A DNA stretch of 64,000 nt from Kordiimonas sp. SCSIO 12610 (GTDB lineage Bacteria > Pseudomonadota > Alphaproteobacteria > Sphingomonadales > Kordiimonadaceae). The stretch is from the NCBI RefSeq assembly GCF_024398015.1, contig NZ_CP073747.1:630501-694500 (forward strand). The letters are read 5' to 3'. Each line of letters starts with the position of its first letter. Position 1 is the stretch's first letter. Under the pieces are notes generated by a model that was given only the letters and a program-made list of their open reading frames with translations, was not told the origin of the DNA and did no database searches. Positions 1-64,000 of the stretch are shown piece by piece. Position numbers and translations under genes: made by a program.

Positions 1-386
1 CTGAGACGTGTTACGCTGCTAATGGTTTTAAGGTAGGAAATCCCGTTGTAGCTAAAATTCCGTTGGAACAAGGTGGTGCAGGCTTATTGCCAGCAAAACG
101 GCTCTTTACTTCGAATGGTCCAAGGCGGGAGCCCGTTACATACTGGACACGCGTTGGTGATGATATCCCGGTATCTCAGCGTGAACGGCAGATTGGTAAA
201 TTATTGTATGGGCTATCAGGTAAAATCCCTGATGGCATACTAATTAGGGTTTCCAGCTTTGGTGACTTGAATGATCAGTCCTTTGAACTTCATGACACCT
301 TTATACAAGATTTGTTAGCCATCGTACCTGAGGATACTTTACCTTTGTTCCTCGGCAACTTATCTTCCAAGCAGGAAATATTGTAA
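1..386 (+). CDS. Exosortase-associated EpsI-type protein, C-terminal part (5' truncated by window edge)
   Basis: The frame is open from base 3 with no start inside the window, so only about the last 127 residues are present. A YWTRVGD motif is followed by a stretch ending IPDGILIRVSS. Both are typical of the DUF3485/EpsI domain, which is either a separate protein or fused to the C-terminus of an exosortase. EpsI proteins accompany exosortases, which process PEP-CTERM proteins at the inner membrane. The EpsD-like gene follows 86 bp downstream and a PEP-CTERM protein lies at 5362-5871, which supports the call. The exosortase itself must lie upstream of base 1. The TTG near base 63 is internal and not a real start. 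Confidence 0.75.
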   Translation, partial: ETCYAANGFKVGNPVVAKIPLEQGGAGLLPAKRLFTSNGPRREPVTYWTRVGDDIPVSQRERQIGKLLYGLSGKIPDGILIRVSSFGDLNDQSFELHDTFIQDLLAIVPEDTLPLFLGNLSSKQEIL

Positions 387-472
387 TTTTAAGCGAATTG
401 TCTCGATAAAATAGTAATTTCAAGGTAGTTTATTTTTAGTTAGATCTTTAAAAGTGGGGCGGAGATTTTAGA

Positions 473-1438
473 ATGAAATTTGTTTCTTTTTGCAGCATTG
501 TGGCTTTGAGTTTGTTTTTAACGGGTTGTGGTTCCAGCAATGAAACAGCTGATGAAAACGCTGCGGCTGGAGGTAATAAAACAGTTGGAGACGATGGTTT
601 AATTCTTGAAGGCCAGGTTGTTGCCCAGGTAAATGGCGAAGAAATAACTATCCACGAACTTAATGTTGAAATAGCGCGTTTGAATATACCGGTTGATGCT
701 GACCGCCGACCTATCGAGGAAAATGTCTTACGTTCAATCGTATCGCGTAAGGTCTTTGAACAACAGGCGAAAGCTGCTGGTTTGGATCGTAGTCCTGAAG
801 TGCTGTTGGATCTGCGTCGAACACGGTCCGCACTACTTGCGCAGGCTTACATTCGGTCACGCTCGAACGAGCGACCTGTCGTATCAAGGCGTGAGGCAGA
901 TCAATATGTACTTGATAACCCAGACTTTTTCGCTAATCGAACTTACTATATTTTTGATTCTATTGTTGTACCGTCTTCCAGTTTACCAGAAGAATTGAAA
1001 GATGAGTATGAAGCGGTTGGCAACCTGAATGATATTGAAAGTGATCTTCTTGCCAAAGATACACAGCATCAGCGTCGCCCTTATACAATTTATTCAGAGA
1101 CATTGCCTGCTGCGATGAGAGAAAAGATGCCTGAACTACAGCGTGATCGTACCGTCTTTTTCCTCGTTCAGGGTGCTAATACATTCATCACCCAGTTCCA
1201 GGAAAGTCGACCAGCTGTGCTTGCAGGTGAAGAAGCAATTGACGCTGCGCTTAGTGTTTTAAGAAACCAAAAAGCGAGAGAGTTTTTAACATCGATAGAG
1301 TTAGATGCAATTAACTCTGCTGATATTAAATACTTGGGTGATTTCACGAGTCTCGGTGAGCAACCTAGCAATTTACTTGAGAACAAAATACAGGATGAAA
1401 TAAAAGATACTGTGAATTCAACTGATATCGATCAATAA
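473..1438 (+). CDS. epsD: EpsD-family peptidyl-prolyl cis-trans isomerase-like lipoprotein
   Basis: This 321-residue protein begins with a lipoprotein signal peptide whose lipobox is LTGC (Cys19). A SurA/PpiC-type N-terminal segment follows, with a 'VAQVNGEEIT' strand and then helices rich in READQ-type residues. The architecture matches EpsD lipoproteins of exosortase-linked exopolysaccharide loci, thought to act as periplasmic chaperones or parvulin-like isomerases. The C-terminal part is divergent and I cannot point to parvulin catalytic residues, so isomerase activity is uncertain. The ATG has a GGAG ribosome site about 10 bases upstream. The EpsI-type gene before it supports the assignment. 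Confidence 0.75.
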   Translation: MKFVSFCSIVALSLFLTGCGSSNETADENAAAGGNKTVGDDGLILEGQVVAQVNGEEITIHELNVEIARLNIPVDADRRPIEENVLRSIVSRKVFEQQAKAAGLDRSPEVLLDLRRTRSALLAQAYIRSRSNERPVVSRREADQYVLDNPDFFANRTYYIFDSIVVPSSSLPEELKDEYEAVGNLNDIESDLLAKDTQHQRRPYTIYSETLPAAMREKMPELQRDRTVFFLVQGANTFITQFQESRPAVLAGEEAIDAALSVLRNQKAREFLTSIELDAINSADIKYLGDFTSLGEQPSNLLENKIQDEIKDTVNSTDIDQ

Positions 1439-1563
1439 ATAAAAGCGAGTAAGTGTCAGGAATATTTTGTTCAGTATATCTTGCGGTATCGAGTTCAAAG
1501 ATGTCGATACTACATAGAACATTAATATAAGAATGCCTGAATTATGACGTTGAAGAGGTATTT

Positions 1564-2736
1564 ATGTCATCTGGGTTACTAACTATCGGCTTGTTTTGGC
1601 ATTCTCCGAATTCTGACAATTTGGGCGTAGGGGCACTTACAATTGCTAATATCGAGCTACTTAACAAAGCGGCTCAAAGGGCAGGCGTAAATCTAAAATT
1701 TATAATTTTTGGCTACCTCGATAATCGTGATGTGTATGTAAAGGCTGATAATATCGAAACCGTAGCCCTTAACGGAAAACTTGTAGCGCTACCTTGGCAT
1801 GGCCTTGGGAAACACTTAAAACAATGTGATGTCATGTTTGATATTGGCGGTGGCGATAGTTTCGCAAGCATTTATGGCTGGAAACGGATTACGTATTTTC
1901 TGATCTCTAAATGGCGAACAGTGCTAAGTGGATGCCCACTAATATTGTCACCTCAAACAATTGGCCCATTCGATCGAGGTTTCATGACATGGTTCGCCGG
2001 GCTAACGGTTAGACGTGCATATCTTACATTTGCGCGGGACCAACTGTCTTTATCGCATTTGTTAAATGATCTGAAAGTCCCAGAAAAGTTATCCCGAATT
2101 ACAACTGATGTCGCCTTTGCATTACCATATAAAAAGGTGGAGCTTGGTAAATCATCCAAGCCTCGTGTGGGTATTAATATATCGGGATTACTGTTAAATG
2201 GCGGTTATACTGGTCAAAATGAATTTGGTCTTACATTGGATTACGGTGACTTAATGCGTCAGGCGATTGAATATTTTCTCGATAGTGGTGCCGAAGTACA
2301 TTTAGTGTCTCATGTCATTACCGAGAATGTTGTCGAGGATGATTACCGAGCAGCAGCGAAGCTTATAAAAGAATATCCAGATGTTATTCTGGTGCCTGCT
2401 TTTAAAGATCCTATTGAAGCAAAAAGCTACATATCGGGCCTCGATTTTTTCACAGGTGCGCGAATGCACGCTTGCATCGCAGCGGCATCATCCGGGGTAC
2501 CTGTGGTTCCTATGGCATATAGCCGAAAGTTCCAGGGGTTATTTGGTGCCTTCGGATATAATCATACTTTAGAATGTAAAGAATTAGACACTGAAGCGGC
2601 AATAAAGTTCTTAAAATTAAAATATGAAAATATCGACCAGCTCAAAGAAGACGTAACCGATTTATATAGCCAAGCGAGTGAAAAGCTTGGGGTGTATATC
2701 GATGAAGTGAGTGAGCTCATGGCAAAGATATCTTAA
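1564..2736 (+). CDS. Polysaccharide pyruvyl transferase family protein
   Basis: The 390-residue protein has the N-terminal pattern of the family (FWHSPNSDNLGVGALTIANI), a central 'DIGGGDSF' segment and the late 'FFTGARMHACIAAASSGVPV' motif. That last motif is the conserved R-x-H nucleotide- or pyruvate-handling region of CsaB/WcaK-like enzymes. Members transfer a pyruvyl group from phosphoenolpyruvate to a sugar as a ketal. The next gene, 24 bp downstream, is an FrhB-like iron-sulfur protein, a partner often seen beside pyruvyl transferases in polysaccharide loci. It probably modifies a sugar of the exopolysaccharide; the acceptor cannot be read from sequence. Confidence 0.85.
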   Translation: MSSGLLTIGLFWHSPNSDNLGVGALTIANIELLNKAAQRAGVNLKFIIFGYLDNRDVYVKADNIETVALNGKLVALPWHGLGKHLKQCDVMFDIGGGDSFASIYGWKRITYFLISKWRTVLSGCPLILSPQTIGPFDRGFMTWFAGLTVRRAYLTFARDQLSLSHLLNDLKVPEKLSRITTDVAFALPYKKVELGKSSKPRVGINISGLLLNGGYTGQNEFGLTLDYGDLMRQAIEYFLDSGAEVHLVSHVITENVVEDDYRAAAKLIKEYPDVILVPAFKDPIEAKSYISGLDFFTGARMHACIAAASSGVPVVPMAYSRKFQGLFGAFGYNHTLECKELDTEAAIKFLKLKYENIDQLKEDVTDLYSQASEKLGVYIDEVSELMAKIS

Positions 2737-2760
2737 TGTTGTCTGGCAGATACATTCTCT

Positions 2761-3972
2761 ATGTCAAAACTTGAACATATTATTCTCAAAAATGATCTAT
2801 GTGTAGGTTGTGGTTTATGTGAAACGCTTGGCGTAAATGAAGGCGTTAAGATGGGCTATAATCACAAAGGGTTTTTACGCCCTCAGTTAGGCCAGACCAT
2901 TTCAAAAAAACTAGACGATCAAATTTATAAAGTATGTCCAGGGATTACTCTCGAAGCCGATGTACCTGAAAGCGAGCAGCATCTTTATTGGGGGCCTGTA
3001 CTAGATAGCTTTACGGGGTATGCAAAGGATGAAGCAGCCCGCTTTGCGGGGTCGTCCGGTGGTGGTCTATCCGCGATATTATTATATTATCTTGAAAGTG
3101 GGCAGGCTGATGTTGTAATTCAGACAGCTGCTTCTGAAAAAGACCCTATTATTAATGACGCTGTATTGTCTAACAAGGCTGAGGAAGTCATAAAAGCAGC
3201 GGGTTCGCGGTATTCTCCTGCGGCTCCTTTATCCAGATTACTGCCTACACTAGAGAAATATGATCGTATAGTGGTTGTTGGAAAACCGTGTGATATCGCA
3301 GGTTTGACTAACTTTTTACGCGATCGGACTGACCTTGAGAGTAAAGTGGTCTTGAAACTGGCTTTTATGTGTGGTGGAACACCTAGCCAGTCTGGCACCC
3401 ATGAAATCTTACAGCGACTTAAAGTAGATCATGCAGATCTGACGTCCTTTAGATATCGTGGGGAAGGGTGGCCGGGTAATGTTCAGGCGCATACTAAAGA
3501 TGGTCGATGTGAAACAATGTCGTATCCAGTTTCTTGGGGTGAAATTCTAACGAATACCGTACAGTTTCGTTGTAAAATCTGTGCAGACGCTACTGGTGCA
3601 TTCTCAGACATTACTTTTGCAGATGCTTGGTATGATGACGGAGGTGGTATGCCATCGTTTGATGAACAAGCTGGTCGTAGTTTGATATTGGCGCGCACTG
3701 ATCGTGGCTTACAAGCTCTAAATAATGCTAAAAAGTTTGGCACTATTCAGACTGATCCATTGGCCATTGAAGAAGTCGCAAAAATGCAACCTTATCATGT
3801 CTTGAGGAAGCAGTTAGTTATGTCACGCCTAATAGCTCTCAGGCTTGGTTTTCGGGTCGTTCCTTCATATAAAAAGCTTCGACTTCGCGAAGCAGCTATG
3901 CAAGCGGGGATTAAAAAGAGTTTGAAAAGCTTCCTGGGCATGATGAAACGAGTTATTTTGCGTAAAGTGTAA
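2761..3972 (+). CDS. FrhB-like coenzyme F420 hydrogenase/dehydrogenase beta-subunit family protein
   Basis: The 403-residue protein starts with an iron-sulfur motif (LCVGCGLC near residues 15-21, with a later VCPG) and continues into an FrhB-type domain. A 'GSSGGG' loop lies near residue 100, and 'FMCGGTPS' and 'CKICADATGAFSDITFAD' occur later. Related proteins use F420 or flavin in archaea. In bacterial surface-polysaccharide clusters they usually sit next to pyruvyl transferases and have no settled reaction. The close spacing to the preceding gene suggests co-transcription. A redox step on a sugar or lipid carrier is inference only. Confidence 0.82.
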   Translation: MSKLEHIILKNDLCVGCGLCETLGVNEGVKMGYNHKGFLRPQLGQTISKKLDDQIYKVCPGITLEADVPESEQHLYWGPVLDSFTGYAKDEAARFAGSSGGGLSAILLYYLESGQADVVIQTAASEKDPIINDAVLSNKAEEVIKAAGSRYSPAAPLSRLLPTLEKYDRIVVVGKPCDIAGLTNFLRDRTDLESKVVLKLAFMCGGTPSQSGTHEILQRLKVDHADLTSFRYRGEGWPGNVQAHTKDGRCETMSYPVSWGEILTNTVQFRCKICADATGAFSDITFADAWYDDGGGMPSFDEQAGRSLILARTDRGLQALNNAKKFGTIQTDPLAIEEVAKMQPYHVLRKQLVMSRLIALRLGFRVVPSYKKLRLREAAMQAGIKKSLKSFLGMMKRVILRKV

Positions 3973-4011
3973 TAACAATTGCTCAAGCGATATAATTATT
4001 AACTAATTTAT

Positions 4012-5148
4012 GTGAATGTTCTGAGAAGTAACAAATTATTATACTGTCAACAGAGACATAGCATGCTTAGCATTACTTCTTTCAAAGCTAATATCAGCGC
4101 CGGTATCAGATTAGCGGACGTAAGCGATACACGTGACAACAATTATAACTTGCTAAGGTTCTTAGCTGCAGCGGGCGTTATTGTATCGCATAGTTATCCG
4201 CTTAGCCATGGAGCTGGAACACACGAACCTTTATCTGATATTCTCGGGTTTTCGCTTGGAAGGTTAAGCGTCTATATTTTCTTTGTAGTCAGTGGATTTT
4301 TGATCGCAAAAAGCTTTTGCCAATGTAAGGGGATGCTCGATTATACGCTTGCACGTGTTTTTAGAATATTCCCGGCCCTTATCGCAATTGTATTGTTATC
4401 GGCTTTGGTGCTCGGTCCTATTGTTAGTGAGTTGCCAGCCAATACATACTTTAGTGATATCAGTGTTTATACTTATATTATTCGAAACATTTCGCTCGTA
4501 TCATTACAGTTTGGAATTACTGGTGTCTTTGAAGATAACATATACCCAAGTGCCATTAATGGGTCATTGTGGACACTGCCGTATGAGATTGCTTGCTATA
4601 TTATGATCGCATGTATCGGGTTTGTCGGTGCCTTTCGGTCTAAATCTATTTTATTCTTGGTGTTGTTTGCATATGGGTTAGCCTGGCTCTTTCACGAATT
4701 TATCAGTTTTGATCATGCATTGTGGTATAAACTTGGGCTGTTTTTGGAGTTATCACTGTATTTTTGGGCAGGCTCGTTATCGTATATATACCGCGATAGA
4801 ATTGCACTGAATCTTCCATTAGTAATAGTTTTCTTGTTACTTTCATTGGTGTTTATTGATACAGATTTCTTTAAGTTTGCCTTTGCGCCGGGCCTTACGT
4901 TAGCAATATTTTATCTTGTATATATCCCGGCGGGATTGGTAAGAGAGTACAATAAGTTAGGTGATTATTCCTATGGATTATACATTATTGCTTTCCCTAC
5001 TCAGCAAGTTTTGTCGATGATGATCCAGGATATTTCTCCTTTAGAAATGATGCTTTACACGTTCTTTATTACCTTATTTTTCTCGGTAATCAGTTGGCAC
5101 ATATTGGAAAAACCGGCGTTGCGACTAAGGCGATATTTTATCAAGTAG
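4012..5148 (+). CDS. Acyltransferase 3 (OafA/YrhL-type) membrane O-acyltransferase
   Basis: This is a multi-pass membrane protein of up to 378 residues. It has the family signature 'NLLRFLAAAGVIVSHSYPLS' with the conserved Arg and the His of the catalytic region, then about ten hydrophobic helices and an 'NGSLWTLPYEI' loop. The family moves acetyl or succinyl groups onto polysaccharides, lipids or sugars at the inner membrane. The frame opens at a GTG (4012); an in-frame ATG at 4063 is an equally possible start, and neither has a strong ribosome site. It most likely O-acylates the exopolysaccharide made by this locus. Confidence 0.88.
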   Translation: MNVLRSNKLLYCQQRHSMLSITSFKANISAGIRLADVSDTRDNNYNLLRFLAAAGVIVSHSYPLSHGAGTHEPLSDILGFSLGRLSVYIFFVVSGFLIAKSFCQCKGMLDYTLARVFRIFPALIAIVLLSALVLGPIVSELPANTYFSDISVYTYIIRNISLVSLQFGITGVFEDNIYPSAINGSLWTLPYEIACYIMIACIGFVGAFRSKSILFLVLFAYGLAWLFHEFISFDHALWYKLGLFLELSLYFWAGSLSYIYRDRIALNLPLVIVFLLLSLVFIDTDFFKFAFAPGLTLAIFYLVYIPAGLVREYNKLGDYSYGLYIIAFPTQQVLSMMIQDISPLEMMLYTFFITLFFSVISWHILEKPALRLRRYFIK

Positions 5149-5222
5149 AAATGATACAGTAATAGCGATGGCTAGTATTGTTAATCTATTGTGCAGATCA
5201 AATTGCTTATGTATTTTAAAGT

Positions 5223-5240
5223 TAGTAACGATCGTTACTA
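5223..5240. repeat. 18-bp perfect palindrome TAGTAACGATCGTTACTA
   Basis: A perfect inverted repeat centred on CGATCG lies in the gap between two convergent genes, about 60 bp before the shared terminator. It could be a protein-binding site or part of an RNA structure. No second copy was noticed elsewhere in the window. Confidence 0.6.
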
Positions 5241-5301
5241 TAATCGAGTAATATCTGGAGCAAGTCAGAATAACTATATTACAGTATTAGTTTTAGAATA
5301 G

Positions 5302-5340
5302 AAAAAGCTCTGAGAACTGTGTGTTCCCAGAGCTTTTTTT
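5302..5340. terminator. Bidirectional rho-independent terminator
   Basis: A 16-bp stem (AAAAAGCTCTGAGAAC pairing with GTTCCCAGAGCTTTTT, one mismatch) with a short loop. A T-tract follows on the plus strand and the matching A-tract serves the minus strand. It sits between the convergent acyltransferase and PEP-CTERM genes and probably ends both transcripts. Confidence 0.85.
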
Positions 5341-5361
5341 AAACTTATTTAAATTGGTAGA

Positions 5362-5871
5362 TTAAGCAAAATCTACTGCATTGCGCTCGCGGCGGCGAAG
5401 CTGAAGTCCTACAAGACCGAAGCCGAGGATCATCATCAACCATGTGGCTGGCTCAGGAATGAATGCTACGCGGAAAGTACCACCGCTAGGAGTAGCAGAG
5501 TCGCCAAATACAACACGAACGAAGTCAGTGCTTAGATCAAGACCAATTGTGTTGAAACGTACAACACTGCCTGGACCCACATCAGTAAGGCCAGTGCCTA
5601 AAAGTGTGTCACCGTGGAAAACGCTGAACTGAACACCAGCGATATTTGTAACATTTACCAACCATGCTACGTGTGCACCAACAGTATCAAGAACAAATGT
5701 TTGCTCGTCTTCAAAGCCTGGATCATTTGGTCCAACATTAACACCAAATGTACTTTCGTGAACGAGAACACCTTCTTCTACTGTGCCGTCAGGCAAATTA
5801 AATGTTTCACTAGCTTGTGCGCCGAGGGCAACGAAGAAACAAGCTGTGATGGCCATAACTAACCGTTTCAT
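5362..5871 (-). CDS. PEP-CTERM sorting domain-containing exported protein
   Basis: The 169-residue protein has an N-terminal signal peptide (MKRLVMAITACFFVALGAQA). Its short beta-rich body contains a 'FRVAF' strand just before the tail. The C-terminus is a classic tripartite sorting signal: PEPATW, a hydrophobic helix (LMMILGFGLVGLQL) and a basic cluster RRRER. Such tails are recognised and cleaved by an exosortase. A GAAAGGAG ribosome site precedes the ATG. The final NAVDFA extends past the basic cluster a little more than usual. The body matches no domain I recognise; it is probably a secreted or surface matrix protein of the exopolysaccharide system. Confidence 0.9.
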   Translation of the reverse strand: MKRLVMAITACFFVALGAQASETFNLPDGTVEEGVLVHESTFGVNVGPNDPGFEDEQTFVLDTVGAHVAWLVNVTNIAGVQFSVFHGDTLLGTGLTDVGPGSVVRFNTIGLDLSTDFVRVVFGDSATPSGGTFRVAFIPEPATWLMMILGFGLVGLQLRRRERNAVDFA

Positions 5872-6416
5872 TATGCGCTCCTTTCAGTTTGAGCATCCCT
5901 GCAACATCAAGCATATGCATCAGGGTTTTTATTAAAATTGTACCTATCGAGTCCTTCCCCGCTTAGGAACTGTATTATTAGCAGCTTCAGGCTGTATTAA
6001 CAAACTGTTAACCATATTCTCGGCGAATTTAGATAAAATTTTAATGAAACTGTTGCAAAGGTGTTTCATATCAAAACGAAACTGTCTCTTTATAGGACAC
6101 TTCTGATAAAGTCACGAATGTCGTTGCCGAATCACATCTTTGTATATGTGCTGGAAATATAAACTTTAGGGGTATAGTGGAGACTGTATTTGATAATTTG
6201 GCTGCTATTAATGCAATCGTAATTTTTATCGCTATATAACTATGAATATATTTAAGTAAGTGTTCTTTTGATTCTAGTACTGAGAAAAAGGTACAATAAT
6301 TTTTACAGCAAGTATTCGAGTTTATAAGAATACCAGGCATAATTATTTAATTTGACGTAATCGTAGTAGAATAAGAATGATTACGCACAAGGTCGCAGTA
6401 GAGGAGACCAGAGCTC
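5872..6416. other. AT-rich intergenic region with divergent promoters
   Basis: This 545-bp gap separates the divergent PEP-CTERM and ATPase genes and should carry promoters for both. A small inverted repeat (TTAAC-AAACT-GTTAA) lies near 5997-6011. I searched by eye for the sigma-54 pattern sometimes found before PEP-CTERM genes and saw no convincing match. No credible coding sequence is present; the 89-codon minus-strand frame at 6071-6340 lacks gene-like features. Confidence 0.5.
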
Positions 6417-8012
6417 GTGGGTTTTTTGTTTGGCAAGCGTAAAAAAGAAGTTGGTAGTTCTTCCAATACGGGAAAAGACGTTAGCAAAGCTGTTAGCGAA
6501 CGTGAAGCAATAGCGGCGATCAAAAATAAAACAAAAATAGCCGCAGCAGAAAGTCAGATTAATCAACCTGCGAAACCTCCAGTTTATCAACAGGGTGGGC
6601 ATAGCCAGCCTTTACCATCTCAAAAGATAGAGAGCGAAACTGCCAAGGCTGCTCAACCTATGAATACAGCTGCGCCAGCATTGGGGCTTAAAAGCGGTAG
6701 TATTGTCGATGCTGTGAATGCGCAAAATAAGATACAAAACCAAGTACCAGAAGCTCCAGTCGAAAAGCCTGCCAGAAAAATTAATTCAATTCAATTTAGA
6801 ACACTGGCATCAGATCGCCCAAACAGAAATGCGGTTAATGACACCGACTATGAGCGAGCACGGTTGAAATTACGCGAAATATTTGCGCCAAGTGCTCCTG
6901 TTTTAAACAAAGAACATTTTGCCGGTCGGACGGAGGAGTTGGAGCGTGCGATTTCTTCGATTGAAAATGAACGTATGCATCTTGTCATATACGGCAAACG
7001 CGGATGGGGTAAAACCAGTTTCACCAACACACTATCGAACATAGCCGCCGAAGCTGGGTATATCGTTTGCCGTGCTTCATGCAGTAGCGATATTAAATAT
7101 TCTGATATTTTCAGAAATTTTCTGTCAGAAATTCCTCTTATCCATGATAGCCGTTTTATTTCTGGCCATACCCGTGAACTTTCAAAGGAAACGTTAGCGC
7201 GGCATTTGCCTGAGGGTGATTTTGGCCCTCGTGAGCTTACGGAAGCGGTTGCTAATATGACGGCTACACGGGCGATTTTTGTGCTTGATGAATATGACCG
7301 TGCGCAAGATCCAAACCTTACAACCGCACTTGCAGAAACCTTGAAGAACTTCTCTGACCGGGCGGTCCGCGTTTCTATTATCATTGTCGGCGTTGCTGAT
7401 ACTCTTGGTGAAATGCTCGGGGCGCACGAATCTATAAGACGAAATATTGTCGGACTACCGATGCGTCTGCTCTCTAGCCCAGAGTTCGATGAACTGCTGG
7501 ATATTGGCGAAGCAGCGACACGGGTTGAATTCCCTGCCGGTGTCAGGGCCAGATTATCTAATCTGTCACGACAAGTACCCTATTTTACAAGGTTGCTGTG
7601 TTTACATGCGGGGCAAAGTGCTCTTTCTCACGAACGTTGGAATGTGACAAATGTTGATGTCGATTATGCTAAAGAACAAGCCTTGTTTGACACAAAACCA
7701 TTGTTATCACGGTATCACAGGCGATTAATTGAAGATGCGGATAATGCAGTTTTAAAATCGTTCTTGATTAGCATTGCACGTGTAAAAACAAATGATAAAG
7801 GTGATTTTACGGTCGCCGAAGTGCTTGATGAGTATCAGAAATTAACAGGAACCGTTGTCTCTAAACTGTCTGTAGGTAGCAGGCTTTCCCTTTTGGCTAA
7901 GGAAGAGATTGCTTTTGTCACGAAGTTTGAGCGCGATCATAAGTTATTCTACCGTCTAACTGACCCGCTGACAGGTTTTTACCTGCGATTGCGGTATGAA
8001 AATGAAGTGTAA
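6417..8012 (+). CDS. AAA/Orc-like P-loop ATPase with disordered N-terminal region
   Basis: The protein is 531 residues long. Residues 1-160 are low-complexity and rich in Lys, Ala, Gln and Pro. An ATPase module follows, with a Walker A P-loop (GKRGWGKTS, residues 193-201) and a Walker B segment (VLDEYD, 289-294). The C-terminal third resembles the winged-helix part of AAA/Orc1-type or STAND ATPases. The GTG start is set by a GAGGAGA ribosome site about 10 bases upstream. It lies directly before the nucleotide-sugar genes on the same strand, so a role in assembling or regulating the polysaccharide machinery is plausible but unproven. I do not recognise a characterised family member. Confidence 0.7.
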   Translation: MGFLFGKRKKEVGSSSNTGKDVSKAVSEREAIAAIKNKTKIAAAESQINQPAKPPVYQQGGHSQPLPSQKIESETAKAAQPMNTAAPALGLKSGSIVDAVNAQNKIQNQVPEAPVEKPARKINSIQFRTLASDRPNRNAVNDTDYERARLKLREIFAPSAPVLNKEHFAGRTEELERAISSIENERMHLVIYGKRGWGKTSFTNTLSNIAAEAGYIVCRASCSSDIKYSDIFRNFLSEIPLIHDSRFISGHTRELSKETLARHLPEGDFGPRELTEAVANMTATRAIFVLDEYDRAQDPNLTTALAETLKNFSDRAVRVSIIIVGVADTLGEMLGAHESIRRNIVGLPMRLLSSPEFDELLDIGEAATRVEFPAGVRARLSNLSRQVPYFTRLLCLHAGQSALSHERWNVTNVDVDYAKEQALFDTKPLLSRYHRRLIEDADNAVLKSFLISIARVKTNDKGDFTVAEVLDEYQKLTGTVVSKLSVGSRLSLLAKEEIAFVTKFERDHKLFYRLTDPLTGFYLRLRYENEV

Positions 8013-8069
8013 TATTTCTTCCATTTTCTACTTCTATCCTCACGTTGATTTTATTAATTTGAGGCTATT

Positions 8070-9242
8070 ATGAAGAAAAAAATTCTTATTGTCGGGACTG
8101 GCTATGTTGGCTTGGCGAATGCCCTTTTACTTGCGCAGAAAAATACAGTTGTAGCTCTCGACATCTCTCAGGAGAAAGTGGACGAAATCAATAGCAAACG
8201 GTCCCCAATCGCCGATAAAGAAATTGAAGATTTTCTTCGAAATAAAGACTTAGACCTGGTCGCGACAACAGATAAAGAATTTGCCTACAAAAATTGCGAT
8301 TATATCTTCATTGCAACGCCGACCAATTATGACCCGGTCACCAATTATTTCGATACATCCAGTATCGAGAGCGTCCTCGCTGATATAAAAAACTATTGCC
8401 CTGATGCCGTAACCATTATCAAGTCGACTGTACCAGTTGGTTATACACAGAAAATTTCTGCTCAGTTTGGTATGTCGAATATCGTGTTCTCACCGGAATT
8501 TCTTCGTGAAGGTAAAGCCCTTTATGACAATTTATATCCTTCGCGAATAATCATCGGCGAGAAAAGCGAACGTGCTCAGGAAGTTGCCAACTTACTTCAA
8601 GGTGGGGCACTGAAAGAGAATATTGATGTCCTTTTGGTCGATTCAACAGAGGCTGAGGCGGTCAAATTGTTCGCTAATACCTACCTCGCGATGCGGGTCG
8701 CTTTTTTCAATGAACTGGACAGTTTTGCTGAAGCCAGAGAACTGGATACGCAGCAAATCATTGAAGGAATTTGCTTAGACCCCAGAATTGGCCAGGGTTA
8801 TAATAATCCCTCTTTCGGGTACGGGGGGTATTGTCTGCCGAAAGATACCAAGCAACTTCTGGCAAATTATCAAGATGTCCCAAATAATATGATTAAGGCT
8901 ATCGTTGAAGCAAATCAGACACGTAAAGATTTTATCGCTGAAGCAATCCTCAGAAAACAGCCTAAAACTGTCGGGGTATATCGATTGGTCATGAAATCCG
9001 GGTCAGATAACTTCAGATCAAGCTCTATTCAGGGCATTATCAGAAGATTGAAAGAGGCGGATGTAAAAGTCATTATTTTCGAACCGCAATTGTCGGGAAC
9101 AGATTATGAGGATAATAAAATTTACACCGACCTTAATGAATTTAAATTACAGTCAGATATAGTTATCTCTAATCGAATTTCCTCGGACTTGGAGGATATT
9201 CGACATAAGGTATATTCGCGGGATTTATACGGAACCGACTAA
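8070..9242 (+). CDS. ugd: UDP-glucose 6-dehydrogenase (E. coli Ugd-type)
   Basis: The protein has 390 residues, close to the short Ugd enzymes. The N-terminal Rossmann motif is [10 protein letters not shown] (residues 9-18). The catalytic cysteine is in '[15 protein letters not shown]' (Cys255). The protein oxidises UDP-glucose to UDP-glucuronate with two NAD+. A GAGG ribosome site precedes the ATG, and the NodB gene follows 19 bp downstream in the same direction. It probably supplies uronic acid to the exopolysaccharide. Closely related dehydrogenases use other UDP- or GDP-sugars, so the substrate is inferred from overall similarity. Confidence 0.88.
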
Positions 9243-9261
9243 TTCGTCCCGTCTAACAAAG

Positions 9262-10032
9262 ATGCGCATGGTGGCGCAAGGATACTTCATATTGATGTTC
9301 ATAAATGATCAAGTCATAAGCGTAATTTTTATCTTTGCAGGAATATGCCTTTTTATATTTCTGTGGTTTCTTGCGCCGTATATTTGGCGCCTTTATGAAG
9401 TTAAAAAGTTACGGAAATTATGTAGTGACGCCGGTGCTGTTGTTCTGACTTTTGATGATGGTCCGCATCATGAACTATCAAAGAATATCATGCAGCTTCT
9501 TGATAAAAATTCCATCAAAGGGAGTTTTTTCTTTCTTGGTTCAAATGCTGTCAATTTTCCAGATGTTGTCGATACTATCAAAAAGAGGGGGCATGATATA
9601 GGGCATCATTCTTATGCACATTTTAATGCCTGGAAAAGCTTACCGCATACGCACATCAAAGATATTTACAGGGGTGAACAAGAGGTCACTAAACTAGGCG
9701 GTAACAAAACTTTATTCAGACCCACCTATGGAAAAATTAGCCTTGCTTCTTGGCTTTTTGGGCTTTTAAGAGGATATCAGTTTTGCTGGTGGACCATTGA
9801 TCCAAAAGACTCGTTAGAAAACCCGCGTCCGTACGCAGATATTTTAGCGGAAATTAAGGTAAATAATGGTGGAGTTATTTTGCTTCATGATAATGATACA
9901 TACCCAGACGAGAACCATTCTGACTATGTTTTGGGCTTAATACAGGGAATAATCGAACTAGCGGAAAAGGATGATCTAAAAATATTATCATTTTCTCAGT
10001 TGAACGCGATTAATTTTTCATCTGTAAACTAA
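9262..10032 (+). CDS. Membrane-anchored polysaccharide deacetylase (NodB domain)
   Basis: One N-terminal hydrophobic helix is followed by a NodB/CE4 domain with motif 1 'TFDDGPHHE' and motif 2 'HDIGHHSYAHFN' (the metal-binding H-x3-H). Later come 'FRPTYGK' and 'LLHDND'. CE4 enzymes remove N- or O-acetyl groups from polysaccharides. Several starts are possible: ATG at 9262, 9268 and 9295. The AAGGA at about 9278 favours the later one. The position between two sugar dehydrogenases suggests it trims acetyl groups from the exopolymer or its precursors in the periplasm. Confidence 0.85.
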   Translation: MRMVAQGYFILMFINDQVISVIFIFAGICLFIFLWFLAPYIWRLYEVKKLRKLCSDAGAVVLTFDDGPHHELSKNIMQLLDKNSIKGSFFFLGSNAVNFPDVVDTIKKRGHDIGHHSYAHFNAWKSLPHTHIKDIYRGEQEVTKLGGNKTLFRPTYGKISLASWLFGLLRGYQFCWWTIDPKDSLENPRPYADILAEIKVNNGGVILLHDNDTYPDENHSDYVLGLIQGIIELAEKDDLKILSFSQLNAINFSSVN

Positions 10033-10056
10033 TCATCAAGACTTACCTATGTAATA

Positions 10057-11442
10057 ATGACCAATAAATACATTTGGGAATTTTCAATGAAATACAAAAC
10101 TGAATTTGATTCATCGCTTGCTAATGAACTGGCACAAAAAATTTCGGATAAGACCATTGTCATTGGCATTATGGGGCTTGGCTATGTGGGCCTTCCTCTT
10201 GCTGTTGCTCTCTGCCGCAACAATGTCAACGTTGTTGGGTTTGATATTGACCAAAGTAAAATTGACAAAATCAATGCGGGAGAGACTTATCTTAAAACAG
10301 TTTCTTCAGACGCTGTTGATGAAATTGTTAAGTCTGGATTTTTCTCTGCTACGAGCGACCCGTCGTTTGCTAAAGATGTTGACGCGATCATTATGTGCGT
10401 ACCAACACCGCTCAATAAATACAGAGAACCCGACCTGTCTTATGTAGAACGAACCATGCAAATGGCGCTTCCTTACCTTAAAAAAGGGCATATCGTTTCC
10501 CTGGAGTCTACAACATACCCTGGAACAACAGATGAAATTATCAGGCCACTTGTTGATTCAACTGATTTAACGGCGGGTGAAGATGTATTCCTGATCTATT
10601 CACCTGAGCGCGAAGACCCGGGCAATAAAGACTTTACGACATCCACGACACCAAAAGTGGTAGGGGGCGAAAACCCGGAAGCATTAGGTTTGGGATGTAT
10701 GCTTTATGAGCTTGTGGTTGATCAGGTTGTCCCTGTTAGTTCGCTTTCAACTGCGGAAGCCGTAAAATTGACAGAGAATATTTTCCGTGCTGTTAACATT
10801 TCGCTCGTGAACGAGTTGAAGGTTACATACGAGAAAATGGGCATCAATATTTGGGAAGTTATTGACGCCGCCAAAACCAAACCATTTGGTTTTATGCCGT
10901 TTTACCCGGGCCCAGGCCTTGGTGGTCATTGCATCCCGATTGATCCGTTTTATCTAACATGGAAGGCGCGAGAGTATGGCGTAGCAACCCGCTTTATCGA
11001 ATTGGCGGGTGAAATTAATAATACTATGCCTGATTATGTGATCGCGCGACTAAGAGAAGCTTTGGATGACAAGTTATGCAAAGGTATCAAGCGCTCAAAA
11101 ATATTATTGATAGGCTTGGCCTATAAGAAAAATGTTGATGACACGCGCGAAAGTCCGGCCTTGTTGATTTTGCGGAAATTGCGCGAAATTGGCGCTGATG
11201 TAGAATTTTATGATCCCTATGTCGCAAGTATCCCAAAGACACGTGAATATCCTGAGTTAACTGGTCTTAAGTCTGTTTCCGAGGATGAATATAAAAATGG
11301 TTCTTTTGATGCAGCCCTGATCTGTACTGACCACGATATCATTGATTACGCACAGCTTTTCAAAACTTGTGAACTGGTTGTTGATACACGTAATGCCACT
11401 AAGGACGTGGTGGATGGCCGTGAGAAAATTGTTTGGGCATAA
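10057..11442 (+). CDS. Nucleotide-sugar dehydrogenase of the WbpA/TviB group (UDP-HexNAc 6-dehydrogenase)
   Basis: The protein is up to 461 residues, with Rossmann motif GLGYVGLPLA (residues 40-49). The active site is 'GPGLGGHCIPIDPFYL', with Cys292. These features match the UDP-N-acetyl-hexosamine dehydrogenases that give uronic acid derivatives such as UDP-GlcNAcA, not the Ugd group. A second in-frame ATG lies at 10087. Together with the Ugd gene at 8070 it suggests that the polymer contains two different acidic sugars. The exact substrate is not determinable here. Confidence 0.85.
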   Translation: MTNKYIWEFSMKYKTEFDSSLANELAQKISDKTIVIGIMGLGYVGLPLAVALCRNNVNVVGFDIDQSKIDKINAGETYLKTVSSDAVDEIVKSGFFSATSDPSFAKDVDAIIMCVPTPLNKYREPDLSYVERTMQMALPYLKKGHIVSLESTTYPGTTDEIIRPLVDSTDLTAGEDVFLIYSPEREDPGNKDFTTSTTPKVVGGENPEALGLGCMLYELVVDQVVPVSSLSTAEAVKLTENIFRAVNISLVNELKVTYEKMGINIWEVIDAAKTKPFGFMPFYPGPGLGGHCIPIDPFYLTWKAREYGVATRFIELAGEINNTMPDYVIARLREALDDKLCKGIKRSKILLIGLAYKKNVDDTRESPALLILRKLREIGADVEFYDPYVASIPKTREYPELTGLKSVSEDEYKNGSFDAALICTDHDIIDYAQLFKTCELVVDTRNATKDVVDGREKIVWA

Positions 11443-11466
11443 AACCCTCATAGGCCGGAGTGTATC

Positions 11467-11964
11467 ATGGGCAAGGAACGAAAAAAATTACTCGCGATCG
11501 CTTCCAGCGGAGGGCACTGGGTGCAGTTAATGCGCCTGCGCCCTGCTTGGGACAATTGTGATGTTGCCTACATGACCACAGAGTTGGCCTATCGCGATGA
11601 AACTTTAGCATATGCGAAGGAAAAAGGCCTGAGTGCGCCCCGATTTTATAAGACAATTGTTGCTACACGTTGGCAAAAATTCAGTCTTGTCAGACAGTTA
11701 TTTGATATCTTATTGGTCCTTATAAAAGAGCGTCCAAATGTCATAATATCAACGGGGGCAGCGCCCGGTTTTTTCGCTATTCGTGTTGGGAAACTTTTGG
11801 GGGCGAAAACCCTATGGGTAGACAGTATTGCGAACGCAGAAGAATTGTCTCTGTCTGGGCAGAAAATATGTAACCACGCCGATGTCTGCCTGACACAGTG
11901 GCCAGAACTTGCCGGCCAAGATGGCAAAGAGAAAACGCCGCAATTTTGGGGGGCGGTCTTATGA
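11467..11964 (+). CDS. Alg14/PssD-like glycosyltransferase subunit (membrane-associated)
   Basis: The 165-residue protein has the Alg14 N-terminal signature 'AIASSGGHWVQLMRL' and later 'STGAAPGFFAIRVGKLLGAKTLWVDSIA'. Alg14-type proteins anchor a catalytic Alg13-type partner to form a two-part GT28-like glycosyltransferase. PssD/PssE is the bacterial exopolysaccharide equivalent. The partner gene starts within the last four bases (ATGA overlap), which implies translational coupling. A GGAG site precedes the ATG at 11467. The frame is intact, so this is a natural two-gene enzyme and not a broken one. Confidence 0.87.
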   Translation: MGKERKKLLAIASSGGHWVQLMRLRPAWDNCDVAYMTTELAYRDETLAYAKEKGLSAPRFYKTIVATRWQKFSLVRQLFDILLVLIKERPNVIISTGAAPGFFAIRVGKLLGAKTLWVDSIANAEELSLSGQKICNHADVCLTQWPELAGQDGKEKTPQFWGAVL

Positions 11965-12455
11965 TTTTTCTCTCTGTAGGGAGTGAACTGCCCTTTTCAA
12001 GAATGGTGAAGGCCGCTGATTTGTGGCATCAGGCCAATTCAGAATATCAATTGATTGCCCAAATCGGCAATTTAGAAAGCAGTGATTATCAACCTGTATC
12101 CTGTGAAGCGCAAAGCTTGGTTGACCCTGACGAATACCAACGGTTATCAAATGAAGCGACTATTTTGATAGCGCATGCGGGCATGGGTTCAATCATTAAT
12201 GCGCTTACTCTAGGAAAGCCGATTGTGATAATGCCAAGGCGAGGTCATTTGAAAGAAACACGCAACGATCATCAGTATGCAACAGCGAAGAAGTTTGCTG
12301 ACAAAAAAGGTGTGTTTGTTGCTTGGGATGAGACAGAATTTGCAGGCGTTATGTCTGAGGCGCTGGCTTTCTCAAGGATGCCGGACCTAAATTCAGGGTC
12401 AAGGTTTGCACAGAAAGAACTACTGGATAATATCCGTAATTTTATCGATTACTAG
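11961..12455 (+). CDS. Alg13/PssE-like glycosyltransferase catalytic subunit
   Basis: The 164-residue protein resembles the C-terminal half of GT28 enzymes. It has the start 'MIFLSVGSELPFSRMVKA' and the donor-binding region 'ILIAHAGMGSIINALTLGKP', followed by 'MPRRGHLKETRNDHQ'. The ATG at 11961 overlaps the stop of the Alg14-like gene by four bases, so I prefer it to an upstream frame extension. With the preceding subunit it should form a complete UDP-sugar-dependent glycosyltransferase acting on the lipid-linked repeat unit at the inner membrane. Confidence 0.87.
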   Translation: MIFLSVGSELPFSRMVKAADLWHQANSEYQLIAQIGNLESSDYQPVSCEAQSLVDPDEYQRLSNEATILIAHAGMGSIINALTLGKPIVIMPRRGHLKETRNDHQYATAKKFADKKGVFVAWDETEFAGVMSEALAFSRMPDLNSGSRFAQKELLDNIRNFIDY

Positions 12456-12471
12456 GTGTGAATTCGCCATT

Positions 12472-12726
12472 TTATTCATCATCTAGCTTATCAGGAACGC
12501 CTTCATTCTTTAAAATTCGGAAGAATATATAGGCACCTGTTGCAACGAACACGGCCCACGCAGCTATTCCGCTTAATTCGTTACCCAGAAAGTTTCCGAT
12601 AGCGCAGCCCAGCATTGGCCAAATATAGGCGGCAATATCCTGGTCTTCTTTGCGGGAAAACTGCAAGAACATCCCCACAAGGGCGACAAAGATTGCGACA
12701 GATACAAAATCGTAGATAGTGCTCAT
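12472..12726 (-). CDS. Small membrane protein, possible XrtV-type sorting system accessory protein
   Basis: This 84-residue protein begins MSTIYDFVSVAIFVALVGMF, has two or three hydrophobic helices and ends in an acidic tail (KLDDE). The 'YDFVSVAIF' start followed by an 'LQFSRKEDQD' loop recalls small accessory proteins encoded beside exosortase V-type loci of sphingomonads. That match is from memory and is weak. It is convergent with the Alg13-like gene and directly downstream of a GT2 gene on the minus strand, probably in one transcript with it. Confidence 0.55.
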   Translation of the reverse strand: MSTIYDFVSVAIFVALVGMFLQFSRKEDQDIAAYIWPMLGCAIGNFLGNELSGIAAWAVFVATGAYIFFRILKNEGVPDKLDDE

Positions 12727-12788
12727 TTAATTCCCCATTCAGCCCCTTTTTAGGGCAATATAAACCGTGTTGATCTTTGATCAAGTCT

Positions 12789-13709
12789 TTATGGTCGGTT
12801 CCACTGTACACCTTTTTCGCGGTAAGCCTTGCTAAATAATAAGGCTAGCATGGCTTTAACGCGGAACCAGCGTATTTTGCTTAGCATGGTTATCGCACCC
12901 ATTTTATGCGAAAACCCTTGAATTCGGTCAGATGTGATGATTTTCATCGAGTGTACCGGAATCGAAAATAAAACCATGATCGTGCGAATAAACCATTTAA
13001 TCCCAGCAAGAGAGTTTAATTTCATATCTTCATAATCATGGCGTGTGTGCCGATCCCATTTCTGATAAATCTCGTCCGTGCTTTCACGTGCGGGATGATA
13101 AATCAACATTTCCGCTACATAATCAAAGCTCAGGCCTTTTTGAATTGCGACCCCACCCCAGGCGCGGTCCTCTGCGACATTGAGGCCGGGAAATGGTCCC
13201 ACTTTATGGAAAGCGTCGGGCCTGGTGGCTAGGTTCCCGCTACCAGAGAAGCCCATTTTTTTAATATATTCTTTTTGCCTGTAGGCAAAGATGCTTTCGT
13301 AGGCCTCTAGCGGTGTGAGCGCGTTGAAATCTTTACAGTCAATTTTTACGTCACCACCAATTAAAGGCGCGCTACCTTCACTGTTCAGCGCTGCAATACC
13401 ATTTTTTATCCAATCTTTGTGGGCGCGGCAATCCGCATCAATGAAAAAGAGATAATCCCCTTTTGCTTCGCTTACGCCCAGGTTTCTTGCTGGCCCCGGG
13501 CCCGGTTCTTCTTGTAATAATAACTTTGTGAAAGGGAAGGGCTTTACTTCGTCTTCAGGCATATGGGTACTGCCGTTGTCAACTAATAGGACCTCGATAT
13601 TGTCCACGGGAAAAGACTGTTCAGCAATCGATTTCAGGCATATCCCAATCCAGCGATGCTGATTTAAATGAGGTATGATAACGCTGACGTTTGGATAAGT
13701 TTTTTCCAT
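12789..13709 (-). CDS. Family 2 glycosyltransferase
   Basis: The protein has about 306 residues. Its GT-A core starts 'VSVIIPHLNQHRWIGICLKS', with 'LLVDNGS' and the metal-binding 'FFIDADCRAHKDW' (DxD). A GPGPARNLG segment precedes the DAD motif. I use the ATG at 13709; a GTG three codons upstream is the alternative. The enzyme adds a sugar from a nucleotide donor to the lipid-linked repeat unit. It lies opposite to the flanking plus-strand polysaccharide genes. Confidence 0.87.
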   Translation of the reverse strand: MEKTYPNVSVIIPHLNQHRWIGICLKSIAEQSFPVDNIEVLLVDNGSTHMPEDEVKPFPFTKLLLQEEPGPGPARNLGVSEAKGDYLFFIDADCRAHKDWIKNGIAALNSEGSAPLIGGDVKIDCKDFNALTPLEAYESIFAYRQKEYIKKMGFSGSGNLATRPDAFHKVGPFPGLNVAEDRAWGGVAIQKGLSFDYVAEMLIYHPARESTDEIYQKWDRHTRHDYEDMKLNSLAGIKWFIRTIMVLFSIPVHSMKIITSDRIQGFSHKMGAITMLSKIRWFRVKAMLALLFSKAYREKGVQWNRP

Positions 13710-13991
13710 AGTACCCACAAAAATATAATTGCTAAATATGTTTAAAGATATGATCTAAGCCAGAATTCTAACAATATGTTTAACAAATTACATTATCACC
13801 AAATTTCTGTATTAGTTTTTCATAATAATCCAAATTGATGGAAGAAAATGAACCTTATATATAATATTTTAATGAATTCTCTGCACTCTGCTGGGAATAT
13901 GGTGAAATAAACATTCATTTGATACGCTAGAATACAATATTTGATCGAAGACCCCATTTGCTGGGCATGAGAACAGGGATAACTCATTCTG

Positions 13992-15443
13992 ATGAAAGAC
14001 GCTAAAACTATCGCACCCCTCGAAGGCAGAGATAGCAAGCCTGTCAATCCTACGCTTGTTGAGTTGTTTCTGCATATCAGTGATGTCCTTGCGGTATTGC
14101 TTGCAGGGATTTTGGCTTTTTATCTTCTCGACCATAAAATTTCAGAAGATTTGAGAAGCACCTACATCAATATCATTGGCTTGGGTGTGATTCTTTCCAG
14201 CATGTCGATATTTTTGTGCGGTGGGTACGACACAGATACATTCTTTAACCTCGGTAATTCAATTCGGGGGATGTTTACCGGGTTTTTCCTTACAATCTCT
14301 ATTCTTTTGGTTGCGGGTTTTGCTTTTAAATTAACAGGCACATTTTCCCGTATTTGGACGACAGGATGGCTCGCCGGGGCGACAGGGCTTTTGGTTTTGG
14401 GGCGTTTCCTCGTTTGGATGATCGCGCTCCGGATGCGCAAGCGTGGTATTTTTGATTCGCGGGTGGTGATTGTGGGCGCCGGCGAACAAGGTGAGAGACT
14501 GTGTAGGTTTATTAAAAATAGTGAATGGCTAACGATGAATGTGATCGCATTCATTGACGACCGCGCTGACCGCGTACCTGAGGCTATTGATGGAATTCCG
14601 GTTGTCGGTGGACGACAAGATCTTATCCAATTGATCAGGCAAAATAAGGTTGACCAAGTTCTGATTTCACTTCCATGGTCTGCCGCTGAACGCCTGCGCG
14701 AAGTGATTGATGATATTGCGGAAACGCCGATTAAGATCCGGCTTGCGCCTGACCTCGCGATCTTTAATTTTGGTGATCGAACGATTTCCTCGCTTGGTGG
14801 TCTTCCTGTCGTGAATTTATTCGATCGCCCGATCAAAGGCACCAGATCGCTCCTGAAAAAAGCAGAAGATTTTATTTTAACCGGCCTTATTGTAATTGCC
14901 ATTTCACCCATTCTGGCGCTGATCGCACTTGCTATTAAGCTTGATAGCCCTGGTCCGGTATTTTTCAGGCAAGATAGGGAAGGCTTTAACAACAGCACTT
15001 TCAAGGTTTGGAAGTTTCGGTCCATGTATCACAATATGGGGCAAAATGATAAAATCCAACAAGCAACGAAGGGTGATAGCCGAATTACCAAAGTTGGCGG
15101 GTTTCTACGCAGAACAAGCCTTGATGAACTCCCGCAGCTGTTTAATGTATTATCCGGTGATATGTCGCTTGTCGGGCCGAGGCCCCATGCACCTTCAACC
15201 GAGGCTGCGGGTGTGAAATTTGAAAATGCAGTTCATCGGTATGCGTCCCGTCACCGTGTGAAACCTGGAATTACAGGGTGGGCGCAAGTGAACGGTTGGC
15301 GCGGTGAAACCGATACAATCGAAAAACTCGAAGCGCGCCTGCACCATGACCTCTATTATATTGATAACTGGTCAGTTGGTTTTGATATTTATATTTTACT
15401 TAGAACTGGTCTGGTTTTCTTTGGCCAGGACGAAGCCTATTAA
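13992..15443 (+). CDS. Undecaprenyl-phosphate sugar phosphotransferase (priming enzyme, WcaJ-like)
   Basis: The 483-residue protein has an N-terminal group of four hydrophobic helices and a central nucleotide-binding-like domain ([13 protein letters not shown] near residue 160). Its C-terminal bacterial sugar transferase domain contains '[12 protein letters not shown]', '[16 protein letters not shown]' and '[14 protein letters not shown]'. It transfers a hexose-1-phosphate, most likely glucose, from the nucleotide sugar to undecaprenyl phosphate and so starts each repeat unit. A GT2 gene follows 22 bp downstream on the same strand. Confidence 0.92.
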
Positions 15444-15465
15444 GTGCCTGGGATGATTTTCCGTT

Positions 15466-16485
15466 ATGAATGATGCCTTATTTGATGCCAGTGCGCTTGC
15501 GATCGTGATTGTAAACTATAACTCCTGGGAAGACCTGATCGAGTGTATAGAGAGTATTTATTCGTCAAAGAGTTCTGGCTACAAGGTTATTGTTTGCGAT
15601 AACGCATCCCATGATGGATCTGTTGAGAAACTTTTAGAATGGGTGGACGGAAAGCTCGACCTTGAGTTCAATGGCCCCCAGAAATATGACGGATATGTAA
15701 GCCAAAAACCTGATAGCTATTTACACATCGAGGCAAATGGTCAGGAAAATGGTGATGAAAATGCATCACTTGTTGTCATTGAAACTGGTGCTAACCTTGG
15801 TTTTGCGGGTGGTAATAACGTGGGCCTTAGATACGGGCTTGATAAGCTGGATGTGGAATATTTCTGGCTATTGAATGCAGATACCACAATACCAAATGAT
15901 GCTATTGAACAGTTGACTGTTCGTATGCGGGAAGAACCAGAGCTTGGGTTATGTGGTACAATTATCAGGTTCTACCACGCTCCTTCCACGCTTCAGGCAC
16001 TCGGCGGTGCTACTTACAATAAGTGGAGCGGTAACAGCAGGGGCATAGCGTCACATTATCAGTATCCACATACATTTGATCGTAAAGACGTAGAGCAAAA
16101 AACAGATTTTATTGTTGGAGCGTCGCTTTGCACAACGCGTGGTTTTTTGAATTCAGTTGGTTTGATGGAAGAGAGTTATTTCCTGTATTATGAGGAAATC
16201 GATTGGTCCACGCGTAACCGCGACAGGTTTCGACATGGATTAGCTGACAAAGCTGAAATTTTTCATAAGGAAGGTGGAGCGATAGGTACCAGTTCGATAC
16301 CGGGGCAGCGGGGTAGTGTGAGTGAGTATTATCTTGTGTCGAGTAAGCTTGCCTTTACATGGCGATTTTTCCCCGAGGCATTCGTCTCGGTATATGGCAT
16401 TTCGATGGTTATGCTGGTAAAACGACTTTTGCAGCGTCGATGGAAAAATGCCAAAGCGGTTTTTAGGGCGTTAACTTTTCAGTAG
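15466..16485 (+). CDS. Family 2 glycosyltransferase (rhamnosyltransferase-like)
   Basis: The 339-residue GT-A enzyme has 'LAIVIVNYNSWEDLIECIES', 'VIVCDNASHDGS', 'GANLGFAGGNNVGLR' and the metal-binding 'WLLNADTTIP'. An insert of about 40 residues (near 60-100) separates the second and third motifs. The C-terminal region has hydrophobic helices. It sits directly after the priming enzyme, so it may add the second sugar of the repeat; the sugar cannot be named. Confidence 0.88.
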   Translation: MNDALFDASALAIVIVNYNSWEDLIECIESIYSSKSSGYKVIVCDNASHDGSVEKLLEWVDGKLDLEFNGPQKYDGYVSQKPDSYLHIEANGQENGDENASLVVIETGANLGFAGGNNVGLRYGLDKLDVEYFWLLNADTTIPNDAIEQLTVRMREEPELGLCGTIIRFYHAPSTLQALGGATYNKWSGNSRGIASHYQYPHTFDRKDVEQKTDFIVGASLCTTRGFLNSVGLMEESYFLYYEEIDWSTRNRDRFRHGLADKAEIFHKEGGAIGTSSIPGQRGSVSEYYLVSSKLAFTWRFFPEAFVSVYGISMVMLVKRLLQRRWKNAKAVFRALTFQ

Positions 16486-16535
16486 TTATAGAAGACATCT
16501 TTTTCTAAGCTCAACGATTCTACTTACTTGTGCTT

Positions 16536-17330
16536 CTATGATTTATTGAATTTTCTTAGGTTCAATCTGGCTTTGATTTCAGGCACAATTGTCAGTTCAT
16601 ATCCTCGATACTCTTTTCCAATCGATAGATCTTGAGTATAGCCGTTAAGTTGATCGTTCATATAGTTTTCAATAACATTTACATACGCTTCTGTACCTGC
16701 AATCACAGCGCGGGCAAAAGCGGCATAAATATTGTCGCCTTTCTCAAGTCTTGCTGTTTCAGTTTCAAATATTTTACCGCCATCTACCGCAGATGTGCAT
16801 TCATGGACAGTTGCACCTAGCATCTCTAAATCGTTATTCACAATTGGCCAGAACGCACAAGCCGTACCTCTGTAATGGGGACTAATGCCTGTATGCATGT
16901 TAAATGCGAGATCTGTTGCTAGATGCAGTATCTTATCTTGGACGATTCGCGTTCCATATACTAAAATTGCATCTGGATTGTGCTGTTTGATTATGCTGGC
17001 AGTCTCGGAAGTGTTTAATCCTTCAACCGGCTGGATGAGGCTGGGGTTTTCGAAGGATAAAGACTTTTCACCGAGGATATCAACCAGAGCTTCAGAGCGT
17101 TTTCGATCATTATCAATTAATTTAAAGAAGATGATTCGGCTGGCTTTACCTAAAAAATTCAGTAAGCCATGCCGAAAGTATGATTTTTTCTTACGATTAT
17201 ATATCTTTTTGTCTATCAAAATAGCCTGTATGTCAAAGCGTGCACTGAGATGATTGGCAACATACCGTTGTTCATAGCTATCGGTGGTTAGGACCACTAG
17301 TCTCGGTTTTTTAGAGCTTTCTGAGGACAC
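16536..17330 (-). CDS. Sugar N-formyltransferase-like protein (formyl transferase fold)
   Basis: The 264-residue protein has the formyltransferase core 'FNMHTGISPHYRGTACAFWP', with Asn144 and His146. A later 'SAVDGGKIFE' carries Asp183, which completes the expected Asn-His-Asp triad. It lacks the C-terminal tRNA-binding domain of Fmt and lies among polysaccharide genes, so it is probably a 10-formyl-THF-dependent formyltransferase acting on an amino sugar. The start is GTG at 17330. The downstream 16485-16536 gap holds no clear terminator. Confidence 0.8.
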   Translation of the reverse strand: MSSESSKKPRLVVLTTDSYEQRYVANHLSARFDIQAILIDKKIYNRKKKSYFRHGLLNFLGKASRIIFFKLIDNDRKRSEALVDILGEKSLSFENPSLIQPVEGLNTSETASIIKQHNPDAILVYGTRIVQDKILHLATDLAFNMHTGISPHYRGTACAFWPIVNNDLEMLGATVHECTSAVDGGKIFETETARLEKGDNIYAAFARAVIAGTEAYVNVIENYMNDQLNGYTQDLSIGKEYRGYELTIVPEIKARLNLRKFNKS

Positions 17331-17376
17331 AATATTTCTCTGTATTATATAAAACTGGGTATGAAATCAAATAAGC

Positions 17377-18801
17377 TTATGCAAATCGATCGCGCCAAAA
17401 TCGGATGAAGCTATCTTTATTTAAGCGTTTTAATAATGGGCTTAAATAATCTCGATAATCGCCATATTTGTTGATCGGATAAGTCATTGCTTCTGGCCAG
17501 AGCTTTTTGCCTATCATAGTAAATAGTCGGTCGGTTGTTTGTTCTGTTGGTTGAACACGCATGAACGCGTCTTGAATATTTCTTTGCGCGAAAGGCATAA
17601 ATGCTATTTTTTGCGATTTTTGCACAGGAGCCTGCGCCATAGCCCAACTTCCAAACCGGAGCTCATTAAATGCAAGGTCTAGGATAGCTGAGCGTGGTAG
17701 TGAAATTATTGGGTCGAGCCATTTTTCGACGCTTTCTACCACATCTGGGTGCAGGGGAAGCGTTAATCGCGATAGGACAAATTCAGCAGTAGCCGGCTTT
17801 TCATTGATTGTTTCAAAATCTTGCCTGTAAAGTCGGCACCTGCCGGTTTCACCGTACATACCGGTTAGTATAATGTCATAATTCAATTGTTTTAAGGTGG
17901 GATAAAAGTCGCGAGTTCCTTCGCGAACTACATCTGAGACTAGCCTGTCCCACTCAACCTTTTGAGCTTTTGTAGATTCGATCACAGGCACTAATCTATG
18001 CGAAAGACCTAACTGCTTTGAAATAAGAGCGGGCAGATATTGGTCAATTCCTTGGCTTTCAGTGCCGAAAGTAAAAAGCTCGCACTGTTCTTCCAGACCT
18101 TTACATGCGGCGATTAATAATCGGCTGTCGAAGCCAGCTGTTGCAGTTATGCCTGTATTATATTCTGTTGTGACACTTTTTGTGAATGAGCGAAGCGAGT
18201 CGGCGATGTCGTTGACTGCGACATCAAGATTTAAATCCAATGAAAAACCATCAGCGATTGGCCAGAATCTATGCGTTTGCCATGAATTTAGATCAAGGTA
18301 GAAATTTGGTAAAATACGAAGAATGCCATGATGCGCAGTAAGGTCGCCACTGATCCAGGAACCTGAAACTTCATTTTCAATGATGGCATTGTGTCGTTCT
18401 CGTGCAAATCTTTTTTGGTATTCATCTTCGCTTAGAAACATGGATGCTGATGAACCCAATCTTTGGCTATCAGAACAATAGACAATAGGAATGGACCCTC
18501 CACAATCAGGATAGAGTCTTTCTGGCAGACCTGTATGTGTGTGAATTACGAAATTACCATGCAAATGACTTAGGATATTTTTTTCAAACTCGAACATATC
18601 TTTGATAGGTTGGGTTATCGTAATAATATGCTCTTGAATTTTCAGACCTTTTCCGTGATAGGTATGTAAAATTAATCCATAAAGGTCGCCTAAACTTTCG
18701 CCTTGTTGATTTTGGATTTTATAGTGTTTCAGGTGACTTGAAATGGAAACATCGGGGCGTCCATTTTTTATATGCATTGTCAATCCAAATGGCTCTAGCA
18801 T
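17377..18801 (-). CDS. Asparagine-synthase-like protein lacking the glutaminase cysteine
   Basis: The protein has about 474 residues. It has an asparagine-synthase-type ATP-binding motif, TAGFDSR (about residues 221-227), where family members have SGG-x-DS. The N-terminal domain keeps the fold features of class II amidotransferases ('YPDCGGSIPIVYCS') but does not begin with the catalytic Cys after Met. It therefore cannot use glutamine in the usual way. Such variants in polysaccharide loci may amidate or adenylate carboxyl groups. The ATG at 18801 has a GAGG site 8 bases upstream; a GTG at 18810 is the alternative. Confidence 0.75.
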   Translation of the reverse strand: MLEPFGLTMHIKNGRPDVSISSHLKHYKIQNQQGESLGDLYGLILHTYHGKGLKIQEHIITITQPIKDMFEFEKNILSHLHGNFVIHTHTGLPERLYPDCGGSIPIVYCSDSQRLGSSASMFLSEDEYQKRFARERHNAIIENEVSGSWISGDLTAHHGILRILPNFYLDLNSWQTHRFWPIADGFSLDLNLDVAVNDIADSLRSFTKSVTTEYNTGITATAGFDSRLLIAACKGLEEQCELFTFGTESQGIDQYLPALISKQLGLSHRLVPVIESTKAQKVEWDRLVSDVVREGTRDFYPTLKQLNYDIILTGMYGETGRCRLYRQDFETINEKPATAEFVLSRLTLPLHPDVVESVEKWLDPIISLPRSAILDLAFNELRFGSWAMAQAPVQKSQKIAFMPFAQRNIQDAFMRVQPTEQTTDRLFTMIGKKLWPEAMTYPINKYGDYRDYLSPLLKRLNKDSFIRFWRDRFA

Positions 18802-18997
18802 GATTTGCACCTCACAAAAATTTTTTAAATCAATAAGATATGAAACTTATTATTCAGGCATTATAGAGTTATTTAGCTATCTTTATTTTAAACATATATA
18901 GTATTAAGCTTATCTAAAAATATTCTCCTTAATTAATAAAATAAAACAGAGAATAAACTTATCAATCCAATGTTGGTTCTTAAGACCGAGAAAAAAT

Positions 18998-19729
18998 ATG
19001 TTAAGAGAGAAAATATCTCGAAAGCTGGCAAAATTTATCCCGCTTGAGACAATATCAATGAAAAATAAAAAGCCGCTTGTCAGTTTCACGTTTGATGATT
19101 TTCCAAAAAGTGCGGCAACTCGCGGAGCCAGTATATTAGAGAAATATGGGTATGCTGGTACTTTTTATGGGTGTGGCGGGTTGTTAGGGCATATGCATGA
19201 TGACACTCTTATTGTAACTGAAGAGGATATAAAGGCACTCCATAGAGGCGGCCATGAGATTGGATGCCATACGTATGGCCATATTGATTGCCAACGAAGT
19301 CCTAATGAGCTCTTGTCGGCAGATTTACAAAAAAACAAACATTTTATAGAAGATTTAACAGGCTCCGAAATTAGTAGTTTTGCTTATCCGTTCGGTAAAA
19401 TTGATATGAGCTCACGGCGCACAGTTTCTAATTACTACAAGAACGCGCGCACTGTATTTCCTGGATTGAATGCAGGTAAACTGTGTATGCATTCACTGAA
19501 ATCATATAGTTTATATTCAAATGGGTTTGACCTTGCAGCCTTTGAAAAAATTATCAAAACGGCAATAGATCAAAATGCATGGTTAATTTTTTACACGCAC
19601 GATGTATCTGAAACACCGGCTCAGTTTGGCTGTAGACCAGAAGAATTTGAAGCAATTGTTCGGTTAATCAATGATAGCGGCCTTCAAACCGTAACCACTA
19701 TGAACAAGGCACCGGAATATATATTCTAA
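18998..19729 (+). CDS. Polysaccharide deacetylase family protein (second NodB)
   Basis: This 243-residue protein has 'SFTFDDFPKSA' (motif 1, DD) and 'HEIGCHTYGHIDC' (H-x3-H), plus 'FAYPFGK' and a terminal 'WLIFYTHDV'. There is no signal peptide or membrane anchor, so it is probably cytoplasmic and could deacetylate a nucleotide sugar or lipid-linked sugar. That differs from the membrane-anchored deacetylase at 9262. It lies between minus-strand genes, divergent from the asparagine-synthase-like gene and convergent with the polymerase gene. Confidence 0.85.
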   Translation: MLREKISRKLAKFIPLETISMKNKKPLVSFTFDDFPKSAATRGASILEKYGYAGTFYGCGGLLGHMHDDTLIVTEEDIKALHRGGHEIGCHTYGHIDCQRSPNELLSADLQKNKHFIEDLTGSEISSFAYPFGKIDMSSRRTVSNYYKNARTVFPGLNAGKLCMHSLKSYSLYSNGFDLAAFEKIIKTAIDQNAWLIFYTHDVSETPAQFGCRPEEFEAIVRLINDSGLQTVTTMNKAPEYIF

Positions 19730-19731
19730 CC

Positions 19732-21276
19732 TTATCCGTTCGGCTGAACTTCTGATGCTTGTTGTTGCTTGAATTTGATCGCGATTATAAAGACTATCGC
19801 CGCTAACATATAGATTAAACTATGATTGGCGATTTGAGATAAGATAGTTTTAATCAATAAAAACGCTGCCATAGTAGATGCAATTGATGCTGTCATTGCG
19901 TTTAAGGGGCTGTTTTTTGAGTGATATAGATACATTTTTACTGCGGTAGCGATCGTAATACCAAAGAAAAGTAAGAAACATACGAGTGCTATGACTCCTG
20001 TTTCCAGCAAAATAGATAAAATATAGCTATCAATGGTGATCGAGTTCAATGCGCTTGCACCTTGGCCCATTCCATGTCCAAACACGGGGTTTTCCAGAAG
20101 CTTCGGAAAGCCAGTTTGCCACTGAATAATACGACCTTGAGTGCTGGCTTCGGTTCCCGCGCCACCAAACGCCAGATTATTCAAGCGTGTACTTGCAAAT
20201 AATGCGACGAACACAAGGCTAGCCATTGTGGTGTAGAGGATTGCGATGGCGGGTCCGAGTATGTTTCTCGCATCTTGAACCCACCCTCTTAAGCCCCAAA
20301 GAAAGACATAGGTAGCACCTGCAAACAGAAAACCAACGTGCGCCAGTCTAGCGCCAGTAGTTAGAGCAGCAGTAAATGCGATAACCAAGCATGAAATGGC
20401 AATTAGTTTGCCTATGATACTTTTCCGCTCAAAGAGGAAATAATATGCAAAAGGGCTTAAATAAGCGAATAATTCGCCAAATTCGAGTGAGGTGATGGAA
20501 GTTCCTCGAACTCGATATGACCCGTTTCGGTAAATCGGGTTTATAATTCGTGACATGGCTCCGCTACCATCGTCAACGATTGCCCATGATGGTAGGTACT
20601 TCACCCACAAGTTCGTTTCTTGTGCTTGTTCGATAAACGCCATACCAGATAAGTACAATAAAATAACGAGGGCTATGTAGGGTAAGGATTTTAGTATTTT
20701 TTCAGAATTCAGAACACTGATTGTTATGATAAATGCCATAGCAGTTGCCATGGAATATTTCAGAAAGAAACTCATACTGTAACCAGAACTGGATGAGAAA
20801 AAAACACTACAAAACTGAATGGTTACAAGGCCAATAATTGAGAATAATGTGATCGGATACTGTTCGTAAAAGGTAGCGATATGGCTTTTTGCCTGCCGCG
20901 ATACGGAAATGTTTACCAGAGCAATGAATGTCATAAGAAAGAGAATGATTCGCCCAGGTGGTGCCCATATTGCTCCAGGTAATGGTATGATCGATACGTA
21001 AGGTGGCCAGACACAGATACAAATAATGTATAATAACATCAGCGGCTGCATGAAAAACTCATAGCAGGTGTCTTTTTCCGGCATTAGCCAAACACCCATT
21101 AAGCTGATCAGGATTGCAGGCACCAAAGCATATTGAAAGCCCAGAAAACCGGTTATCGGCAGCGTCATACCATAAATTACAGACAGCCCAATACCTAATA
21201 TGATGATTGCTATCAGTGTCAGGTAGTAGCGCGACCTCTTGGTAATAGAGGAATAATTGTAAAATGGTTTGGCCAT
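19732..21276 (-). CDS. O-antigen ligase/polymerase family membrane protein (Wzy-like)
   Basis: The protein has about 514 residues and some 12 hydrophobic helices. A periplasmic loop carries 'GRIIQWQTGFPKLLENPVFGHGMG', the R-x-x-x-W and G-H-G-x-G pattern of the WzyC/Wzy_C domain. The family polymerises or ligates lipid-linked repeat units on the outer face of the inner membrane. Beside a Wzx-like flippase it is best read as the exopolysaccharide polymerase. The frame opens at TTG 21288; I prefer the ATG at 21276, but neither has a good ribosome site. Confidence 0.85.
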   Translation of the reverse strand: MAKPFYNYSSITKRSRYYLTLIAIIILGIGLSVIYGMTLPITGFLGFQYALVPAILISLMGVWLMPEKDTCYEFFMQPLMLLYIICICVWPPYVSIIPLPGAIWAPPGRIILFLMTFIALVNISVSRQAKSHIATFYEQYPITLFSIIGLVTIQFCSVFFSSSSGYSMSFFLKYSMATAMAFIITISVLNSEKILKSLPYIALVILLYLSGMAFIEQAQETNLWVKYLPSWAIVDDGSGAMSRIINPIYRNGSYRVRGTSITSLEFGELFAYLSPFAYYFLFERKSIIGKLIAISCLVIAFTAALTTGARLAHVGFLFAGATYVFLWGLRGWVQDARNILGPAIAILYTTMASLVFVALFASTRLNNLAFGGAGTEASTQGRIIQWQTGFPKLLENPVFGHGMGQGASALNSITIDSYILSILLETGVIALVCFLLFFGITIATAVKMYLYHSKNSPLNAMTASIASTMAAFLLIKTILSQIANHSLIYMLAAIVFIIAIKFKQQQASEVQPNG

Positions 21277-21423
21277 GGGTTGATACAACCGTATTTGATC
21301 ATTTCATGTGAATAAGTTTTTTAATACAGAATTTCTTAACAATGCAATAAAACCAGCATTGAATTTTTGTTTAAATATAACAACTCATGAAGTTATGAGA
21401 AATTATTAAATGGCTATGCTTCG

Positions 21424-22875
21424 TCATGTTTTTCGATATAGCGAACTGTTTTTATAAACATTATGTATCACACGCCTCAGAGCTGGTAAGGCGCAGGTCA
21501 GAATTATGCATGTGATTGTTGGTATCACGAAGCCAATGATAATTTGGAGCCATTGGTTCAATGTTTGAAGGTAAATTTCATTAAGGTAAACGAGTGATAA
21601 CACTATTAACGACGCTATTATCGTACTTGGTATTAAGTTCGGGATTTTGATATCAAGTTTGAGCTTTATGAGTATGAAAGCTGTAATCGTAGCCAGTATT
21701 TCACAGATAACTGACCCAAGAAGAACAGCGTATATGCCATAATCTGCCCAAATCAGTACAATAGCCAAAATGATCGACAATGCTTTGACCATATTAGAAA
21801 TGACAATACTTTTTGTATAGCCAAGAGCCAGGGCAATACTGGTTGCACCGCCTTTAAAAAGGCGAGCACTACAAACAAGTGCGATAATAACAATTATGTT
21901 TCGTGCATCATTATATTCGTCGCCGTACAATACTCCAATCAGTGCCGGGCATGCAATCGCTGCGAATATCCCAACAAAAACTCCAGATAAAATACTGAAC
22001 TCAGTTGCGACGGCTGCATCTTTCACAAAATCGTCCCTATGATCCTGTTTTTTGGCAAGGATTGGTAAATATAATCTTTGTGTAATTTGGGTTATTAAAA
22101 GTGTAGGAATTAAAGTCAGAGAAATGGAGGCAGTATATAAGCTTAGGTCCTTAATCGAGAAACTTGCCCCTATAATTGTTCTATCGCCTTCAACAACGGA
22201 TAACATCATAATGCCGTTAATCCATAGCGGCCAGCCGTATTGTAATAAACGCATCATTACGGGTTTATTGAATTGCCAACGATAAGGCTTTTTCGCAACA
22301 ATATGTGAGATAGCCGTATAAGATAGAATTTGAATAGTCATGGAGAATATAGCAATTCTGTAATCATCATAGAAATTGCTTGCTATGATAACAGTGATGA
22401 TTGAAATCACTTGTGACCCAACATCTACGATAACGGATGGTAGGTATTGCATTTCGCGCTGAAAGCGCGCCATATCCAAGTGCGATAGGCTTCTGATAAA
22501 AGGCACTGAAGCTAGAATTTGTAATGAAGGCGCTATGTCGGGTTTGTTGAAGAAATCAGCTATGTATGGTGCGGCGCAGAAAATCACAAGGCTACCTAAT
22601 AAGCCGCGTGTTACCTGTAATGTATGTGAGGTTGCAAGCACCTCCGGCTTGTCACCATCTGGTGATTGTATGATAAATCTATCAAGTCCGATGTAACTTG
22701 ATGCTTCAACAGCGGTCATGATTATAGCGAAAATTGCTACGACACCAAAATCTTCAACCGTTACAAGTCTCGCTATCAGGACGTTTTTGAGAAACGTAAG
22801 TGCAGATGTCAAGCCGATACCAAAAGAGAGCAGTGCACCGCTTTTTGCAAATTTTAAAGTGGGTGATTTTGTCAA
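21424..22875 (-). CDS. Polysaccharide flippase (Wzx/PST, MATE-like superfamily)
   Basis: The 483-residue protein has 12 or more hydrophobic helices and the family start 'GIGLTSALTFLKNVLIARLVTVEDFGVVAIF'-type helix pair (read in parts across residues 18-48). It flips undecaprenyl-linked repeat units across the inner membrane. It sits upstream of the polymerase gene on the same strand. The start appears to be TTG at 22875 with a GAAAGATG ribosome site. No Wzc-type kinase or Wza-type export protein occurs in the window; these may lie upstream of base 1. Confidence 0.87.
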   Translation of the reverse strand: MTKSPTLKFAKSGALLSFGIGLTSALTFLKNVLIARLVTVEDFGVVAIFAIIMTAVEASSYIGLDRFIIQSPDGDKPEVLATSHTLQVTRGLLGSLVIFCAAPYIADFFNKPDIAPSLQILASVPFIRSLSHLDMARFQREMQYLPSVIVDVGSQVISIITVIIASNFYDDYRIAIFSMTIQILSYTAISHIVAKKPYRWQFNKPVMMRLLQYGWPLWINGIMMLSVVEGDRTIIGASFSIKDLSLYTASISLTLIPTLLITQITQRLYLPILAKKQDHRDDFVKDAAVATEFSILSGVFVGIFAAIACPALIGVLYGDEYNDARNIIVIIALVCSARLFKGGATSIALALGYTKSIVISNMVKALSIILAIVLIWADYGIYAVLLGSVICEILATITAFILIKLKLDIKIPNLIPSTIIASLIVLSLVYLNEIYLQTLNQWLQIIIGFVIPTITCIILTCALPALRRVIHNVYKNSSLYRKT

Positions 22876-23061
22876 AATTTATCATCTTTCGTAAAAGCAC
22901 TGACTATATTAGAGGCAATATTCATTTATAATTCGCTAATATATTAACTCTGTAAGTATTCGATTTTGTCACACCATTATACTACAGAGGTTCGATTAGG
23001 TTATTTTCAATAGAAACCCTGTAACTCTCTATGAATAAAATGAAGTAGTTTTTCATCCTAT

Positions 23062-24498
23062 TTACGAAAAATTGTCTGTTATATGCGCTGTTATCTCAAG
23101 GATGTATGGCTGTATCACTGCTTCCGTAGTCGTGGTAGCAGTGGATAATATCGAAGTTGTTTGATTGGTTTTAACCTTAGGTAACCTTTTACTGATGATT
23201 TTTACGTTGTCAGTATGGTGGCTTGCAATAAGGGCAAGCATTTCCTCACCAAGCTGTTTCGCAAGGTAATACTCTTCGATGCCTGGGGTTTTCTCTTCAA
23301 TATCTGTAGTTGATGGGTTGAAAATAATGACTTTTTTGCGGGCTTCTATGAAACGTTCGATTACTTTTAGTAATCCATCGCAGTAATGAGATGCAAAATT
23401 TTGGTATAGTTTAGGGTCAAATATTTTAGTTTTTCGCGTAAATATTTGTGGGGTGGCAAAGAAATAAACAACATTATACTGTGAAACATCAATAGAGTTT
23501 ACGTCATCTTGATTTAAAACATTGAGTGGAAGCATGTCGCAGTTTCCAGTGTTTTCAATGATGTCGTTCATAACGGCATGAGCGGATTTTTTTGATGAAG
23601 CATAGGTTATTGTTGGCGTTCCCCCTCCTGCAGCTATAATCTTTGCTGTTGTTGCACCTAGCCCTTTAGAACCTCCAATAATTAAAGCTTTTTGGTTGGC
23701 AAACTGCTCTGTTTCTACTTTTTCTAAAATTTCTGTATATGCAGTTTCAACTATCGGTGTGGGGCGAAAAAACGCATGTACCTTTGCCGTTACTCCTGAT
23801 CCCGTTACATTCAATATTGTCAATCGTAAGCGTTCATCATTAAAGTCGATTTTATAATTAATATCTTTTGTCGGACTATCGTTGAAAGAAAAAGCCATTT
23901 TTGAGCAGAAAGAAAATTCACCAGGCCAGTACATGCCTACAATAGTTGATATTGATGCCATCGACATGACCCGATCCATGCCTATTTGTGAAGACAGTGA
24001 AGGATATGCTTTGGTTATGTCAGACGGAACAATATTGATATGTATTTTTTCGTATTCTTTTGGTTGAGATTGGATTTGTAAAATCGGCTTTTTTCGCCTT
24101 TCAGTGCTGGTGAATATTAGCCCGTCACAAACCGCAAGTTTGTGATCGCCGTAATCTAACGTAATATCGAAACATGTTGTGATACCAACGCGGGCGCTTA
24201 TATCTATGCTATTATCTTTGTTTTTTTCGACGAAGATTTTTAAAATATCGCCTTCGAAAACTGGTTTGTGAAAAGCGGCAGTGCATGTTGCGACCGAGGA
24301 AAAGTCTATAATGTTTTGTCCAGAGATTAATTCAAGAATATTTAATACACTATTGATGCCATGGATTAGACGTTTTTCAAATCCAGCACTTTTAGCAAAC
24401 TGATTATCGGAATGAATTGGATTTGTATCACCTGATATATTCATAAAGTGTTCATGATTGTTTTCATCAATCGTGAAAGAAGTTTCATAAAATACCAT
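23062..24498 (-). CDS. MaoC-like hydratase fused to short-chain dehydrogenase/reductase
   Basis: The 478-residue protein has at least two modules. Residues 1-135 form an R-specific hydratase (MaoC hot-dog) with the catalytic 'GDTNPIHSD' (Asp24, His29). Residues 150-250 look like a second, divergent hot-dog domain. Residues 268-478 are an SDR Rossmann domain with 'GGSKGLG' (275-281) and the catalytic Y-x3-K (Tyr410, Lys414), preceded by Ser396. Separate MaoC and SDR enzymes hydrate and reduce enoyl/3-oxoacyl thioesters. Fusion beside a divergent ACP gene suggests processing of an ACP-bound acyl group for sugar modification. Intact frame; ATG at 24498 with an AAGG site. Confidence 0.78.
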   Translation of the reverse strand: MVFYETSFTIDENNHEHFMNISGDTNPIHSDNQFAKSAGFEKRLIHGINSVLNILELISGQNIIDFSSVATCTAAFHKPVFEGDILKIFVEKNKDNSIDISARVGITTCFDITLDYGDHKLAVCDGLIFTSTERRKKPILQIQSQPKEYEKIHINIVPSDITKAYPSLSSQIGMDRVMSMASISTIVGMYWPGEFSFCSKMAFSFNDSPTKDINYKIDFNDERLRLTILNVTGSGVTAKVHAFFRPTPIVETAYTEILEKVETEQFANQKALIIGGSKGLGATTAKIIAAGGGTPTITYASSKKSAHAVMNDIIENTGNCDMLPLNVLNQDDVNSIDVSQYNVVYFFATPQIFTRKTKIFDPKLYQNFASHYCDGLLKVIERFIEARKKVIIFNPSTTDIEEKTPGIEEYYLAKQLGEEMLALIASHHTDNVKIISKRLPKVKTNQTTSILSTATTTTEAVIQPYILEITAHITDNFS

Positions 24499-24611
24499 AA
24501 ATATTACCAGCCTTATTGAATAACACGTTATATCTTCGAAATATTATCTTAACTTTCTTTCGTTAAATGACTATAAAAATTGCAATAAAAAAGTGTCTAG
24601 AAAGGCAGAAA

Positions 24612-24851
24612 ATGAACAGAGATGAAATCACAAAGAAGTTTCAAGGAATATTCCAAAATATTATGGGAGCGGATGGGTATACTTTTTCTGAAGAAACCAA
24701 GCCAGAAGATGTGGCAAAATGGGATAGTTTAAATCACGTCATGTTGATTGTGACTACCGAGCAAGAGTTTTCGATTAAATTCTCAGTCGACGAAGTTGAG
24801 AAATTTTCCTGTATTGGTAGCTTTATTAATTCTTTATCTGATAAGCTTTAA
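24612..24851 (+). CDS. Acyl carrier protein
   Basis: This 79-residue acidic protein has the phosphopantetheine site 'WDSLNH', with Ser39 as the attachment residue. The real start is ATG 24612 with AAAGG 6-8 bases upstream, and not the earlier in-frame ATG at 24567, which would add 15 basic residues. It is one of several carriers cells use outside fatty acid synthesis. Location between the divergent MaoC/SDR gene and the FkbH-like gene indicates a dedicated carrier for a polysaccharide acyl substituent. Confidence 0.9.
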   Translation: MNRDEITKKFQGIFQNIMGADGYTFSEETKPEDVAKWDSLNHVMLIVTTEQEFSIKFSVDEVEKFSCIGSFINSLSDKL

Positions 24852-24896
24852 ATCTACTTATTTATAATTATTTTGCTAAGTTCATAAGGAAAGTCA

Positions 24897-26777
24897 TTGG
24901 CTTATCAAATCGAAATGTTACCTTGGCTGCCGAGAGCTGACGAGAGCGTAAAAGAGAGTCTCAAGCGTTCTTTTGACCAAGAAAAAGTTGATGTTGGTGG
25001 TTTGCAAAGTTCGCTAGGGTATTGGTTTGGCCTTAATGATTTAAGGAATATTTCGTCCTCGCTAGAGGAGAAACTTGGGGATAACAAGATAGAAGGCGAT
25101 GTTGTAAAAATTGCTTTCTTGAGTGATACGACATCGAATTATATAACGTCAGCATTACAGGCAACATGTCTCAGGCATGGTGTCGTAAGTCAAGTTTATG
25201 CAGGCCTATATGGTCAGGTTTGGCAAGAAGTTTATGATGACGCAAGTCAGCTATACAAAGAAAAGCCAGATATTGTTTTTCTGTCTTTAACTCTTGATTT
25301 CTTTAATTTGCAACAAGCATCATTAAGCGCAAGAACAGATGAACTTTCTGAAGCTTCTTCGAAGTTGATAGCTTTAGTTGAAGCAATTAAAACACGAACA
25401 GGTGCTGCCGTTATTGTGCAAAACTTTATGGCTAATAGTTTACCTTTAATGGGAAATTATGATGCTCAAGCGCCAGGCAGCATACTTCAAGCAACTAATT
25501 ATATGAATACTGAGGTGGCCAAGCTCGCTGATCAGGCTGGAGTATATCTATTTGATTTGAATACACTGGCGGCAACAGTCGGGAGTGCCAGATGGTTTAA
25601 CCTTGTACAGTGGCATATGGCTAAACTGCCTTTCGATATGGAATTTGTCCCTATTTATACAGACTCTATAGCGCGAATTATTGGTGCAATTAAAGGCAAA
25701 AGCCGAAAATGTCTGGTCTTAGATCTGGATAATACTTTATGGGGCGGTGTCATTGGTGATGACGGTGTAGAGAATATACTTGTCGGCAGTGGAAGCGCTA
25801 GTGCTGAAGCGTTTAGTGCAGTGCAGAGATATGCCCGACAATTAAAAGAACGCGGTATTATTCTGGCTGTGTGTTCAAAGAATGAAGAAGAAAACGCCCT
25901 CCTACCTTTCAAGCAGCACGATGAAATGTTGCTAAAAGAGGATGACTTCGCGATTTTTGTTGCTAACTGGAATGATAAAGCCAGTAACCTTCAGTACATA
26001 GCAAAGACGTTGAATATTGGCCTCGATGCCCTTGTTTTCCTGGATGATAATCCAGCCGAACGTGTAAGGGTTCGGCAATCCTTGCCGGAAGTTGCGGTTA
26101 TCGAGCCTGGTGATGATGCAACATACTATTGTAATGCACTTGCATCATCGGGTTGGTTTGAAACAATTGCGGTATCAGCAGATGATATGAAACGTGCTGA
26201 GCAGTACCGTACAAATGTTTTACGTTCAAATGAAAGGGAAAAAATCGGCAATATTTCTGATTATTTGATTTCGTTGGATATGAAGGCAAACATAGCACCA
26301 TTTAACGAGCAAAACCGTAAAAGAGTGACGCAGCTGGTCAATAAAACCAATCAATTCAATATGACGACCAAACGCTATGATGAAGCTGATATAGAAAGCT
26401 TCGAAAAAGATAGTCGTTATTTTACTTATCAGGTGAAGTTAGCTGATAAGTTTGGAGATAATGGAATTGTATCGGTTGTCATCATTGAACACACCGATAA
26501 TACCTGGGTTATTGATAGCTGGCTTATGAGTTGTCGCGTGTTCGGTCGAAGACTCGAACATTGTATCATGAACTATGTTGTCGAACAGGCACGCTCTAAT
26601 GACATAGATAATATTATTGGACTTTATAGTAAAACCGCTAAAAATAGTTTGGTTGCAGATTTGTACGGCCAGTTGGGGTTTGAAGCTGCGCCTGATAATG
26701 TTAACAAAGCTGATACAAGTAGTTGGGCGTTAAAAATTACCGACTATCAAGCCGTCGAGTCCTATATTTCTCTATGA
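24897..26777 (+). CDS. FkbH-like HAD-IIIC family protein (SGNH-like/HAD/GNAT)
   Basis: The 626-residue protein has three parts. Residues 70-265 form an SGNH/GDSL-like region. Residues 270-420 are a HAD domain with nucleophile motif 'VLDLDNTLWGG' (Asp276, Asp278). Residues about 430-620 look like a GNAT acyltransferase with 'NKTNQFNMTTKRY'. FkbH proteins load a glyceryl unit from 1,3-bisphosphoglycerate onto an ACP in polyketide pathways, and homologues occur in bacterial glycan loci. The start is TTG with an AAGGAAAG site, 45 bp after the ACP stop. It probably charges that ACP with a short oxygenated acyl group. Confidence 0.87.
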   Translation: MAYQIEMLPWLPRADESVKESLKRSFDQEKVDVGGLQSSLGYWFGLNDLRNISSSLEEKLGDNKIEGDVVKIAFLSDTTSNYITSALQATCLRHGVVSQVYAGLYGQVWQEVYDDASQLYKEKPDIVFLSLTLDFFNLQQASLSARTDELSEASSKLIALVEAIKTRTGAAVIVQNFMANSLPLMGNYDAQAPGSILQATNYMNTEVAKLADQAGVYLFDLNTLAATVGSARWFNLVQWHMAKLPFDMEFVPIYTDSIARIIGAIKGKSRKCLVLDLDNTLWGGVIGDDGVENILVGSGSASAEAFSAVQRYARQLKERGIILAVCSKNEEENALLPFKQHDEMLLKEDDFAIFVANWNDKASNLQYIAKTLNIGLDALVFLDDNPAERVRVRQSLPEVAVIEPGDDATYYCNALASSGWFETIAVSADDMKRAEQYRTNVLRSNEREKIGNISDYLISLDMKANIAPFNEQNRKRVTQLVNKTNQFNMTTKRYDEADIESFEKDSRYFTYQVKLADKFGDNGIVSVVIIEHTDNTWVIDSWLMSCRVFGRRLEHCIMNYVVEQARSNDIDNIIGLYSKTAKNSLVADLYGQLGFEAAPDNVNKADTSSWALKITDYQAVESYISL

Positions 26778-26822
26778 GAATGCCAGTATAAATAAAAAAT
26801 AAAAGTAAGGGAATTTTATCCA

Positions 26823-27932
26823 ATGCAAATGCAGTCATATAAAGCAGAGCATGCAGACGCTGTAATTGCAATGAACCAGCGATTAAAAGAAGGCGGGAGT
26901 AGTTGGGGGTTTTATGATAGTGAAACCCCGCGTTGGATACCCAAAACACACGCTAGTCAAAAAGCTTGGACGGAGTATCATCTCGCTATTGATGACCAGC
27001 AAGAAGTCCATGGCGGATATGTCATTAAATATCAGACAATCACCTTCAAGTCTGAGGAACTGACGGTTTCCAGTTGGCAGGGGCCTGTCTCCGAGGGGTT
27101 GGTCAATAATCGTTATGCAGCATTAGGGTTTTTGATGATCCGTGACATTATGGAGAAAAATGAAAATCTGTTTTTATGGGGCGGATCTGATAAATTGATT
27201 GAGTTGATTGATCGTATGCAATGGCCCAATAGATATCTTCCCTTTCACTTATATGTTGTTAAACCTTTCAACTTCCTCACAAAAGCAAATATATTACGAA
27301 ATTCCAAAATCAAAGCATTGGTTTGTGATTTTGCGGCCTATTCGGGTGTAGGTGCCCTTGCTATTAAACTTTGGCAAAAGATACGCCATAAGAATACTAA
27401 TGCTAGAAGTGTAGATGTTATTGCTGTCGACACTTTTGATGATTGGGCAACAACCCTGTGGCACGCAGCTAAGCATCAGTATCAGTTCACTGGAGTGCGT
27501 GACAAAGAGCATTTGAATTTGTTTCACTTCTCTGGTGATTGGCCAAATTCAAAAATTCTTCGTGTTAAAAAAGAAGGCCACGACCTTGGGTGGGTAGCCG
27601 TTAAGTTTACTCAGTTTGAAGATGATCACAGGTTTGGGGCAATGAGAGTTGCAACGCTTGTTGATATGGTTGCCTTGCCTGAGAAAGAGCACTTGATAAT
27701 GCAGGTTGTGCTCTCTCATTTGAAAAAGCTTGGTGATGTTGACCTGGTTTGTACATGTTTATCAAATGGTACATGGCAACACTCTGTCAAAAATTGTGGG
27801 TACACGCTCGTACCAAATAGGCGATGTTTCGCATTGGCACCGGCCTTGGCAGCACAAATTGACGACTTTGATGACTTTATTTCTCAGACTCACTTAACAC
27901 TTATCGATAGTGACGGACCACACGGGTTTTAA
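26823..27932 (+). CDS. GNAT-fold acyltransferase-like protein of unknown specificity
   Basis: This is a 369-residue cytoplasmic protein. The C-terminal half ('RVATLVDMVALPEKEHLIMQ' then 'DLVCTCLSNGTWQHSVKNCGY') has the strand-helix order of GNAT acyltransferases. The ending 'IDSDGPHGF' recalls other GNAT-like proteins of glycan clusters. It lies 45 bp after the FkbH-like gene on the same strand with an AAGGGA ribosome site. Reading it as the transferase that moves the ACP-bound acyl group to a sugar is inference; no catalytic residue can be assigned with certainty. Confidence 0.6.
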   Translation: MQMQSYKAEHADAVIAMNQRLKEGGSSWGFYDSETPRWIPKTHASQKAWTEYHLAIDDQQEVHGGYVIKYQTITFKSEELTVSSWQGPVSEGLVNNRYAALGFLMIRDIMEKNENLFLWGGSDKLIELIDRMQWPNRYLPFHLYVVKPFNFLTKANILRNSKIKALVCDFAAYSGVGALAIKLWQKIRHKNTNARSVDVIAVDTFDDWATTLWHAAKHQYQFTGVRDKEHLNLFHFSGDWPNSKILRVKKEGHDLGWVAVKFTQFEDDHRFGAMRVATLVDMVALPEKEHLIMQVVLSHLKKLGDVDLVCTCLSNGTWQHSVKNCGYTLVPNRRCFALAPALAAQIDDFDDFISQTHLTLIDSDGPHGF

Positions 27933-28273
27933 ACGCTTAGTGGAACACACTGCTAATACGACGATCATGATGAATATATCATTGTTGTGTGGCCGTGGTG
28001 CCTAATAAGGGAATATATGTTATATTTCCAGTATATAGCTTCTGTAAATCTATTAACACCTCGGCCTGTTTAAGTAGATACTTTATGAAAATACTATCGT
28101 CAATTTTGTTGATTATTACCGTCCATACCTATGACATATTTGCCTTGTATTCCGACGATTTCAACAGGAATGAAACTAATTTATTAAAAATCTATCCAAT
28201 AGATAACCAAGCTTTCACACTTGTTGGATATAACAATCATAAATCGGGCAAATACGTGCATGGAGTTACAATA

Positions 28274-31111
28274 ATGTCATCAGTGCAAAATATAGTAACA
28301 GTATCTAATCAGGCAGAGTTACTAGAGGCGATAGATAATTATTCGCCTGGAGATGTAATAGAACTTGAGTCAGGTAATTACGGCGACTTTAGATTAGTCG
28401 GTCGGAACTTTGACGAAACGCTTACAATTCGTGCTGCGGATGGTGCTGATGCTGTTTTTAGAAGTGTAAATTTTAATCGTGTCGAAAATGTTGAGTTCGA
28501 GGGGGTAACGTTTCATCGAATACTGGACGAAGGCGAATCGGTAGTTACGAGAGCCGTTAGCTTGCAAAGTTCGAACAATATTACCTTCACCGATACAGTA
28601 TTTGCAGGTAGCGACGATGGCATACATGATAATAATCCAGCGGGTTTAGGTGTTACCAGTAGTACAAATATTTCGGTCGTCAACAGTGTGTTTGACAATG
28701 TAAACGTTGGAGCACTCTTTACAAACTCTTCTGGGCTGTCACTTGTGGGCAATGAGCTCAATGGTATTCGTCAAGATGGCTTTATTTTCGGAAGCGTTTC
28801 TGAGGTTTTGATCGAAAACAATAATTTTGGCCAGTTCCTGACAGATGAAACTAATGAGGATATCCATGCGGGGATTATACAATTCTTCAACCGGTCAGAA
28901 GGCGTTGGTAACAGCAATGTTATCATTCGAGGCAACACAAGTATTCAGGCGTTGAATGAAAACTTCCCTCTTGGTGGGATTTTGATTCAAAACAGCAGTG
29001 ATGGACTCGCATTAAATGAGAATTTCCTCATTGAGAATAACCTGATTTACACGCGTGACGCAGATAGCATAACCGTTAGTCACGGTGTTGATATTGTTAT
29101 ACGAAATAACACTGTTTTGGGTACTCCTGATACACCGCACCTCACTGGTATTTTGGTAACAACCGGCACAGTTGATGCTGTTATTGAGAATAACCTGACT
29201 AATGTTATTAACGCTAGGCATGGTGCTACATTCACGGGTAGCAATAATGTAATTGCTCAATCAGATGATCCGTCACTTCCTACCTTTTTGAATAATCTGA
29301 TTTTTGACGGGTTTTCTGGTGAACAGGCCGTGTTGGAGGATTTTATTCCGCGACCAGATAGTATTCTTGTCCAAGGAGGAGAAATAATTGGTGCGTTTGC
29401 ATTTGATGCTTCACCGGACGCATTAACAGCCCGCGCTACAAGTGAAACGTTTTATGGAACGGCTGAAGCATTAAACGCTGAATTCAGTGCAGCCTTTAGT
29501 GCAGATAATACAGGCCTTTTGGATGAGAGTGAAGCTCGATTTATTTGGGACTTTGGCGACGGTAATACAGCAGAAGGATTGAATGTTTTACACTCTTATC
29601 AGGAAGAGGGAACCTATGTTGTTACGCTATCTGTAATACGTGGAGACCAAATCGACACAACGACCCATACTGTATCTGTGCGCGACCCCCAAATTCTCTC
29701 ATCAGATGATTTACTAGCTGTAGATGACCCATCAAGATTGGCAGTCAACTCCAACAATGAACTTGAGAGTGTCTCGTTTGATGGAACTAACCCGATCAAT
29801 TTGGAACGGCCAGTCGCATTGGGTAGCTTGCAAGAATTCTATTTATCACTGGATATTAGACCTACAGGTGATCCATCGGGTGATTATCGAATTTTCTGGA
29901 ATCACGCGCGCTATACAATTGAATTGGACAATGGTGATTTAGTTTTCAGACTTTATACGGATGACGGCGCGAAACATACAATTCGTGTTGATGATGCTGA
30001 TGTGTTCGATGGTAACTTCCATAATGTTGCAATTTCATTTGACGGAAATACAGGTACATTTAAGGCCTATGTTAATGGAGAAGTTGTTGGAACGATCAAT
30101 AATGTAGAGGGCGAAATAGAGGATCCCCTGTTGGATATTACAGTTGGTGGATCTGTATTTGGCGGCGGATTGGACTTCATCGGTGACATTCGCAATTTGG
30201 AGGCCTATTCGTCCCCTGAGCCTGTAGAGCGTTCCAGTGGAGCAACAACAGTGCCCACAGATGGAACTACAGACCCGACACCTCCTCCAGCCGAGCCGGA
30301 GGAAGAGCCAGAAACTCCTACAACGACGGCACCGAATACGGAGCCAGATGGTGGAGCAGAACCAGAATCTGAGCCTACCCCAACGGAAGCAGTGTATTCT
30401 CTCGTTGATGAAATTGGCTCTAACGCTGAAATATCTGGTGATGTAACGGTAAATGGTGATGAAATCTCTTTCGCGCGAAGCGCATATATCGATCTCGGTC
30501 GCCCGGACGCATTTGCTGATAGTAACGAAGTCGCGATTTCCTTCGATCTTCGTACCGATGTTGGTGGTAATGGACCTCAGCGTGTTTTCTCTGATAGTGG
30601 CCGATACAGCGTCGAGTTAAAGGGTGATACAGTCAGTTTCAGATTATTCACTGATGAAGGTGAGTTTATCAGTATCAATGTGGAAGACAGCGGTATTACC
30701 GATGGTAATTATCATGCTTTGGCGTTTACTTTCGATAGCGCAAACGGAGAATTTGCCGCATTTATCGACGGCGTTGAAGTTGGCCGAGAAACAGGTATCT
30801 CTGGTGAATTAAGGCCTCCTTTGGCTGACTCGGGCATCACAATTGGTGGGACATCATCCGGTCGCGGTTTTGAGGGTGATATTCGAAACTTCAAATTATT
30901 TGATACTGTCGATGCCGCTGAAACAGAATTGGGGATCAACGATGTGGTAACGGCTGTTTCATCTATTCAGGCATCTGCCAGCATTGAAACCACAGACACG
31001 TCCTCAAATGCCAATGTGGTCCAATTTGATACTAATAGTGACGGCGTAAACGGGGCGTCAAGTGCCCAGGATGAGGAAACCGATTGGGCGGTTGTCGCAT
31101 TATCCGAGTAA
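28274..31111 (+). CDS. Large beta-helix / PKD / double LamG protein, possible secreted lyase or epimerase
   Basis: From this start the protein has 945 residues. A right-handed parallel beta-helix (repeated N-N-x-F/I units) spans about 28290-29400. A PKD domain with 'FIWDFGDGNTAEG' covers about 29430-29690. Two LamG/concanavalin-like domains span about 29730-30220 and 30400-30905, joined by a Pro/Glu/Thr linker at 30235-30395. I chose the ATG at 28274 because a GGAG site lies 8 bases upstream. An ATG at 28085 would add a signal-peptide-like start but has no ribosome site. The acidic C-terminus ending DWAVVALSE resembles type I secretion tails. Alginate-lyase or epimerase function is a guess from architecture. 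Confidence 0.78.
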   Translation: MSSVQNIVTVSNQAELLEAIDNYSPGDVIELESGNYGDFRLVGRNFDETLTIRAADGADAVFRSVNFNRVENVEFEGVTFHRILDEGESVVTRAVSLQSSNNITFTDTVFAGSDDGIHDNNPAGLGVTSSTNISVVNSVFDNVNVGALFTNSSGLSLVGNELNGIRQDGFIFGSVSEVLIENNNFGQFLTDETNEDIHAGIIQFFNRSEGVGNSNVIIRGNTSIQALNENFPLGGILIQNSSDGLALNENFLIENNLIYTRDADSITVSHGVDIVIRNNTVLGTPDTPHLTGILVTTGTVDAVIENNLTNVINARHGATFTGSNNVIAQSDDPSLPTFLNNLIFDGFSGEQAVLEDFIPRPDSILVQGGEIIGAFAFDASPDALTARATSETFYGTAEALNAEFSAAFSADNTGLLDESEARFIWDFGDGNTAEGLNVLHSYQEEGTYVVTLSVIRGDQIDTTTHTVSVRDPQILSSDDLLAVDDPSRLAVNSNNELESVSFDGTNPINLERPVALGSLQEFYLSLDIRPTGDPSGDYRIFWNHARYTIELDNGDLVFRLYTDDGAKHTIRVDDADVFDGNFHNVAISFDGNTGTFKAYVNGEVVGTINNVEGEIEDPLLDITVGGSVFGGGLDFIGDIRNLEAYSSPEPVERSSGATTVPTDGTTDPTPPPAEPEEEPETPTTTAPNTEPDGGAEPESEPTPTEAVYSLVDEIGSNAEISGDVTVNGDEISFARSAYIDLGRPDAFADSNEVAISFDLRTDVGGNGPQRVFSDSGRYSVELKGDTVSFRLFTDEGEFISINVEDSGITDGNYHALAFTFDSANGEFAAFIDGVEVGRETGISGELRPPLADSGITIGGTSSGRGFEGDIRNFKLFDTVDAAETELGINDVVTAVSSIQASASIETTDTSSNANVVQFDTNSDGVNGASSAQDEETDWAVVALSE

Positions 31112-31139
31112 CTCTGTTTTGGGAACTGATATTAATGGA

Positions 31140-31163
31140 AAACCCGGCTTTGCCGGGTTTTTT
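31140..31163 (+). terminator. Rho-independent terminator
   Basis: AACCCGGC-TTT-GCCGGGTT forms a GC-rich 8-bp stem with a 3-base loop followed by a T run. It lies just after the stop of the beta-helix/LamG gene. Confidence 0.93.
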
Positions 31164-31268
31164 GTTGTTGGCACAGTCTTCTCCTCATGAATTATGATTA
31201 AAGCTTGCGGATGTTTCCCATTTCCTTAATGATGAAAGCCATTAATTATTTAGGGTAGGGAGATATTT

Positions 31269-32519
31269 ATGCGGTCTATCAGTATATTTTCTGCAGTTGT
31301 CATATTTTGGGTATCGCACGCTATTACGGCGCAGAATAGTGTAGAACCAGAGACTGCGGGTATGTCCAGCGAACGGCTTCAGCGCCTCGAAAACCACTTT
31401 CAAACCTATGTAGACAAGGGCATTTTGCCGGGGCTTACAACGCTTGTCGCTCGAAAAGGTGAAATCGTTCATTTTCAGCAATATGGGCAAATGAACCGTG
31501 AAGCCGGCCAGGCAATGCAGGAAGATACGATCTTCCGCTTATATTCAATGACGAAACCGGTAACGGGCGTTGCCTTGATGATGTTGTACGAGGAAGGTAG
31601 GTTTAAATTAACAGATCCTGTTGGTAAATACCTACCAGAATATAAGGATATGCAGGTTTACAAGGGTATGGCGGATGATGGCTCTATGATCACCGAACCC
31701 GCGAAAAGACCGATGACAATTCAAGACCTTATGCGGCATACCTCGGGCCTGACCTACGGTGTTTTTGGCAATACTCCGGTTGATATTGCTTACCGCGAAG
31801 GCGGATTATTTGATCCCTCTAAGAATTTGGAGCAACTGTCGAAGGAATTAGCCAAATTTCCTCTGTTGTATCAGCCAGGAGAACGTTGGGTATATTCGCT
31901 CTCTGTTGATATTCAGGGTCGTTTGATTGAGGTGCTTTCTGGCAAAACCCTCGATGTTTTCTTTGACGATCACATTTTTAAGCCACTCGGGATGACAGAT
32001 ACGTCTTTCTATGTGCCAAAGGATAAGCATAATCGATTTGTTGAACTTTATGGTATTGATGGCAAGGGTGGCATGGCGCCCTATCGTGGTGATTTTTACC
32101 TGCCACAACATGAAAAACCTGCCTTTCTCTCTGGCGGTGGAGGGTTGGTTTCATCTACCCTCGATTATTGGCGGTTTGCTCAAATGCTAGAGAACGGCGG
32201 TGAATTTGGTGGTGTCCGCTTGCTTTCACCTAAAACAATAGAATTGATGACAATTGATCACTTGCCAGTTGGGGTAAAGGGCCTACGTGAAGATAAACAG
32301 GGTTTTGGCCTCGATTTTCTGGTCGTGAAGGATATTCCAAGTTTGGGGACTGCTGGAAGTGTTGGGGAGTATAACTGGGGCGGCCTCGCAAATACCGTTT
32401 TCTGGGTTGATCCGGAGGAAGAGCTTGTTGCCATCCTTATGACCAATGTTGTTTATCAGGGAAATTTACCATTGCGCGAGGAAATGCGGCAGATGGTGTA
32501 CCAAGCAATCATTGATTGA
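31269..32519 (+). CDS. Serine hydrolase, beta-lactamase/class C penicillin-binding family
   Basis: The 416-residue exported protein has a signal peptide ending near AITAQ. The nucleophile motif is 'YSMTKP' (Ser93, Lys96), and 'YSLSVD' may supply the second motif Tyr near residue 205. Similar esterases and D-alanyl peptidases of this family act in the periplasm on esters or small peptides. True beta-lactamase activity is not implied. A GGGAG ribosome site precedes the ATG. The gene is single, with terminators on both sides. Confidence 0.88.
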   Translation: MRSISIFSAVVIFWVSHAITAQNSVEPETAGMSSERLQRLENHFQTYVDKGILPGLTTLVARKGEIVHFQQYGQMNREAGQAMQEDTIFRLYSMTKPVTGVALMMLYEEGRFKLTDPVGKYLPEYKDMQVYKGMADDGSMITEPAKRPMTIQDLMRHTSGLTYGVFGNTPVDIAYREGGLFDPSKNLEQLSKELAKFPLLYQPGERWVYSLSVDIQGRLIEVLSGKTLDVFFDDHIFKPLGMTDTSFYVPKDKHNRFVELYGIDGKGGMAPYRGDFYLPQHEKPAFLSGGGGLVSSTLDYWRFAQMLENGGEFGGVRLLSPKTIELMTIDHLPVGVKGLREDKQGFGLDFLVVKDIPSLGTAGSVGEYNWGGLANTVFWVDPEEELVAILMTNVVYQGNLPLREEMRQMVYQAIID

Positions 32520-32533
32520 TTAAAAACGAAAAG

Positions 32534-32571
32534 AAGCCGCAATCCAACAGGGCATTAAGATTGCGGCTTTT
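32534..32571. terminator. Bidirectional rho-independent terminator
   Basis: AAGCCGCAATC pairs with GATTGCGGCTT over a loop of about 14 bases; T and A tracts flank the stem. It separates the convergent serine hydrolase and ExbD genes. Confidence 0.88.
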
Positions 32572-32580
32572 CCACCGATA

Positions 32581-32988
32581 CTATTGACGTTTTGAGGTCG
32601 CGAATATTCGGTGAATACCCAGGCCAGCAATCCGTCCAGCGTCATAAACCTCGACAATATTTTTCATCTCAGCATCCCTATCAGCGTTAATAATTAACGT
32701 AAGGTCAGGTTCGTTTGTGAAGGACCGCTTTATAATGGCATTAAGAGAAGATGGTTCGACCTGAACATGATCCACATACAATTGGCCATTCTGCCGAACC
32801 GAGACAGTGAGCGATTTTTTGCTCTCTTCGGTAATTGGTTTTTTTGAAGGCGAGTGTTGAAGTTCAATGCCCTTTTCCTGAATGAAGGAGGCCGTTACAA
32901 TGAAGAAAATCAGCAATATAAATACGATATCAAGCATCGGGGTCATATCCGGTTTTGCTGTATCAGATGTATGTTTCTTATGGATCAT
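32581..32988 (-). CDS. ExbD/TolR-family biopolymer transport protein
   Basis: This 135-residue protein has the family core 'KPDMTPMLDIVFILLIFFIV', with the membrane Asp that carries protons, and a periplasmic domain ending 'GIHRIFATSKRQ'. The ATG at 32988 follows an AAGGAGG site; an upstream TTG is unlikely. It is the second gene of a two-gene unit with the TonB-like gene at 33021. No ExbB partner is adjacent, so it may share the ExbB proteins of the operon at 34178-39744. Confidence 0.9.
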   Translation of the reverse strand: MIHKKHTSDTAKPDMTPMLDIVFILLIFFIVTASFIQEKGIELQHSPSKKPITEESKKSLTVSVRQNGQLYVDHVQVEPSSLNAIIKRSFTNEPDLTLIINADRDAEMKNIVEVYDAGRIAGLGIHRIFATSKRQ

Positions 32989-33020
32989 AATGGCCTCCTT
33001 CGCCCCCAATCTAACTGGGT

Positions 33021-33626
33021 CTATTCATCAAGTTGAAAATTAAACCGTGTGAAAACGTTTGGCGTATCAACCGCAACTCCGTTAACGACCTGCGGCTTGT
33101 ATCTGAACTTTTTAACCGCTTTCAGGCTCGCGGCCTCGAAGTAACCTTTGGGTTCTGCGTCAATCACGACTGCATTTTCAATATTTCCTGCGGCGGTCAC
33201 CGTGAATTCAACAACAGTCCAGCCTGTTATCCCACGCTCTGCCGCTTTGCGTGGAAATTGGGGTTCTACGCGGACAATAGGAACCATAGCACCGTCACTG
33301 TGCAGGCTGATTTCAGGCCCTGGACCGGTTTCTTCATAACGAGGTGGTCCAACAGGGCTAATTGGATTGATTGGAAGTATTTCGGTAGGAGGTGTAATTG
33401 GATCTACCGGCTCTGGTGGTTCAGGTGGATCGTAAGGCGGTAGTCGATCAATAGGCTCTACCTCAGTTGGTGTAATCTTCTCGATCGGGATCTTAGGGGC
33501 GGGGTGATACTCGGTAATAATCTCAACATCGGAATTATTAGCAACTAAGCTCTGCATAATGAAAAACAAGCCGAAAGTTGTTGCGGAGGCAAAACCAGTG
33601 GCAGGGATGAAACGTGTGTAGGGCAT
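33021..33626 (-). CDS. TonB-family energy transducer
   Basis: The 201-residue protein has an N-terminal membrane helix (FASATTFGLFFIMQSLVA) and a Pro-rich periplasmic spacer (PPEPPEPVDP). Its C-terminal TonB domain contains 'RVEPQFPRKAAERGITGWTV' and 'VDAEPKGYFEAASLKAVKKF'. It spans the periplasm to pass proton-motive energy to outer-membrane receptors. The ExbD gene follows 32 bp downstream. It is closely related in layout to the TonB at 35556, suggesting an older duplication. Confidence 0.92.
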   Translation of the reverse strand: MPYTRFIPATGFASATTFGLFFIMQSLVANNSDVEIITEYHPAPKIPIEKITPTEVEPIDRLPPYDPPEPPEPVDPITPPTEILPINPISPVGPPRYEETGPGPEISLHSDGAMVPIVRVEPQFPRKAAERGITGWTVVEFTVTAAGNIENAVVIDAEPKGYFEAASLKAVKKFRYKPQVVNGVAVDTPNVFTRFNFQLDE

Positions 33627-33736
33627 ATCCTTTCTCCTTTATGTTATAAAATAACTATACACGAAAGATTACGAAAAGAAAAGTAATAACGTAACATTTT
33701 ATATTATAAGAGAATATTGATATTGTAGGGAGGTGT

Positions 33737-34057
33737 TTATTTGTTCTGGTGTTGATTGGGGACTGTGCTCATACGCATGATAAGGGCGCCAAGAAAGATA
33801 ATACTTAGCCAAAGCGTCATGACATACGCAAAGAGAGCAACTATCTGAAGACCAGTAAAAAGAATCTCTAGCCAGATGTGATCGATAGTATTGGGAGCAG
33901 AAAGAATATAGCCTGAAACTAATGCTATCGGGATAGATATCAATAGGACATGAAGAAAATAAGGTCGTTTCCAGTGATTTGATTGAATTTCAGTGCGCCC
34001 AATATAAAGAAAAACAAACGCCAAAAGTATTATGAAAAGGGAGATAGAGAATAGCAC
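33737..34057 (-). CDS. Small hypothetical integral membrane protein
   Basis: A 106-residue protein with three or four hydrophobic helices, a GTG start at 34057 and a short polar tail (PNQHQNK). I recognise no family. It lies between the two TonB gene sets on the same strand, 110 bp upstream of the smaller one. Coding is likely because of the consistent helix pattern, but the function is unknown. Confidence 0.5.
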   Translation of the reverse strand: MLFSISLFIILLAFVFLYIGRTEIQSNHWKRPYFLHVLLISIPIALVSGYILSAPNTIDHIWLEILFTGLQIVALFAYVMTLWLSIIFLGALIMRMSTVPNQHQNK

Positions 34058-34126
34058 TGCGTTAAATCCCTTTATGAGTTATAGGTCAAGTGAGTGACTA
34101 TTATAGGCGGGCTGGGGTCATTTAGA

Positions 34127-34155
34127 AACAAAAATGGCGCCAACTCGGCGCCATT
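34127..34155 (-). terminator. Rho-independent terminator of the TonB/ExbB operon
   Basis: AATGGCGCC-GAGTT-GGCGCCATT on the minus strand is a perfect 9-bp stem followed by TTTGTTT. It lies about 20 bp after the TPR gene stop. Confidence 0.9.
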
Positions 34156-34177
34156 CTGTGTTGTTTAGAGATTTATA

Positions 34178-35527
34178 TTAGCTAGCGTCAGCTAAAATTT
34201 TCTCACGCTCTTCCTCGACCTTAAGATAGTCTTCCCATTGCTTGACTGTTCTACGGTCTTTGGCATCTTTTGCTAAACGACGGGCTTTGGCAAATTCAGC
34301 CTTTGCTTCTTTGAACTTTTTAAGTTCTGTGAAACTCGTACCCTTTAGCATAGTTGCAGAAAGTAAGCGCTTTTTCGCGTCTGATGCTTTGTCTTTACTA
34401 TCAATGTCAATAGCATTCTGGAAAGCAACTGTTGCGTCAGCATGACGATCTAACTGAGCGAGAACCTGTCCAATCTGGAACCAAAGTGAACCGTCAGCAT
34501 CTTCTTTTGCAGCTGCTGATAGCGGTTCTACTGCATCTTTGTATTCAGCTGCGAGCAGATAGGCTTGACCTAGTGTTTTTTGGTTCGCTGCTGATTTCTC
34601 AACAAGTTCGTCCTTGAATGCGTCACGAAGAACCCATGCCGCTTTAATCGGTGCATTCCGTGACAAAAGAATTTGTGCATGGTTCACTAATTGCTGTGGC
34701 TTGTCGTTCAAGAAACCTTGCTTGTAAGCTGCTTCAGTAACAGAGAATGATGTTTGATCTTCACCAAGTTCGCCATATACCCCTGCAAGCTGGGTCCAGT
34801 AGCCAGGTTTTGGCCAGTTGATCAGTAACAATTCCAGTGTATCACGCACTTTCGCAAAGTTACCAAGTTCCCAATAGGATGACAGAATAATCTGATACCA
34901 GTTTTCTTTAACTTCTAAACCAGCTGTTTCTGCCTCTGTAATCGTTCTTTCAGCGTACTCAATCGCCTTTGGATAATCAGATTTAGAATAGTGAACTGTC
35001 GAGATAAACTGCAGCTGGGTAACGCCAATAATTTCAGTCCTAGGTTCCCATTCCTGAAGATATTGGAGAGATTTATCCAAATCTTCTTGAACATACCAAA
35101 GTTGTGCAAGATTGAAGAGCAAGCTAATTTCTAATTGCTCAGGAATTTGCTCACGTACGTCAAGGATTTGCTCATAATAGCGGATGGCTTCACGTGGTTG
35201 CTCTTCTTCAAAAGCAATGTTAGCAAGATACTGATATGCTACCGCTTTCTCGTAGTTATTAACCCCTTTACGCCCCAAAGCATCATTAATGATTTTCTTT
35301 GCTTCCGCAAAGTTTTTCTCATCCATAGCTTCTTGGCCTTTTGTGATTTTCTTATGAAAATCCAAGGAAAGTGCTGGAACTTTGCGTGTGCTTTTTTTCT
35401 TCTTGGCTTCTTGCGCTTGCGCTGTATCTAAGCCAATGAATGGGGTACCAACCGGTGCAATGACAGCGAGTGTTGCTGCTGTTGCAATTGCCATAGGTAA
35501 GGATTTAATCGCTTTTTTAATGCTCAT
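34178..35527 (-). CDS. Exported tetratricopeptide repeat protein of the TtpC-TonB2-type operon
   Basis: The protein has 449 residues. A signal peptide (MSIKKAIKSLPMAIATAATL and following) leads to a basic KKKKSTRK stretch and then about nine TPR units over residues 60-430. The ATG at 35527 has AGGAG directly upstream; a longer frame to 35596 is unlikely. It is the last gene of a seven-gene operon beginning at 39744. In the TonB2 systems of Vibrio-type bacteria a TPR protein closes the operon and may join the periplasmic complex. Codons look highly optimised. Confidence 0.85.
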   Translation of the reverse strand: MSIKKAIKSLPMAIATAATLAVIAPVGTPFIGLDTAQAQEAKKKKSTRKVPALSLDFHKKITKGQEAMDEKNFAEAKKIINDALGRKGVNNYEKAVAYQYLANIAFEEEQPREAIRYYEQILDVREQIPEQLEISLLFNLAQLWYVQEDLDKSLQYLQEWEPRTEIIGVTQLQFISTVHYSKSDYPKAIEYAERTITEAETAGLEVKENWYQIILSSYWELGNFAKVRDTLELLLINWPKPGYWTQLAGVYGELGEDQTSFSVTEAAYKQGFLNDKPQQLVNHAQILLSRNAPIKAAWVLRDAFKDELVEKSAANQKTLGQAYLLAAEYKDAVEPLSAAAKEDADGSLWFQIGQVLAQLDRHADATVAFQNAIDIDSKDKASDAKKRLLSATMLKGTSFTELKKFKEAKAEFAKARRLAKDAKDRRTVKQWEDYLKVEEEREKILADAS

Positions 35528-35555
35528 AACTGTTCTCCTGTTTCTATGCCCCGTA

Positions 35556-36176
35556 TTAATCATCTGCCAAGTCAAAGCTGAACCGGTACTTAACACCCGT
35601 TACTTCTTGACCGACACCGTTCACGACCTTTGGCTTATATTTGAATTTTGCAGCGGCTTTGCGAGCAGCACGTTCAAAATAACCCTTAGGGTCAGCCTCG
35701 ATAATAACGATTGAATCTGGTGGAACTGAGCCGTCTGCAGCAACTGTTAATTCAACGATCACGTATCCTTCAACACCGCGCTCTGCAGCACGACGTGGGA
35801 ACTGTGGCTGTACACGAACAAGCGGAAGATAATCACCGTCCTGGCTTGGGCCTAAATCAATTGAGTCCAGGTTCACACCAGCACCGGTATTAGCACGTCC
35901 AATAGAAAGGTTAAGCTGGTTCGGGCCATCTACCTGCACGTCAGGAGTGTCGATTTCCGGCGGAGGAGCCTCGACTTCTGGTGGCTTCTCAACCTGACGC
36001 TCAAGGCGTTGTGGTGGCTGGTCTTCGATATCTTCAACGACATCTACAAAACGGATTTGTGCGGCCTCTTCGAGCACGATTTCGTCACTTTGAGCAACAA
36101 GTGCTTGCATGATATAGAAAAGTCCAAATGTAACAGCTCCGGCTATGCCAAGTGCTGGTGCGATCCGTACATTCAT
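35556..36176 (-). CDS. TonB-family energy transducer (TonB2-type)
   Basis: The 206-residue protein has an N-terminal helix (GAVTFGLFYIMQALVA) and a Pro/Glu spacer (VEAPPPEIDTPDVQV). The TonB domain contains 'RVQPQFPRRAAERGVEGYVI' and 'EADPKGYFERAARKAAAKFK'. The short spacer is typical of TonB2 proteins, which rely on a longer ExbB relative such as the one at 37605. Its ATG overlaps the stop of the ExbD gene by 4 bp, so the two are translationally coupled. Confidence 0.93.
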   Translation of the reverse strand: MNVRIAPALGIAGAVTFGLFYIMQALVAQSDEIVLEEAAQIRFVDVVEDIEDQPPQRLERQVEKPPEVEAPPPEIDTPDVQVDGPNQLNLSIGRANTGAGVNLDSIDLGPSQDGDYLPLVRVQPQFPRRAAERGVEGYVIVELTVAADGSVPPDSIVIIEADPKGYFERAARKAAAKFKYKPKVVNGVGQEVTGVKYRFSFDLADD

Positions 36177-36574
36177 GATTTCACCTCCGTAGCAAATGCT
36201 ATTTTACCTACACCTGCGTCTTTAATTGCCTTGTAGGTATCGAGTACTAGGCCAGCTTTTGCTTTATCATCGGCCTGAATTGCAATTGTACCCTTTGGAT
36301 TTTCAGAGTGTAATTTTTCGATAATGGTACGAATGGCATCAACATCAACAGCTTCGCGGTTTATGTGAACTTCGTCATTATCGGTTACCGCAACCAATAC
36401 ACTGATCTGCTTTTGCGGTATTGCTGTAATCGCTTCCGGCTTCTGAACTTCAACGCCAGAGTCCTTCACAAATACAGCGGTTACGATGAAGAAAATCAAC
36501 ATGATGAAAACGATGTCGAGCATCGGTGTCATGTTAATTTCGGTATCGTCATCTTGCTGTGAATGATCACGCAT
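36173..36574 (-). CDS. ExbD/TolR-family protein (second copy in operon)
   Basis: The 133-residue protein has the membrane segment 'MTPMLDIVFIMLIFFIVTAV' with the proton-carrying Asp and a periplasmic ExbD domain. A GGAG site precedes its ATG. It follows another ExbD gene and a 78-bp gap containing strong hairpins. Two ExbD paralogues in one operon may form mixed complexes with the ExbB proteins. Confidence 0.92.
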   Translation of the reverse strand: MRDHSQQDDDTEINMTPMLDIVFIMLIFFIVTAVFVKDSGVEVQKPEAITAIPQKQISVLVAVTDNDEVHINREAVDVDAIRTIIEKLHSENPKGTIAIQADDKAKAGLVLDTYKAIKDAGVGKIAFATEVKS

Positions 36575-36590
36575 TTACTTATCTCCACTT

Positions 36591-36634
36591 CACCCACATG
36601 GGTGCCCATCACAGGGTGGGGGGCTTACCCCCCA
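36591..36634 (-). other. Two strong intercistronic hairpins between the ExbD genes
   Basis: One is CACCCA-CA-TGGGTG (36591-36604); the second is TGGGGGG-CTTA-CCCCCCA (36617-36634), a GC-only stem of seven pairs. Neither is followed by a T run in the minus-strand direction, so they are not simple terminators. They could slow RNA decay or set the relative output of the two ExbD proteins. Confidence 0.55.
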
Positions 36635-36652
36635 ACATTATTTTAAGTCGTT

Positions 36653-37069
36653 TTATTTACGACGCGTCCAAACAATTTTTTCTGCAGGAATACCGATTTC
36701 TAGGGCAGCATCATAAATACGAATTGCTGTTCCTGAAAAACCGCTTTCTGCTGATTGGATCACCACAGGTGCTTCTGGGCGCTCAACGCTTTCACGTTTA
36801 ATAATTGAAGAAACTGACGAAATATCGATCGTACGGAAATCGTGTGAAATCCGATTGTTTCCATCAACTATAAAGGCGATTGCCCGTTTGTCTTCATCCG
36901 GTGGAGGAGGGTTCGAATTATTATTATCCTCAGGGATGTTAACTTCAATACCTGACTCGTTGACAAACGTCGCGGTCACGATGAAGAAGATTAACATGAT
37001 AAACACGATGTCCAACATCGGAGTCATGTTTACTTCTGCTTCATCATCACCTTTCGCAAATTTACGCAT
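36653..37069 (-). CDS. ExbD/TolR-family protein (first copy in operon)
   Basis: The 138-residue protein has the core 'EVNMTPMLDIVFIMLIFFIV' and a periplasmic domain with a short Asn/Pro-rich insert (NNSNPPPPDEDKR). A GGAG site precedes the ATG. It follows the short ExbB gene by 21 bp. It forms the proton channel with ExbB in the inner membrane and powers the TonB at 35556. Confidence 0.92.
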   Translation of the reverse strand: MRKFAKGDDEAEVNMTPMLDIVFIMLIFFIVTATFVNESGIEVNIPEDNNNSNPPPPDEDKRAIAFIVDGNNRISHDFRTIDISSVSSIIKRESVERPEAPVVIQSAESGFSGTAIRIYDAALEIGIPAEKIVWTRRK

Positions 37070-37090
37070 GTACTTCTCTCCAGGCTAACT

Positions 37091-37612
37091 CTAGTGATCC
37101 ATTGTGAGGCTATCTTCAAGTCTTTCAGACTCGCGTTTAGCACGGCGTTCAATATAAGTGCTTAAGAACAGACCAGAAAGTGCAGCGACCATTCCTGACA
37201 TTGTCGGAATTGTTGCTTTTGATACACCATCGGCCATAGCCCGAGCGCTTGATGATCCAGTGTTACCAAGTACGGCAAATACTTCGATCATGCCTGTAAC
37301 CGTTCCCAAGAGGCCGATTAACGGGCAAAGCGCAACGAGCGTCTTAATCAGATTAACACTTTTATTAAGGTCATGGTTTACTTCTGAAATCATCGCTGTG
37401 CGGATTTTATGGGCATACCATGATCTCCGTTCCCTGCGTGATTCCCAAGCTTCCACAACCCGGCTTTTCTGCTTTCTATATTCAAGCGAGAAATACCAAA
37501 GTCGCTCAACGATAAGCACCCACATAATGAACGTGACACCGAGGAGTAGGAACAGGATTTCACCACCCTGTTCCATAAAAGCCCGGATCGCGTTGAGGGC
37601 TTCGCTAAGCAT
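37091..37612 (-). CDS. MotA/TolQ/ExbB proton channel protein (short)
   Basis: The 173-residue protein has three membrane helices and the family block 'ALCPLIGLLGTVTGMIEVF'. The ATG at 37612 overlaps the stop of the upstream long ExbB gene by 8 bp; the longer frame to 37702 is read through that gene and is unlikely. It is the ExbB partner of the TonB2-type complex. Confidence 0.92.
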   Translation of the reverse strand: MLSEALNAIRAFMEQGGEILFLLLGVTFIMWVLIVERLWYFSLEYRKQKSRVVEAWESRRERRSWYAHKIRTAMISEVNHDLNKSVNLIKTLVALCPLIGLLGTVTGMIEVFAVLGNTGSSSARAMADGVSKATIPTMSGMVAALSGLFLSTYIERRAKRESERLEDSLTMDH

Positions 37613-38966
37613 TCGCGCCCTCCTTCTCGGCGTGAACAGCAATGATACCAGCTGACTGCTCTTCCAACACATGAATGATGGATTTAGACGAACCAGAAAC
37701 AAAGCTGTGTAGAAGAAGTGTTGGGATCGCTACAACAAGACCTTCCACTGTTGTGATAAGGGCCGCAGAAATACCACCAGCCATCGCTTGTGGGTCACCA
37801 GCACCAAAGAGTGTGATCGCCTGGAAGGTTTGGATCATACCTGTAACCGTACCGAGCAGACCAAAGAGCGGTGCAACAGCAGAAATCAACTTAACAACTG
37901 TCAAGAAACGCTCTAGAGCAGGTGTTTCTTTTAGAATTGCTTCGTCAAGCTTAAGCTCAAGCGTTTCAACGTCTACGTTTTTGTTGCTTTCATAAACGGC
38001 AAGGACACGCCCCAGTGGATTGTTTGTGTTTGCTTCGTCTTTGCGAATTTGACTACGAACTTTACCGCCAACAACAAAGAGATATAGCCACTGAATAACA
38101 GCCAATAGTACACCAATTGCACCAAGGCCAAGTGTAATGTAACCAATCGGTCCACCATTAGCCAGGTGATCTTCCAAGGTCGCCTTTTCAACTTCAATAT
38201 TTAACAGCTGTCCGCGAGTTGGGTCTAAACCCAAACCAACGATGTCACCAGAAGAGGCACTCTGAAAACCATCAACGGTACCGGTGAAACGGCCAGAAGG
38301 CTGACGTGCAAGCTCCTGAACATCACCGTTATTGGTTAATGTGTAGTAGCGACCATTTCCAACAAGTCCAAAGTCTCCAATACGGGTTAGATCAATAACT
38401 TCTTTATTGCCATCATTACGACCAACTTCATGCTGGAAAGTTTTGATTTGGCCCGAGCCAATCATTTCAAGAAGCATTTGAGCCGGCCATGCTTCGATAT
38501 CTTCGATCGTTGGAAGCTGTGCATCATCAGCAGCTTTAGCAACGAGAACGTTGATCGGGTCCATACGATTTGGATTATCGATTGTTACATGTGAGCCAGA
38601 AATAACAGCGCGGGCATCACCTGCAGCCTGCTGAAGAACACCAAATAGTTCTTGCAACTGACCTAAGCGATTTCGTTGAATTTCAAGTTGGTTAGTGATT
38701 TCTTGCTCGTTAACACGGCGCTGCTCTTCCAAACGAGCACTTTCACGCTCTAGCTGAGCTGTTGTACGACGCTCCGCATTCAAAAGATTTTGTTGCTGCG
38801 CCTGGTTCGCACGGAACTCAGCTTCGCGCTGTTTGTGAGCAGCTTCTTCATTCAGCGTGCCGTCTTGTACTTTCTTTAAAAGCGCATCAAGGTCAGCTTG
38901 CTGTGCCTGAGCAGTGACAGAGAATCCTGCGAGGACGATTGCGGCGGTTGCGATAAATTTTTTCAT
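37605..38966 (-). CDS. Long MotA/TolQ/ExbB protein with periplasmic coiled coil (TtpC-like)
   Basis: The 453-residue protein has a signal peptide (MKKFIATAAIVLAGFSVTAQA) and a coiled coil of Gln/Glu/Arg-rich heptads over residues 30-105. A periplasmic region follows, then an ExbB-type channel domain (residues about 270-440) with 'APLFGLLGTVTGMIQTF'. TtpC-type proteins have this layout and are needed for TonB2-dependent uptake in Vibrio. It starts one base after the DUF3450 stop, with GGGGAA upstream. Confidence 0.9.
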   Translation of the reverse strand: MKKFIATAAIVLAGFSVTAQAQQADLDALLKKVQDGTLNEEAAHKQREAEFRANQAQQQNLLNAERRTTAQLERESARLEEQRRVNEQEITNQLEIQRNRLGQLQELFGVLQQAAGDARAVISGSHVTIDNPNRMDPINVLVAKAADDAQLPTIEDIEAWPAQMLLEMIGSGQIKTFQHEVGRNDGNKEVIDLTRIGDFGLVGNGRYYTLTNNGDVQELARQPSGRFTGTVDGFQSASSGDIVGLGLDPTRGQLLNIEVEKATLEDHLANGGPIGYITLGLGAIGVLLAVIQWLYLFVVGGKVRSQIRKDEANTNNPLGRVLAVYESNKNVDVETLELKLDEAILKETPALERFLTVVKLISAVAPLFGLLGTVTGMIQTFQAITLFGAGDPQAMAGGISAALITTVEGLVVAIPTLLLHSFVSGSSKSIIHVLEEQSAGIIAVHAEKEGANA

Positions 38967-38967
38967 C

Positions 38968-39744
38968 TTAATTCCCCTGTGTAGGCGCTGCTACAGGCAG
39001 TACGAGAACGTCTTTTTGTACAGTGTTACCAGCCATACGACGAAGTTGGCGGACAGCACGTTGATATTCGTTATTTGTTACCCATGTACTATTCGTCTTA
39101 TCCCAAATCGCGGTTTCTGAACCATCTTTTGTTTGATAGTAGAAACCAACACGTCCGAGGCGAACAAAGTTTACACTCCGACCATCATCCAAAGATCCTT
39201 CATAGGCATTGATTGTACGGCCATACTGTACTTCGCGCTTGTACTCTTCAAGAACGAGGCGGAAACGCTCAGGGTCACTGATATTTGGATCGTCCATATA
39301 GTCGCGTAATTTAGCAACGCGTTCTTTACGATCATCGATTTGGAAAGGTGTATCGATTGATACAAAATCTTCCAGTTGGTCGATCATACGTAGCATCAAT
39401 GGTGTAATCTGGCGTTTAATTTCATCGATCTGACCAATTGATGTTTTAATTTTATTGATTTCAGCAAGTTGGCGGTCAATTACACGTTGTTGCTGTGTAT
39501 TGTATGCACGTAAACCAGCGTTTTCTTTTAGTGATGCTTTGTAATCACCAAAGATTCTTGAAGTTGCATCAGAGATTCCATCGATAGTTTGCTGTGATGC
39601 TTGAGCGATTTTATTGCTTTCGTCTACTTCATCAATAACTGACTTGAGGCGAGGGTCTTGCGCATTTGCAAGGCCAGCTCCAAGAACAATAGAAGCGACA
39701 GCAAGTGTTGAGACAGCTATACGTTTCACTTTAGCTTTATCCAT
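38968..39744 (-). CDS. DUF3450 family periplasmic coiled-coil protein
   Basis: The 258-residue protein has a signal peptide (cleavage near ANA-QDP) and a long helical region (residues 40-110). The C-terminal part contains 'YEGSLDDGRSVNFVRLGRVG', which matches DUF3450. Such genes lead TonB2/TtpC operons. The protein probably binds the long ExbB-like protein in the periplasm. It is the first gene of the operon; the promoter should be in the gap after 39744. Confidence 0.88.
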   Translation of the reverse strand: MDKAKVKRIAVSTLAVASIVLGAGLANAQDPRLKSVIDEVDESNKIAQASQQTIDGISDATSRIFGDYKASLKENAGLRAYNTQQQRVIDRQLAEINKIKTSIGQIDEIKRQITPLMLRMIDQLEDFVSIDTPFQIDDRKERVAKLRDYMDDPNISDPERFRLVLEEYKREVQYGRTINAYEGSLDDGRSVNFVRLGRVGFYYQTKDGSETAIWDKTNSTWVTNNEYQRAVRQLRRMAGNTVQKDVLVLPVAAPTQGN

Positions 39745-40386
39745 TTTCTGCCCACATGGGTTTTATTGATGCCGTATATAAACCCAAAGGCCACATACGG
39801 CGGTTAAACCATGCAAAGACTGTTAATATCATAAACTTAAAAAGCTTATATTAATCGGCCTTTACCCTAAAAATCAGGAAATGATCAAAGCGCATGTTAT
39901 CCACACAACGAAAGTTGTAGAATAATTTTTATGCACCTCTAAACCTAATTCTCCCAATTTGCTGACTACTCTAAGCGTCGAATCATTTACAGATTCGTTA
40001 GCTCATGTGCTTATTGTTGCAACCTATATGAGGTATAACCTCTCACAAGCTGTTGTTTTTCTTATGTTACTTGAGGGCATGTCACGAGTGATACACTCTC
40101 AAGTCAGCAACGAGCAGCCAAGCTCGCTGCCTATCATCCAAGAATCTTTCACAAAGCCAAGTGAAAATTTTATTTTTCTTACATTTAGCCAGAAAAACGC
40201 CTCATTCTCGGTAGTACGTCTAAATTATTATTCATTATGTAATAATATATCATTTTAAAATAAAGTCAATATTATAAAGGAGAAATAATATCTAAAATCG
40301 GTCAAAGAGGTGAATAGAGATACGATCTACGTGCTGAATTACGTAACGTCGAGTGTGATCAAGATTTGGTGTAGTTGATATCGAGA
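39745..40386. other. Intergenic region with no convincing protein gene
   Basis: This 642-bp stretch holds the likely promoter of the TonB2-type operon near its left end. Two imperfect hairpins are visible: GAGGT-ATA-ACCTC at 40031-40043 and GCAACGAGC-AGCCAA-GCTCGCTGC at 40108-40131. A 99-codon plus-strand frame at 39959-40258 has no ribosome site or recognisable domain. A small RNA is possible but I see no clear terminator. Confidence 0.4.
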
Positions 40387-40581
40387 TCAACGTTGCTGTG
40401 ACTTGATATCTTCTAAAATAGATAAAATACCGTGCCACTGATTCTCTGTACTGATTCTGATGGCGCCGTCCAGGCCCATATGATCGCACAGCCTGCTTGC
40501 TAACATTTTGGCATGTGGTGAAGCGTTTGCATTGCTGAAGTGTTTATTCAGGTCGTCAGTGCCATTTGCGCGTTGATGCAT
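40387..40581 (-). CDS. Possible small hypothetical protein
   Basis: A 64-residue frame starts at ATG 40581 after a weak GGATGA site and contains a helix-like segment 'HGILSILEDIKSQQR'. Amino-acid composition is gene-like but there is no known domain. It could also be chance open frame in an otherwise untranslated gap. Confidence 0.35.
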   Translation of the reverse strand: MHQRANGTDDLNKHFSNANASPHAKMLASRLCDHMGLDGAIRISTENQWHGILSILEDIKSQQR

Positions 40582-40694
40582 GTATCATCCATTGATTATT
40601 TATAACTTTAGATCATCGATCATGTATTTGAATCTACATACTAAAGTCTAAAATCGCGTTAACAAATAGATCGGATTTTTGCGGATATTTGAAA

Positions 40695-41576
40695 TTAATC
40701 ACTCATTTCGTCTTGCTTGACACGAATAGAGAGCGGATCAAGGCCGGAAATCTGTATTTCTATTTGATCACCGTCTTTAAGATACTTTGGTGGCGTGTAT
40801 CCCGCCCCCACACCTGCGGGTGTTCCGGTAAGGATAATATCACCGGGTTGGAGCTCTGTAATATGGCTTAAGATATGTATCGTTTCCTGAGTTGAAAATA
40901 TCATATCGTTGATGCGTCCATTCTGCCTTTCGCTATCATTAACAACCGTCCTAATGGTAGTGTTCTGATCAAGATCAAATTGTGACGCGTGTGTTAATGT
41001 TGGGCCAATGGCGCCAGAGCGGTCAAAGTTCTTTCCGAGCGTAAACTGGCTGGTTCGTTTTTGAATACGGCGTACTGTCCCATCATTCGCAGTTGTATAG
41101 CCAAAGATATACTTTTCTGCATCACGTTCGGCAATGTTTGAGCAGGATTTGCCGATGATAACGGCAAGCTCGCCCTCATAATCGAATGAAGGTTCAGACG
41201 ACGGGAAATGGATTGTCGAATTATGCGCGCTGAAACTGCTTGGGAACCGAACAAAAATATCTGGCGCTTCCGGTCGCGCCTTTTTGAGGTCGTTTTCACT
41301 CACACCCATTTCTCTCGCATGGTCACGGTAATTTTTCCCAATGCAAAAGATTCTGCTGTTGCTGCTGAGAAGGGGTAGCCATACAGGCTCCATAAGGTTT
41401 TGCCATCCAGTATTTGCAAGCGCATCCGCTACAAGTCTATCCCAGTTGACCTTTTCAAGAAAATGGCACAAGTCATCACTTAGTTTAGGGGATATCATAC
41501 TGATAGGGAGATAGTGCTGCTCTGCTATCAAGCATATCTTTTCAGTATCCTCGATTAGAAGGCGTGCAAGCTTCAT
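40695..41576 (-). CDS. Fumarylacetoacetate hydrolase family protein
   Basis: The 293-residue protein has the FAH core 'IFCIGKNYRDHAREMG'. The metal-binding 'FDYEGELAVIIGK' (E-x-E) is followed by a later Asp and 'GDIILTGTPAGVGAGY'. Members cleave or decarboxylate acylpyruvates and related 2-oxo acids in aromatic catabolism, with Mg2+ or Mn2+. It is the last gene of a close-packed minus-strand run from 46061. The substrate cannot be read. Confidence 0.9.
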   Translation of the reverse strand: MKLARLLIEDTEKICLIAEQHYLPISMISPKLSDDLCHFLEKVNWDRLVADALANTGWQNLMEPVWLPLLSSNSRIFCIGKNYRDHAREMGVSENDLKKARPEAPDIFVRFPSSFSAHNSTIHFPSSEPSFDYEGELAVIIGKSCSNIAERDAEKYIFGYTTANDGTVRRIQKRTSQFTLGKNFDRSGAIGPTLTHASQFDLDQNTTIRTVVNDSERQNGRINDMIFSTQETIHILSHITELQPGDIILTGTPAGVGAGYTPPKYLKDGDQIEIQISGLDPLSIRVKQDEMSD

Positions 41577-41587
41577 GGTTTTTACTC

Positions 41588-43555
41588 TTATATCTCATAG
41601 CCGGGGTCAAAGGTCACTATTGTTAAACCACGCACACTATTACCAAGCGCGATTATGCTAGCACGCTTTAGGTCATCGTGCGTTATAGTTCGTTCAATAA
41701 CATGTTCCTGTTCAATCAACCTTTGCCTTAAAACGCCATTAAGTAAACCAGACGATTGTGTTGGTGTAATCCATTCCCCGTTTATCAGTACGAAAATATT
41801 GTGGATGGCGCTTTCAGCAATTTCACCGCGTTCATTCAGAAATAAAGCATCAAAATATCCGGCTTGCTGCGCAAGCTGAAAGCCTTGATCGTAGATCGCG
41901 CGGTTTGTGGTTTTGTGATAAAGGAATTTATCTGAAGAACAGGCTTTTTGTTTTGAAATAGCAACCTTGAGTGATTTGTCAGTAGCATTAGCTTTAACAT
42001 CCATATCTTTCAGGCTGGTCACAACAGGGCTACGCAATATGGGCACACTGGTGATCGAACATGCACCATGCTTGTCGAGAAGCAATCGGATACGAAAATC
42101 AGTTTCAGAGTGATCGAGCTTTGATATGTGTGTTAATAAATGGGTATTGATTTCCTCAACGTCACATCGATAGCCAAAGTAGGTTGCGCTCTTTCGAATA
42201 CGCTGCAAATGCTCATCCTTGAATAGACAGGCCCCGTTATGACACCGCAAGGTTTCGATCAAGGAAAATTCTGAAGTTTCGTTGGTGATGAAGTCGGCCT
42301 TTAATAGGCATTCATTATATTCATCCTCGATATTGCTGTCGGTTACAATTCCGCTACCGATATGAAAGCGACCCTTATAGTTGGGAATACCATTAAGACT
42401 GTTGATTTTATCTTGTTCGATAACCAAGGTTCTGATGGGGACATTGAATTGCCAGTCCAGCCCATTTGGGTCAGTTGTTGGGGCGATATAGCCGATTGCA
42501 CCACAGTAAACACCGCGTGGTGCAGTTTCCAGTTCCGCAATAATCTCCATTGCGCGTATTTTCGGAGCGCCTGTTACAGAACCACATGGAAAGATCGCTT
42601 TTAACATCTCTGATACATTCAGGTTTGGTTTTGAGCTGCCCTTGACAGTTGATGTCATTTGATGAAGCGTCGGGTAGGTTTCAATGTCAAACAAGTCTTC
42701 GACTGCAACAGACCCCGGTTCTGAAATACGTGATAAGTCATTGCGCAGTAAATCAACAATCATCAGGTTCTCTGCCCTGGATTTCACATCCGACCGTAAA
42801 TTTTGGGCGCGCTTATAATCATTCTCATATGATGTGCCGCGTTTTGCGGTTCCCTTCATTGGTTTTGCAGTTAGATTAGAATTCTTCTTTGCAATGAAAA
42901 GTTCGGGGGAGCGCGATAGGATTTGATGTTTGCCTGTATTGATATATGCGCCGTAAGCAACGGGTTGGGTTCTTCGAAGGTTCTGATACAGCGCTAACGG
43001 GTCACCTGATAGGTCAAAAGCCACAGGCATTGTATAGTTCACCTGATACACATCGCCTGACAGAATATAGTCTTTGATGGCTTCAACAGCACGTACATAG
43101 TCCGCTTTCTTAACCTGAATATCAGGTTTCGATAGACTTACATGCCGCTGGTTCCCCCGATTGGAAGTGTTTAGAAAATTTTCCACCTCCGCAGGAGAGA
43201 GGGTTTTCTGGCTTTTTGTCGCCATCATCCAAATCAGGGGCTCGTTGCTTTTTTGTTTGTATAATGATCCTAGTCTGGGTTCAAAAGCATAAGCGCATTC
43301 ATAGGCAAGCCATCCAGCCAGATAATAGCCTTGCCTAGCATATTCCTCGATTTCCAGAATGGCGTCTTCAATTTCGCTGAAGTCGTTGGCTTTGATGATG
43401 TGTGCCGGGTTTGTAAAGAGTATCGATCGGTTGGGTTCAAACGGTTGTCGATTATCGTCGAGCAAAACCAGCGGAGTATGTCTTAGGTCATCGGGAGCCA
43501 TCGTTTGAAAGCAGTCTTTAATATGATTAGCGTGCTTGCTCTTTGTATAGATCAC
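41588..43555 (-). CDS. pabB: Fused aminodeoxychorismate synthase component I and lyase (PabB-PabC)
   Basis: The 655-residue protein has two enzymes. Residues about 1-430 are a PabB-type chorismate-binding domain with 'GDVYQVNYTMP', 'KPMKGTAKRG', 'DLLRNDLSRI' and 'FPCGSVTGAPKIRAMEII'. Residues about 440-655 form a class IV aminotransferase (PabC) with a likely PLP lysine near 548 in 'YHKTTNR'. Together they make p-aminobenzoate for folate from chorismate, with ammonia from a PabA partner encoded elsewhere. An internal ATG at 43501 is an alternative start. Confidence 0.92.
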   Translation of the reverse strand: MIYTKSKHANHIKDCFQTMAPDDLRHTPLVLLDDNRQPFEPNRSILFTNPAHIIKANDFSEIEDAILEIEEYARQGYYLAGWLAYECAYAFEPRLGSLYKQKSNEPLIWMMATKSQKTLSPAEVENFLNTSNRGNQRHVSLSKPDIQVKKADYVRAVEAIKDYILSGDVYQVNYTMPVAFDLSGDPLALYQNLRRTQPVAYGAYINTGKHQILSRSPELFIAKKNSNLTAKPMKGTAKRGTSYENDYKRAQNLRSDVKSRAENLMIVDLLRNDLSRISEPGSVAVEDLFDIETYPTLHQMTSTVKGSSKPNLNVSEMLKAIFPCGSVTGAPKIRAMEIIAELETAPRGVYCGAIGYIAPTTDPNGLDWQFNVPIRTLVIEQDKINSLNGIPNYKGRFHIGSGIVTDSNIEDEYNECLLKADFITNETSEFSLIETLRCHNGACLFKDEHLQRIRKSATYFGYRCDVEEINTHLLTHISKLDHSETDFRIRLLLDKHGACSITSVPILRSPVVTSLKDMDVKANATDKSLKVAISKQKACSSDKFLYHKTTNRAIYDQGFQLAQQAGYFDALFLNERGEIAESAIHNIFVLINGEWITPTQSSGLLNGVLRQRLIEQEHVIERTITHDDLKRASIIALGNSVRGLTIVTFDPGYEI

Positions 43556-43585
43556 CTTGTGAAGGTCAATCGACTTCTTAGTCTG

Positions 43586-44008
43586 TTAGCGTCGTTTCGC
43601 GAGTTTGATATGAACGGCGCGTAACTTTACATCGCCAATAACCTTTGCTTTATGTCCGTGAATGTCGGCAGAAAACTCCTGTCCAACTTTTATGTAATCG
43701 CCAGCGATAAACTTATCCCCAGCGACGAAGGTTTGAGAATTACCATCCTGAAGGATTATTTTTAAAGCCCCTGCCAGAATAATGATCATGGTGGGATCGC
43801 CAGCCACATGCCAATCGCTTTCATAACCCGCGTCGCTTTCACGAAGGCGAAAATTTACAGCATTGATTTGTTCAGATATGAACATCCCACCGTAGGGGGT
43901 GAACTCATACTGTCGCTTCTGAAAGCGAGAGATGTTATCTTGATCAATAATGATCTCATAGATTTCTTCGCCGCGATCCTTTGGCGATGTGTTTGGTATG
44001 GATGGCAT
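43586..44008 (-). CDS. Cupin-domain protein of unknown function
   Basis: The 140-residue protein contains a small beta barrel: 'ESDWHVAGDPTMIIILAGAL' with a His near the metal site, and 'FVAGDKFIAGDYIKVGQEFS'. Few of the usual metal-binding residues can be counted, so catalysis is uncertain. It lies in the minus-strand run between the M28 peptidase (19 bp) and PabBC (30 bp). Confidence 0.75.
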   Translation of the reverse strand: MPSIPNTSPKDRGEEIYEIIIDQDNISRFQKRQYEFTPYGGMFISEQINAVNFRLRESDAGYESDWHVAGDPTMIIILAGALKIILQDGNSQTFVAGDKFIAGDYIKVGQEFSADIHGHKAKVIGDVKLRAVHIKLAKRR

Positions 44009-44027
44009 GGCAGCTTACTCTTGTGAC

Positions 44028-46061
44028 CTATAGGCCTTCGATAACATTAATTGACTTGAGGGCCTTCAGATACTCAAGAACACTCTCAAGGCTGACGGGA
44101 CCAAACTCGGCCGATAAGATATTTCTGATTTCCTGGACGCTGCGTTTACCGTCAACCAGGTTTAAAGCTTCGTACCCATAAGCACCGCTGGCACCCCAGA
44201 GGTTTTTCTCTTTCGGTAATGATAGTTTGGCGGCTTCATCTGCGCCTAAATTTGCGGTCAGGTAATTATAGCCAAATGCAAACATTGGCCCTTTCAGGTC
44301 TTTGTTGCGTTTGAATACATGATGGCCATCCTGCGAACTCGGCGCAATTGGCTTATGTGTGGCTAGGCCTTTTAGTTTATCGATCAGCCTAAAGATTGCA
44401 TTATCGGCTTTCAGCCCGCTCGACCGGGCAATGGCTTCCTCATATTGCCAGTGATAGTGCCATAAATTACTGGCTTCATTCGCGTCCACCTTGCTGGCAC
44501 GTTCAGCGGTTATTGCGGCACGTTTTAAAATCGCGCTCCTGCTAACAGTGATATAATCTGGTGTAATGCTCGATTTTGCCGTTAAGGTCCCCCAATTCGA
44601 TAAGGTCAATGCGCTCGCCGCGCCAATAAATCCTGCGCGTTTAAGTTTCGTTGTGTCGATATTGGCAGGTGTATCAAAGTTTGTATGAATGAAACGGTCT
44701 GGCCAGTCATGGAGATAAATAGAAGGAATTGCAAAAGAGCTGTCGCTATAAACCTGATGATCTGAACCAAGCGAGAAGCGGCCGGTAATAGCGCCTTGTG
44801 CTTCGCGGCCACCATCTTGTGCAACAAGTGGATAAGAAACATCTTCACCACTGGCAAAGCGTTCAGTTTGGTCATTGACTGCAAGTGCAATTCCCTCAGC
44901 AACATCATTTACAAAGGAGGGTCTGCTGGCTGGTCCTCTGGATACTCGGAAGATTGCCTTGGTTACACGGCCGCCACCAACCATGTCCATATGAATGACC
45001 GATTTGATAGAATCAGCAAAATCAGGCCGTGCATTTAAAAGCGCAATGGTTCCTTCAATTTCTGGCGGCCAGAAAAACAGAATAGGGCGGGCAGGTCTCT
45101 CTAAACTACCATTTTTAATACCCAGCATAAGACTGCGCGCAATTTCCAAAATTGTGGCACAGCCCGAAGCATTATCATTTGCGCCAGGGCGTTGATGATC
45201 TAGGTGGCAAGAAAAGGCGATGGCTTCATTAGCATAAGCGGGGTTAGCGCCGTCAATTCGGCCATAGACAATATCATAACTGCCTGTTGATCGCTCTGCA
45301 TCAACTTGTGCCTGAAGCTTCACGGTTTTACCATCACGTAATTGCTTCTGAAAGGCTCTGGCCTGTCTAAGCGAAACCATAATGCCGAAGGTTTTATTAG
45401 CTCCAAAACTATCGAGGTGTCCCCACCGGATCAGACGATCGTCTGCTTTCCACCATGCGCTTTTCTGATTCTGCGCGTAACTTATAATGCCCGCAGCGCC
45501 GTATTTTGTGATGGCGAGGGGAGCGGTGGCGCCGGGTTGTGATGATGTAAGGACAAGCTTGCCTTCTATGTCTTTGCCTTTGAAATCGTCGTCTTGGACG
45601 CCTGCACCAACATCAACAAGTTCAGCGGTTACATTACCGGAAACACTGTCCTGCGCTAAAATCACGGGATTGTCGGCATAACGTGCGATCAAGGTGCGAC
45701 CATTTTCCTCCAACTGCCAAAGCTCTGCACTTTTGGCATTCCAGGCTTTGCGGCTTCGCTGTGTTCCATAAAACGTTTCGCCGTCTGCGGGGAGCGATAG
45801 CAGTTCGACTTGATCCAGGCCTGCCTGCTTTAGCTGGTCTTTAATATAGTTAGCGGCCCTTTTATATCCAACGGAACCTCGCATGCGGTGGTGGCGGGTT
45901 AATTCTGTAAGATCGTGTTTCGCACGCGTTCCAGAGACTGTGGCCTGAAGAAAGTCTGCGGTTTCTTTGTCGGTGAACGGTATCTCGTTACCATTGCCGT
46001 ATGCTGTGCCCGTCATTAAAGCCACGATTAGTATAATAACGATTATTCTTTGATATAGCAT
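44028..46061 (-). CDS. Exported M28-family zinc metallopeptidase
   Basis: The protein has 677 residues from the ATG at 46061, which has a GGGAGG ribosome site and opens a signal peptide (MLYQRIIVIILIVALMTGTA). A PA-like insert covers about residues 130-250. The M28 core follows with zinc ligands in 'FSCHLDHQRPGANDNASG', 'EGTIALLNARPD' and 'SVIHMDMVGG'. It is an aminopeptidase-type exopeptidase of the periplasm or outside. The longer frame to 46223 adds no signal peptide and is rejected. Confidence 0.9.
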   Translation of the reverse strand: MLYQRIIVIILIVALMTGTAYGNGNEIPFTDKETADFLQATVSGTRAKHDLTELTRHHRMRGSVGYKRAANYIKDQLKQAGLDQVELLSLPADGETFYGTQRSRKAWNAKSAELWQLEENGRTLIARYADNPVILAQDSVSGNVTAELVDVGAGVQDDDFKGKDIEGKLVLTSSQPGATAPLAITKYGAAGIISYAQNQKSAWWKADDRLIRWGHLDSFGANKTFGIMVSLRQARAFQKQLRDGKTVKLQAQVDAERSTGSYDIVYGRIDGANPAYANEAIAFSCHLDHQRPGANDNASGCATILEIARSLMLGIKNGSLERPARPILFFWPPEIEGTIALLNARPDFADSIKSVIHMDMVGGGRVTKAIFRVSRGPASRPSFVNDVAEGIALAVNDQTERFASGEDVSYPLVAQDGGREAQGAITGRFSLGSDHQVYSDSSFAIPSIYLHDWPDRFIHTNFDTPANIDTTKLKRAGFIGAASALTLSNWGTLTAKSSITPDYITVSRSAILKRAAITAERASKVDANEASNLWHYHWQYEEAIARSSGLKADNAIFRLIDKLKGLATHKPIAPSSQDGHHVFKRNKDLKGPMFAFGYNYLTANLGADEAAKLSLPKEKNLWGASGAYGYEALNLVDGKRSVQEIRNILSAEFGPVSLESVLEYLKALKSINVIEGL

Positions 46062-46279
46062 GCTCGCCTCCCTTGGTTGGGTCAGACTAGAGGACGATAA
46101 GATTATCATCAAGAAATAGAAGGCGTGAAAAAGCGCAGATATTCCGTGTTTTTTGTCTGTTCCGAACGAATGAGCAATTTTCTCGGTGTTACAAGCATTG
46201 AAAGAATGCGGTTTAATTGGCATTTACCTCTCGAGCGAACGGGCTTTCTTCCCCGTTAGGCCAAAATTGGAGATTAGAC

Positions 46280-46723
46280 ATGAAAATTATTCGTAACTTT
46301 TTGGTACTTGCTACCGCGTTATTCGGTTTCGTTTCAGCTGCATCTGCTGACGTAAACACTGTTGCTGTTGGCGGTTATGACGCCGTTTCTTACCACGGTG
46401 GTACACCAGTTCGTGGTTCTGGTAACTTCGCGTTCAACTACAATGGTTCAACATACCTTTTTGCTACTGAAGCAAACCTAAACAAATTTAAAGCTGCTCC
46501 AGCTAAATACGTTCCAGCATATGGTGGATACTGTGCATACGGTGCGGCTGTTGGTAAAAAATTCGTAGGCGACCCAACTGTTTGGAAAATCGTTGACGGT
46601 ACTCTTTACCTGAACCTTAACGAAGATGTTGCAAAAGTATGGAACAAAGACGTTCCTGGTAACATTGCTAAAGCTGACGCTCAGTGGAAAAAAATCGCTG
46701 AAGTAGCGGCTGAAGACCTCTAA
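46280..46723 (+). CDS. Exported YHS-domain protein
   Basis: The 147-residue protein has a signal peptide (MKIIRNFLVLATALFGFVSA). A YHS domain contains 'VAVGGYDAVSYHGGTPV', 'YLFATEANLNKFKAAPAKY' and 'YGGYCAYGAAVGKKF'. YHS domains are often metal-binding; here a single Cys in GGYCAYG is available. Codons are strongly biased (GGT, GCT, AAC, CGT), implying high expression. The ATG at 46280 has a GGAG site, and a terminator follows. Confidence 0.88.
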   Translation: MKIIRNFLVLATALFGFVSAASADVNTVAVGGYDAVSYHGGTPVRGSGNFAFNYNGSTYLFATEANLNKFKAAPAKYVPAYGGYCAYGAAVGKKFVGDPTVWKIVDGTLYLNLNEDVAKVWNKDVPGNIAKADAQWKKIAEVAAEDL

Positions 46724-46773
46724 GGAAACTATAAAACTGACCCCCTTTCAGTTATAGCCTATTGGCGTACCTA

Positions 46774-46807
46774 TACCCGTATCGTTTATTCGATGCGGGT
46801 ATTTTTT
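46774..46807 (+). terminator. Rho-independent terminator
   Basis: TACCCGTATCG pairs with CGATGCGGGTA across a TTTATT loop with a following T run, just after the YHS gene. Confidence 0.88.
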
Positions 46808-46891
46808 CACATACAGTTGATGCTTTTCCGGTTGCAGGCGCACCGATGACATGATTACCTAAATTAATGAAGCAAAAATATTGTTAGTTAT

Positions 46892-47941
46892 ATGGTTGGA
46901 AAAATTATGCTCGGTATTGGAATTTTGATTGCGCTGATCGTTGTTGCGCTTTTTATGATGCAGGCGCCTACAAGTTGGACAAAGGGTGAAGTAATCACGA
47001 CGCCGGAAGAAAGCTTTAAGGATCTTCCGGATTATCCGTTTGAAGCAAACTATGTCACACTTCATGGTTACCGTGTCCACTATGTGGATGAAGGTCCCAA
47101 AGACGGGAAAACTGTTCTTTTGATGCATGGGCAACCGTCTTGGAGCTACCTGTATCGTCATATGATTCCCTTGCTTGCCAAGCTTGGATACCGTGTTATC
47201 GCACCTGATCTGGTGGGATTCGGGAAATCAGACAAGCCGCTTAACCGTGATGATCATAACTATCAGATGCATATCGATGTTATGAATGCGTTTATGAAAG
47301 AACTTGACCTCAGCGATGTATCCTTGTTTGCTCAGGATTGGGGTGGTTTGATTGGGCTTCGTATGGTTGCGTCTGCGCCCCAGCGGTTTGGCCGAATTAT
47401 GCTTTCTAACACCGGATTGCCCGCAATGGGCGGTATAAAGGGCTGGCTATCCTATCCGCTTTTTAAATTGATGGTTATGAAAGAGGGCAAGCCTGAGACG
47501 ATTGCCGATAAAGGCGAGTTTCGTTTTACCCGTTGGGTTGCGTGGGCAAAACACACACCTACGTTTGACCTTGCTGGTCTTTTCCAGCAATCGACGAGTC
47601 GTGAACTTTCTGATGTGGAACTGGCGGGCTATGCTGCACCGTTCCCGGACGAAAAATATATGGCGGCAATCCGTAAATTTCCAACAATGGTTCCGTCCCA
47701 GTTACTGCAAAACCAACGCGTGATGGATGAGGTCTTTGCCAAGTGGAACAAGCCGTTTCTGACAGCGTTTGGTGATAGTGACCCGGTTACGAAAGGGCGT
47801 GATAAAATCTGGCATAAAGTGGTGCCAGGTGCAGAAGGGCAACCGCATACCACAATTAAAGATGGTGCCCATTTCATTCAGGAAGATAAGCCAGAAGAAT
47901 TGGTGGAAGTGTTTGATAAATTTATCAAATCGGATGCATGA
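46892..47941 (+). CDS. Membrane-anchored haloalkane dehalogenase-type alpha/beta hydrolase
   Basis: The 349-residue protein has an N-terminal membrane helix. The alpha/beta hydrolase core has the oxyanion motif 'HGQPSWSYLYRH' (from His79), the nucleophile Asp149 in 'QDWGG' and a catalytic His327 in 'DGAHFIQED'. The Asp nucleophile and Trp that follows it fit haloalkane dehalogenases, which release halide from alkyl halides. The natural substrate is unknown. It is followed directly by a terminator. Confidence 0.85.
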   Translation: MVGKIMLGIGILIALIVVALFMMQAPTSWTKGEVITTPEESFKDLPDYPFEANYVTLHGYRVHYVDEGPKDGKTVLLMHGQPSWSYLYRHMIPLLAKLGYRVIAPDLVGFGKSDKPLNRDDHNYQMHIDVMNAFMKELDLSDVSLFAQDWGGLIGLRMVASAPQRFGRIMLSNTGLPAMGGIKGWLSYPLFKLMVMKEGKPETIADKGEFRFTRWVAWAKHTPTFDLAGLFQQSTSRELSDVELAGYAAPFPDEKYMAAIRKFPTMVPSQLLQNQRVMDEVFAKWNKPFLTAFGDSDPVTKGRDKIWHKVVPGAEGQPHTTIKDGAHFIQEDKPEELVEVFDKFIKSDA

Positions 47942-47976
47942 ACCGATCATATATAGTGATTAGAAATTAATTATAA

Positions 47977-48011
47977 AAAGGCTGCATTTTCTGTAATGCG
48001 GCCTTTGTTTT
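47977..48011 (+). terminator. Rho-independent terminator
   Basis: AAAGGCTGCATT pairs with AATGCGGCCTTT (12 bp with one G-U pair) over a 6-base loop; GTTTT follows. It ends the dehalogenase transcript and separates it from the convergent AraC gene. Confidence 0.88.
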
Positions 48012-48073
48012 CAGTTAATGATATAGAAAATCAACGGCTAGGTGTTTTGTTAGTGACCTGTTTTGGGTCTCTA

Positions 48074-49021
48074 TTAATGCACCATTTCCGGCGTGTTTCG
48101 ATTATTGCGTCTGTATGCACCCGGGCCTTCACCAGCAATTTTTTTAAATACGCGGCTGAACGCGGCAACAGATTCGTACCCTACTTGTGAGGCAACCCAT
48201 TCAACCGATACATCATTTTCGATAAGCATACGCTGGGCCTTTTGGATACGCCAGACGGTAACATATTGCATGGGTGTAAGGCCGGTTAGTTTCGAAAACT
48301 GTTCGGCAAAGGCCGTGCGTGACATACCAGCGGATTTTGCCAAATCTTCTACGGTCCAACGGCAATTGGGCTCTGCGTGCAGGGCGTTCAAACTCCGGCC
48401 AATTTTGGGGTCCGTGACCGCGGCTATGAAGTTCGCTTTGCCGGTTTCCCGTTCACTCCAAAGGCGTACTGTATGGATAAACAGAATTTCAGACATTCGT
48501 TTCAGAATTTCACTATAGCCGAGTTTGTTATCGCCTGCTTCGCTTGCCATTACCAAAAGGGCCTGGTTGAACCAGGGAACACTTTCTGCTTCTTCTTTTT
48601 TGATCAGAATATATGAGGGCAATTGTTCTAAGAGAGGGTGTTGGAAACCGCTATCAAACTCAAAATGGCCACAGACAAGACGGGTAATGTCTTCGGATTC
48701 GCGGTCACCCAACCGGAAGGTTCCATCATCATCGAAAGTACCATCATCATGACTGTTGAGCATCGTGGAGCTATTATCAATATTGTCGCGCATTTCATGG
48801 GCAGCCCCATGCGGGATAATAATGAAATCCCCGTCTTCTATTTTGATGGGGTCAGGACAGCCGGCCACTGTAATCCATAACGATCCTTGCGTAACAAGGT
48901 GAAACCGTGCGGTATTTTGGTAATGAGGAACTTTTACACCCCAAGGACTTCCAAAGTTTGTTGTAAAATACAGACAACCTTTGAATTTCAGAACATCAAG
49001 AATGTCACTTAATACGTCCAT
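48074..49021 (-). CDS. AraC-family transcriptional regulator
   Basis: The 315-residue protein has an N-terminal cupin-type sensor domain ('IIIPHGAAHEM') and a C-terminal double helix-turn-helix. The latter includes 'DLAKSAGMSRTAFAEQFSKL' and 'VASQVGYESVAAFSRVFKKI'. It is convergent with the haloalkane dehalogenase, so it may control that gene or something unrelated. The effector is unknown. Confidence 0.92.
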   Translation of the reverse strand: MDVLSDILDVLKFKGCLYFTTNFGSPWGVKVPHYQNTARFHLVTQGSLWITVAGCPDPIKIEDGDFIIIPHGAAHEMRDNIDNSSTMLNSHDDGTFDDDGTFRLGDRESEDITRLVCGHFEFDSGFQHPLLEQLPSYILIKKEEAESVPWFNQALLVMASEAGDNKLGYSEILKRMSEILFIHTVRLWSERETGKANFIAAVTDPKIGRSLNALHAEPNCRWTVEDLAKSAGMSRTAFAEQFSKLTGLTPMQYVTVWRIQKAQRMLIENDVSVEWVASQVGYESVAAFSRVFKKIAGEGPGAYRRNNRNTPEMVH

Positions 49022-49410
49022 TGTTCCACCCCTTTATCGCTTATTTATCACTGTGATTGGTTACAATATTCGTCCATATGATGATGATTTTTTATAGGGG
49101 AAAGTATCCTCTGTCTAGAGGCGTGTTGGACGAATGAGCAAAAAAGCCGAACTAACAGACATTGATAACATCGGTAATTGCCATAATATGGTTCAAGTCA
49201 AGCACGCACATAATGTTTGAAACGGTTTATTGTTTTGTACGGCGTGTGTGTGATGACCAAGTTAGATTCAAACATTTAGTTATCATCAAGCCCCTTGTGT
49301 TTGGATCATTGGCCCCGTCTTTTTCCCGTACCCTTGGGCGGGGCCAATTATACTGATGATACATGAATATCTGATAAGATTTCTTCGCCAAAGCATGTTA
49401 ACAGGGGATT
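49022..49410. other. Intergenic region with inverted repeats
   Basis: The 389-bp gap should carry the AraC promoter at its left end and the UDG promoter at its right. CCTCT-GTCT-AGAGG lies at 49108-49121. A longer stem, ATTGGCCCCG with CGGGGCCAAT, spans 49308-49348 with a 21-base loop and no T run. The latter might be an RNA leader hairpin for the UDG gene. No protein gene is visible. Confidence 0.5.
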
Positions 49411-49998
49411 ATGAATATGTCGTTTCAAACCATTAGCGAACAAGCGAAGGCGTGTGAAATATGTAACGCGCACCTTCCTATGGGGCCGCGTCCTGTCTTC
49501 CAAATTCATCCAAATGCACGTGTGCTCATCGCGGGCCAAGCGCCCGGTATAAGGGTGCATGAAACAGGAATTCCCTTTAATGACCCCAGCGGTAAGCGAT
49601 TAAGGGAATGGATGGGGATCGATGATACGACATTTTACGATGCTGAAAAGGTTGCTATCCTGCCAATGGGGTTTTGTTATCCCGGTACTGGCAAAAGCGG
49701 TGATTTGCCGCCAAGGCCAGAATGCGCTGATAACTGGCGACAAGCTATGTTGGATTTAATGCCTGATATCGACCTGACGCTGGTTATAGGTCAGTATGCG
49801 ATTAAATGGCACCTCAAGGAGCGTGCTCAAAAGAACCTGACCGAAACCGTTCGCAATTGGGCAGATTATTTTGATGATGGGTTGATGCCGCTTCCCCACC
49901 CAAGCCCGAGGAACAATATCTGGCTTAAGAAAAATCAATGGTTTGAGGGCGATGTTTTACCCGCGATGCAGGAAAAAATACAAAAGCTTATTGGATAG
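49411..49998 (+). CDS. Uracil-DNA glycosylase superfamily protein
   Basis: The 195-residue protein has motif A 'GQAPGIRVHETGIPFNDPSG' and motif B 'HPSPRN', the two catalytic loops of the UDG superfamily. Only two Cys are near the N-terminus (C-E-I-C), so the four-Cys iron-sulfur cluster of family 4/5 enzymes is not obviously present. It removes damaged bases or acts on some related nucleic acid. An AGGGG site precedes ATG 49411; ATG 49417 is also possible. Confidence 0.85.
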   Translation: MNMSFQTISEQAKACEICNAHLPMGPRPVFQIHPNARVLIAGQAPGIRVHETGIPFNDPSGKRLREWMGIDDTTFYDAEKVAILPMGFCYPGTGKSGDLPPRPECADNWRQAMLDLMPDIDLTLVIGQYAIKWHLKERAQKNLTETVRNWADYFDDGLMPLPHPSPRNNIWLKKNQWFEGDVLPAMQEKIQKLIG

Positions 49999-50011
49999 CA
50001 ATGCTAACGGC

Positions 50012-51286
50012 TTAGTCGTTTTTCACATAGTCCTCGAACGCATTTAAAAAGCGGTCGATTTCGCCTGCTGTATTATAGTGTGTGGGCCCGACACGAATAA
50101 CGCCGCCTTTATCTAATAACCCCAAACGCTTGATAGGCTCTAGGGCGTAATTATGACCGCTCCAGATCGAGATTCCCCGCTTGGCCATATATTTTGCAAC
50201 ATCATCCGGATGGTGTTTGTCATGTATGAATGAAACAGTTGAAACCCTGCGCGAGAACGAGTTTTTATCATCAATGCCAATGATTTTGGTTCCCTTAATC
50301 GATTTAACTCCGCTGATGAGTTGATCTGCTAACGTCATGTCATGTTGGGTCATTTTCCGAACGCCAGCCTGAATATCGGATTGGAGTTCGTTTCTCCCTG
50401 ATAAGGCGGCTTGTAAGTCACCGCCGAACGCACTACCGACCCACTCAAAATGCTCAAGCGCACCAATAATGCCTGCCAATGCTTCCCGGCTTTCAGTGCC
50501 TGTCACAAATTTTTCAGGGAGTTCATCAGATGATACCCGAACTTTGTAGGCCTTTAGTTTTTCGAGCAGGGATTTGCGTGCCCACATTATGCCTTGATGG
50601 GGACCATAAAATTTATAAGACGAGCATACCAGCATATCACAGCCGATATCCTGAACATCGATAATACCGTGGGGGGCATATTGTACGGCGTCAATATACG
50701 TGATTGCGCCGACAGCTTTTGCCGCCGTCACAACTTGCTTTACATCTGTAATTGAACCGGTGATGTTGCTGGCATAATTTACGGCAACAATTTTGGTTTT
50801 CTCTGTGATGACTGTATCAAGATTGCTTAGGTCCAGTTCGTATGTATCCGGATTTAAATCAATCCACTTGATGGTCAGGTTCTTCTCTTCCGCGAGAAGA
50901 AGCCAGGGTGCAACATTCCCTTCATGATCCATGCGGGTCAAAACAATCTCATCGCCAGCTTTGAGGGTATGCGCCAAAGAGCGTGTCATCATAAAGGTTA
51001 GCGTGGTCATGTTTTGACCGAAGAAGATTTCGCGGAAGTCATACGCGTTTACAAATTCCGCAGCGATTTTGTGTGCGTCAATAACAAGCGCTTCGGCGTC
51101 CTGGGACGTTTTGAAAAAGCCACCAAGGTTGGCGTTATAATCTACCAGCGCTGCATTCATTAGTTTGAGAACACGGTTTGGTACCTGTGTGCCCGCTGGA
51201 TTATCGAGAAAGGCAATTGGTATATCATTCCATGTACGCTTAAGAGCAGGGAATTCAGCGCGTACTTTATTGATATCATACTTCAT
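50012..51286 (-). CDS. Cysteine desulfurase-like class V aminotransferase
   Basis: The 424-residue protein has a class V PLP enzyme fold with the PLP lysine in 'VCSSYKFYGPHQG'. Other features are 'FLDNPAGTQVPNRV' and 'IDAVQYAPHG'. It matches the cysteine-desulfurase-like branch, which need not mobilise sulfur. I see no obvious active-site Cys loop ('GHNYALEPIKRLG' is at that place). It may act on another amino acid. No neighbouring Suf or Isc genes. Confidence 0.88.
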   Translation of the reverse strand: MKYDINKVRAEFPALKRTWNDIPIAFLDNPAGTQVPNRVLKLMNAALVDYNANLGGFFKTSQDAEALVIDAHKIAAEFVNAYDFREIFFGQNMTTLTFMMTRSLAHTLKAGDEIVLTRMDHEGNVAPWLLLAEEKNLTIKWIDLNPDTYELDLSNLDTVITEKTKIVAVNYASNITGSITDVKQVVTAAKAVGAITYIDAVQYAPHGIIDVQDIGCDMLVCSSYKFYGPHQGIMWARKSLLEKLKAYKVRVSSDELPEKFVTGTESREALAGIIGALEHFEWVGSAFGGDLQAALSGRNELQSDIQAGVRKMTQHDMTLADQLISGVKSIKGTKIIGIDDKNSFSRRVSTVSFIHDKHHPDDVAKYMAKRGISIWSGHNYALEPIKRLGLLDKGGVIRVGPTHYNTAGEIDRFLNAFEDYVKND

Positions 51287-51355
51287 TGATATTGAGCCCT
51301 TCGTCGAGTCGATCGATCTATTAATACTACAAGGTGAAGCAACTAGGCACTAAAT

Positions 51356-51390
51356 ACAAAGCAAGCAACATTTCACTGAGCTTGCTTTGT
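51356..51390 (-). terminator. Rho-independent terminator of chemoreceptor gene
   Basis: ACAAAGCAAGC and GCTTGCTTTGT form an 11-bp stem downstream of the MCP stop. The T run on the minus strand is short. Confidence 0.75.
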
Positions 51391-51417
51391 TTGGTTACGT
51401 ATTCAATCTTTTGCGCG

Positions 51418-53343
51418 TTACGCGACCTTGATTGAGCGATAGAGTTGGCTGCCTTCTTCTGCAAAGGCATTTGCATTGTTGATCGCGTCGGATATTGATC
51501 CAAGATTAGTATTAATTTCGTCAACGGCGCTTGCAGCAGTTTGCATATTTGAAGTGATCTCGCTTGATGTTGCGACTTGTTCTTCAACGGCGCTTGCAAC
51601 GGATGTTACGCTTGATTCCACTGAAACAACCGCGCCTTTAATCCCTTCAAGGCGGGAGACAACATCACCACTGATACTTTGCATACCCTGAATTTCATCA
51701 GAAATCTGGGCAGTTGCATTCGCAACCTGATTGGCCAGTGACTTCACCTCGCTCGCGACAACCGCAAATCCCTTGCCTGCTTCACCGGCACGTGCGGATT
51801 CGATCGTTGCATTGAGGGCAAGCAGGTTAATCTGACCAGCAATATCCTGAATAACCTCAACGATATTGTTCATTGCGCCAGCCGCAGAAGAAAGCTTCTG
51901 CGTAGAATCGTCCGCATTGGTTGCTTCAACCATCGCTTTCTCAACTTCCATTCGCGACAGTTCCATGCTGCGGGCAATTTCCTGCGCAGATGCCTGAAAC
52001 TCTTCGGAAGCAGACGCAACAGATTGCACAGTTTGCAGCGTGTTGCTGGAAGCATGAGTAGCAGATAGCGTTCTTGAGTTGGCGTCCCCGACTGAGACTA
52101 ATATTTTTTCAAGGTTACTGTCCACAACCTCACCGACACGCGATGCTTCTTCGCGGGCATGCACCTGATCAGTAATATCTGTGGCATATTTTACAACTTT
52201 AAACGGCTTCCCATCGGGGTCGAAAATCGGATTGTATGACGCTTGAATCCAGATTTCTTTTCCACCTTTTGCGACACGCTTAAATTCTGCTGATTGATAT
52301 TCGCCGCGCGCAAGTGTTTCCCAAAATCTTTGATAGTCGGTGCTATTGCCGTAGCCTTCCTCAACAAACATTCTGTGATGTTTGCCTTGTATCTCAGGCA
52401 AGCTATAGCCCATCGCGTTCAGGAAGTTATCGTTGGCAATGCGAATTGTTCCGTCAAGGTCAAACTCAATAACAGCCTGCGCTTTGTGAATTGCATCCAA
52501 CTGTCCGCTATAGTCAGCCGCTTTTAGAACCTGGTCTGTAACATCCGTCGCATATTTAACAACTTTAAACGGTTTTCCATTTGGATCAAAAATTGGATTA
52601 TATGATGCTTGAATCCAAATTTCTTTGCCGCCTTTAGCAAATCGCTTGTACTGGGCAGAGTGAAAATTACCAGCAGCCAAGCTTTTCCAGAAATTAGCGT
52701 ATTCACTACTGAGTGCATAATCGGGATCAACGAACATTTGATGATGATGTCCGCGTATTTCATCCATAGAATAGCCCATAGCATTCAGGAAATTATTGTT
52801 GGCGTCTAGAATGTGCCCTTCAAGGTCAAATTCGATAACGGCCTGCACGCGGTTAATGGCTTCAATCTGACCGTGATAGTTCGCGTTTTGCAAGGTTTGT
52901 GCTGTAATATCTGTTGCATATTTAACAACTTTAACAACATTGCCTTTTTTATCCATAATCGGATTGTAGGACGCTTGGATCCAGATTTCACGGCCGCCTT
53001 TTGCAATCCGCTTATATTCCGCAGATTGGAAGGTGCCTTTCGCTAGGCGATTCCAAAATTCCTTATATTCGAGTGACTGTGCATATTCAGGCGTGACAAA
53101 CATTTTATGGTGCTTGCCCTGAATTTCATTCAGTGAATATCCCATGGCGTTCAGGAAATTATCGTTAGCACTTATAATCGTGCCGTCTGTTTTGAAATGA
53201 ATAACAGCTTGCGACCGATCAAGTGCTGCCAGAATGGCATCGGTTTCAGCAGCTGATTTTTTCATGGATGATTTTGTGGTTCCTGGTTTTGTAGCAGAAT
53301 CAAATTTATTTGTTTCCTGACGATTAAATATTGCGTCAAACAT
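51418..53343 (-). CDS. Soluble methyl-accepting chemotaxis protein with three PAS domains
   Basis: The 641-residue protein has three PAS/PAC modules (residues about 41-150, 163-272 and 285-394), each ending in the PAC motif '[10 protein letters not shown]'. The MCP signalling domain covers about 400-641 with '[20 protein letters not shown]'. There is no membrane helix, so it is cytoplasmic and senses an internal cue such as redox state or a small molecule. The PAS copies are close to one another, indicating recent triplication. No CheB/CheR docking pentapeptide is visible at the C-terminus. Confidence 0.93.
52162..53223 (-). repeat. Three tandem 366-bp units encoding PAS domains
   Basis: The chemoreceptor contains three in-frame copies of a 122-codon unit, in register from the first 'QAVIHF' to the third 'QAVIEF'. 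Copies 2 and 3 are the most similar at protein level (e.g. '[12 protein letters not shown]' in both). This is a within-gene repeat. Confidence 0.85.
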
Positions 53344-53505
53344 GCATCTTCCCTTAACGACCCCTAATGATTTAAACCCCTAGAAAAAATAGTGATCCAA
53401 ACCAAATCGTAATTCGTAGTCCCATAACGAAGCCATATTTATCGCCAAGAAGTTAAAATTATGTTATGATTTTAACTGTTAGTTCAATGTTTTAAGGGGG
53501 TAAAA

Positions 53506-53964
53506 ATGCAGCTAATGCGGGCAATTATTGGGGTACTGCTCGTCCTCACCTGTTCTGCTTGTAGCCAGGTATTCCATAATAAAAAAATTTGCAGCGCTGA
53601 AAGCAAAGTGCCGCACATATCCTCTTTAATGATGAGGGCGTGTTCGGGTGACCGTGATACTCAATATGAATTGGGCCGTTTGTTTGAAGAAGGAAGCGAA
53701 GTTCAGCAGAATTATCAGCTAGCCTTATCTTATTATAAACTTGCGGCGACGCCGAGTACTGGCCAAACTCATATTTATGTGCCGGGTGCAGGCAAGGTTG
53801 CGGGTTATGTTATGCCAGTCCAAACAGGTGCTGCGCACCCAGGTGACGCAAGGGCCAAATTCCGATTGGGTATCATGTACCGGGAAGGGCGCGGCGTGAA
53901 TGCTGACCCTGATAGGGCAGAACAATATTTTTCTGAGGCTAGAGCGCAAGGAGTTACTGAATAA
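53506..53964 (+). CDS. Sel1-repeat lipoprotein-like protein
   Basis: The 152-residue protein has an N-terminal lipoprotein-like signal (VLLVLTCSAC). Sel1 units follow: 'YELGRLFEEGSEVQQNYQLA' and 'FRLGIMYREGRGVNADPDRA'. Such small solenoid proteins mediate protein contacts. Cys16 or Cys19 could be the acylated residue. A terminator follows; it lies alone between the chemoreceptor and the reductase genes. Confidence 0.82.
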   Translation: MQLMRAIIGVLLVLTCSACSQVFHNKKICSAESKVPHISSLMMRACSGDRDTQYELGRLFEEGSEVQQNYQLALSYYKLAATPSTGQTHIYVPGAGKVAGYVMPVQTGAAHPGDARAKFRLGIMYREGRGVNADPDRAEQYFSEARAQGVTE

Positions 53965-53982
53965 ACTCAGACCTGATCGTGT

Positions 53983-54007
53983 AAAAGGGTCAGTTTCTGG
54001 CCCTTTT
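53983..54007 (+). terminator. Rho-independent terminator
   Basis: AAAAGGGTCAG-TTT-CTGGCCCTTTT is an 11-bp stem with one G-U pair and a T run, just after the Sel1 gene and shared with the convergent reductase gene. Confidence 0.88.
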
Positions 54008-54035
54008 CGTTGATTTGAATACTGAAACCCGTTGG

Positions 54036-55451
54036 TTATATCTTCAATAGAAACTTAACGATTTTTCGGGTCCGTTCGCTATAAAGCGCAGGTGTAAAGA
54101 ATGAGCCTGCTGCGCGCTTACCAACCTCTGCAAGGGTTGGATAGGCTGATATCATGCCCGCCATATCCCGCATTTTAAAGCCTTTTGAGAGCGCAAGCTG
54201 CCATGTTTGAATAAGTTCACCTGCGCTTGCGCCGACAATACCAGCGCCGAGGATCTTACCTTTTTTGTCGACAACAACCTTGATCAAACCTTTGGTTAAC
54301 AGCTCAGCGCGGGCACGATCATTTTCGGCGTATTCCCATGTGATCGCTTTGATACTTTCACCAAATTTTTCCCGTGCTTGTGCTTCCGTCAGGCCAACCT
54401 GCGATAGTTCCGGGTCGGTATAGGTTACCCAAGGTACTGCAGCATAGTTTGCTTTCGCAGGCAGTTTGAACAGAATATTCTGGATAATAATGCCTGCATC
54501 ATATCCGGCAACATGGGTGAACATCAAACCACCTTTAACGTCGCCAATGGCAAAAATACGTTTGTTTGATGTGCGCAGGCGCGCATCCACCTCAATACCC
54601 CGGTTACTGTATTTCACACCAGCAGCCTCTAGGCCAATATTATCCACATTTGGCGCGCGTCCAGCAGCGATCAGAAGGTGTGATCCCTTTATTTCCTCAC
54701 CGCCAGATAGCTTAATGGTAATGCCACCAGTTTTGCCTGAAACACTTTCGATATCAACACCTTCACGGATATCAATGCCTTCATCGCGCAGACTATCGAG
54801 TACGATTTTTGTTAGCTCCGGGTCATCCTTTGGCATGGCTTGAAATTTCTCAAGCACGGTTACCTTAGCACCTAAGCGTTTGTGCGCTTCTGCCATCTCG
54901 AGGCCAATTGGGCCTGCACCAACAACAATCAAATGATCTGGACACACCGTATTATCGAAAATTTCTTCGTTCGTGAGATAATCAGTATCCTCAATACCGG
55001 GAATAGGGGGAACGGCCGCCCGCGATCCGGTCGCAATCACAAACTTTTTTGCCTGTATACGCTTACCGCCAGCCTCAACCTCGTTTGGTCCTGTGAATTT
55101 TGCGGCAGCTTCGATAACATTCACACCCAAACTTTCAAAGCGTTCAACGCTGTCGTGGGGTTCGATGCCTTTAATTACGTTTTTGACGTGTGCGTTGGCG
55201 GCGGCGAAATCAATTTCGGGTTCAACAGGTTTGATACCGTATGGTGCGCCGCTTCGCATCGCTTCGGCGCGCTTGCCGGCAGCCAACAGCGCTTTTGATG
55301 GAACACAGCCAGTGTTCAAACAGTCGCCGCCCATTTTGTGCTTTTCAATCAAAACAACTTCCGCACCCATTTGAACAGCACCAGCCGCAACCGAGAGGCC
55401 GCCAGAGCCAGCACCAATAACACAAATATCTGTTTTAATGATTTCAGTCAT
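54036..55451 (-). CDS. FAD-dependent pyridine nucleotide-disulfide oxidoreductase (mercuric reductase-like)
   Basis: The 471-residue protein has FAD motif 'GAGSGGLSVAAGAVQMG', the redox pair in 'GGDCLNTGCVPSKAL' and an NAD(P) motif 'GAGPIGLEMA'. At the C-terminus the usual His of lipoamide dehydrogenase is replaced ('SAYPTLAEVG'), and there is no CC pair as in MerA. So the substrate is neither clearly lipoamide nor mercury. It is followed downstream on the chromosome by arsenic-linked genes, and its operon partner is TVP38. Confidence 0.87.
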   Translation of the reverse strand: MTEIIKTDICVIGAGSGGLSVAAGAVQMGAEVVLIEKHKMGGDCLNTGCVPSKALLAAGKRAEAMRSGAPYGIKPVEPEIDFAAANAHVKNVIKGIEPHDSVERFESLGVNVIEAAAKFTGPNEVEAGGKRIQAKKFVIATGSRAAVPPIPGIEDTDYLTNEEIFDNTVCPDHLIVVGAGPIGLEMAEAHKRLGAKVTVLEKFQAMPKDDPELTKIVLDSLRDEGIDIREGVDIESVSGKTGGITIKLSGGEEIKGSHLLIAAGRAPNVDNIGLEAAGVKYSNRGIEVDARLRTSNKRIFAIGDVKGGLMFTHVAGYDAGIIIQNILFKLPAKANYAAVPWVTYTDPELSQVGLTEAQAREKFGESIKAITWEYAENDRARAELLTKGLIKVVVDKKGKILGAGIVGASAGELIQTWQLALSKGFKMRDMAGMISAYPTLAEVGKRAAGSFFTPALYSERTRKIVKFLLKI

Positions 55452-55466
55452 GATTATGTCCCGTGA

Positions 55467-56225
55467 TTATGCACCGTTTTCAGATGGTTCTGCGGTGTCT
55501 TCGCCTTTAATTTTTTTATAGATGATTGGCACGAGCGATAAGACCACAAGACCAATGATAGGGCCAATAATTTCTGGCTGTAGCAAAATGCCAGCGCCAA
55601 TATTTTCTGATTCTGTAATCGATGAGAATCCAGCACCTACGCTTGCAAATACAAATGTACCGGGCATGATACCAAAGAATGTCGCGATTACGTAACTTTT
55701 GGCAGGTACCCTAAACGCTGCCGCCGCCAGATTCACCACAAAGAACGGGAACAAGGGAACAAGGCGAAGAATGAACATATAGCTCATGGCGTCTTTGGCG
55801 AAACCCTCTTCAAGGTTTTTCATTTTTTCACCGCCAAGCTTCGCTAGTGTATCACCAGCAGCTTCACGGCCAGCATAGAAAATAATTGTCGCACCGATGG
55901 TGGCACCAACAACAACAGCAATACCACCATATAATGTACCAAGGATAAACCCAGATAGCAGGGTGAATATAGAGCCGACGGGCGCAGATATCGCCGTTGC
56001 AATTGCATAAATTACAACAACCGCCAACATCGCAAGAACAAGGTTATCCCGCGCAAATTCTTTCAATGTGCTTTGGTTCTCTGCAATTGCATCGACCGTA
56101 AAGTATTCGTTCAAGCCGGTCGCAAAGAAAGCGATAAGGGCAATCACAATGATCCCAATTGGAAGGAAGCGTTTCCAAGCAGGCTTAGCGGCTGCCGTGC
56201 TTTCGTGTTCTGTTGGCGTTGTCAT
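55467..56225 (-). CDS. TVP38/TMEM64 family membrane protein
   Basis: The 252-residue protein has six or so membrane helices and the family core 'GSIFTLLSGFILGTLYGGIA' plus 'LRLVPLFPFFVVNLAAAAF'. DedA/TVP38 proteins are thought to move lipids or ions. It overlaps no gene but sits 15 bp before the reductase gene, the common pairing. The two probably work together at the inner membrane. Confidence 0.9.
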   Translation of the reverse strand: MTTPTEHESTAAAKPAWKRFLPIGIIVIALIAFFATGLNEYFTVDAIAENQSTLKEFARDNLVLAMLAVVVIYAIATAISAPVGSIFTLLSGFILGTLYGGIAVVVGATIGATIIFYAGREAAGDTLAKLGGEKMKNLEEGFAKDAMSYMFILRLVPLFPFFVVNLAAAAFRVPAKSYVIATFFGIMPGTFVFASVGAGFSSITESENIGAGILLQPEIIGPIIGLVVLSLVPIIYKKIKGEDTAEPSENGA

Positions 56226-56277
56226 ATGTTTTTCCTGTTTTATCGCGAAAGTATCCTCGAACCACCCTTAGTGATTA

Positions 56278-57099
56278 TTATTTTACAGTGTTCAGGTTCC
56301 AGTCGTAATCATGGTCGCTGATACGGTTCACTTTTTCTAATTTGGCTTTTTTATCGCCTTCAGCATACTTTTTAAGGTGTTCAATCACACTTTTGTCGTC
56401 GCCGCCAAAATCGTCTTTGAACCAGCTATAGATAGACGAAACTTCAATGCGATTACCACTAATCTTTTGAATACCGCGGTCGCTGTTAATAAAGATACGG
56501 GCGCTTTCTTCCAGCAAATGTTCCATATTTTCCGCAGTCCATGCACGATTAACAAGGTTCGGGCAGCCATAAGACGCACAGTTTACACTATAGTGTGTAC
56601 GGGGATCATTCCAAATAGGGCGCAGAATGCCATGCTCGATGTTATCAAGGGTAATGTCTTTGTCTTCTACAACAAAAATATCATCTTTCCACGGTCCAAG
56701 GTTAAAGAGGCCACCGTTAATTTTACGGATAGACGATACAGGATATTCATCGATAACCAGGTTTACAGTGATAGCATTGTACGCATTGATCCAGTATGCG
56801 CGCTGTTCTTCGCGGTTCAGATCCGTTACTTTAATGTCAGACAAGGCATCCAGATAATTTTCTAGTGCTTCTTTGTCTTCAGCACTGACACCTCCATAAT
56901 CAAACAGGTTCAAACCAGCGTCGGTTGTTTGGATATATTTCTGAAGAATGCGGTCCCAAACACTATGGTCCACAATTTGTGTGGAATTTGGATTGTGTGC
57001 TGTCCAATATTCAATAGCTTTAGGGCCAGACTGTGCTGATGCAACATCCCAGGTCAGGAGGATCATGCAGGCTGCATAGGCAAAGTGTGTCAGTTTCAT
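56278..57099 (-). CDS. Exported DUF547 protein
   Basis: The 273-residue protein has a signal peptide (MKLTHFAYAACMILLTWDVA). The DUF547 core has 'REEQRAYWINAYNAITVNLV' and the signature 'HYSVNCASYGCPNL', with a conserved His and two Cys. No enzyme function is established for the family. It lies 52 bp upstream of TVP38 on the same strand, so the three genes form an operon. A second DUF547 protein is at 63247. Confidence 0.9.
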   Translation of the reverse strand: MKLTHFAYAACMILLTWDVASAQSGPKAIEYWTAHNPNSTQIVDHSVWDRILQKYIQTTDAGLNLFDYGGVSAEDKEALENYLDALSDIKVTDLNREEQRAYWINAYNAITVNLVIDEYPVSSIRKINGGLFNLGPWKDDIFVVEDKDITLDNIEHGILRPIWNDPRTHYSVNCASYGCPNLVNRAWTAENMEHLLEESARIFINSDRGIQKISGNRIEVSSIYSWFKDDFGGDDKSVIEHLKKYAEGDKKAKLEKVNRISDHDYDWNLNTVK

Positions 57100-57384
57100 A
57101 ACATTTCCCGTCTTGTCATCACTATAGTTTACTGCTTACTAAGTAGGTTACTGCATCTCATATATCCAGACACACATTTCTAACATTCGAGTGACCATTT
57201 GGTTATTAATTGGCCAAAAAGCGTTAGATTTTGTTGAAGTTAAACTGTTACCGATAGCATTGAAATGTTTATCGCTTGAGTTAAAGTCTGGAATGCTTTA
57301 CCGACCAAGGCTGAAGTTGACCTAGAAACTAATAAAATATCGCTTCTTTTAATACCAGTTTACTGCCGACATAAAAGTATAAAT

Positions 57385-58077
57385 ATGAGTCATCACGAAC
57401 CAACATTGGTATTGTTTTTCAAGCGTCCGAAACTCGGATTTGGGAAGCAACGGCTAGCTGCCTCAATCGGGCCTGAAAAAGCATACCAAATTGCTGAATG
57501 CCTTCTTTTATGCGCAACCGAAGATATGAAAACATGGGAAGGGCGATGTGTTTTTGCGGTTGAAGCACGCGATGATCTGGATTGGGCAAGCGCGCTTTTG
57601 AGGCGCGAAATGGCTGGCAGCCAATTTGACCTGATAGCACAAAGTGAAGGCAACCTCGGCGAACGGTTGAACCATGTGGACCACTATGTGCGGGATAAGG
57701 GGGCGAAGCATGTCTATTTTATAGGTTCGGACGCACCGATTTTATCCCCAAAATTCTATCAGTTTATATTCAGTCAAGTTTCTGATTACGATATAACGCT
57801 TGCGTCTTCGGATGATGGTGGTGTTACGCTGATGGGGGGCAGGAAGCCATGGCCGGATATGATCGGATTACCCTGGAGCACGGATAGTTTAGGTGATGAA
57901 TTGCGCAGCCTGTGTGAAGAAAAGCACCTTTCTGTTAAGGTTCTTGACGGACACTATGACATCGATACTCTGACTGACCTGAAGCGCTGTATTGATGATT
58001 TAAGAGGGGACAATCGCCCTCAGCGGAAGCGATTATGCAAAGTGTTTGATGAACTTAATCTCGTGGGGCATGGCTAA
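57385..58077 (+). CDS. TIGR04282-type (DUF2064) glycosyltransferase, arsenosugar-associated
   Basis: The 230-residue protein starts 'TLVLFFKRPKLGFGKQRLAA', the DUF2064 nucleotide-binding pattern. It then has 'FIGSDAPILSPKF' and 'LASSDDGGVTLMGG'. TIGR04282 enzymes sit in arsenosugar clusters and probably process a sugar nucleotide. The next gene begins at the base right after its stop, which indicates tight coupling. Confidence 0.83.
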   Translation: MSHHEPTLVLFFKRPKLGFGKQRLAASIGPEKAYQIAECLLLCATEDMKTWEGRCVFAVEARDDLDWASALLRREMAGSQFDLIAQSEGNLGERLNHVDHYVRDKGAKHVYFIGSDAPILSPKFYQFIFSQVSDYDITLASSDDGGVTLMGGRKPWPDMIGLPWSTDSLGDELRSLCEEKHLSVKVLDGHYDIDTLTDLKRCIDDLRGDNRPQRKRLCKVFDELNLVGHG

Positions 58078-58806
58078 GTGACAGCGAAATTAAGTATCAT
58101 AATTCCCTGCTACCGCGATGAAGAGGCGCTGACAGAATTGCTGCCAACATTAAAGCAATTAAGTGCTAGCTGTGAATTGTTGGATGGTACTGAGATCATT
58201 GTTGTTGATGGTGCGTCTTCTCGTGATTGTAAATCGATTGTTGAGGCCGCAGGCGGAATTTACCTTTCGGAGGACGCAAACAGGGGAAAACAAATCCTTA
58301 GCGGCGTGAAGGTAGCATCCGGCAATATATTCTGGTTCCTTCATGCTGATGTTACCTTGGATACTTCGAGTGTTGATGAAATATCAAAAAAATATGCAGA
58401 CGGCGTTCGCGCGGGGTATTTCAAATTTGCATTTTCGGGGCCAAAGACGAGCATCAAGCGGTTTTTAGCCTATTGGGTAAACCTGAGGTCAAGAATAGGT
58501 GGGATTGCCTACGGTGATCAGGGCCTTTTCATTGACGCTGAAACATACTTTAAGGCAGGTGGTCATGCCCCATTGCCTCTGTTTGAAGAAGCCCGGTTGA
58601 TGCGAAGGCTGAAACGCGGTGGATTGCTTGTTCCCTTGGCATTGGAAATATACGTGAATTCGCGGCGCTGGGAACGGGACGGATTTATTAAAAGAACGCT
58701 GTCCAATCGCATATTTGCGCTTCTATATGCGCTTGGTTTTTCCGCTGAACGTATTTCAGGATGGTATCGAACATCCTCAACATCGCAGAACAGTGATTTG
58801 CATTGA
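58078..58806 (+). CDS. TIGR04283-type family 2 glycosyltransferase, arsenosugar-associated
   Basis: The 242-residue GT2 protein has 'LSIIIPCYRDEEALTELLPT', 'IIVVDGASSRD', 'ANRGKQILSG' and the acidic 'FLHADVTLD'. The pattern fits the TIGR04283 group found with TIGR04282 in arsenosugar loci. It begins with GTG immediately after the previous stop. The C-terminus has a hydrophobic stretch near residues 220-230. Confidence 0.83.
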   Translation: MTAKLSIIIPCYRDEEALTELLPTLKQLSASCELLDGTEIIVVDGASSRDCKSIVEAAGGIYLSEDANRGKQILSGVKVASGNIFWFLHADVTLDTSSVDEISKKYADGVRAGYFKFAFSGPKTSIKRFLAYWVNLRSRIGGIAYGDQGLFIDAETYFKAGGHAPLPLFEEARLMRRLKRGGLLVPLALEIYVNSRRWERDGFIKRTLSNRIFALLYALGFSAERISGWYRTSSTSQNSDLH

Positions 58807-58878
58807 GGGTTATAAATACTATTAAGGTTCGCACATAAGGTTCATAAAGCCACTTATAGAGAAAAGGTTACTATTCAC

Positions 58879-59928
58879 ATGCATGATAAGGTTCAAGAAT
58901 ACTACGGAAAGGTGCTGCAAAACTCGGACGATTTGCAAACAGACGCATGTTGTACTGAAGCCAGCATGCCTGATTTTCTAAAACCTGTTCTCTCTGAAAT
59001 TCATGATGAAGTGATGATGCGCTATTATGGCTGCGGATTGATTGCACCTGAGGCACTGGAGGGGCTTTCGATCCTTGATCTTGGGTCAGGGTCAGGGCGG
59101 GATGCTTATGCTCTTGCAAAGCTGGTTGGTGAAAATGGCCGTGTTGTCGGCGTTGATATGACAGACGAACAGTTGGAAGTTGCGAACCGTCATCTTGAGT
59201 ATCACCGTGAGAAATTTGGGTATGCCAAGTCAAACGTAACGTTTCTGAAGGGGTATCTCGAAAACCTTGGTGATTTGGGTTTGGAAGAAGGCAGTTTTGA
59301 CGTGATCGTTTCCAATTGCGTGATCAATTTGTGCGACGATAAAGAAGCGGTGCTTAAGGAAGCATTCCGTTTGTTGAAGCCGGGCGGGGAAATGTATTTC
59401 TCTGATGTATATTCTGATCGCCGCGTGCCAATTGAACTGACAAAAGACCCCATCCTTCACGGTGAATGCCTGAGCGGCGCATTATACTGGAATGATTTTC
59501 TGCATATTGCAAAGGCAAGCGGATTTGCCGATCCACGGTTAGTGACAGATCGCCCGCTTGGTATCAGTAATCCAGCGATCGCAGCCAAACTTGGAAATAT
59601 TAATTTCTATTCCGCTACATACAGATTGTTTAAATTGCCCGACCTTGAACCAATGTGCGAAGACTACGGGCAAGCGGTAATTTATAAAGGCACGGTCGAG
59701 CACCAAAGCGATGCATTCGCGCTCGATGGCCATCATTACATGGAAAAAGGCCGGGTTTTCCCAGTTTGCGGAAACACATACCGTATGCTTTCTGAAACGC
59801 GCTTTAAGGAACATTTCGACTTTATCGGCGATTGGTCTACGCATTATGGGATTTTCCCCGGGTGTGGTACCAATATCCCGTTCGGCGAAAGTGATCCTTC
59901 CGCGTCGGTTTCTGGTGGATGTTGCTAA
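58879..59928 (+). CDS. arsM: Arsenite S-adenosylmethionine methyltransferase (ArsM-like)
   Basis: The 349-residue protein has the SAM motif 'ILDLGSGSGRDAY' (residues 65-77) and the ArsM hallmark 'SNCVINL' with Cys147. Other Cys fit the arsenic-binding set: Cys24-Cys25 near the N-terminus and Cys197 in 'GECLSGAL'. The C-terminus adds Cys260, Cys297, Cys329 and a terminal GGCC. ArsM methylates trivalent arsenic. The extended C-terminal half (about residues 220-349) is longer than in plain ArsM and resembles the form in arsenosugar clusters. Confidence 0.82.
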   Translation: MHDKVQEYYGKVLQNSDDLQTDACCTEASMPDFLKPVLSEIHDEVMMRYYGCGLIAPEALEGLSILDLGSGSGRDAYALAKLVGENGRVVGVDMTDEQLEVANRHLEYHREKFGYAKSNVTFLKGYLENLGDLGLEEGSFDVIVSNCVINLCDDKEAVLKEAFRLLKPGGEMYFSDVYSDRRVPIELTKDPILHGECLSGALYWNDFLHIAKASGFADPRLVTDRPLGISNPAIAAKLGNINFYSATYRLFKLPDLEPMCEDYGQAVIYKGTVEHQSDAFALDGHHYMEKGRVFPVCGNTYRMLSETRFKEHFDFIGDWSTHYGIFPGCGTNIPFGESDPSASVSGGCC

Positions 59929-59980
59929 GGTCGAATAAGATACAGATGAAGGCACGCCGCTAAATTGAAGGGTTTTCAGG

Positions 59981-60910
59981 ATGGATGGGTCGATCAAAAC
60001 TGGTGGGTCTGATTTGGACAACTGGTTATACACCCCAAAGGGTGAAAAACGCGGTTATATTCAACCGCATGCGCTGAAGGAACTTTGGTTTCATACGGGT
60101 ACAGCGTGTAATCTGGCATGCCCGTTTTGCCTTGAAGGATCAAAACCTGGTGATACCCGTTTGGGGCTTGTGAAATTTGAGGATGCAAAACCATTTATCG
60201 ATGAAGCCCTCGCGATGGGGGTCGAGCAATTTTCCTTTACCGGCGGCGAACCCTTTATCGCCAAAGATATTGTAAAAATTCTTCTTTATGCTGCGCAGTT
60301 TAAACCTTGTATGGTGCTGACAAACGCGACGGCGCCTCTGTTATCAAGGCTTGCTCAGGTGGAAATGCTTCAGGAAACCAAATTCCCTGTGTCCTTCAGG
60401 GTAAGTCTGGATCATTATGAAGCCGAAAAACATGATGAAGGCCGCGGCAAAGGCAGTTTTGATTCCGCAGTTATCGGTATTCGGGCCCTTCTGGAACGCG
60501 GGTTTAATGTATCGATCGCGCGCCATATGACAGAGGGTGAAGACAGTGCTGCTGTTGATGCGATTTATCATGACCTTGTAGGTGATATGGGGTTTGATCA
60601 ACCGCCCCGTATCGTTGCTTTTCCCGAGTTTAATACGCCGTTCAGCGAAGCAGATGTCCCGCAAATAACCGAAAATTGCATGACCGAATTTCATACCGAA
60701 GCGGGTCGGCGTGATTTTATGTGTGCCTTCTCTAAAATGGTTGTCAAAGAAGACGGTAAAATGCGGGTTTATGCCTGTACTCTGGTTGATGACAATAAGG
60801 ATTATGACCTTGGTGGGTCATTGGATGAAGCAATGAAGGCACGGGTTATGCTTGGGCACCATCGTTGTTATAGCTGTTTTGCCTATGGCGCATCCTGTAG
60901 TGAAGCCTGA
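59981..60910 (+). CDS. Radical SAM protein in arsenic cluster (not canonical ArsS)
   Basis: The 309-residue protein has the cluster motif C-x3-C-x2-C in 'TACNLACPFC' (Cys43, Cys47, Cys50) and 'FTGGEPF' for SAM binding. A C-terminal 'HHRCYSCFAYGASCSEA' (Cys296, Cys299, Cys306) may bind a second iron-sulfur cluster. The typical ArsS start and DUF3641 tail are not visible. It follows ArsM by 52 bp and probably catalyses a radical step on an arsenical or sugar precursor. Confidence 0.82.
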   Translation: MDGSIKTGGSDLDNWLYTPKGEKRGYIQPHALKELWFHTGTACNLACPFCLEGSKPGDTRLGLVKFEDAKPFIDEALAMGVEQFSFTGGEPFIAKDIVKILLYAAQFKPCMVLTNATAPLLSRLAQVEMLQETKFPVSFRVSLDHYEAEKHDEGRGKGSFDSAVIGIRALLERGFNVSIARHMTEGEDSAAVDAIYHDLVGDMGFDQPPRIVAFPEFNTPFSEADVPQITENCMTEFHTEAGRRDFMCAFSKMVVKEDGKMRVYACTLVDDNKDYDLGGSLDEAMKARVMLGHHRCYSCFAYGASCSEA

Positions 60911-60958
60911 AAAACCGCCTGTTTGGACTAGTTCCCGTTTTAGAACCAATAAAGTAAG

Positions 60959-61690
60959 TTAGTACGGATTTGCTTTTTTAGCGTTTGGTATGGCTTTGGG
61001 TTCGCCGCGCAATAACTCGCGGGCTATGACATAGAGTATTTTGCTACCGGCATTGAAAACACCGCTAATCGTGCCGGAAATTTTTGATTTACCAAAAAGT
61101 CTGTCACGGTAGGGTACGTTGATTTCCAGGATATCAAGCCCGAGTTTGGCCGCACTAATTTGCATTTCAACCGTCCAACCAAAGTCTGGATCTTGCATGT
61201 TAAGCGAATTGAGTGCCTTTGGTGTTATCGCGCGGAACGGGCCTAAATCCGTATAATTGCTACCCCAAAATAAATTCATCAGCATGCAGGCAAAGGCATT
61301 TCCAAACCGCTGCGGGAAGGTAAGGGCATGGCGCGCAGCCTTATGCATACGGCTTCCAAGGGCCATGTCTGCTTTTGAATGAATGATGGGCTCACACAAG
61401 GTTTTGATCATGCTTGGGTCTTCACAGAAATCAGCGTCAAGAAAAACAATGATATCTGTTCTCGGCAGCGCTTTTATTCCTGTAAGGCAAGCTTGGCCAT
61501 ATCCCATAGTCGACTCTGATACTACTGCCGCGCCGCCAGCCTCCGCGAGTATTGCTGTATCGTCGCTAGAGCCGTTATCAACGACTAAGATATGGTCAAC
61601 ATACTCGGGTATCGCTTCAAGCAGCAGAGGAATTGTCTCAGCTTCATTGAGTGCAGGGATCAAAACCGAAATATGCTTGTCTTCAATCAT
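60959..61690 (-). CDS. Family 2 glycosyltransferase (dolichyl-phosphate mannose synthase-like)
   Basis: The 243-residue protein has 'ISVLIPALNEAETIPLLLEA', 'ILVVDNGSSDDT' and the metal motif 'IIVFLDADFCED'. The pattern fits polyprenyl-phosphate glycosyltransferases. I chose the ATG at 61690, which overlaps the stop of the preceding GT-C gene by 8 bp. It may make the polyprenyl-phosphate sugar used by that enzyme. Confidence 0.88.
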   Translation of the reverse strand: MIEDKHISVLIPALNEAETIPLLLEAIPEYVDHILVVDNGSSDDTAILAEAGGAAVVSESTMGYGQACLTGIKALPRTDIIVFLDADFCEDPSMIKTLCEPIIHSKADMALGSRMHKAARHALTFPQRFGNAFACMLMNLFWGSNYTDLGPFRAITPKALNSLNMQDPDFGWTVEMQISAAKLGLDILEINVPYRDRLFGKSKISGTISGVFNAGSKILYVIARELLRGEPKAIPNAKKANPY

Positions 61691-63134
61691 ACATATGCCT
61701 TTTACCAATTTGGTTACGTATATAATCGATCAGTAACCATAGAAGCGTTGGAAGGAATTCAAGCGGCACAATCAGGCGGTTGAATACATCCGGGTCATCT
61801 TCATTTAGGGACAAAGGATAGCGCAAATCATAGAGAGGCAAAGTAACGGTCAGTAACAATAACGGGCGCGATGGGTGAAGAGTAAGCCAAGGAATTAGCC
61901 AAATATAATACCAGGGATATCCTGTCGGTGACAATAAAAACAGGCTTGCGGTTAGTATAAGGATCGTCTGCGTAAGCATGTTCGTATCATGCGTTTGATC
62001 AACCGTTTTAGCATGTTTGAAGGTGCGAAGTACGATAACGCTTATTATAATAGCGCCTATCACCAGCCGCGATATAAAAGCCGCGTCATCCGTTATTGCC
62101 ACGAAGACTGTTTCTAGCCAACTAAATAGAAACGCATTGACGTGCCAGTTTTGTGAGTATGTCACTAATCCAGCGTCACTATCAAATTTGGTAATAGCCT
62201 GTGGCAATAATAGAAACAGGGTTATCAATGCGAAGGGTATACTGGCGAGTATCAGTTTTTTAGGCGTTTTAATATAGTTTGCAAAAAATACCGGCGCCAG
62301 CATAAGTGGCCATATTTTTACGCCGACAGCACCTGCAAGCATACTACCTGCCATTGAGACACGCATTTTCACAAACAGAATCACCGCGCTTAGTAGAAAC
62401 GGCAGCAGGATAATATCCATGTGCCCTGCATTCATTGTTTCTGTAATCACCAACGGATTTAGCCAGTAAATTGCGATTTGCCAACTTGGTTTCCTGAGGA
62501 GTTTCAAGAGCGTTATTGAAAGCCATAAAGTAGCAATTTCAAACATGAATAATAGGCCGCGCCATGTATCCAGGTGCCATGATTGAATATATTGACTAAG
62601 CGCGAAAAAAACCTGAGTCACTGGTGGGTATATGGTTCTAACATAAGGATAAGCAACTCTGCCGACAGGCCCTGTTTCGGCAATTTGTATTAGTGTGGGG
62701 TTTTTCGGTTCCGCTTCACTTGCGCTGTTCAAGTCCGCCTCGATTGTGGCTGGCAGGATGGGAGGGAGCGCATCTGAAGGCGAATGCTCGTAGGGGTTCA
62801 GGCCATTTATGGACATTTGGCCGTCAAAAAAATAGCGATAAAAATCGTCCTCATATATGGGGGTGGAACCGAACCAAATAATTCTAAGGAAAATTCCGAA
62901 TAAAAGAATTGCTTTGAAGATACGTGATGTTGTTTGGGTTTTTGACAAGAAAAGCAAAGTAATGAAATAGCCGATTGCAGCCATCATCATTAAGCTAATG
63001 CCAAAAACAGTTGGTCGATCGAGCCAGTGAATTGAATAATCGAATGCGGAAGATATAAATCGCAGCGATAATAGCCCCGCTGCCATGAAAAACGCCCCAA
63101 ACAGCAACTTGGCTAATGGTTGTTTTGCATGCAT
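61683..63134 (-). CDS. Polytopic GT-C glycosyltransferase (GT87/mannosyltransferase-like)
   Basis: The 483-residue protein has about 12 membrane helices. A periplasmic acidic motif, 'YEDDFYRYFFDGQM', lies after the second or third helix, as in GT-C enzymes that use polyprenyl-phosphate sugars. The neighbouring DPM1-like gene overlaps its 3' end. The pair likely adds a sugar outside the membrane; the acceptor is unknown. Confidence 0.83.
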   Translation of the reverse strand: MHAKQPLAKLLFGAFFMAAGLLSLRFISSAFDYSIHWLDRPTVFGISLMMMAAIGYFITLLFLSKTQTTSRIFKAILLFGIFLRIIWFGSTPIYEDDFYRYFFDGQMSINGLNPYEHSPSDALPPILPATIEADLNSASEAEPKNPTLIQIAETGPVGRVAYPYVRTIYPPVTQVFFALSQYIQSWHLDTWRGLLFMFEIATLWLSITLLKLLRKPSWQIAIYWLNPLVITETMNAGHMDIILLPFLLSAVILFVKMRVSMAGSMLAGAVGVKIWPLMLAPVFFANYIKTPKKLILASIPFALITLFLLLPQAITKFDSDAGLVTYSQNWHVNAFLFSWLETVFVAITDDAAFISRLVIGAIIISVIVLRTFKHAKTVDQTHDTNMLTQTILILTASLFLLSPTGYPWYYIWLIPWLTLHPSRPLLLLTVTLPLYDLRYPLSLNEDDPDVFNRLIVPLEFLPTLLWLLIDYIRNQIGKRHMYD

Positions 63135-63158
63135 TCGATCAAGCCTTTTTGTCTACGC

Positions 63159-63190
63159 ATAAGACCACAGAAATATATCTGTGGCCTTAT
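63159..63190 (-). terminator. Possible hairpin terminator after the second DUF547 gene
   Basis: ATAAGACCACAGA and TCTGTGGCCTTAT form a 13-bp stem with one mismatch and a 6-base loop. No good T run follows on either strand, so termination is possible but not certain. Confidence 0.45.
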
Positions 63191-63246
63191 TTATAAGGTT
63201 TTTCCTCAGCTGTTTATGTGACGCAGGCGCGGATTAGGGAGCGGGC

Positions 63247-64000
63247 TTAGCTACCGCCGCCGTATCCACCGCCGCCACCGCCGCCGCCACCGCCGCCGAA
63301 ACCACCGCCGGCAGGCGCTTGTGCGCGTGGAACATATGCGTTTGATTTCCAGCTAAATCTATCTTTATAGATACCATCTGCTGCTGCAAGTTTCTTCTCA
63401 AGGCGTGGTTTTGCAAATGATTTCAGGTGTGCGAGCACGAGTTGATCATCGCCGTCAAAGAGGCTGGCTTTGTTCCATGTATAAAGACTGGAGACCTGAG
63501 CACCTTTCTTACTGACTTTGACATTCTTTGTTGAGTTGATGAACTTACGAGCGTTTTCCGCTAGCTGCGCTTTGACGGTTCTGCCAGTGAATGCCACTTT
63601 TCCAATAGATGGGCTACCTTGCGTACCGTAGCAGAGACCATAAAGGATTAGCGGATCTTTCCAGTTCGCAAAAAGAATTTCTTGTTCAATCTGCTCTAGC
63701 GATAGCTCTTGGCCTTCAACACTGAAAATCTTCTCAGACCATTTTGAACCGGGTTTGCCAGGGGTGCCGCGATATTTTTTGACCTTGCGGTATCCGCGCT
63801 TTTCTTCGGCAAGGAGCTTGATAACACCTATATTGTGCAAATTCAGCCAATATGCCAACTGCTCGTCCCTGTTTAAGGTCGAAACCTTAATGTTCTCCAG
63901 GTACCGGATATAGCTTTTTACATATGATAAAGTCTGACCTTTGATCGCTGAATAGGCGATTGTATCCTGCTTGCTATTACGAACAGATATGGCTTCCAGA
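63247..64000 (-). CDS. Diverged DUF547 protein with Gly-rich C-terminus (5' truncated by window edge)
   Basis: The frame is open to the window edge, so the N-terminus and any signal peptide are missing. About 250 residues are visible, with the DUF547 'NRDEQLAYWLNLHN' and 'VSSLYTWNKA' blocks. At the place of the usual HYSVNCASYGCP signature it has 'LYGLCYGTQGSP', so the His and the paired Cys are not conserved. The C-terminus is a run of Gly with few other residues (encoded at 63250-63310). A loss of the parent activity is likely. Confidence 0.85.
   Translation of the reverse strand, partial: LEAISVRNSKQDTIAYSAIKGQTLSYVKSYIRYLENIKVSTLNRDEQLAYWLNLHNIGVIKLLAEEKRGYRKVKKYRGTPGKPGSKWSEKIFSVEGQELSLEQIEQEILFANWKDPLILYGLCYGTQGSPSIGKVAFTGRTVKAQLAENARKFINSTKNVKVSKKGAQVSSLYTWNKASLFDGDDQLVLAHLKSFAKPRLEKKLAAADGIYKDRFSWKSNAYVPRAQAPAGGGFGGGGGGGGGGGYGGGS
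63252..63310 (-). repeat. GCC-rich triplet tract encoding poly-glycine
   Basis: Near-perfect CCG/CCA triplets on the plus strand encode a Gly-rich tail with scattered Phe and Tyr. The tract is prone to slippage and could vary in length between strains. Confidence 0.8.

Follow-up and report, generated by a model that had tools for sequence, protein, structure and literature searches.

A variable acyl carrier protein cassette with a predicted FkbH-type loader in a Wzx/Wzy polysaccharide locus of Kordiimonas sp. SCSIO 12610

Four intact open reading frames lie between the gene of a Wzx-type flippase and that of a 1040-aa protein with beta-helix, PKD and laminin-G domains, in a 64-kb window (the whole stretch of DNA that was analysed) of a host genome made up of one contig of 3.5 Mb. 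They encode a fusion of a MaoC-type hydratase with a short-chain dehydrogenase/reductase (MaoC/SDR), an acyl carrier protein (ACP), an FkbH-like protein and an orphan protein referred to here as P4. The MaoC/SDR gene is on the minus strand and the ACP, FkbH and P4 genes are on the plus strand, with the MaoC/SDR and ACP genes in divergent orientation. An earlier note on this DNA had described these frames and their Wzx and Wzy neighbours, and both were recovered in our analysis, the latter through matches to PF13440 and Wzy_C. The surrounding genes constitute a Wzx/Wzy polysaccharide locus. The wider locus also contains UDP-sugar dehydrogenases, two polysaccharide deacetylases, glycosyltransferases, a formyltransferase-family protein and an initiating transferase of the WcaJ type, which scored 495.5 bits, above the cut-off of its model. 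A pyruvyl transferase and an Acyl_transf_3 protein (4012-5148) are encoded upstream in the polysaccharide locus. Neither a ketosynthase (ketosynthase III included) nor an MBOAT protein was present among the locus genes scanned with Pfam, and the locus genes scanned included no PKS/NRPS genes. Promoter-like sites in the MaoC/SDR-ACP intergenic region did not exceed the expectation from shuffled sequence, terminator-like sites exceeded it little, and no Rfam family was found within the window.

Table 1. Genes and intergenic region of the cassette and neighbouring polysaccharide genes, in window positions.
Feature	Position	Strand	Basis
Formyltransferase-family protein, another possible sugar N-acylation step	16536..17330	-	PF00551 29.8 bits
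Polysaccharide deacetylase resembling HfsH, candidate source of free amine	18998..19729	+	PF01522 78.5 bits; HfsH model 181 bits, below cut-off 400
Wzy-type polymerase, in variable core	19732..21288	-	Wzy_C 48.9 bits
Wzx-type flippase, in variable core	21424..22875	-	PF13440 169.5 bits
MaoC-type hydratase (probably double hotdog) fused to short-chain dehydrogenase/reductase, 478 aa	23062..24498	-	PF01575, motifs, model
Region separating the divergently oriented MaoC/SDR and ACP genes	24499..24611	.	sequence
Acyl carrier protein	24612..24851 (ORF opens 24567)	+	WDSLNH motif, alignment of FkbH-linked ACPs, PDB 2lml
FkbH-like predicted loader, 626 aa: FkbH_N/SGNH-like, HAD-IIIC and C-terminal GNAT-like parts	24897..26777	+	TIGR01686, FkbH_N, PDB 3slr
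P4, orphan protein of 369 aa; candidate acyltransferase, possibly a divergent tandem GNAT	26823..27932	+	weak profile similarity
Surface lectin-like protein with beta-helix, PKD and two laminin-G/concanavalin-like domains, flanking the cassette	27989..31111	+	Pfam

The FkbH-like protein scored 316.6 bits against TIGR01686 (cut-off 146.65), carries an FkbH_N domain (56.6 bits) and is matched by PDB entry 3slr with an E value of 7.7e-64. Both the phosphatase motif DLDNTLW (the HAD DxDxT) and an SCR(V) motif near the C-terminus are conserved in the FkbH alignment. It is the single FkbH match in its own genome. The start of the ACP gene is probably at 24612 rather than at 24567, because homologues begin near the former position and AAGG is found upstream of it. 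The phosphopantetheine serine codon lies at 24726-24728, within the DSL of the WDSLNH motif. Against Pfam PF00550 the ACP scored 15.2 bits, below the cut-off of 20.8; it aligns with ACPs adjoining other FkbH genes and is matched by the PDB ACP 2lml (E 1.6e-9). A phosphopantetheinyl transferase family match is present in the genome.

The MaoC half of the fusion scored 49.9 bits against PF01575 (cut-off 27). It contains an SGDxNPxH motif, of which D24, N26, P27 and H29 are invariant in an alignment of three sequences. The SDR half scored 19.3 bits against Pfam, below the cut-off of 26.6; its GGSKGLG and S..YxxxK motifs are conserved in six homologues. A low-confidence model from a shallow alignment (mean pLDDT 53) comprises a hotdog, a second hotdog-like region at residues 174-243 and an SDR part, for which Foldseek returned a match to FabG (3.8e-7). 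The predicted catalytic motifs of FkbH, ACP, MaoC and SDR are intact. Since the stop-free run of P4 is improbable (about 1e-10 in random sequence) and catalytic residues are conserved in the other genes, the four-gene cassette is more than a product of chance.

FkbH was present in 8 of 100 related genomes. MaoC/SDR homologues were searched for in 385 genomes of the class blind to FkbH; the three full-length matches spanning both parts (G272, G191 and G304) all adjoin an FkbH gene. Sets of FkbH, MaoC and SDR, fused or unfused, were found at loci L012, L016, L045 and L071 and at the Clostridia loci L015 and L023, and genomes of Kiloniella, Niveispirillum, Capsulimonas and Clostridia carry the MaoC/SDR-FkbH combination, likewise in fused or unfused form. 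Because it recurs in other genomes, the pairing is not an accident of one genome; it is a real module. The ACP-FkbH pair is distributed from Alphaproteobacteria to Clostridia and Paenibacillus, for the most part within sugar loci, and the putative transferases beside it vary. An MBOAT protein with a partner protein is located there in Rhodobacteraceae SC52, in Tistrella, in Kiloniella and on pSymB of Sinorhizobium meliloti, and WcbI in Niveispirillum. The corresponding neighbour in Clostridia, Paenibacillus, Brevibacillus and several Alphaproteobacteria belongs to an unnamed family of 340-400 aa, read by eye as two putative GNAT domains. This tandem-GNAT family has no Pfam model of its own, its sole profile support being a sub-threshold RimI match of one member. 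It often adjoins a polysaccharide deacetylase, and two members fetched by its own profile (G288 and G219) both lie beside FkbH. The alphaproteobacterium G191 carries MaoC/SDR, tandem GNAT, ACP, FkbH and deacetylase together, which is the composition of the locus described here if P4 is a GNAT protein.

P4 matched no Pfam or NCBIfam family above cut-off, and only chance fragments were returned by searches of PDB sequences, plasmids, viral contigs and samples of 385 class, 349 phylum and 198 order genomes. Comparison with a profile of three tandem-GNAT sequences gave an hhalign probability of 0.2%. The first larger profile of this family gave a weak score of 7.2 bits, collinear over residues 99-336; 1 of 5000 shuffles reached this score, and no unrelated ORF of the control set did. 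When the profile was widened, the score dropped to 4.2 bits, which 9 of 5000 shuffles reached and one unrelated ORF exceeded. The signal is located mainly in the C-terminal half. A single-sequence AlphaFold model had a mean pLDDT of 33 and was unusable for the fold. The resemblance of P4 to the tandem-GNAT family is thus suggestive only, and of its former designation as GNAT-like the weak profile similarity stands and the GNAT identity is unproven. P4 occupies the position that transferases hold in other ACP-FkbH modules.

A collinear locus is present in another genome of the same genus (G001), with 62-89% identity across the stretch that begins with the first GT2 and WcaJ genes and ends with the HfsH-like deacetylase. 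All four cassette genes are absent from this locus; in their place are genes for a glycosyltransferase and a protein of 275 aa. Wzy is only 43% identical, compared with 62-89% for the genes upstream of it, and the Wzx at this position differs, with about 24% identity over a short stretch only. The laminin-G surface protein (52% identical) diverges along with the cassette, and the beta-lactamase-family gene next to it is 84% identical. This comparison, in which the locus is shared but the cassette is missing and the Wzx is another one, identifies the cassette as a variable insert. The pattern resembles a serotype-like variable core and fits a cassette that would change the structure of the polymer. 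P477 (17377-18810), which by eye resembles an asparagine-synthetase-type PP-loop protein, was considered as a transferase and rejected; it is kept in G001 without the cassette.

We propose, with a probability of about 0.6, that these four genes form a variable acyl-ACP cassette decorating the polymer of the surrounding Wzx/Wzy locus, in which a glyceryl unit loaded by FkbH is processed by MaoC/SDR and transferred by P4. FkbH relatives form glyceryl-ACP from 1,3-bisphosphoglycerate (PMC7489565), and by analogy FkbH would take glyceryl from this compound and load it onto the dedicated ACP. Dehydration at the 3-hydroxyl by MaoC would convert glyceryl-ACP to an enol-pyruvyl form, which would tautomerise to pyruvyl-ACP, and the SDR may reduce the latter to lactyl-ACP. 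P4 would then move the acyl group to a sugar before the unit is flipped by Wzx, the likeliest acceptor being an amine that the nearby deacetylase has exposed. The substrate, the order of steps, the role of P4 and the N-linkage are what we infer from these data. The scan of the locus genes detected no ketosynthase, so the acyl group should remain C3. A lactyl product has about one chance in three; the literature searched held no precedent for a glyceryl-to-lactyl conversion and nothing direct on FkbH together with polysaccharide, gellan or MBOAT. The deacetylase and the tandem-GNAT parallels favour an amine as the acceptor, as does a proposal made for Caulobacter, according to which the tandem-GNAT protein HfsK re-acylates amines freed by the deacetylase HfsH with an unknown acyl group (PMC5362036). 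The link between deacetylase and acyl transfer is circumstantial, since G001 also has the HfsH-like deacetylase and no cassette. The earlier note had read these genes in much the same way and was largely right. Its ACP-centred acyl cassette in a Wzx/Wzy locus is borne out by the co-occurrence of FkbH, ACP, MaoC and SDR elsewhere and by their absence from the collinear same-genus locus. Likewise, the TIGR01686 match and the co-occurrence with ACP in other genomes agree with FkbH as the predicted loader, and the intact motifs and co-occurrence with FkbH agree with MaoC/SDR as predicted processing enzymes.

In function, the nearest analogue is the viosamine island of Pseudomonas syringae (vioS, vioB, vioR and acp), whose ACP, ketosynthase III and reductase supply 3-hydroxybutyryl for the N-acylation of an amino sugar (PMC3927599). 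This island, the P. aeruginosa PAK glycosylation island and the present cassette each combine a small ACP of their own with a reductase of the SDR type; the acyl group goes onto an amino sugar in the islands and would do so here, and presence varies between strains (PMC3927599). However, in the viosamine island the C4 acid is built by the ketosynthase III VioS, whereas here FkbH is found instead and MaoC is fused to the SDR. ACP-dependent sugar acylation is thus already known, and what differs is FkbH in place of the ketosynthase together with the MaoC/SDR fusion. An FkbH homologue adjoining a stand-alone ACP is also a feature of the glyceryl-ACP pathways of tetronates and methoxymalonyl-ACP polyketides. 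In those pathways glyceryl is oxidised or condensed, whereas the pair lies here in a polysaccharide locus with MaoC/SDR and a putative transferase. The Dlt system, composed of the loader DltA, the carrier DltC and the MBOAT protein DltB, follows the same logic of loader, carrier and transferase, and the MBOAT-ACP-FkbH loci of Sinorhizobium and others are especially Dlt-like. The present cassette, in contrast, is without an MBOAT protein or an adenylating loader, and FkbH would use an acyl phosphate.

The pairing of deacetylase and tandem GNAT seen in Caulobacter HfsH/HfsK would have a counterpart here if P4 is a GNAT protein; the deacetylase scores far below the HfsH cut-off, and P4 is no more than a candidate GNAT. 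Identity with a holdfast (hfs) locus was rejected because HfsH (181 of 400 bits) and HfsE (332 of 750 bits) were both below the curated cut-offs; a literature search turned up neither ACP nor FkbH for holdfast. The analogy with Campylobacter glycan loci making glyceric-acid derivatives, drawn in the earlier note, holds in part. The cj1302 gene of C. jejuni has an FkbH domain and lies in a flagellar glycosylation locus, and is thus similarly placed within a sugar-modification locus; glyceric acid and acyl carriers go unmentioned in that text (PMC7099621).

The same loader and carrier could supply an O-ester instead of an amide, made either by P4 or by the Acyl_transf_3 protein encoded in the locus. 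ACP-FkbH pairs often occur with MBOAT O-acyltransferases (L012, L048, L067, L069 and L070), which would agree with an ester. The locus genes scanned include no MBOAT, however, the Acyl_transf_3 gene is 71% conserved in the cassette-less G001, and outside Kiloniella the sets of FkbH with both MaoC and SDR are accompanied by a tandem GNAT, WcbI or a formyltransferase-like gene and not by an MBOAT; we therefore consider an ester unlikely. P4 might also be a structural or regulatory orphan, with the transfer carried out by another protein. Its want of a detectable homologue and its unusable fold model speak for such a role, which we nevertheless regard as somewhat doubtful in view of its transferase-like position and its weak, collinear similarity to tandem GNATs.

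The remaining alternatives concern the origin and destination of the acyl group. MaoC/SDR might act on 3-hydroxy- or 3-oxoacyl groups from fatty acid or butyryl metabolism to give a 3-hydroxyacyl product, with FkbH serving another acid. Such thioesters are the normal substrates of MaoC and FabG-like enzymes, and the acyl group in P. syringae viosamine is 3-hydroxybutyryl, formed with an ACP and a FabG-type reductase (PMC3927599). Unlike the viosamine island, the locus genes scanned contain no ketosynthase III, and all three full-length matches of the unbiased search tie MaoC/SDR to FkbH, so that this route appears improbable. Finally, polyketide clusters are the best-known setting of FkbH/ACP pairs (PMC7489565), and the cassette could owe its place here to chance and produce a small metabolite or lipid that has nothing to do with the polysaccharide. 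This is very improbable: no PKS/NRPS genes were among those scanned, the cassette has Wzx on one side and a surface lectin-like protein on the other, within the variable core of the collinear polysaccharide locus, and several related ACP-FkbH sets lie in sugar loci. Decoration of the locus polymer through acyl-ACP therefore remains the preferred reading.

Beyond this locus, we tentatively suggest, as a possibility rather than an expectation, that ACP-FkbH represents a widespread modular route of acylation from glycolysis to glycans. C3 acids derived from 1,3-bisphosphoglycerate would be tailored by MaoC/SDR, methyltransferase or VOC proteins (for example from glyceryl to lactyl) and passed by exchangeable transferases (MBOAT, WcbI, tandem GNAT or P4) onto surface polysaccharides, either within the cytoplasm or across the membrane. 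If this is true, some small hydroxy-acid decorations of surface sugars would be drawn directly from an acyl phosphate of glycolysis, with no need of chain-building enzymes. The scheme would also provide a testable route through glyceryl-, pyruvyl- and lactyl-ACP, together with a genomic signature from which such decorations may be predicted, and would suggest an acyl donor for the tandem-GNAT proteins that adjoin polysaccharide deacetylases.

Sets comprising an MBOAT protein (a putative transferase), a partner protein, an ACP and FkbH occur at L067, L068/L069, L070, L012 and L048, in Rhodobacteraceae SC52, Sinorhizobium meliloti pSymB, Tistrella and Kiloniella. By analogy, they resemble the Dlt system, with FkbH possibly in the role of loader. 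The partner protein of the S. meliloti set carries a TonB receptor annotation.

An unnamed family, read as tandem GNAT, adjoins FkbH/ACP genes and deacetylases. Most members have FKADGDQDRPN-like C-terminal tails, and neither Pfam nor NCBIfam holds a model of the family's own. VOC/glyoxalase-family and methyltransferase genes are repeatedly found next to FkbH, a recurrence which suggests that the ACP-bound acid is tailored further. In same-family genomes, the N-terminus of a distant FkbH-like protein is cysteine-rich, replacing FkbH_N. No ACP was found near these genes, whose neighbours encode an MBOAT protein, a GDSL protein, an HfsH-like deacetylase and a beta-helix/laminin-G protein, together with a homologue of P477.

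Features at the polysaccharide locus and in other genomes
Feature	Locus	Coordinates
Polysaccharide pyruvyl transferase	window	1564-2736
FrhB/FdhB-domain protein, following	window	2761-3972
PEP-CTERM motif protein, locus edge	window	5362-5871
P477 (477 aa)	window	17377-18810
Beta-helix/PKD/laminin-G protein, adjoining cassette	window	27989-31111
Putative tandem GNAT	L015	4173-5141
Putative tandem GNAT	L049	6867-7898
Putative tandem GNAT	L021	11721-12887
Putative tandem GNAT	L082	
Putative tandem GNAT	L083	
Putative tandem GNAT	L053	10685-13201
VOC/glyoxalase-family or methyltransferase gene adjoining FkbH	L052	8288-8902
Same	L049	7873-8337
Same	L067	11909-12337
Distant FkbH-like gene	L050	9273-11114
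Distant FkbH-like gene	L051	9547-11388
275-aa protein, variable core of G001	L063 to L064	19498 to 322

P477 itself matches no Pfam family. It contains a TAGFDSR motif which, by eye, reads as an asparagine-synthetase-like PP-loop, and it is kept in related polysaccharide loci as well as in the same-genus genome G001. The variable-core place of the window's own Wzy, Wzx and cassette genes is taken in that genome by a 275-aa protein, the first 167 residues of which are without a Pfam match. The PEP-CTERM motif protein shares 94% identity with its G001 counterpart.

The polysaccharide pyruvyl transferase and FrhB/FdhB-domain genes make pyruvylation of the polymer possible as well. Finally, the beta-helix/PKD/laminin-G protein stands at 52% identity between same-genus genomes while its neighbouring genes have not diverged, as if its divergence followed the structure of the polymer.
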